A stretch of 32,748 bases of DNA. Source: Isohypsibius dastychi (lineage: Eukaryota > Tardigrada > Eutardigrada > Parachela > Isohypsibiidae). Positions 1 through 32,748 of the stretch are shown one piece after another. The position numbers were made by a program, and so were the translations under genes. The notes under the pieces were generated by a model. It was not told where the DNA came from and did not search any database. It worked only from the letters and a program-made list of their open reading frames with translations. Each line of letters begins with the position of its first letter. The stretch's first letter is position 1. Location of the stretch: positions 1 through 32,748 of the forward strand of contig JAQIWT010000131.1 of assembly GCA_034696485.1 (NCBI GenBank), written 5' to 3'.

Positions 1-3000
1 AGTGAACTGACGGTGGACCGGTGGATGATTGAGGTAAGTGGGATAGGTTAAATGTGGGGTGAGGAGGTTTGCCTAAAGTTGTGTTCTCTGATCAGGTTGA
101 GCGAGTCCTGAATTCTCAAGAGGCTTTTGTTCTGAATCACAAGTTTTCGGTCCTTGTTCAAATTGCTGATATTGCTGCCGGGTCGAGCTATGAAAATGTC
201 CCTGAGATGATTCGGAAGAAGTTGACGAAGCTGCGATGCGTACTACAAGTGAAGAACCATGACAGCATGTGCCTTGCAAGATGTTTCGTTCTGGCGAATG
301 CTTTTTTGAATGAGGGAAATCAGTCGGCAGAATATAAAAAAGTTAAAGATAATCCAAGTCATCAGCGCATATTGGCCAGGCAACTTCTTGAACGTGTGGG
401 TCTACCAGAATCTGAGCTTACTTTGGATGCTCTACCCAGCTTTTCAAAGGTGTGTTTTCTTCTCTCATAAAGAATATTTATGAATTTAAACTGTACTGTA
501 CAGATTTTCCCGAACAAAAGAATCAGAGTTTTTGGGCTGGATCAAGGGAATGCTGTTATTTATGACAACAAGGTTGACAGTCTTCGGGAAATAAACCTGT
601 TGCATCACTCCAGTCATTTTGCTGTGCTGAAATCTCTTGCCGCTTTTTTCAAACGAAGTTATTGGTGCCAAAAATGCAGCAAGGGTTATGATCACCGAGG
701 AAAGCATAGATGTTCTTTCACATGTTCTGCATGCAGTAGACAGGACTGTCCCGGAGATAATGGTGATCCCCGCGTATGCCCAGACTGTCACGTCACTTTT
801 CATGGTGCCGATTGCTTTACCCATCACAAACTAGGACCAGTGCCAGGGCCCATGCACAAACGAATACCCATTTGCGATCAAGTTCAAATTTGCCAGACTT
901 GCTTGTGCCACGTGAGAATGATTCGTGAGGAGGGAGACCAGGCGCATCAGTGTGGAGAGGTCATGTGTCATGTTTGTTTTCGTCACGTCATGCCAGATCA
1001 TAAGTGTTATATGAAACCCATTCACTTCACCGACGAAAAGCTGGAAGCGCATGCAGCCGCTCGTTTTCTTTTCTTTGATTTTGAAACCTATGTGAAACCG
1101 GATGGAACTCTGTGTCCTAATCTTGCAACAGTTGAAAACGATGAAGGAGAGCGGTGGTTGTTTCCTGAGGACGGGATTGTGGGACCTGACGTCACAGATT
1201 CTCTATGTAAATTTTTGTTCCAAGACTGCCACAGGGATCATATCGTTATCGCTCATAATTTCAAATCCTTTGATGGAATATTCATCCTCCAGTGGCTCCT
1301 TCGGCATAATATCAAAGTTGATCCGATCATGAATGGTGGCAAAATTCTACAACTTCTTGTTCCCGATTTCGATATTTGTTTTAAAGACTCATATTCCTAT
1401 GTCCCATCCAGTTTGAAAAAATTTCCGGCAGTTGTTGGGCTTGACGATGTTCGAAAAGGAGATTTTCCCCATCGCTTTAACCGAGAAGAAAACTGGAACA
1501 AAATTATCCCTTTTCCCACAAAAGAAGATTTTGACTACAACAAAAAGAGCGATAAGGACAAGGCCAGTTTTGACAAGTGGTACGAAGCGGAAATGGAAGC
1601 GAAAAATGGACTTTATAATTTCAACGATGAATTCATTGAATATTGCCGGCAAGACACTACAGTCCTTCGCCTTTGTGTTCACAAGTTTCGGGATTTGTTT
1701 ATGGAAGTCAGTGGTGGAATCTGTCCCTTTACCGCAGCGTTAACGATTGCCGGTGTATGCATGACGTATCTAAGAGTTCGGTGTCTCAAAGAAAATTGTA
1801 TCGGTTTAATTCATCGTATGGAAATTGGAAAAAACCGGAAACAGTCAGTTAAAGCATTGAAATGGATGGAGTGGGTGGAGACCGAGAACAGAATTGCAAT
1901 ACAAACCAGTGTGGCTGGAGGGGAGAAAAAAGTTGGAAAATATTACTTGGACGGATACTGTGAGGAAGAAAACAGAGCTTATGAATTCAATGGTTGTCAC
2001 TGGCATGGTTGTCCCAAATGTAATCACCCGTCAACTATTCATCCCCAACGTGGAATTAGCATGGAGCTCATTTATAAAGAGGCCATGACCAGGGAAAAGT
2101 TTATTCGTAGCCAGGGAATGGACTTGACTGTTATGTGGGAACATGAATATGAAGCCAAACGGAACCAGGACTTTGAGTTTCGGACATTCGTTGATGAACA
2201 AGCTGTCAGAGTTCCACTGGCTCCTCGTGATGCGTTTAAGGGAGGCCGAGTTAATGCGTTCAAGCTTCTCCATAATGTCACTGTCGACGAAAAAATCCAT
2301 TACTTTGACGTCACTTCAGGTAATTCAATTCTGGTAATTTATTATGTCTTCGTAAATAACCAACTTTGTCCTGAATAGAATATCCGTTTATCAACAAGTA
2401 TGGCAAATATCCAGTAGGACATCCGACTGTTATACGGAAAGAGTTTAAGTCAGTTGATAACTACTATGGACTCGTGAAATGTACCGTCCTTCCTCCCCGT
2501 GGCCTACTCATACCGGTTATTCCTGTGGAGGTTAACGGCAAGCTGTACTTTCCTCTCTGCCGAGCCTGTGCGCGTCAGCAAGTCAAAAGTGCATGTAGCC
2601 ATTCAGATTCAGAACGTAGCCTTTCGGGAACTTGGTGCAGTCCAGAACTTATGAAAGCCGTTACATTGGGTTACAAGGTGGGACCTTCACTCATTTATAT
2701 AACCAAAGCTGAATTGAAATAACTGGGTAATTTCCTCCAGGTGACTCATATTGAGGAAGTCTGGCATTATGAAGAGACTGAAGCCGGTCTTTTTGCAAAG
2801 TACATTGATACGTTTCTCAAGTTGAAAACTGAAGCGTCTGGGTGGCCTGATAACATTCAGTCAGAAACGGAAAAGGAGGCGTACTTGGTCGATTTTATGC
2901 AGCATGAGAATGTGCAGTTAGAGCCGGAAAAGGTACTGACCAACCCCGGACTCCGTAGCTTGGCCAAGTTGTGTCTGAATTCCATGTGGGGTCGTCTCGG

Positions 3001-3716
3001 GATGAGGGAGAATAAATTAAGGACAGAGTATGTCAACACCCCCGAACGATTCAATGAGCTGTTGCTGTCTGGGATGTACACCGTTAGTGGATTCGACATG
3101 TTTAGTGAGGATGTGGTTGTTGTGCAGTACAAGAGTGAAGAGGAGTTTGTCGAGGTGAACCCTACAGTTAATGTGGTCATTGCGGCGTAAGCGATCCGTT
3201 TCTTGTACTTTGTGGCTCCTCTGATAGACATTGTACAGGTTTACAACTTGTTTGGCTCGTCTTCACTTGTATCAGTTCATGGAAAAACTTGGATCCCAGC
3301 TTCTATATTGCGACACTGACTCCGTCATCTTCAGTCATAAGCCCGGTCAGTACCTTCCTCCAACCGGAAACTTTCTTGGCGATCTCACCAGCGAACTGAA
3401 GCCTGACCAATGGATCACCAGCTTTGGTTCTCTTGGACCCAAATGTTATGGATATCAGACCAACAAGGGGCAGACTTGCATCAAAATCAAGGGGCATACC
3501 ATCAACGGAGAGACCAAGAAGCAGTTAAACTTTGAAACTCTTTTGAGAATTCTTTGCGATAAATCTACTGAAGTTATCAAGTACTCCAATGTTCTTCAAC
3601 GTAACAGAAAACTCATGTCTATTTATCAGACTGATGCCACTAAAATATGGCGCGTCACTTATGACAAGCGCTATATTATTGACGACGAATTTAACACGTT
3701 GCCGTACGGATATTAA
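1..3716 (+). CDS. Protein-primed family B DNA polymerase (Polinton pPolB), 5' end missing
   Basis: Replicative polymerase of the element. Six exons join in frame: 1-33, 96-449, 504-2319, 2379-2677, 2741-3186 and 3239-3716. Introns are 52-63 bp with GT-AG ends. About 1,140 residues are present; the start lies upstream of the window. Seen in order: a Cys/His-rich zinc-finger-like region (about 660-1020); 3'-5' exonuclease motifs FDFET (near 1075), HNFKSFDG (near 1255) and YCRQDTTVL (near 1640); FKGGR before polymerase motif A (SEYPFINKYGKYPVGHP, spanning the intron at 2320-2378); motif B KLCLNSMWG (near 2968); and motif C YCDTDSVIF (near 3307). Every catalytic motif is intact and there is no frameshift. 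The stop codon overlaps the stop of the convergent TBP gene. The first intron (34-95) rests on splice consensus, its typical length and an open upstream frame. Confidence 0.95.
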
Positions 3717-4228
3717 ATCAATAAATTTATTTCCAATTTGGCAGCCATCAGTTCGAGTTCGCTCTTTGCACCCAAGAGATTAATTTTACCAGAATGAAAC
3801 AAAACAGCGGTACAGTCACTCAGCTTGACAGCCAATCCACAAAATAACTCTGGACAGTACACGACATTGAGAGACACACTGATATCTTCGAGCTTCAGTC
3901 TTCGGCCAATATCAAGAGCGGCAATAATATTCACGACTTTGAAATTGGTTAAAACACAGTGATACCCGACAGACTTGATTTTACTGCAGAAAAGTTTGGC
4001 GAGGTCCTCGGACTCCGCAACAGATTTTCCCCCATTTATCGTCATTTTTCCATTAGAATACAACTGGCAGTGAGCTTTGATCGGGGTGAGTACTCGCACT
4101 AATAATCCGGAAAATTTCCTGGGCAAATATAGTGCCATTGGAAGAACTGTCTCGAGATGCTTCAGGTCGAGAGTACATCCGAGGAATCCCGTGGCAACAA
4201 CATTAGCGATCCCGAGTACTCCAGCCAT
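3713..4228 (-). CDS. TATA-binding protein (TBP) homologue encoded by the Polinton
   Basis: A 171-aa protein made almost entirely of the two-repeat TBP saddle. Repeat 1 has NVVATGFLGCTLDLK (residues 9-23), YLPRKFSG (34-41) and YSNGKM (57-62). Repeat 2 follows the linker FKVVNIIAALDI and has PELFCGL (126-132) and VLFHSGKI (142-149), then LGAKS. These match eukaryotic TBP segments in the same order and at close to the same spacing. The four DNA-kinking phenylalanine positions are F39, Y57, F129 and F144, so all are aromatic. There is no N-terminal extension. By family knowledge it should bend TATA DNA and recruit TFIIB/TFIIA-like factors; use on the element's own promoters is inference. The ATG context is strong (ACAATGG). 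The start lies inside the upstream 4162-4647 ORF, and the stop overlaps the pPolB stop. Confidence 0.9.
   Translation of the reverse strand: MAGVLGIANVVATGFLGCTLDLKHLETVLPMALYLPRKFSGLLVRVLTPIKAHCQLYSNGKMTINGGKSVAESEDLAKLFCSKIKSVGYHCVLTNFKVVNIIAALDIGRRLKLEDISVSLNVVYCPELFCGLAVKLSDCTAVLFHSGKINLLGAKSELELMAAKLEINLLI
3720..3731. terminator. Palindromic, bidirectional poly(A) signal
   Basis: AATAAATTTATT reads AATAAA on both strands. It sits at the tail-to-tail junction of pPolB and TBP, whose stop codons overlap at 3713-3716, so one 12-bp palindrome can serve both transcripts. Confidence 0.65.
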
Positions 4229-4647
4229 TGTCCAAACACCAGAGCTTTCTGGAGCGTAGTTTTTTCAAATTTACAGAGTTCCTCAAAGAGTGGGCAGCCA
4301 CAGGAGTCCAGGTCAGTCACTTTACTGAGATATTTCTCCAGTGTACGAGCTTTGTCCAGTCCCTTTGCGTAAAAATCGAGGAATGAGCAGCGAAGATGGT
4401 GTTTCATACCCTCAAAAGCCAACTCGATTTGGTCGTGTCGGTACTCTCCAGTTTCGCGCCAGTCAATCCCATGTGACCAATTTGATTGGTTTTGCAGGTC
4501 CTTTTTATGAGATGCAGATCCAGGTGGTAAACTCAAGGTGAACTGACCCAAAATGCCTAGGGTGGGCGAAAAATACGCGACGCGTTTTAAGTGTTTGATT
4601 TTATCAATCAGGAACCAATCGGCATCGACAACCACGTGATGTGCCAT
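4162..4647 (-). CDS. RNase-H-fold-like protein of a family common in animal mobile elements
   Basis: 161 aa, ATG in strong context (ATAATGG), preceded by a TATATAAG box at 4695-4702. It opens with VVVDADWF and later has YAKGLDKARTLEKYLSKV followed by LDSCGCPLFEEL. From memory this layout (N-terminal V-D-x-x-x-F strand, a Y-x-K-G-x-x-K segment, then an x-x-CP-x-x-x-x-L segment) matches an uncharacterised RNase-H-fold-like family widespread in cnidarian and arthropod genomes and virus-like elements. Activity is unknown. Its last 67 nt overlap the first codons of the TBP gene in another frame, so the two may share a transcript. The family assignment is a pattern match, not a search result. Confidence 0.6.
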   Translation of the reverse strand: MAHHVVVDADWFLIDKIKHLKRVAYFSPTLGILGQFTLSLPPGSASHKKDLQNQSNWSHGIDWRETGEYRHDQIELAFEGMKHHLRCSFLDFYAKGLDKARTLEKYLSKVTDLDSCGCPLFEELCKFEKTTLQKALVFGQWLEYSGSLMLLPRDSSDVLST

Positions 4648-4694
4648 TATGACGTAGTGTCGCGATGAATACGATACGTCAGAGGGAGGTGGGC

Positions 4695-4702
4695 CTTATA
4701 TA
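4695..4702 (-). promoter_or_regulatory. TATA box (TATATAAG) for the RNase-H-like/TBP transcript
   Basis: TATATAAG on the minus strand, 48 nt before the ATG at 4647. The same octamer precedes the PC4-like gene and the small Cys-rich gene at similar distances. Confidence 0.7.
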
Positions 4703-4877
4703 GTATCAGTACGAGACGGTCCAAAAGTACGTGCCAGTAATCGGGAATGGTTTTCCCATATACATTAGCATGTTGATGCGGTCGAAGACCTAGGGCTAGC
4801 ATTCGAGAATGGCTCACCTTCATTCGTTAGTAACCTTGTGTGGCCTCGACTCATTGACTACATGTTATAGCAGATGG

Positions 4878-4885
4878 TATATAAG
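4878..4885 (+). promoter_or_regulatory. TATA box (TATATAAG) of the PC4-like gene
   Basis: TATATAAG lies 53 nt upstream of the ATG at 4938. Transcription would begin near 4905-4912, downstream of the out-of-context ATG at 4809, which supports 4938 as the true start. It is divergent from the box at 4695-4702, giving a roughly 290-bp bidirectional control region (4648-4937). Confidence 0.75.
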
Positions 4886-4937
4886 ACAAGTTTCTCCATC
4901 CAAGAGTCATTCATTCATCTCTTCATCATTCTTCGCA

Positions 4938-6055
4938 ATGGAATTTCCTCATCTCTTCGTCTCTCCCTTGAAGAAAGCCAGTCGTCACAAACTTCCCGCG
5001 CTCGTTATGCCACCCCGACCAGTGACTTCGGTGAGTGCCACACCAGGTAAAAAGTCGTTGAAGCGACCACTGGAAGACACCGTTGAGAGTCCGTGGAAGT
5101 TCCCAGCAGTGGAGAAACCCAAGGAAGCCTTTTTCGTCTTCAATGGAACTCCAGTCTTCAAGATCGCGTGAGTCAAACCAATTTTTTTTTTTGAATTCTG
5201 GATTTATCAGTTCAGGTTTAATATGAATCGAATTTTTTCTATTACAATTAAATTGAGGCAAAATCCTAAAGTTGACTCGATTCTAGGTTTGACAAATTTG
5301 TTTGCGTTCAAATTATTAATGGAAAGTTGGCCTTTGTTTTCTCCGAGTGGAAGTTCCAACCTGGAACTGGGTGGACTCATAATCCCAACAAGTCAATTAG
5401 CATGTCTCTGGAAGAATTTTTCAAGCTGTCTGCCATGGTTTTGGATGGTCGAGGGGAATATCAAGAGGCTGCCTTGGCTCCCATGTTGTTGTTAAAGTAC
5501 CATACTTACTTCACTTGGTCCAAATTCAATGGAACTCCATTAGCTTCAGTTCGCCAGTACTTTGTGAATGGGGGTGGGGACTTGTTGCCAACCAAGAGAG
5601 GAATTAGCTTCGGTCAGAAAGGATATGAAACTCTTAAGCAACTTATCCATTCCATGGTCTTGGTTAACACTGCTGCCACTTTGGAAGACCCCAAGACCCC
5701 AGTTAAGGGAGGGATTATGGATTTTGAGTTGGTCAAGTTGACTTTCGCCAACGTCATCCTGCAAAACATTTTGGATGCCCGTGTTGCCGCTTGTGGAATT
5801 TGTGAGACCGATATTCATCAGTGCCAGACCAAGGAGTTCCCAACCAAACAGGAAGTCATGGACGCAGTTGAGTTGGCCAAGAAGAAGAAACTAATGGAAG
5901 GTCTTTTGTTTAATTGCAATGCTGTGACATGCCGACAGTTTGTGGCTCTTGACTTTGAGAAGTGGTTTTCGGAGAACGCTGATTGGATTTCTGGAACTGT
6001 TGCCTCTACCTTCTCTCAGTTGTATGTTGTCACGGCTAGCCAAATTCCTGTTTAG
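4938..6055 (+). CDS. Tandem PC4-domain (ssDNA-binding transcription coactivator-like) protein
   Basis: Two exons, 4938-5167 and 5287-6055, join in frame around a 119-bp GT-AG intron and give 332 aa. The N-terminal 60 residues are basic and Pro-rich. The first PC4-like domain runs across the splice: VFKIAFDKFVCVQ, then NGKLAFVFSEW, then KSISMSLEEFFKL. It follows the PC4 order of strand, R/K-rich strands, G-I-S-L and a W/F-x-x-L helix. A second copy follows with ASVRQYFVNGGG, LLPTKRGISF and YETLKQLI. The C-terminal part has CGICETD and a lysine run. PC4 proteins bind ssDNA or melted promoters and act as coactivators. Here the role could be replication ssDNA binding, transcription, or both. The start is chosen by the TATA box and the compact leader. 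Confidence 0.75.
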
Positions 6056-6250
6056 ATTTTTCTCGACTTGTAGTAAATTCGGCCTCGTTTTTGGTAACAT
6101 TGTTAAAACAGAACCAGTAAATTTCTCCACTTGTTATATTCCGGTTCGTTATTTTCCTATGGAGTTAGGCTTAGAACACGAACGTTTTTTCTTTCTCGGT
6201 AAATTTATCGATCGCTTTTTTTACACATGTGCAAATTTTGACGTCACATT
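6056..6250. other. Short convergent intergenic spacer
   Basis: 195 bp between the convergent ends of the PC4-like gene and the protease. It contains a TGACGTCA octamer at 6239-6246. No gene is seen. Confidence 0.5.
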
Positions 6251-6742
6251 TCACCGATCAATGAGAAACTCGACGTCTAAAAGTGACGTTTTCAAGTCAA
6301 ACTTGCGATTTACATACAGGCGGACCATCTGGTCATTCGCGTGAGTATTCATTGAAAAACACTTTAGAATTTTAGAGAAAGATTTTCCAGAAGCTCTCTT
6401 CAGAATAAAAAACATGCAGTATTGACCACATACTGTGGTAAAGTTGGATTGGAGAGCTTGATCTTGCTTGATGACGATGTTGTTTTCCAGTATGGGCAGT
6501 TCAAAGTAATGGTATGCAGGTGATTTTCCAAATGAGTCAAAATATTCAATGACGTCATCCACGTCTTGATAAACTGCCACCCAGTGCTCTCCAGGTTCGT
6601 TTGAGGGATCCGTATTGATAATGCATGCTGAAGGCAACTTGTCAAAATAATCAGGAACTTTATCAGCCGGGAAAACCCCGTGAAAAATGTCACAAGTCCG
6701 CACATGCTCCCGCAGGGGCCGACTGATTTCTTCGGCGTTCAT
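6251..6742 (-). CDS. Adenain-type cysteine protease (maturation protease)
   Basis: 163 aa. The Ulp1/adenain catalytic set is visible: His53 in GEHWVAVY, Asp69 in YFDSFG, Gln98, and Cys105 in VCGQYC exactly seven residues after the Gln, the spacing found in adenovirus protease. By family knowledge it cleaves capsid and core precursors in the assembling particle. Candidate sites of the form Q-x-G-x-G or Q-x-G-G-x occur in three other proteins of this element. Its ATG overlaps the stop of the major capsid gene as ATGA, so it is the last gene of the structural block. No TATA-like box is seen just upstream. Confidence 0.92.
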   Translation of the reverse strand: MNAEEISRPLREHVRTCDIFHGVFPADKVPDYFDKLPSACIINTDPSNEPGEHWVAVYQDVDDVIEYFDSFGKSPAYHYFELPILENNIVIKQDQALQSNFTTVCGQYCMFFILKRASGKSFSKILKCFSMNTHANDQMVRLYVNRKFDLKTSLLDVEFLIDR

Positions 6743-8070
6743 GTTGCAAAGTCAGCAATAATTTGACGATGTTGATTAATTTCCAGTATGCTGTCGTAGA
6801 CCATAAGGCAGACCATCATGACCGTTTCAGGTAGTCCAGTTCCGAAAGTCACCGACACACTTAAATTACCCTGTTTGATTAGAGTGAGGGGTCCACGCCC
6901 TGTTCCACCAGGTGTCAAGTCGAATCCAAAGACAGTCATGCCTTGCTCGAACTCTTCTCTGTTGAACGGTACTTCTCCGAACGGGCTGTTACGCTGTTGA
7001 AGAGTATCCAAGAGCCCATCGTAGCATTCAAGTGACTGGTGAAGCGCAAAATCTGATCGGTAGGGTTTGGTTGGGTACGACTGGCCGTCAACTTCAACCG
7101 ATAGCTGTCGGACTTTGTAATGTTGAAAGTTGAACGGATTCTTCTTTGATGATCCATGAAAGTCAGTACTGGACACAAATCCCACCAACATGATTTTCGG
7201 TAACTGTCCAATGTGTAGATTGCTGACTATAGTAGACTGTGTGTCCTTGGTGATATCTGTCACTCTCATCACCACACGTTCCAGGTGATATTTCACGGTC
7301 TTCTGTTGTAATTGCTGAGTAACGGCGAGCATGTAATCCGGTGACGGGATATATCGTCGAACAGCTAATCGAGGATTTTTAATAAATGCCTTGAACTGTT
7401 TGTTTGGGTCGGTGTCCCACACACGAAGTGAGAATTCCGGCCGACTCATAACGAACCGAATGTTCAGCCCCATACCCGTGATCAGAGGTTTGTTTTGATC
7501 GAATAAATCAGCAGCAATTCTTCCAGACAACTGTACGTATTGTTTGCGCTTGAAAAACGCACGTCGCGAGATTTCACCGCCGTTAGTGTCGTCATTCAGC
7601 TTTCCCGGGTCATCAAGATAAAACAAACTCGAGCTCATCTGAGACTTGAGTGAATTTGCAGAGTGAAACAGTAGTGTTTCCATGTAGGCACGATATGCAT
7701 AATAATTTGACGAGTCCGTAATGGTTCGTCCACTTAATTCTATGGTTAAGTTTTGAAACAGGGAATGCAGAAAATTGTTGACTGGGGCAGCCAAGTCGTC
7801 ATCTTCGATAATCTTCCAGTCTGCTGCTCCAACCTTGACTTTAATTGCAACTTCCAACTCCAAATATACGTCATTGAGCGCCAAAAGTCCATGGCTGCAA
7901 GGTGGAATGTAAAATGTAATTTCACCCGAACTTCCTTCCTCGGTCAAGATAGTGACCGGGTTGATGCGTTCATGTTCCGTTCGCCATCGATCGGTAAAAG
8001 ATGCGGGGATTGCAAATAGTTGGTTCTCCATTTGCATCGCTGGTTCAGAATTCTCCAGTAGGAAAGCCAT
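6739..8070 (-). CDS. Major capsid protein (double jelly-roll, Polinton type)
   Basis: 443 aa, the usual length for Polinton major capsid proteins. The N-terminal jelly-roll start (INPVT...ITFYIPPCSHGLLALNDVYLEL) and the conserved PVNNFLHSLFQNLTIELSG / YAYRAYMETLLFHS / SSLFYLDDPG segment match the family often annotated in animal genomes as F54H12.2-like. The rest (KPLITGMGLNIRF; PFNFQHYKVRQLSVEVDG; SLECYDG) also fits. It should form pseudo-hexameric capsomers. It sits three nt after the pVI-like gene stop and overlaps the protease start by four nt. No frameshift is present. Confidence 0.93.
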   Translation of the reverse strand: MAFLLENSEPAMQMENQLFAIPASFTDRWRTEHERINPVTILTEEGSSGEITFYIPPCSHGLLALNDVYLELEVAIKVKVGAADWKIIEDDDLAAPVNNFLHSLFQNLTIELSGRTITDSSNYYAYRAYMETLLFHSANSLKSQMSSSLFYLDDPGKLNDDTNGGEISRRAFFKRKQYVQLSGRIAADLFDQNKPLITGMGLNIRFVMSRPEFSLRVWDTDPNKQFKAFIKNPRLAVRRYIPSPDYMLAVTQQLQQKTVKYHLERVVMRVTDITKDTQSTIVSNLHIGQLPKIMLVGFVSSTDFHGSSKKNPFNFQHYKVRQLSVEVDGQSYPTKPYRSDFALHQSLECYDGLLDTLQQRNSPFGEVPFNREEFEQGMTVFGFDLTPGGTGRGPLTLIKQGNLSVSVTFGTGLPETVMMVCLMVYDSILEINQHRQIIADFAT

Positions 8071-8073
8071 GAT

Positions 8074-8478
8074 TTAAAATGAATCAGGAATATCGTAAGG
8101 TGGTATTCTCTTTGGTGGACGTTTTTTCTTCGTCACTCCTTTACGTTTACGTTTCCCACTGCCTTCTTGAGGTAGAAATCGTTTTGCTATTGCTTGCTGA
8201 GCCTGTGCTGACACTTCTTTAATAGCCCCATCTGCAGCTTCTTTCAAGTGCGGCATTGCCGCCGACATGGCTGCTTTTGCGTGTGGTGCTGCTTGTTGGA
8301 ACAGAGGTTTGACAAAGTTTCCAATTTTGCTAAAGATGTTCTTCAGTATTTGGCCAAACGCCCCTGATCCGTTTTGGTATGCACTTCCTCGGTACCTGGT
8401 CATTGGACCAGAACCGTATTGAACAATAAATACGTCATCGTAGCGCCGCGGGTCTGGGACATAGGGTATCAGAGGCAT
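8074..8478 (-). CDS. Small basic virion protein (adenovirus pVI/core-like)
   Basis: 134 aa. It has a short N-terminal part, a predicted amphipathic helix (FGQILKNIFSKIGNFVKPLF), an Ala-rich helical region and a highly basic tail with KRKRKG and KKKRPPKR. Three GSG sites occur in the form Q-x-G-S-G (near residues 20, 36 and 110). They match the adenain consensus and would separate a leader, an amphipathic segment and a DNA-binding tail. Position between penton and major capsid genes, with 2- and 3-nt spacers, supports a virion role. Membrane lysis or DNA condensation is inferred from composition only. Confidence 0.75.
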   Translation of the reverse strand: MPLIPYVPDPRRYDDVFIVQYGSGPMTRYRGSAYQNGSGAFGQILKNIFSKIGNFVKPLFQQAAPHAKAAMSAAMPHLKEAADGAIKEVSAQAQQAIAKRFLPQEGSGKRKRKGVTKKKRPPKRIPPYDIPDSF

Positions 8479-8480
8479 TT

Positions 8481-9425
8481 TCAGTATGGGCGTAGTGGTC
8501 GGAAATGTAGTTTGACTAAGGTTTTTCCTGTAGCGAATTTTGCTGTTTCTTCCAAGTCAGTACTAATACTGATATTAATGTTCTCAAAGTGATTTGTCAA
8601 CACCGGGGTGTAATGTGGAATATCAAATCTTTCTGTAATTAAATCCATGAAGCTTCCTTTAATAGGCACAGTCCTAATAATCTGTGCGGCAGAATCTCCC
8701 ATCAGAGAATAATCAGCGACATCGCAATAAACAAAGAGACTTTGGTTCCCAAGTAGAGGGTTGAGTGGTCGAGGTGCGATCATGGTTGGTGACAGGTGGA
8801 TATGGCTTTTGGATTTGTGATATAAATTGACAACCTCTTTGACAAGGTCCTCGTTCCGCTCACAAATCTGAGTTGAGTAAATATCACTGTGGTCGAATCC
8901 AAAAATCTTTTGCAAAGCGATCGAGTCTGGTGGGAAAAAAACATGGACTCGTTCATTCCCCAGCATAATTTTGATCCGATGGTCAGTTGATGAAACGATA
9001 TCAGCAGTAAATGCTTTATCGTTTGGGCATCGACTAGGTTGCAGGTAGTTGACTGCTCCTTCTGGTCGCAATAGATTAAACTGTAAGAGTTCTGGAATAT
9101 TTTCTCTGAGTACATTGAGAAATGCCTCCGGTGTGGAGTAATGTCCAGGTGGAAATGTGATCACGTGATCGGTGGACTTGTAAGAAATTTCTTCATCAGC
9201 AACAGGCTGAATTATCTCCGTAATTGTTCGCACAATAATGCGTTGTGATTGCGAAAGAGTCGATAAAGAGTTCATGTACTGCATTTCGACCAGAGCCACT
9301 TCCCATTTCCCTCTCAGATTGACCACGTGCTTGAGTTTAGTGGTCCAGTCTGCCGCTGTGTTACGATAGTACTGGTCCATCGAAGCATCGGACGGTAAAG
9401 TAATGTAAAACGGAGATTCATGCAT
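8481..9425 (-). CDS. Minor capsid protein (penton-type single jelly roll)
   Basis: 314 aa. The opening FYITLPSDASMDQYYRNTAADWTTKL and the following GKWEVALVEMQYM are the hallmark of Polinton minor capsid/penton proteins. Later features are FPPGHYSTPEAFLNVL, FVYCDVADYSLMGDSAAQIIRTVP and the C-terminal TGKTLVKLHFRP strand. By homology it forms the pentameric vertices. The gene follows the integrase by two nt and precedes the pVI-like gene by two nt. Confidence 0.9.
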   Translation of the reverse strand: MHESPFYITLPSDASMDQYYRNTAADWTTKLKHVVNLRGKWEVALVEMQYMNSLSTLSQSQRIIVRTITEIIQPVADEEISYKSTDHVITFPPGHYSTPEAFLNVLRENIPELLQFNLLRPEGAVNYLQPSRCPNDKAFTADIVSSTDHRIKIMLGNERVHVFFPPDSIALQKIFGFDHSDIYSTQICERNEDLVKEVVNLYHKSKSHIHLSPTMIAPRPLNPLLGNQSLFVYCDVADYSLMGDSAAQIIRTVPIKGSFMDLITERFDIPHYTPVLTNHFENINISISTDLEETAKFATGKTLVKLHFRPLRPY

Positions 9426-9427
9426 GA

Positions 9428-10456
9428 TTATTTTATTGTTTTCTTGTCAATCCAGGAATTAAATTCAGGGCCGTAGCCTAACCACTTGACAAACACTTTG
9501 CCCTTTCTCTCTTTAATAACCTTCTCAATCTTAAATTCTTCATCGGCACCCTTAAAACCAGTAACCAGAGACAATTCAGCTTCGTAAAATTTTCCAACTA
9601 GAGGTTCTCCTTTAAGGTCCTCCAGCTTGTAAACCGGAACGGTGTGTTCGATGACTTTTTTGATGACAAATATTTCCTCGTGAAATTTGTATTCATATCC
9701 TTTTTCGAAAACTTTTTTCTCCTTTGCGATACGAACTGTATCTCCAACCTTGTATCGCGGTTTCTTGTTGATCAGTTCCCCGTACAGTTGATTGAACACT
9801 TGTAGTGAATTGTCGTGCTGAACATCGGCTGGTTTCATCTTGATTGATGAGTGTTCAGAATTATTGTACGAGTCCACTATATCTTGAAGTGCATCGATGT
9901 ACTCTGTGGAAATTCGGTGACGAAATAATTTCCAGATTCTTGATTTGATTGTCGATATGAGTCTTTCAGCCATGGCGCATTTGATGTCACTGTTTTCTGA
10001 CGTTATCAGTCTGATATTGTGCTCCTTGAAATAATCCAGAACATTCTTGTTGAAGAACTCCTTCCCTTTGTCTGATTGAATTTTTTCCGGTTCGCCCAGC
10101 TCTTTGAACACAACTTTCAGAGCAGTCAGGACTTCTGGTCCGGTTTTATTCTTAAGAGGCTGAATGCTCGCTTTACGGCTGAAACAATCTATTACCACCA
10201 GCAGGAACTTGACTCCTTTATTTTCCTTGTGGTAACGGCTTAGGTCCGCCAGGTCCATCTGGAATTGTTGCTGGAAATTGCTCACTATGATCCGATTCCT
10301 CCGAAACTTTTTTCTTTTTTGTTTGTTTACGGTATATGAATCTAAACCTTGCAGGAAAGCTTCGGCTTTTGCTTCGGTTACGTTGGCAGCTTTTGCTAAT
10401 CTCCGAGCTCCCCCTAAGCTGCCCGGGTTCTTCGGGTCGTGGTAAATCTCGTCCAT
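9428..10456 (-). CDS. Retrovirus-like DDE integrase with C-terminal chromodomain
   Basis: 342 aa from the ATG at 10456; the frame stays open to 10513, but the conserved family N-terminus IYHDPKNPGSLGG begins just after the chosen Met. The catalytic triad is D68 (QMDLADL), D129 (QSDKGKEF) and E164 (AMAERLIST), a normal D,D-35-E spacing. An SH3-like DNA-binding region (PRYKVGDTVRIAK) follows, then a chromodomain (FKIEKVIKERKGKVFVKWLG...SWID) at the C-terminus. It inserts the linear element into the genome; the chromodomain may steer insertion to modified histones (family knowledge). All catalytic residues are intact. A TATTTTTAAAG stretch at 10484-10494 could be its promoter but is close to the ATG. 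Confidence 0.95.
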   Translation of the reverse strand: MDEIYHDPKNPGSLGGARRLAKAANVTEAKAEAFLQGLDSYTVNKQKRKKFRRNRIIVSNFQQQFQMDLADLSRYHKENKGVKFLLVVIDCFSRKASIQPLKNKTGPEVLTALKVVFKELGEPEKIQSDKGKEFFNKNVLDYFKEHNIRLITSENSDIKCAMAERLISTIKSRIWKLFRHRISTEYIDALQDIVDSYNNSEHSSIKMKPADVQHDNSLQVFNQLYGELINKKPRYKVGDTVRIAKEKKVFEKGYEYKFHEEIFVIKKVIEHTVPVYKLEDLKGEPLVGKFYEAELSLVTGFKGADEEFKIEKVIKERKGKVFVKWLGYGPEFNSWIDKKTIK

Positions 10457-10534
10457 CGTTACAACAATTTGACACACAGTCGACTTTAAAAATACGACAA
10501 AAGCGCAGCACACTTGGTATCCAAGCCATTCTCT

Positions 10535-11119
10535 TTAATAGAGATATATCCACTTCTTTTTATTTGATCCTCCTTCCTGTTGTGAAACTACAATGTTGGA
10601 CCGTTTCTCAAATCGGCCTGGTGGCCGCTTTTTAATAGTGGAAATGACAGATTCCGGCTCTTGGCTCTCTGATTCTTGGCTCTCTGATCTTCTGGTGGCT
10701 TTTTGTCTTGTTCGGGAAGATATTGGACTTCGAACCGGTGTCACAATTGCATCTCTTGTTCTTGAAAGATCAGGACTTGGCTTGTCAGACGGTCTAAGCT
10801 TATGTTTTTGAGGTGTTGACCGAGAATTCCAAACTGATTTTGATGGTTTCGGTGCCTGTGTCCGTGTAAAGTTTTTGGTCGGTTGATAAGTTGGGTTGGC
10901 GTCCCCCATGGATTTTGGTCGCAGAGCGAGAAATCTTTCCAGTGACGAAGACAACATGTCGGCTTTTTCCCATTCGGAAATATCTTCCCGTCTGAGAAGT
11001 TTCCTTGTGAACGCATCAAGATTTACCATCTCAAGTGCTTCCGGTGGCTCTTTGTTCAGCTGAATTTGGGTGAGTTTCTGATCCATGACGCGTTTAGGGA
11101 CGATAAAATATTCATTCAT
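10535..11119 (-). CDS. Polinton conserved virion-type protein with basic tail
   Basis: 194 aa. The N-terminus (NEYFIVPKRVMDQKL) resembles short conserved proteins seen beside Polinton ATPase and integrase genes, from memory. The middle and C-terminus are disordered, rich in Ser/Arg/Pro, with two nearly identical SESQE repeats. Near the end, QQEGGSNKKKW contains Q-E-G-G-S, a match to the adenain consensus, which would release a short basic-aromatic tail. It starts seven nt after the 106-aa gene stop. Exact function unknown. Confidence 0.7.
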   Translation of the reverse strand: MNEYFIVPKRVMDQKLTQIQLNKEPPEALEMVNLDAFTRKLLRREDISEWEKADMLSSSLERFLALRPKSMGDANPTYQPTKNFTRTQAPKPSKSVWNSRSTPQKHKLRPSDKPSPDLSRTRDAIVTPVRSPISSRTRQKATRRSESQESESQEPESVISTIKKRPPGRFEKRSNIVVSQQEGGSNKKKWIYLY

Positions 11120-11125
11120 TTCAGC

Positions 11126-11446
11126 TTACGCTAGAGCTGATCCTAGCACTGAAGCTAAAATAGGCAATAATGCTCCAAGAAATCCTCCTTGTTGAAGGAT
11201 CTTTTTCTTCTGTTTCGATGGGTATCTTTTCAAAGCCAGTAATTTGAGCGGTTTTCTCCAACGGTGACAAGTTTTCAGCTGGTCGGGAGAGAGTGGTGTG
11301 GTGCTCTTCACAATATTAACGGCAACTTCGGTTAATCCTTTCAGATGATCCTTGTTTAAATAGTCAACTACGACTTTTCGTTGACTTGGCTTCAAACTTT
11401 TCAATGTGATGACAACAGGTGCCAGGTGTCTCACGTTTTCCGACAT
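11126..11446 (-). CDS. Small virion-type protein with hydrophobic C-terminus
   Basis: 106 aa. A helical N-terminal half (LKSLKPSQRKVVVDYLNKD) is followed by a basic stretch (LALKRYPSKQKKKILQ) and then QGGFLGALLPILASVLGSALA. The last part is a known recurring Polinton motif: a basic run, then a Q-x-G-G-F site, then a Gly/Leu-rich hydrophobic tail. Protease cleavage at the double glycine would free a membrane-active peptide (inference). Its ATG overlaps the ATPase 3' end by 16 nt, and a TATTTAAG box inside the ATPase frame lies 67 nt upstream, which suggests its own promoter. Confidence 0.75.
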   Translation of the reverse strand: MSENVRHLAPVVITLKSLKPSQRKVVVDYLNKDHLKGLTEVAVNIVKSTTPLSPDQLKTCHRWRKPLKLLALKRYPSKQKKKILQQGGFLGALLPILASVLGSALA

Positions 11447-12099
11447 GGCAAGGCAGTTGAGTTGTTCAAATACAGTCGCATATACTGATCTGGTAACACG
11501 TGAGAGCGCACTCTTAAATAGTCGGGCGTGTTCGGTTTGAGGTCTATCACAAGTGGCTCAAACGCTTCCTTGGTGACTTTTTCATACGCCTCAGTCAAAT
11601 GTGGTAGGCCCATTTGTCTGGCAAGTGTCTTGATCTGGTTGACGTCACGGCAGTTTCGGAATAAGACCATGTACTGGCTGTTTAGATGTATGTCACGCAT
11701 TGATTTTCCTTGCTTGTACAGATTTTGCATAATCAGAACCACGGACACATTTTTATGGTGAATGCCTTGCGTGAAAAGTTTCGATGCTTTTGGATGATTT
11801 GACAGTTCTTGGCCGAGGTCATCCAGTATCAGTAAGGTACTGACTGTACTATCAAAATAATCTTCCTGGTCGAATATTTTTTCAATTCCCTTAACAAATT
11901 CGACGTTTTTCATGGAGTCAAACGCAGGTTGCCATTCACCGTAAGCATACACGATGCGATCAATTGGTTTGTTTATCATTTGATCCTTGAATTCAATCAG
12001 TTTCGATATAAACACGCTCTTCCCACTCATGGTAGGCCCGCACACCACAGCACCAAATGGTGCACAGAAACGAGGATCAGAGTCAAGTACGGAATACAT
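11431..12099 (-). CDS. FtsK/HerA-type (A32-like) genome-packaging ATPase
   Basis: 222 aa. Walker A is GPTMSGKS (residues 21-28) and Walker B is LLILDDL (near residue 90). Downstream are VSVVLIMQNLYKQGKSMRDI and the sensor-like region LFRNCRDVNQIKTLARQMG, typical of Polinton packaging ATPases. It should pump the linear genome into preformed capsids. Intact. A TATTTAAG box (12143-12150) lies 44 nt upstream. Confidence 0.93.
   Translation of the reverse strand: MYSVLDSDPRFCAPFGAVVCGPTMSGKSVFISKLIEFKDQMINKPIDRIVYAYGEWQPAFDSMKNVEFVKGIEKIFDQEDYFDSTVSTLLILDDLGQELSNHPKASKLFTQGIHHKNVSVVLIMQNLYKQGKSMRDIHLNSQYMVLFRNCRDVNQIKTLARQMGLPHLTEAYEKVTKEAFEPLVIDLKPNTPDYLRVRSHVLPDQYMRLYLNNSTALPCRKT
11513..11520 (-). 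promoter_or_regulatory. Putative TATA-like box (TATTTAAG) for the 106-aa gene
   Basis: TATTTAAG on the minus strand, 67 nt before the ATG at 11446 and inside the ATPase coding frame. It is identical to the box before the ATPase itself. Confidence 0.5.
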
Positions 12100-12142
12100 C
12101 GTGAAATATTTAAATGTTGTTACATTCTCCTGGCTAGGCGCT

Positions 12143-12150
12143 CTTAAATA
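12143..12150 (-). promoter_or_regulatory. Putative TATA-like box (TATTTAAG) for the ATPase
   Basis: TATTTAAG on the minus strand, 44 nt before the ATG at 12099, in the 66-bp spacer behind the Cys-rich gene. Confidence 0.55.
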
Positions 12151-12165
12151 ACCGATCGGAAAACT

Positions 12166-12399
12166 TTAGTTACAAAGACTGAAACAGTCAAGAAAACATT
12201 CGCAGCATATGAAACAGGTAAAACAACAGTTTGTTAGGGCACTTTCTTTATCAGGTTCTGTAATCGGTCCAGTATAAGGTGGAGGACTATCTGAGTGGTG
12301 AGTTGGAACCTGAGTCTCGGGGTTGCTGACGCCGAAAAAATCCTTGAGTAAATATGGCGGCGGGCGTGGCTGACAAATTATGAGCTGAGGCTCGTCCAT
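12166..12399 (-). CDS. Small Cys-rich protein with two PPxY motifs
   Basis: 77 aa. Two PPPY motifs (residues 13-16 and 39-42) lie in a Pro-rich N-terminal half. The C-terminal 20 residues hold nine cysteines (NCCFTCFICCECF and onward) mixed with aromatic residues, which looks like a multiply palmitoylated membrane anchor. PPxY is the ligand of WW-domain NEDD4-family ubiquitin ligases and acts as a late domain in several viruses, including adenovirus pVI (family knowledge). A role in trafficking, ubiquitin recruitment or budding is inference. It has a TATATAAG box 64 nt upstream. No homologue is recognised. Confidence 0.65.
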   Translation of the reverse strand: MDEPQLIICQPRPPPYLLKDFFGVSNPETQVPTHHSDSPPPYTGPITEPDKESALTNCCFTCFICCECFLDCFSLCN

Positions 12400-12462
12400 T
12401 TTGAAAGTGAATTTGGGTCGAACCGCATGTGTTTTACTGTTTTATTAAGCTTGTGGTGCAGT

Positions 12463-12470
12463 CTTATATA
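12463..12470 (-). promoter_or_regulatory. TATA box (TATATAAG) of the PPxY protein gene
   Basis: TATATAAG on the minus strand, 64 nt before the ATG at 12399. It overlaps the 3' end of the upstream 117-aa gene. Confidence 0.7.
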
Positions 12471-12817
12471 CCATTATAGTAGACATCAACTGCGAATTCG
12501 ATTATTCTATAACAGTCTGCCAAAATACACACAAAGTTCATAATCGTTAGAAATGGGTTCGGACGACGCTTCGCAGCTGGCTGTACTGGGCTATCCGGAA
12601 CTACCGGCTGAGCGTCCTTTGGCGGCTGACGTGTTCGCTTCATTCTCCTGAGGGTGGGTCTAATGGTATTTTCCTTATCGGAGGCACTTGTGTCGGTGTC
12701 GGAGCCAGACGAAATAGTAAAGCGGTCGCTGTGCGAAGAAGGCGGGGTTGGAGATGTGTCTGGCACGTCCCTGTTGACGGCTCTGGCCTCTCGGTATGAT
12801 ACAGGACGTCGATACAT
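12464..12817 (-). CDS. Small basic protein with C-terminal hydrophobic segment, unknown function
   Basis: 117 aa from the ATG at 12817. The frame extends upstream to 12940, but the TATATAAA box at 12885-12892 lies inside that extension, so the inner Met is preferred. It has a Ser/Thr/Pro-rich, probably disordered region, basic patches (RRMKRTRQ, AKRRPNPF) and a C-terminal hydrophobic helix starting FLTIMNFVCILADC. It could be a tail-anchored or virion protein. Not recognised. Confidence 0.5.
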   Translation of the reverse strand: MYRRPVSYREARAVNRDVPDTSPTPPSSHSDRFTISSGSDTDTSASDKENTIRPTLRRMKRTRQPPKDAQPVVPDSPVQPAAKRRPNPFLTIMNFVCILADCYRIIEFAVDVYYNGI

Positions 12818-12884
12818 TATACAGCAGAAGATTAAAAGCAAGACTGATAATGAAGGTCTGTGCTTTATGGGAACTAAATCTCTC

Positions 12885-12892
12885 TTTATATA
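12885..12892 (-). promoter_or_regulatory. TATA box (TATATAAA) of the 117-aa gene
   Basis: TATATAAA on the minus strand, 68 nt before the ATG at 12817. Confidence 0.6.
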
Positions 12893-13057
12893 CAGGACCC
12901 TGATCGATATATCTATCCGAAGTGGCCGGAAAATATTCACTAGCCGTAGAAGATGGCCTAACTCAATTTTACAACATCAGACAACGGTCGAACACACTGA
13001 AACAGTGATAGATAATGGTCGAAACTGAATGACTGTTTTTTTCCTCTGATGTGGTTC

Positions 13058-13065
13058 TATAAATA
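13058..13065 (+). promoter_or_regulatory. TATA box (TATAAATA) of the BIR-like gene
   Basis: TATAAATA lies 41 nt before the ATG at 13106, followed by an initiator-like TCAGT at 13079-13083. Confidence 0.6.
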
Positions 13066-13105
13066 CTGGAAAATAATGTCAGTGATCATCCACATCTCTG
13101 TTATC

Positions 13106-13408
13106 ATGGATTCAATTTCTCGGGAACGTATGGAATTGGAAATGGATATGTCCACTTTGGAGGCTCGGATGGCCAGTTTTGAGAACCACAAGTTTCGCCA
13201 TGGAGTCAGCTGGTCGATTTTAGCTGATGCTGGTCTTTATTGTTATAGTGATCTAGGCTGTCTTCGCTGTGCTGCGTGTGCCTTAATGTTTCGGCCAGAC
13301 TATCCAAGCTTGGGGAATTCAAACGATTTTGTACTTCTAGCCTATGGTCATACGTGTAAATATTCCATGGGCCGCAATCCTAACGTTCAGATTAATAAAA
13401 TTGTTTGA
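13106..13408 (+). CDS. BIR-like (inhibitor-of-apoptosis type) zinc-finger protein
   Basis: 100 aa from the ATG at 13106, chosen because the TATA box at 13058 excludes the upstream Met at 13049. The core reads EARMASFENH...SILADAGLYCYSDLGCLRCAAC, which follows the BIR pattern R-x-x-S-F, L-A-x-A-G-[LF]-Y, then C-x-x-C (C55, C58). A His and a Cys near the end (H82, C84) could complete a zinc site, but their spacing is not the canonical H-x6-C. It is a degenerate single BIR without RING. BIR proteins of insect DNA viruses block caspases; such a role here is inferred. An AATAAA (13394-13399) overlaps the last codons. Confidence 0.6.
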   Translation: MDSISRERMELEMDMSTLEARMASFENHKFRHGVSWSILADAGLYCYSDLGCLRCAACALMFRPDYPSLGNSNDFVLLAYGHTCKYSMGRNPNVQINKIV

Positions 13409-13785
13409 TTGAATGATTCCGTGATCGCTCCTTAACTCCAGTCACTTTAAACAACTCGAAACACTGAAGTTTGATCCCTGTGTCCACTAACAAAATTCGT
13501 GACGTCAGGTGTCACGTGGGGTACAACTGATGCAACGTGCGGAGCTTCGGATTTGGGGGGGGGGGGGCGTGTGAGGGGTCCGACACAGGTGGCAGGGTCC
13601 GGCCGCGCATGGCCATAAATCGAATATCATTGATTTTAATTTAATAAATTAAATTAAATCAATAAGTTATACGGACGCTCTTCCTACTCGTAAGGAAGCA
13701 AAATGCTCGCTTAGCGCTGATTTCTTCTCGAGCTATCGTTCATTTTCGCTGCAACATTCGTAACTAGAGCAGTTCAGAATTTAAT
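13409..13785. other. Junction between Polinton and Harbinger remnant; low-complexity sequence
   Basis: No gene. It contains TGACGTCA (13500-13507) with a nearby CACGTG, a run of 13 G (13555-13567), a repeated GGGTCC, and an AT-only palindrome at 13629-13663. It probably includes the Polinton right end, but no terminus can be proven here. Confidence 0.5.
13629..13663. repeat. AT-rich near-perfect palindrome
   Basis: A 35-bp sequence starting ATTGATTTTAATTTAA and ending AATTAAATTAAATCAAT. The arms are complementary apart from one extra T, so it can form a hairpin or cruciform. Confidence 0.6.
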
Positions 13786-15041
13786 ATGGCAGCCGAGAAT
13801 AAAGCTGTTTTGATCAACGCCATTATGCAACATATTCAGTCTTTCGAAGATTTTTTCAACGCAGTTTTGACTGAACACACTGGACTTCATCAATGTTTGA
13901 TAGCAGCATATGGCATTATGGGTGAAAGAGATTTCGTCAACCGGGAATTACGCAAATCCAGCATGAAGGAACTTCTAAAGTAAGCTGAGTTTTACACAAA
14001 CTGCAATGCTGACCGATCTTAAACAGAAGAATATATTTATTTAATAATTTTGTTTCAGCACGCCGGAAAGAGTTTTCAAGGAAACATTCCGCCTAAACAA
14101 GCGTCTTTTTAATTCGGTAGTGAAAGCAACAGCCAGAGAATTCGACCAAACTGCCGACCCAGAAACCATCCAACTATTCCATATCAACCTGGTAACACTT
14201 CATGTTGCAACTGGATTGTACATTTTGGGACCCGGGTCCACAATAGCTGCTGCAGCCGTTTCTTTGGGACTAGGAAGATCAACCGTCCATAAAAATTTCG
14301 TTGCGTTTCTGAACGCGATAAAAAGAACATACTCGGGGCTCATTCGTCTTCCGGACGCAGCGCAGATCGCAAAGTTTTCGGAAATGAATGCAGCGAAATG
14401 GAAAGCCGCTGGTGCACTGTGGGTTCCACCAATTTTTGGAGCAGTTGATGGAAGTCACATCTACATTCACCGACCAGCTGAAAATCCTGATTCGTATTAT
14501 AACCGCCACAGAACATTTAGCGTGGTACTGCAGGCTCTCGCTGCACCAACCGGTCAAATTCTTCACGCAACTTTCAGGCCGGGTTCACAATGCAAAAATC
14601 TTTGAAACCAGCGGACTTTTGGATTTAATTCCAGCCGGCACGAAAATACTGGGAGATGGGGCTTATCCGTACTCAACAAAATTACTGACACCTTATAGAG
14701 ATAATGGGACGATAAACCAGGAAAAGAAAAAATACAATAAGATGCTTTCGGGAACTCGGATGTGTGTTGTTGGAATGCTTAAAGGACGATGGCGAATTTT
14801 GGGGAACACCATAAAATATAAGAACATGAGCATGATAAACCATATTGTGCTTGTGTGTTGCTTGCTTCACAATTTATGTCTGGCCGATAATGACGATGCC
14901 GATGAATTTATGTTGGAACAAGAACAAGATGCCAACATGAATGGGGACTTTCACGAAGACCCAATCGAGGACAATAACTCTGTGGATAAGCGCCGTAACC
15001 GATTTTGGGCCAAAGTGTTTGCCCCTCAAAATGCGATTTGA
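13786..15041 (+). pseudogene. PIF/Harbinger transposase, frameshifted
   Basis: Exon 13786-13979 and a second exon from 14059 join around a 79-bp GT-AG intron. The transposase is clear: a helix-turn-helix-like region (SLGLGRSTVHKNFVAFLNAI), then PPIFGAVDGSHI carrying the first Asp, then YYNRHRTFSVVLQAL. At about 14580 the frame breaks. The protein resumes in another frame with VHNAKIFETSGLLDL and GDGAYPYSTKLL (a DDE Asp) and ends at 15041. The expected second Asp is replaced in the HATFRPG segment. The final Glu region is shortened: TRMCVVGMLKGRW lacks the usual V-E-R-A-F. Frameshift plus missing catalytic residues indicate a dead copy. Confidence 0.85.
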
Positions 15042-15212
15042 AAAAATTACTGAAAACTAACTTGTATTGTACAGTTCAGTATGTATCCGATTTTTTTGTT
15101 AGCGTAACCGCAAAATGATTAAAAAACTGTCATAACCCGATGCGAATCAAATTGATTGAAAAACAAGAGCTGAATGATTATATGAAACGTTCACTCAAAT
15201 TTTACTCGAATT

Positions 15213-15992
15213 TTAAAAATGTGGTCTCCAGATTTTGGGCTCTGGCTTTTTCTTGGCGTTTTCACTAGGCGTGGACGGAAGAGGAGTGGTCGGAAATATG
15301 GGGGGACCAGGTTCGTAGCGACCTACAACAGGCGGATACCCACGGAATGTCGACAGAGCAGGAAGGCGGTTGGTCCATGGGACAGTACCGTATTGGTGTG
15401 GCAGGCGATTCGCTTGTTGAATGAACTGAGATTGCCTAATTAGAGCGGTGGCAACCCGGTTCATCGTTGGTTTTCGAGGGAACCTTGGGTTGGTGGGGTT
15501 TCGGACTACTTGGGCTTCCCGGCTGACAGGCAGTCTAGAAACTTGGTGTGCTTGGGATGATGAGGGTCGGATATCCAAAATGCGTGAGCAACTGGGCTTG
15601 GGGGGTGGAACCAGAGCAGTAACGACTTCAGGATTTGGCAGTACTGTTTCCGGTGGCGGTCGAGTAGGTGGGATCGCTGGAGCTGGAGGAACCGTCTGAG
15701 TGGGCAAAAACCGCGGCAGCATGGCCATGGTCTCTTGGTGACGCGTGGCTTGTTCAGCATTCAGTTTCAGCAAGAGCTTGGTTGACCGTTTACCGATCGC
15801 ATCCACTCGCCCTATTGCAGAATCTTTCTTGCTCCGGCTGGTTTTTGGATGTTTGACCTCAGCAGCATTAGCATCTTCATCCTCGCTCCCGGTGGAAAGA
15901 TCATCCTGGTCACCGATCTGAAAGCGTCCCTTGTCGCGCTTCCGCTTTCCAGCTCGCAATTTTCCAGGTGTGAGGTCTTTCATTTCTGCCAC
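15213..15992 (-). CDS. Harbinger partner protein, C-terminal part
   Basis: 259 aa open frame, convergent with the transposase, as in many two-gene PIF/Harbinger elements. Seen: a basic, acidic-Ser patch near the start (KRKRDKGRFQ, STGSEDEDANAAE), a short helical stretch (KRSTKLLLKLNAEQATRHQETMAM by description, residues about 68-91), then a long Pro-rich tail. It is probably spliced to the Myb/trihelix-like exon at 16265-16462; an acceptor-like CAG lies just upstream of 15992. By family knowledge the partner binds DNA and brings transposase to the nucleus. Integrity is uncertain because the exon links are not proven. Confidence 0.5.
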   Translation of the reverse strand: MAEMKDLTPGKLRAGKRKRDKGRFQIGDQDDLSTGSEDEDANAAEVKHPKTSRSKKDSAIGRVDAIGKRSTKLLLKLNAEQATRHQETMAMLPRFLPTQTVPPAPAIPPTRPPPETVLPNPEVVTALVPPPKPSCSRILDIRPSSSQAHQVSRLPVSREAQVVRNPTNPRFPRKPTMNRVATALIRQSQFIQQANRLPHQYGTVPWTNRLPALSTFRGYPPVVGRYEPGPPIFPTTPLPSTPSENAKKKPEPKIWRPHF

Positions 15993-16264
15993 CTTGTCAC
16001 CTGAGGAACAAATAAAAAAATTAAAATAAAGTTGGGGGCTGTTGGGATTATTTCCGCGAAAGTATGTGCCGGGATTCCGTGTTATGCTGGTATTTTTGTA
16101 ATAAAAATTTACGGCTGATAATTTATATATTTATTTTATACAAATGTATCCACACGTGCGTGTATATCATCGAAATAAAAACAAGTTTACTTTCTGTGCC
16201 TTGAAGGCCTTTCATATTGATATGCGGTTGCGTGCCGAAAGTTTCGTCGAAAAGGTCGAAATAT

Positions 16265-16462
16265 TCAAACGAAGATCGACCTTCTCCGCTTGTATGGCCC
16301 AGTTGAACTTTTCTTTTTGTAGCGCGCAAATTGGTTGTCGTATCGTTTCTGAACTTGTTTGTAGTTGTATCTTGCAGAATCCGGAAACGCCTCATGGAGA
16401 GCATTAGTGACGCTCATCCAGTAGAACAAATAATTATCGTTCTTGTCGAATTCTTTTTGCAT
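16265..16462 (-). CDS. Myb/trihelix-like DNA-binding exon of the Harbinger partner gene (partial)
   Basis: 65 codons with the signature of Harbinger Myb-like proteins: FYWMSVTNALHEAFPDSARY followed by NYKQVQKRYDNQFARYKK. The exon probably extends upstream in frame to an acceptor-like TTTGTAG near 16490. The frame stops after KRRRSIFV, so a donor must lie before that, or the copy is broken. Confidence 0.6.
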   Translation of the reverse strand: MQKEFDKNDNYLFYWMSVTNALHEAFPDSARYNYKQVQKRYDNQFARYKKKSSTGPYKRRRSIFV

Positions 16463-17184
16463 GTCGATGCGTTTACAAATAATAAACCTACAAATAGAAG
16501 TTTGTCAGGTTCACTTTCGATCGAACAATCGACGCGTTGTTGCTGTTTAATAAAGATATCCAGTAGGTTTTGAGAGCTATTCCTGTTTGAAAGTTTGAAA
16601 CTCACCGAGTATGCTGAGATGTGAACGCTTCCGACCGGGCCATGATTTCAAAAACTAGTTCAGTTCGCTTCGGCGAACATGCGCAATTAAGAATGCATTG
16701 TTGCTTGATGGATATTCCGGTGATTAGAAAGGAAACAGGTTGTCTAGGGCTGGGGACATGGTGAAATCCGATAGAAAACAAATTAAGATCGGTGAAAGCC
16801 GAAGAGCCGAATTTTGAAAGGTCACCAAGAATTTGGTTGGAAATGACAGCTTAAAATGCCAGGTAAAACCGCAAAGCGATTGTAAGTGAAGTCTGCTCTT
16901 TTCGAATTCGACTGATGGTTGAGCTGAAATTTTCCTCCTTCATTTCACTCCCTTTGTTTCAAGTTATATGACATCCTGGCTTACCAGAATTCTTTTGATT
17001 ACCGCGCAAACAAGTAACTGGCACGTATGCGTGATGAATACGTTTCGGCCTCGCTATATTGAGATAGAATGGCCAGTGGTCATCGTGTTCATCTTGCAAA
17101 GGTTTTATCACCTTTTCTATCTATAGAAAAAATCTCGGATCTTAAGATAGATCGCCGAGATGAATTGCCTGTGATGATGAACTC

Positions 17185-17249
17185 CCAGCCTTCGCCTGGC
17201 CGCAAGAAATCCGGTTTTCACACCTCTGACCCGAAAACATCACAGGAAC
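17185..17249 (+). repeat. Dispersed repeat, copy 1
   Basis: A 65-bp block starting CCAGCCTTCGCCTGGC and ending CACAGGAAC. It is about 85% identical by eye to 19566-19631, in the same orientation. Similarity fades outside the block. Probably a fragment of a MITE or SINE-like element; class unknown. Confidence 0.7.
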
Positions 17250-19565
17250 TCAGGCAAATCAGCTCTAACTTCTCACCCCCTTGACGCTGAAATCATCTGG
17301 GTGAATTATCCCTCATCGAGTCGAGAAACTGAGAATGTATAATTTTAGGATTTGAGCGAATGCATTTCTGGACACGTCATGAATAGTTTTGTTTGACGAT
17401 AGTCTCTTTTTCCCCTATTGATTGGTTTGAAGTAAGGTTCTTTCCGAACTCCAAGAAAAAACGAAATCGTCTTTTGTGATAAAAAGATAATGCGCGCGTG
17501 GTTTTGTAATGGAATCTGACGGAAGTATGTTTTTAATATGAAATGTCATCGCTAAAAGCTCTGCAATCACCGGTTGAGATCTTCTCATCACAAAGTGGTT
17601 TTTCCCTTCTCCGCGCATATTAAACAGATCATATTTCATCTCATCGCATATTTTTAAAAATACGCGCCAAATGAGCGACCTAGATTTGCTCGGCATGTCG
17701 AGAAGATTATCAGCGCTGATACTTCTTACCTGAATTTCACGTGTTATTCTGTAAAAATGTGGTCTTGCTATTTGTTTTGCGTCAGCAACTTGTCCTTCAT
17801 GCCTCCCTATTGTGTCCATTTTATTCATATTGTGTCCATTTACAGTTGGCGATTGAACGGCAGTTTTGGGGCAACTTCATAATTGACTTTTGATGATCTC
17901 CTTAGCCAAAGAAACTGCAGACAGTTTGATTCTCTTTTTGACCATCTCGAACTGTTATCGTTCCAACCATCTTGACGTTCGAATAAAACCTAGAATGTGG
18001 AACCCCAACCTTTCAAAGCATGTGTCTTTCCGCTCATGGTAAAACAGGATCCGCAACAGGATTCGTTTTGCTTTCTCCATCTTTTCTCTGTGGAATCGAG
18101 CGCTTATAAAAACCGCAGTCACTAATGAAAAGATTATCACCCCAAATCAACCTATCTTTTGCATTCTTTGATCTTTTGTCTTTAAAATATCGTGTTTGCG
18201 AGGTTTACTTGTTGATTTCGACTGATTTCAGACAATGCTTTTTTTGCATGTTCTTCTTTGGATACCAACATTTCTTTGAATCAATCATGTTAAAGACTAT
18301 GACAACGACCTGATGACCTCTGTTTGCACTCCTGCATATTTTATCAGGGAGATAGCCGAGTCAGGTAGCAAAACTTTCCTGTGCACGCTCGACAAATTTC
18401 CTGTAATCAATTCAGCATGGGTCAATGTCTGTCAAGGCTCAATATGGCTGTACACGCACTAGCTAAATCGAGTTCAGCAAACTACCGTATTCCGGTATTC
18501 AACTATTGACCGATGATTATGGTCTGTGTTGGTGGATAAACGGCTGACTGGTAGGACCAGCTTAGTTATTCTATTAACGACAATTTGAACGGAAACGCGA
18601 AAGAAGTCTGCGTTGTTTTACAGCTGTCTACCAGGAGCCTTTTTGATTTCGCTCCCTCTATTGTAGGTTCTCGGGTCTGCTCGCTGAATTTCTTGTTGAC
18701 TGTTTTTCAAAACGCCAGTTTAATAATTCTGTTACCTGTGCGGCGTGCCAGGCCATAATGTGTAGGAAAATGTAATTTAGCGCAAGTAACGCATTTCGCA
18801 AAGGCTTTAATAACTTGAACTGCTTATCACGTATTTTCAATTACGAACTCGCAAGCGCAAATCCCCCAGAAGGGATTTGAATACCTGTGAGGTCACGGCT
18901 TTTAGGGTTGCCGCCCAGCACTATTTGATCGAACTCAAAAATTTCCTGTTGGAACATTGTTATTTCAGAATCTATGCACCACCGAGTGCTCATGTAACTT
19001 ACATTTTTGGAGCGCTTCTCATTTTCTGAATAACTATATGTTTGGTTTATTTTTACTGTGGTTGTAACGTCTGATAAACAATTATCAATTTGCAAAATAT
19101 TTTCTTTTTGCCAGTCACAATTTAATCTTCACTCATCCTGTCGTCCTGTTTATTCAGCTTCTTCACTCATCCCGCCTGCCTCTGTCAAGTTTTGGTCCGA
19201 ATTCCAGATAATCGAATGGGTACATGTGCGAGCTCGCTGCTATTTATAGTTTCTGTCGCCTCTGTGTTGCCGCGAGCTCACGATTAATTCAATGCAGTAG
19301 GTGGTCAACGGCAACACCGGGTAAACTGCTCGATTGCTCCGCTTTTGCTGCCCGACTATTGATAAACGCGTACCACCAGTCTTGTTTTGCTCTCAGACGC
19401 TGCAGTGCTATGTGCCCTCTCAGCTGCCTAGTAAGACCAAAGCCCTAATGAAGATTTTTGTTCGCGTATCTACTTCGTCTCAAGCTTGAACAAAGCAGAA
19501 TGTGTCAGAACCAGGCCCGAATTTCAACAAGATAGACCGATCGGGACCAATCCTATTATATACCT

Positions 19566-19631
19566 CCAGCCTTCGGCTGGGCGCATATAATCCGGTTTTC
19601 ATCACGTCTGACTCGAAAACCTCACAGGAAC
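19566..19631 (+). repeat. Dispersed repeat, copy 2
   Basis: A 66-bp block starting CCAGCCTTCGGCTGGG, which forms a small hairpin. It shares ATCCGGTTTTC and CGAAAAC...TCACAGGAAC with copy 1 at 17185-17249. Confidence 0.7.
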
Positions 19632-19956
19632 AAAAGTAAAATTAGCGGTGGACTCATAGCAGAAAGTCCATGATTTCGATTGAAGCAATGCGGTTCGCTG
19701 ACGGAATTACCTGATGCCCTTATTGTTGAATTTTCAATTTCCGAATTCTGAATTTTCGGTTTCAGTGTTTGAAAGGTGTGGCAGTGCCGATGTCATCCAA
19801 ACACCGGTCTCGTAGAAGTAGAAGAAGTAGAAGTTCCATACCTACCCCCAAGCCACTCGACCGTTCACTGTCACCTACTTGGACTTCGTGCTTTGTTAAA
19901 ATTGAATAGCGCACAAAATTTAGTGTTTGTGAGAATTTCGCAGAACGACGAAAGAC

Positions 19957-21263
<1,307 letters not shown>

Positions 21264-21453
21264 TTTTTTTAACTAATTGTTGCAAGCAAGACCGCTTCCT
21301 TTTTTTATCAGATTTAATTATAGTTCCGCCCAGTCTGTGTTAAGTGGGATTACACATAAATATAAACATATTGGACTAGAGATCACTTGCTGCCACCAGC
21401 TCCGCAGAGCATACATACAGAAAAACAACGAAACCATCCGTAGAGAAGCCAAT

Positions 21454-22307
21454 TCAGTTGTTAAGGACAGTCCGCCGGATGTAGACATTTCCTCTTTGCT
21501 GCATGACGGCTCTCTTCCATTTCGACATCTGCTCTCCAAATCTGTTTCTCAGCGAACGAGAATGCTCGCGATTATTCTGCTGAGGCCCCAGATAGTCCTT
21601 GATAAAAAATACATTTTGCTGATATCATAAAAAATCTGGAAGAAATGCCTTCGTACCTCATCCAAATGCTGTTCGTAGGAGACGGTGCTATCATCACTAA
21701 TAGACTTTCCTTTACACAGTCTTGCTTCGATTAGAAGATAAACCATATAAACCAGCAGCAAACCCGTCACAACAATGAAGCAAATTACAACGGCCTGCAA
21801 GAAGAGAAGAGCGATTAAAATAAAACTGAAAGGGAGAGATTTCAGCAGTTCACCTTGATTGTCCCAGAGTTCCGACTCTCGTGTTTGCACTGACAACGCG
21901 CACAAAATTCGCTTGGATCCTCCTTGCTGCCTTCGATCACCAAGCGGGGCAATATCACAAAGTCGCAGTTACTAAAAACGACGAGATGATTCCGTGCAAT
22001 TAAATTTGCAAAGTCAAAGAAAAATCAGAAGCATACCACTGCTCTGGTGGAACATTTTTAATAAACAACGCGCGTCCAGTGCCGTTGACACGTGGGCAGA
22101 CACATTTACATCTTTTATCTTCCGTTTTCGTTCCGTTAGTTGGGGCCTACCATCACAAATTCAGAATTATGCCAAAAGATGTTTCATCTCTCGAAAAGCT
22201 CAACTCACCTCGGTTGAATCAGTCGCACATACGGAAAGGATTACACAAATAGTCAGCAGGAGCGCAGTAGTAATGAAAGCTCCGTTGCCACATCCCAAGT
22301 ATGCCAT
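21454..22307 (-). CDS. TMEM9: TMEM9-family transmembrane protein (host gene)
   Basis: Five exons on the minus strand (22307-22209, 22146-22037, 21971-21854, 21794-21657, 21579-21454) join in frame to 196 aa; human TMEM9 is close in length. Seen in order: signal peptide (AFITTALLLTICVILSVCA), the Cys-rich luminal part with DKRCKCVCP, CNCDFVILP and EFCARCQCKHESRNSGTIK, one membrane span with VVTGLLLVYMVYLL, and a cytosolic tail ending in an SKWKRAVMQQRGNV-type conserved block. TMEM9 proteins reside in late endosomes and lysosomes, where they have been linked to proton pumping and chloride exchangers (family knowledge). It is tail-to-tail with thymidylate synthase, 190 bp apart. Confidence 0.9.
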
Positions 22308-22920
22308 TTTAGATGCAAATGCAAAGAAAATTCACCAGAACTGGATTGTTGTGGTTTGTCGTCTGACAAAACAGAAAACTGGAATTCCGTGTTCCCGAAT
22401 GGGAGGGTATGTTGTGTTTTACAAAAAGCGGCTTCCATCACTCAATTTTCTATCAATCAAAAGTTTCTTTTAGCAAGTTCGTGGGACTTGAATCAGCTCG
22501 GCAGCCCGACCGATACTGGTGCTGGTCTATTAACTTCTTATTAGGAAGCTATGACCTTATTATGACCTTATTAACATAAATTCACAATATGAATGCAGGC
22601 ACTGCTGTGTCATGTTTCTGGGAGTCCGAGAACCGGCGGGCAGATGACAAAGGCCTAATCGGATTCATGATTCATGGATGATTGAACAAAAACATTTGAA
22701 CGAATGAAAGACTGACAATTCAAATCATACGATTTGTTTAGTATCTCAGTACAAGTGGATGACGCAGAAATAAGTCAGGCTGCATTGCAAGAGAGGCCTC
22801 AACGCAAAAAAGAACTCGGATTCAATTTTCATCATAGAACGCAGTCATAAAGCCGTAAAATTGGAACTCCCGCTGAGAAAAAGTAAAACAAAATAATTCC
22901 TTTGCGTCATAAGCTACTTT
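22308..22920. other. Intergenic region between TMEM9 and SIN3
   Basis: About 610 bp holding the presumed TMEM9 promoter and the SIN3 3' flank. A tandem ATGACCTTATT duplication occurs near 22551-22572. No convincing coding exon is seen. Confidence 0.5.
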
Positions 22921-25900
22921 TCATGAACTCTCAGCAGAAGGTTTCTTTCTCGATCCCCTCGCCTTCGGTTCCACGTCGGTTTCGGTGTCATCGCCATCAG
23001 AGCTATCCGAATCAGCGGCAGTATCATCTTCCTTTTCCGCCTGTCCAGGAGCTTCTTCCTGCTCCGCCTCAACAATCCAAAACGGCTTCACATTCTCCAA
23101 CCGTTCAGATTCATCCGATTTGCAGACATGATAAACAAAGTAAGGCGGATCGACACTGTTTCCTTGCTTGAACCGATTCAGACCCTCTCGCATCTGACTC
23201 AAGAACATCTTATGCTTTTCCTGGGTTATTGACGCTTTCTTGGACCATTTATCCGACAGATATCGCTTGAAAGCGAGCGTTCTCTTCTGTGTGACGCGTC
23301 GGTGGCTCTGCAAAAACAAACATAAATTCAACTACATGTTTCTCTAGGACGTCTTTGCCTCGATTGCGATATCCGTAATTATTTGACAACTTACCTCTGT
23401 GGCGTTCTGGAGAGCGCCCCGACGATACACGACCCATGAGGTGTTCGGAGCACGATCATCCTTCAGTCCCAGAATATCTTCACTTTCAATCTGAGATCGG
23501 ATGTTGAGAGTCATCAACCAAGTCTTGTCATCCAGCGACAAGTCAGTGGTCACTTCCGGATCAGAGAGTTTAGTCACGTCAAGATTCATATCCTCGTCTT
23601 CTTCTTCCTCCTCATCCTCCAGAGCTCTCGAAGACTGTTTCCGATGACGAGAAAGCTGCCGATGTTGCCTGGAATGAAACAAACAATTAAAACCTTATGA
23701 CAACAAAAGCAATCCCAGAAAGACGTGGCTTCGGATATTTATTCTGTGGCGTTCAAATTCACCTTGTAATAAAAACAGGTGTCCGAAGCAGCAATTTCTC
23801 CTTAACTGCTTCATCAAGATTAGTTGCCGCTGAATAATATGCCAGGAAGTCTTTCCAGTTGCGGCAGAGCGGCTGTTGGTCTTCCGGCTCTTCGGAGTCA
23901 ATGAGGTCCACAGTCACTCTTCCCGAGTCCAAAACCACAATCTTAAAACAATTCTGTTCTTTCAAGAACTCAGCAACTTTGTTTTCATATTGCTTCTCCG
24001 ACTCCATTCTTTCCGGTGCCGTAGACAATAGACCTCCCGCTCCCCCTACGCTCCTTGCATCATCCCAAAATCCACGAATGGTTTTTGCTCGTTCTTGGTT
24101 CACAATATGGTGGAGCTATACAAATTACACGTTTTAGCAAAGAAATTCCGAGTCTTGGTAAATAAAACTCTACCTGGCGACAAACACTTTGTATCAATCG
24201 GTCCAAAGTGAAACTTAAATATGCATCTTTCCGAAATATTTCTCGCATTTCATCCTCATAAGTCCCCGGGTCAATATTACCATCCAGCAGCTTCAAAAGC
24301 CGGTCCACAAAGACGATCCAGAATTTCTCGACGGGAATGTCCAACTTCGGTTTGCAAGCTTTGCTGACAATATAAGACGGTGTCTGCGGTTTACCTGATG
24401 TAACCGTTAGAAGCTGCTCGAAGCTTTTGTAAAGAATATTCAGCCGTTCGCAGAGGATCTGATGGTATCGGACGAATAAGAAGAAGGGTGAATTCCCATA
24501 TATCAACAGGTAATTCTTTTCATCCACTGGCAGATCAGCTCCGGCTCCATTCAACTTCCGAATAATACGATCACGATTCTGCTCCCTTTTTCTCGTTTCA
24601 CTCATCAGATCTTCTTCAATCTGCGCATCCGGCGCTCTGAGATCTCCAGAATACTGACATAGTTCCGGCCAGGGTAGCGGAGCAATAGGAAATTCCCTCA
24701 TTCCAGTTGAACGAAACTTTTTGGTGTCGCTGCTGAAATCATTCCCCTCGTCATCCGATGCGTCCGACTTATGATCTCGTCGGCGTTTCCGGTTTCCAGA
24801 TGAGAAATCATCTTCCGCACTCGATGGAGAAAACCGCGGTATCATGACTGAATTTCCAGCTGCTTTGTCTAAAAACAATCACAGTGTTGCAGTATTACTG
24901 CTTTTGGTGAAATATAATTCTAACTAACCAGGAACAGTTTCGTCATCACTCGAGTCGCCGGAATCTTTGAACTCGCTCGAGTCAGGAAGTTTCAAAGACC
25001 GGAACCCATACTCAAGTAGAAATTTGTTCATTTGTTTCTTATCCGATTTTGCGAACGCGGTACATTGCTTGATGTAGCGGAGAATGAAGAAGGTGGCGTC
25101 ATCCATGATGAGAAGCGGTCTGGGATATCTGATCGTCAAATGCGGCTTACTATCCGTGGTCCGACCGGTCACTTCTGTTCCAGCATTACGACTGTCCAAG
25201 TTAGACCCTTCAGCCTTCTGTTTCTTGGGGTCAGATATTTTTGCCGCCGCATCGATTCTTTCATTATAAATCTTTTCCATTTCGTGGACCAGATGTCGCG
25301 ATCGCAGAAAACGAACGTCGGTAGCCTTGAAAGTCGCTCCTTTGTAGTCGCCAATTTTCGATGCGTTCTTCTGAGCTTGCTCCATCCAAATTTCACCCAT
25401 TGCATTCTGCACTCGAATCCACTGAGCATGTTTCTGACGCAGTCTAAAGCGTCAATTGTTAACATACACTTGTACTCAAAAACAATTTGCGTTTAGTATT
25501 CACCTTTCAAGTACAGTGGGTATGGAAGAGGATGGGTTATGGAGCAAGTGACTCATGATCGTTGGAGCGCTGTCGGTATAGAGCCTGAAAAGCAATCGGT
25601 AAACTGAATTCTATTGAAGATGATCTGAAAATCCCGTACTTAGTGACGATTCGCCGATGCAGATAGGCCTCTTCCCACAGTGATTTTCTTCCATGATGTC
25701 CACCAGCTTGAACACCTTCCATTATGTACGACATGGCGTCGATGGCGGCCTCAGCCCCTGCCAGCAGCATATCCATTTCATACTTCTCATCCTCACACTT
25801 GAACATGACTTCTTCAGCAGAATTCTTCTTTGCGATCAGGAATTGTGAGCCTTCTGAGAAAATAGGGCAGGATATGTATTTATCATTCAGGACCTCTAGA

Positions 25901-28900
25901 TCTAGCGGCGTAGATCCCGAGCTTTTCAAGCGGGGTAAGGTTTCCGGTCGAATTCTGTAACTTCGGCTTTCGGTGAACCGTTCGAACGCTTTAAAATCTG
26001 TTCAAAAAGCATCTTGAATCGAGAATCAATTACTAAAAAAAACGCTTACCAGTTTCCGCCACTCTGTTGTCGTATTCCTTTACCCGACTGAAATTATTTC
26101 GCCGATATTCGCTGTCAGAATAACCATTCCTCGCCACACTTGTTTCTTCAACAGATTCGGCTCCCGGTCTCACAACGGCTTTTGTTTGCAACAGTGTAGC
26201 AAACTCCTGAACAAGTTTAGGTTTGTGATGAAGAAGTTTTTCCATAATTTCCAGCAATTTCCCTTTGGTAATGGCACGACTTGTGTAAGTTTCAAAAATT
26301 TTGATGACGCAGGTGAAAACATTCGCGGGGACAGCTCGCCGAATCCGGTCAACCAGTGAGAAATTATCCAACGTGGTAAAACTTAAGGCTTCCGCAGGAG
26401 AAACAAGTCTCGTCTTTTGGAAACTCTGAAATACAAACTGGTTAAAACAGCCTTCAGAAATGTTTTCAAATGACTACAACCTTGCTCGGAGACAAAAGCC
26501 GCTTGTTCTTCCTACGAAAGGCCGGTATGGCGAAAGGCACGCGATAAATTTGACGCTTTCCTTTAGGCAACTTGGAGACGATCTCTTCCGGACTGCTGAC
26601 ATCTTCAACCGGACGTTGTATTATCTGCTTGCTAGCTTTGACTTGATTCTGCGGTTGAGCGTTCTGCCCCTCTTCATTCCTGCTTCTGTGGGGCTTTTCA
26701 ACTGCACCGTTCTTAACAAACTTTCTCGAAGAATCAATCGATTCGGATTTCCTAAGCTCCTTGTTCGCATTCTTGTTGAATCTCCGTGATGGCGATCTCA
26801 TAGATTCCGCAAGTTCTTGTTTCATCTTATCTTTATAAACTCGTGTTCGCCGATCGAGTTTCGATGGTTTGGCGTCAGGATCGTCTCTGGAACTCTGACG
26901 CCTGGACGATTTATCTGATTTCATTCTTCCTCCAGACTTATTTGACTTATTCTGTCCACGAGATGAAGAACCGGTGGGCAACTGTGGGGAAGAACTATGG
27001 CTTCGGCTAGGAGAGACAGATCGATTTCCAACTGAAACTTGCGAAATCATCGGCCCAGCCTAAAACACATTAGAAAAACGGCGATAAGTCAGCAAGGTTG
27101 AAAAATTCAAGTTATGTGTAAGTCTTACCATTGCACAAGCGTTCGGCAAGAACCGGCTGAAATCATCCATCAGATCAGTATGATCATTGAAGAGCCGACC
27201 AACTTCCTTGAAAACATCAGTTTCGTCAAGTGGCTTATCGCCAGTTAAACGAATCTGTGAAAATATAACTCTGTGCCAGTTTTATTCGGAAGCCGATCAG
27301 AACATACCTTCCCCTGATAGGCGTGAAGAATCTCCAAGAACTTCTTGTACCTGGTCGGTTCGTCGTTAAAACGAGCCTATATTCATAGACTCTAAATCTA
27401 TGGACAAATTTCGAAACGCCTTTGTGAATTACCTTTATTTTGTTCACGTAGCTTATCGCGTAATCGAACTCCACGCCTTTGGAAGTCGCAGACGGTGTGG
27501 AAGTGCGAGGAACCGACTGACGACCACTTTCAGAAGCAGCTTTGGCCATATCTGCCGTCGAGCACAAAATGTCCATCTCTGACTGCAAATAGGCGCTTGC
27601 TTCCGGCTCATGCGCGGCACTGGATGGCTCTTCGGTTGATTTACTACTGTCGTCATCAGATTCGGCAGAAACAGTCGATGTGGGAGACTGGGATTTCGTG
27701 CGAGATGATGATGGTGGCTCTTCTTCCGGCGGAATAGGTATCGGACTCGGAGGTCGCATGATATCTGATAATGTCAGTACCTGATTTCCCGGCACCATAA
27801 CTCGCACCTGAGAAAAAATCGACCATTCACAACAAGTTGTACATTATTCACAACAAGTAGCATATTCGTAAATGATATGCAGAATTCAGAAAATATCGCA
27901 GTTTTCAGCTCTTTTACCATATCATCACTTCCAATCTCGATCTTGTAACCATGCGGCAAGAAGGCATTGAACCCAACAATCAATTCGCGATGGCCGTGAA
28001 ACAGATTAGCGACACGGTTGATAACGCCAGGTGTATCGAGACTCTGTGACTTGAATTCCTTCATGATGTCCAGGAAATCGTTGTAGACTTTTGGCTTGTG
28101 AAGAAAGATCACCTTGACACGATCCAGATAGCACAGAGCATCTTCCACCTTCAAACGAGGATGATTTGAAATTAGACCATGTGAAACTGCTCTGGAATCC
28201 ATCTGTAAAACAGTAACCTTAGGGGCAATGGCACTGGTTACTACAGATGACCGATAACAATCACGAACAACGACGAAAACCGTGCTTCATTACGTAGTTT
28301 AAATTACAAGCAGTTGAAGGAAACGAATTTCGTTTGAAGTTGTTTTAATCTCATTCTTACCTGCTGTTTCTCCGGACTGTTTCTCTTCCTACAACATTAA
28401 TCTCTCTGTGTTTGTGGAATACATAGCTTCTTAAAAAAACCTCACCTGCTATTTCCAGATTCTAAGCCTCTCGGACTGACTCTGCCCGAACTTGAGTTTC
28501 CCATCGCAGTATTGATAACATGGCCTGCGAACTGCGTCATAAGAGAATCTGTCGACATTTCCATCGAAGCTGCATTCGAAGGGACATGCCTGGACTGCAC
28601 ATTTCCCGGTTCCTTTTTGATTGCCATTACAGTCGAATCAGACGAAACAGAATCTGTGGGAAGTGGAAGAGGAGGAGGAATATCCATCATGGGATTTGGA
28701 GAGGCTACGGGCAAGATATTCGATGATAACGTCGGAAATCCAGCAGGTGAGACAAATGGAGGCAGAGTATTCGGAATTAAAATTTTGGATTCGGATGGTT
28801 GAAAGTATTTCTCTGCTCGGTTAAAAACCGGAGCTTGAACAGACGAAGACCCGCTACTGCTGAGGTTCTTGCTTTCTGGGGATGAATTCGTAGTTTTTGC

Positions 28901-28975
28901 AGCAACCAGCAATCCAGGTTCAGGTTCGGTGGACGATAAATTTACGGCTGACGCTTCGTCAGAATGAAAATCCAT
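22921..28975 (-). CDS. SIN3: SIN3 transcriptional corepressor scaffold (host gene)
   Basis: Scaffold of the SIN3-HDAC complex. Fifteen minus-strand exons join in frame to 1,676 aa: 28975-28446, 28388-28361, 28202-27918, 27807-27433, 27376-27308, 27254-27129, 27059-26481, 26425-26050, 25997-25640, 25584-25504, 25443-24929, 24868-24174, 24115-23763, 23668-23395, 23307-22921. PAH1 is in exon 3 ([35 protein letters not shown]). PAH2 spans exons 4-6 ([24 protein letters not shown]). A divergent PAH3 is in exon 8. The HDAC-interaction/Sin3 corepressor region begins in exon 9 ([29 protein letters not shown]) and runs through [13 protein letters not shown] and [15 protein letters not shown]. The C-terminal domain ends in an acidic, basic tail. 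Long Ser/Arg-rich disorder lies in exon 7. Confidence 0.93.
28361..28388 (-). other. SIN3: 28-nt microexon of SIN3
   Basis: Flanked by an AG acceptor (28390-28389) and a GTAAGA donor (28360 onward). It bridges exon 1 (phase 2) to exon 3 (phase 0) without a frame break, adding [10 protein letters not shown]-type residues ahead of PAH1. Confidence 0.7.
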
Positions 28976-29049
28976 AGTGCACGGCGTCAGGTGTCTTTGC
29001 AGATCAAAATTTCACATGAATAAACTCGACTTGCAAGTTGCAACAACGT

Positions 29050-29376
29050 TCATTTGTTGTGATGCGATTTATGTGTCATCGTTTTGAAAATGCAAGTTAC
29101 AGCGGCCAGAACATGAGCACCAATCAGGATCGGTATAACCTTGCTCAGCCAACGGTAGTTTCGTTTTGTAATGTTGGGCGGGTTTTCTATAGCGTCATGC
29201 AGTTCGTTCCATCCGACAGATGGTGCGTAAGTTTGTGAATAGATGGCGCTGTGCCGCACTTTTCTAAACGAATGTATTTCAGTTTTTAGGTTCCTTCTCT
29301 TGATAAACAGTTTTGTTCGTGTCGCTTTTATTGCCAACTCAAGAAGATAAAAAGGATTTGCGTACAGTTTCAACAA
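29050..29376 (-). CDS. Small putative membrane protein, unknown
   Basis: 108 aa. The N-terminus is basic and amphipathic and could be a mitochondrial presequence. The C-terminal third has a single hydrophobic span (VIPILIGAHVLAAVTCIF) with a short basic tail. The segment before it (VGWNELHDAIENPPNITKRNYRW) is compositionally protein-like. I do not recognise the family; a small inner-membrane subunit is one guess. It ends 74 bp before the SIN3 start codon on the same strand. Upstream exons or a different start are possible. Confidence 0.45.
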   Translation of the reverse strand: MLKLYANPFYLLELAIKATRTKLFIKRRNLKTEIHSFRKVRHSAIYSQTYAPSVGWNELHDAIENPPNITKRNYRWLSKVIPILIGAHVLAAVTCIFKTMTHKSHHNK

Positions 29377-30551
29377 CCCCAGCTAGGAGTTGTTGCTCGA
29401 CCCTAAATATAGAACGCAGTCAGGCAACCTACGTTTTCGATGTGGAATTTTGGCAAATGTTTTCTACCCGGCATTTCACACAACAGGTTTTAGCTATTGA
29501 TAAATAGTCTGTTCTAGATAGTTATAATGTTATAAAATATATATAATATAAATATATAATGTTATATAGTTCTAGAATGTTATAAATAGAGTTCTTGCAA
29601 TTAAATTAAACTATTACTGGGTTAGCGTATTCCGGCTTTGAGTGGTCGCAATCCGGAAAGCAAACGAGGACTGTGGAAGACTGATGGTCGAACATAAATC
29701 GCTGAAAACATTACCATCAAGACATGAATTGTGACATCAGAAATGTTGTATTAATGGGCAGCTGGATACAAAGACAAGCTCATCGAGTGTACATCATGCC
29801 ACTCTATGCACCGGAAACTCTCTGGTTTCTAACTTCGATGAGGCCTCAATTTTTACGATCCTACTTAATCACTGAGCTCACACAACATCATCCCTGTCAT
29901 CTTTCAAAAGTTGAAACATTGTTCGATGCTGTGACTCAACTTGAGTAATTCAGAAGCTACTTTTTTCCCTTCGAAACCAAAACAGGTTCGCCAAAAACAA
30001 GTGCTGGGAACTTTTTTGTTGCCAAACATGTGTCGGCGCATTACGAGGGTATTATTAATTACAAGAGTGTCCGAGCTTGATACCCCATTCAGTATCGATT
30101 ATTCTCGTCATCTTCTCTCGCCGACTTGATGGGATATCACCATCCGACTAGCTCCCAAGCATCATTCTCTAACAGCAAGTGACCTTTCCCCTTTCTTCCC
30201 AATGGATTCTTTTGATAAATTTTCCAGAGGCGCAGATTCATCTTGGTCAGAAAATCAAGTTATTTATCGATACGCAACAGTATCAAAAGCAACTGCCAAA
30301 GTGATTGATTCATGTTCAGAATATTGCCAAAGAAAAAGGTTCAGACAGGCGAAAGCAAAGAATAACTCAATTAGGTGCAATGGCACTGGCAATGCAAAGT
30401 TTGTTTGAATTGTCATGTAAATCGCGGATGATTTGAGTCAATTATTGTATAAAAGAAGGATAGGATAGGCTTTTATCCAGAGGGAAAGTGATATCGATAT
30501 GGCTCGGATTTTCAACGAACATGTGGTCTTATATACGGTTAACTAGCTTCT
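29377..30551. other. Non-coding stretch with AT-rich repeat
   Basis: Only short unrecognised frames. An AT-rich block at about 29514-29591 has two TCTAGA-flanked, TTATAATGTTATA-type units around a run of TATATAATATAAATATA, probably slippage or a small hairpin element. Confidence 0.45.
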
Positions 30552-30749
30552 TTGGCAGGATGGGGATCAGATCAGGATGAATTTTCACTTGCCGATTCTA
30601 ATATATCCAATATACATGCTCTGCTGGAAAAATACACTGGAAGGCGTCCCACAATAATTTGTAGAAATAAATTTGATAAACGGTATGGCCATCTGGTGAT
30701 GTCATCTGAGATACATTTGTGTTTATCTGCAATTCATATTCGCGCATAG
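30552..30749 (+). pseudogene. Possible C-terminal fragment of an RNase T2 gene
   Basis: A 65-codon frame preceded by an acceptor-like CTTTGGCAG at 30550-30558. The stretch EFSLADSNISNIHALLEKYTGRRPTIIC followed by SSEIHLCL resembles the end of RNase T2 proteins, where a short helix, a P-x-I-x-C strand and an S-E-I-x-x-C strand occur in this order. The catalytic HGLWP and KHGTC motifs are not found nearby, so this is either a remnant or a chance likeness. Confidence 0.3.
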
Positions 30750-32748
30750 GAAAACAACTCGTCCATGAGAAAAAATAATAGCTCAGTTGCCGGTGTGTTA
30801 AAATATTACTAAACGGTTCTCTAAATTCGAAGAGGCGCCGACCACCCATTATTTTTTGATAAATCTTCCGTGGTTCTCCAGGCGGTAGTTATTTCAGTGC
30901 TTGCTGGGCGGAAGGCATTTACGTTTACGTGAATGAAAATGCAGAGCGGTACATTGCATTGTGCCTCGAATGGAAAATCTGTTAGTTTTAATTTTAAAAG
31001 AAGCCGCAGGTTTGATATCTTTGACGGCCCTTTTGGTTAGACGTTCTGATATTTGTATTTGAACGATTGTAATGAGTGGGATTTGACACATTATTTACCT
31101 TGCAGGTGATAAGTTTATTCTCAAGCTTCATTTTCATTCAAATCTCAACTTGTCAAACTCAACCGATACCATTCGTTTGAGATCCAATGTATTCCTTTAA
31201 ATTTTAACTCGAAGAAAACTTTTGTCATTTGAAATTCCGCATCTAAAACTCAGCTAAATAAAGCTGAAATATTTCCAAGCCGATTTCTTATTCAATTCAA
31301 ACTGAACTTTTAAAAACGGGATTTTCCGACCACAACTAAGATTTGTCACAGTTTATCTTTTTAGCATTCTTGCCTCAATCAGCAGCAAATTGTGCCAGAC
31401 GTCGCATCTGTCTGTCATCAAGATCACCCAATCGCCAATTCCCCAGAACTCCCCTCAGGGGTGTGTAATTGTCTGCTAATGAGTTTAAACTAGTGAAATC
31501 AGCGGGTCGGACGGAGAAAATATTTCGACAGCGTCTTGGTTGAAAGTTATGATAAGATCGTTATGATGATTTTGGGGGTCATCATTCGATCCAATCTTCC
31601 GGAGTTTAGGTGCCAGATTGGGTAAGCTGCCACAACGGGGGATTGTCGTGCATCCAGCCGGTATTTAGGAATTGTCTTGTCTTAATCTGCCATCTCCCAA
31701 GACGGATTGACCTATGGCTGGATTGATAATAAACATAAACTCGTCGAAACATTCACCAGACCAGAACGGACAATGATAACTTCATTTCTAAAACCTGTCG
31801 AAAGAGCCAGAGATTTAACATAGACGGGATATTGGATATCTCCTTACAAAATTACTACACTTAGTTCACATGCAGTTTTCTGAGATGATACTGTAAATGC
31901 TGTATTCATTTTGGTTTTTTCGGTTATCCCATTTGCAATATGATTACTGGTGATAACCGCCTATGTTGGCCAACAGGGAAGCAAGAAAAATGAAACCTGA
32001 CTCTAGCTTATTTCGTTGAATCTTTTTTCAGCTTTGATTCCATCAACAACAGAGCGAGTCTAACTATCATATGAAAGCTAAAAATCGATTGGACGATGTA
32101 AGCATATGTGCGCAGTGATTTAACAATCACTGAATTGAAAACACTTGTCAAACTTGAAGATTCAAAAAGTGGAAAAATCTGGAGAAGAGCCTAAACTTTC
32201 CCACCGCTAGACCGCATCAATGGCGCAACTTGGATCTGACCAGCAGCCTACCAAAGCCAGCTCTCGTGATATTGTTTTCGAAGACATTCTACAAAGCAAA
32301 ACTCTACAGAAAATGAAAAATAAATAGTTTTAATTTTTAGTAAAATTAATATTTTTTCCAAATCTGAGGCAGTGTGAGTGTCCCATATTATTCGGGTATT
32401 TCATGATTGAAATGAAGTAAACGCGCTGAAAGACACCAGCCACGTGCAGTAAATGCCGATTTGAATCAGACCCGCATGGAACATCTCGAAAATTGACAGT
32501 TCTGACAAGTGCCGATTTGTTGGAATCCAATGAGAAGGATTTCAGCCAGTCCAAAAACGGTAATCTAGCGAGAACTCGAAAGGAACCAACAACTTGGCTT
32601 GGAGCTTGCCACACTATGTTATAATGAACAGAATGGAACATTCCAATCTCTTTTTGTCCCCCCCCCCCCAAGGGGGGGGACTTTACATCGTAACGCATAT
32701 CGGACTCCTAAAGTATAGTTGGAAAAAGTAGCAAAAAGTCTCCCTGGT
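30750..32748. other. Non-coding host DNA
   Basis: About 2 kb with no open frame I can support on either strand. The only distinct structure is the C-run/G-run palindrome at 32656-32681. Confidence 0.5.
32656..32681. repeat. C-run/G-run palindrome
   Basis: GTC, a total of 12 C, AA, then 8 G and AC. The two sides are complementary over at least ten bases with a two-base centre, so it can fold into a GC-only hairpin, and the G strand could form a quadruplex. Confidence 0.7.

Follow-up and report, generated by a model that had tools for sequence, protein, structure and literature searches.

A TATA-binding protein gene carried by one lineage of Polinton elements in a tardigrade genome

Polintons are often regarded as a root group of eukaryotic DNA viruses, and we take Polinton/Maverick elements and the adintoviruses to be the closest known elements to the one described here. 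Genes for TATA-binding protein (TBP) are known from other viruses. TBP is reported from 59% of mirusvirus genomes (PMC10132985), and viral TBPs are usually paired with a viral TFIIB, in nearly all such viruses except poxviruses (PMC7221094); megavirus and CpV-BQ1 are described as carrying TBP together with TFIIB. The TBP-like ORF24 protein of KSHV has asparagine at the positions of T124 and V122 and serine at that of L114 (PMC12529657, Table 1), and the KSHV late-gene motif is given as TATTWAARV in PMC6541308. Passages of papers that join Polintons or adintoviruses with TBP place the protein in mirusvirus-like elements, mirusviruses, giant viruses or unrelated text (PMC10675990, PMC10132985, PMC12220804, PMC11464507, PMC12085832, PMC7786948). 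A first-pass annotation of the DNA analysed here had remarked that TBP was not known as a Polinton or adintovirus gene. This agrees with our literature search, which found no such gene described, most subscription papers lying outside its scope.

The window, by which we mean the whole stretch of 32,748 nucleotides from Isohypsibius dastychi (contig JAQIWT010000131.1, C131 below), contains an element of some 13 kb or more (Table 1). No inverted repeats of at least 30 nt were found in positions 1-20000 of the window, the left end possibly lies off the contig, and the polymerase (PolB) may begin beyond the window edge. This polymerase, presumably of the protein-primed type that we associate with the PF03175 group, consists of five pieces, with four GT...AG gaps of 52-63 nt between them (450-503, 2320-2378, 2678-2740 and 3187-3238). 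We considered a broken gene and rejected it, given that the borders of all four stretches fit short introns, from which we infer splicing. The PC4-like gene probably opens at the ATG at 4938, with a predicted first exon ahead of the frame that encodes the PC4 domain.

The 443-aa capsid candidate has relatives in the elements on contigs C157, C432, C101, C394, C439 and, in part, C801, and profile searches of Pfam and PDB for a double jelly-roll capsid gave no match to it. The C-terminus of the integrase has a chromo-like match below threshold, and the 106-aa protein (11126-11446, minus strand) weakly resembles adenovirus core protein X (E=0.0014, below the cut-off). A 77-aa ORF (about 12166-12399, minus strand) has PPPY motifs, a Cys-rich tail and its own TATATAAG box. 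Small proteins beside two Polinton copies, at 13049-13408 (plus strand) of the window and at L010:5074-5364 (minus strand), have sub-threshold matches to BIR (inhibitor of apoptosis) domains, and a fragment of a Harbinger-type DDE transposase (PF13359) adjoins the element at 14388-15041 (plus strand).

Table 1. Genes and promoter-like motifs of the element. Motif distances are relative to gene starts; those in the related element C157 are in brackets.
Feature	Position	Strand	Basis or location
Family B DNA polymerase (organellar/viral type)	69..3716	+	PF03175, 4.4e-27
Element TBP, two TBP repeats, 171 aa	3713..4228	-	Pfam, phmmer, residue alignment
161-aa gene, family not assigned	4162..4647	-	Open frame; overlaps TBP start by 67 nt
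PC4-like gene	4938..6055	+	PC4 domain in frame 5327-6055, PF02229, 1.5e-09, above cut-off
Adenovirus-type cysteine protease	6251..6742	-	PF00770, 2.3e-05, above cut-off
443-aa conserved protein, major capsid candidate	6739..8070	-	Size and place only
Conserved element proteins of 134 aa and of 314 aa	8074..9425	-	314 aa is a minor capsid candidate by place only
RVE integrase	9428..10513	-	PF00665, 1.6e-12, above cut-off; likely ATG 10456
Two small element proteins, 194 aa and 106 aa	10535..11446	-	Open frames; 106 aa conserved
A32-type packaging ATPase	11431..12099	-	PF04665, 4.8e-06, above cut-off
TATATAAG box	4695..4702	-	-55 of ATG of 161-aa/TBP pair
TATATAAG box	4878..4885	+	-60 of probable PC4 ATG (4938)
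TATATAAG	12463..12470	-	-71 of 77-aa PPPY ORF
TATATAA	12886..12892	-	-75 of ATG 12817 of ORF ending at 12464
TATTTAAG	12143..12150	-	-51 of ATPase ATG (C157: -59)
TATTTAAG	11513..11520	-	-74 of 106-aa gene (C157: -77)
TATTAAAG	10533..10540	-	-84 of integrase (C157: -84)
TATTAAAG	9511..9518	-	-93 of 314-aa gene (C157: -78)
TATTAAAG	8657..8664	-	-186 of 134-aa gene (C157: -185)
TATTAAAG	8217..8224	-	-154 of capsid candidate (C157: -151)

The TBP gene is a single open frame that fills its interval exactly, from ATG to stop. The first-pass annotation had recognized two TBP repeats in it by eye, and profile searches bear this out: the 171-aa protein matches PF00352 over two separate stretches (score 107.2 bits, cut-off 22.9; E=3.9e-31), and phmmer pairs its residues 6-162 with residues 66-225 of the full-length yeast TBP entry. 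A sequence search of PDB returned 35 distinct sequences, each TBP-named or TBP-fused (one as ECU04_1440), with yeast TBP first at 2.7e-22. A profile built from 23 relatives, every one of which matches the TBP family, reaches PDB TBPs at E-values down to 1.8e-42. Because of these E-values, and because seven uninterrupted copies lie on seven contigs, chance is excluded; the element protein is a true member of the TBP family. The four aromatic residues singled out earlier as DNA-kinking (F39, Y57, F129 and F144) align with F99, F116, F190 and F207 of yeast TBP. The gene had also been placed between the polymerase and the PC4-like gene. Its polymerase side stands, but on the other side the 161-aa gene intervenes.

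This 161-aa partner has a D-x-D-W motif near its start that is invariant in five copies. It gave no significant match in Pfam, PDB or the sequence database, and screening 1165 candidates at E 0.001 brought up no relative. The overlapping 161-aa/TBP pair recurs in C157, C432, C101 and C394, and both genes co-occur in C1494 and C163; the two genes appear to have been relocated together. Relatives of the 161-aa protein also occur on C605, C1184 and C737, contigs that have no TBP match.

A search of the whole genome (30.4 Mb in 1648 contigs) gave TBP matches on 21 contigs, comprising two cellular genes (C792 and C274) and 19 others. A Polinton gene is present on 18 of these 19, two of which (C688 and C548) are counted from genome searches only. 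On the remaining 16 the Polinton gene lies in the window or in the loci that were read, and TBP adjoins PolB or the ATPase or is one gene away. The exception is C135, where no Polinton gene occurs within the 10 kb read. These relatives strongly support the earlier proposal that TBP is cargo of the element, and the same gene, sought in other Polintons of the genome, was found there, although its placement differs between copies. An uninterrupted TBP is present in seven of the 19 copies (C131, C157, C432, C101, C394, C801 and C439), and the other 12 are incomplete or disrupted or were traced over only part of their length. On C1246 (L018:1975-2112) only TBP residues 127-171 match, and short repeats spaced 30 nt apart lie directly before the match.

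The elements show two ARRANGEMENTS of TBP placement. TBP faces the PolB end in C131, C157, C1494 and C1246. The 161-aa/TBP pair adjoins the ATPase, in the opposite direction, in C432, C101 and C394, and in a second clade (e.g., C801 and C439) TBP immediately precedes the ATPase, both genes having the same orientation. With the window ATPase as query, 40 contigs match, and with the N-terminal part of PolB, 43, a heavy Polinton load for a 30-Mb assembly. TBP occurs on 14 of the 19 contigs whose ATPase identity is at least 40% and on none of the 21 below 40%, with the cautions that C360 has two ATPases, TBP lying beside the one at 38%, and that the ATPase of C163 was detected only with another query. 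From this split we conclude that TBP marks one Polinton lineage and is undetected in the others. TBP and ATPase identities run in parallel (r=0.91 for 10 non-independent pairs of 5 copies). Among the 21 pairs formed by the seven intact copies, dN is 0.15-1.03 and dS is 1.77-3.20 in five and not estimable in 16, and for this reason we regard the TBP protein sequence as being under constraint.

The host TBP gene is the one on C792 (E=1e-94 to human TBP), and C274 carries a divergent TBP-like paralog; no Polinton gene matched within 10 kb around the former or 5.7 kb around the latter. Database searches yielded 25 relatives of the window protein and 117 of the TBP alignment. A first tree of 90 rows was built from 79 of these 117, each of 150-260 residues, together with a longer protein from Steinernema and 10 further sequences. 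In it, clade A (30 rows, 100/98) and clade B (39 rows, 98/99) stand apart from cellular TBPs (99/96), and host TBP lies beside human TBP, its nearest among the few references used. The nematode spliced leader has no exact match in the genome. A second tree of 37 rows, 27 of them hand-picked database rows, with groups named after inspection of the first tree, places A and B together on one side of a branch (100/98.6). AU tests reject grouping A (p-AU 0.003) or B (0.0016) with animal/fungal TBPs, and reject grouping the window copy with host TBP (p-AU 5e-105). The trees cover a small cellular sample, with named giant-virus, mirusvirus and herpesvirus TBPs left out. Within this scope the ancestry of the element TBP is separate from that of host TBP. 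Both clades are rich in metagenomic relatives, rows that come without a visible gene neighbourhood, and IMG/VR, queried with TBP, the TBP alignment, the ATPase, the capsid candidate and host TBP, yielded no confirmed relative. The longer Steinernema protein (P0091, S. hermaphroditum TBP-like QR680_008043) forms a long branch. The best explanation of the whole is that TBP has been a lasting gene of one animal Polinton lineage since before clades A and B split.

Residues were tallied, in yeast TBP numbering, across 68 near-full-length rows chosen by hand (29 of clade A, 39 of clade B). The positions of F99 and F207 are aromatic in every row, as is that of F116 (28 Y and one F in A; 38 F and one Y in B), and that of F190 is aromatic in 67. 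N69 is kept in 61 rows and N159 in 67. Of the two acidic TFIIB contacts, E188 is E in 67 rows, with the adjacent P187 kept, and E186 is E in 32 (8/29 in A, 24/39 in B), having been lost in 21 of the 29 clade A rows; the window protein has C at E186 and E at E188. K138, K145 and R107, which we take to be TBP positions used by host regulators, have also changed: the two lysines are not conserved, and R107 is mostly L or F in A and D, S or E in B. This gives no support to an earlier suggestion that the protein might replace host TBP in infected cells. On the DNA-reading face, L114 is Q in 65 of the 68 rows and T215 is L in 67, the latter change being shared by one row among the cellular TBPs of the tree (P0053), and V122T, T124N and V213N occur in clade A, each in 29 of 29 rows. 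All five positions are among the DNA contacts tabulated for TBP and ORF24 (PMC12529657, Table 1). The DNA-reading face carries fixed alterations, while the aromatic residues that kink DNA and one of the contacts to TFIIB have been retained.

Canonical TATA boxes precede accessory genes of the window element (Table 1), and such a box also stands before the 161-aa/TBP pair of C157 (TATATAA, -54) and C1494 (TATAAAA, -44); none precedes the pair in C432, C101 and C394, where it abuts the ATPase. The late block (6251-12160) has, on its gene strand, no TATAWAA and nine TATTWAA, with one TATTWAA on the other strand. Only 0.86 TATTWAA are expected, and none of 300 simulations reached nine. A reversed control pattern is raised as well (5 vs 1.37, reached by 6/300), but not when judged against codon shuffles. 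Six of the nine sites read TATTWAAG, a motif that we sought after the upstream sequences had been inspected. C157, the closest relative (43-70% protein identity), was then used as a test. On its late strand all seven TATTWAA are TATTWAAG; they precede the same six genes as in C131, and the distances are similar. One TATTWAA lies on the other strand. Sites within frames are not explained by coding content, because synonymous codon shuffles reached the observed counts in 0 of 1000 trials both for C131 (4 vs 0.42 expected) and for C157 (4 vs 0.22). A 10-mer search allowing one mismatch in eight late upstream regions of C131 found TATTTAAGAG in four, a result reached by 0/60, 6/1000 and 0/150 simulations. 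The best 8-mer in C131 is CTATTAAA, reached by 4/200 simulations.

We considered TATTWAA as a motif of every element with a TBP, an idea that found no support. Within 200 nt of late starts, TATTWAAG occurs before none of six genes in C432, none of four in C101 (which has one TATTAAG at -30) and none of eight in C394 (which has two sites further off, at -228 and -571), although the TBPs of these elements carry the same altered DNA-face residues. Searches for 10-mers in the late upstream regions of these three elements found nothing, and a 10-mer search in C157 alone and an exact 8-mer search in C131 were not significant. C801 and C439 have TATTAA-type sites before only two of the six genes, the 106-aa gene (-113/-111) and the integrase (-176/-178). 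In seven elements together TATTAA is mildly raised (18 vs 11, 5/300) and TATTWAA hardly (12 vs 8.4, 36/300). The best single 7-mers were not significant per element, being matched by 22/200 simulations for C131 and 47/200 for C801, and a k-mer search of 58 upstream regions from all elements put no TATA-like motif on top. Some sites in the window fit no promoter by position, namely TATAWAA at 333, 2696 and 2701 (in PolB) and TATTWAA at 3711, 5223, 7384, 11362 and 12107, and the 19 kb outside the element contain two TATTWAAG and one TATATAAG. Our literature search on TATTWAA and Polintons found no paper.

Because of the intron-like gaps in PolB and the TATA boxes, it is very likely that host RNA polymerase II (Pol II) transcribes the element. 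The best reading of the TBP is that it would redirect host Pol II to element promoters. Host TBP would act first, at the TATATAA boxes, giving accessory proteins that include the element TBP. This protein would then bind and kink element promoters and recruit both Pol II and the TFIIB of the host, the latter by way of E188, the stirrup glutamate that it has retained. The element would gain a promoter-recognition step of its own, most likely for the late block with its ATPase, integrase and capsid candidates, which in the window element is free of TATAWAA; the proposed targets in the C131/C157 sub-lineage are the TATTWAAG boxes. The protein would work like herpesvirus ORF24, but built from a real TBP. 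That a lasting Polinton TBP gives the element its own promoter recognition, most likely at the late block, we consider reasonably probable. The narrower two-stage programme, with host TBP at TATATAA for accessory genes and element TBP at TATTWAAG for late genes, each working with host TFIIB and Pol II, is a possibility that we advance tentatively, as three related TBP-bearing elements have late genes without the motif. Host TBP may bind TATTWAAG as well.

The strongest competitor to a late-gene specificity is that the protein acts as a general promoter factor, supplying TBP activity to all element genes without any late choice and allowing, for instance, escape from host inhibitors (Mot1/BTAF1, NC2) or limiting TFIID, with TATTWAAG, where it occurs, read by host TBP or by both proteins. 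The changes at the presumed regulator positions K138, K145 and R107 would fit such a factor, as would the missing late-gene motif in three related elements; changes at host-regulator positions are reported for viral TBPs generally in PMC7221094. Against a general factor stand the fixed alteration of base-contacting residues and the make-up of the window element, whose late block lacks TATAWAA on the gene strand but has TATTWAA nine times, beside four accessory genes with TATATAA, and we judge it unlikely.

A dominant interfering factor, which would bind DNA or host TFIIB without initiation and so repress host transcription or competing viruses, could be read into the loss of E186 in most clade A rows and the lack of a TFIIB match on element contigs. 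The retention of E188 and P187, and the position of the gene in the core block by the ATPase or PolB, make this very improbable. Least credible is an origin from host TBP, through a retrocopy or a domesticated copy that entered the element. The gene on C792 exists as a possible source, but the window copy is only 34-35% identical to it, 18 contigs with Polinton genes carry relatives, and the trees, AU tests (including p 0.003 for clade A and 5e-105 for the window copy) and Polinton neighbourhood rule out this origin, the recent host insertion against which the first-pass annotation had proposed a check included. What remains favoured is promoter recognition by the element's own TBP.

Little is known of Polinton transcription, and with a TBP that one lineage has maintained as a lasting gene of its own, the question becomes testable on a small scale: one small protein and short DNA duplexes suffice. 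The specificity of the element TBP may even be readable from its fixed residue changes. Viral TBPs are known from giant viruses, mirusviruses and herpesviruses, and TBP is now found in a class of element of far smaller size. If the TATTWAAG link is true, animal DNA viruses have evolved an early/late switch through replacement of TBP on at least two occasions, and if the two-stage programme is true, an element of some 13 kb or more has independently arrived at the early/late logic of beta- and gammaherpesviruses.

Among known systems, host TBP and its paralog belong to the same family but are separate genes, with no Polinton gene matched in the stretches read around them. Mirusviruses differ in their far larger genomes and HK97-fold capsid, their TBPs being likened to ours by presence and not by sequence. 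With the TBPs of large double-stranded DNA viruses the element protein shares the two-lobed form and the kept DNA-contact positions (PMC7221094); nearly all of those viruses, poxviruses excepted, have a TFIIB of their own, whereas a genome search with PF00382 gave two TFIIB matches, on C503 and C870, neither of which is a Polinton contig. The likeness to ORF24 of KSHV and other beta- and gammaherpesviruses extends to the kept kinking aromatics, the change of T124 to N, the polar changes on the DNA face and late genes with TATTWAA(R), here at the late genes of C131 and C157 but not of C432, C101 and C394. ORF24 is, in contrast, a 752-aa multidomain protein that lacks both acidic TFIIB residues and belongs to a set of six viral factors, whereas the element encodes a bare TBP of 171 aa that keeps E188. 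The element itself, with a family B polymerase, RVE integrase, adenovirus-type protease and A32-type ATPase together, resembles Polintons/Mavericks and differs from Polintons and adintoviruses, as described in the papers found, in its TBP gene. The kind of element is known, but this gene has not been reported for it, and its promoter logic may be new.
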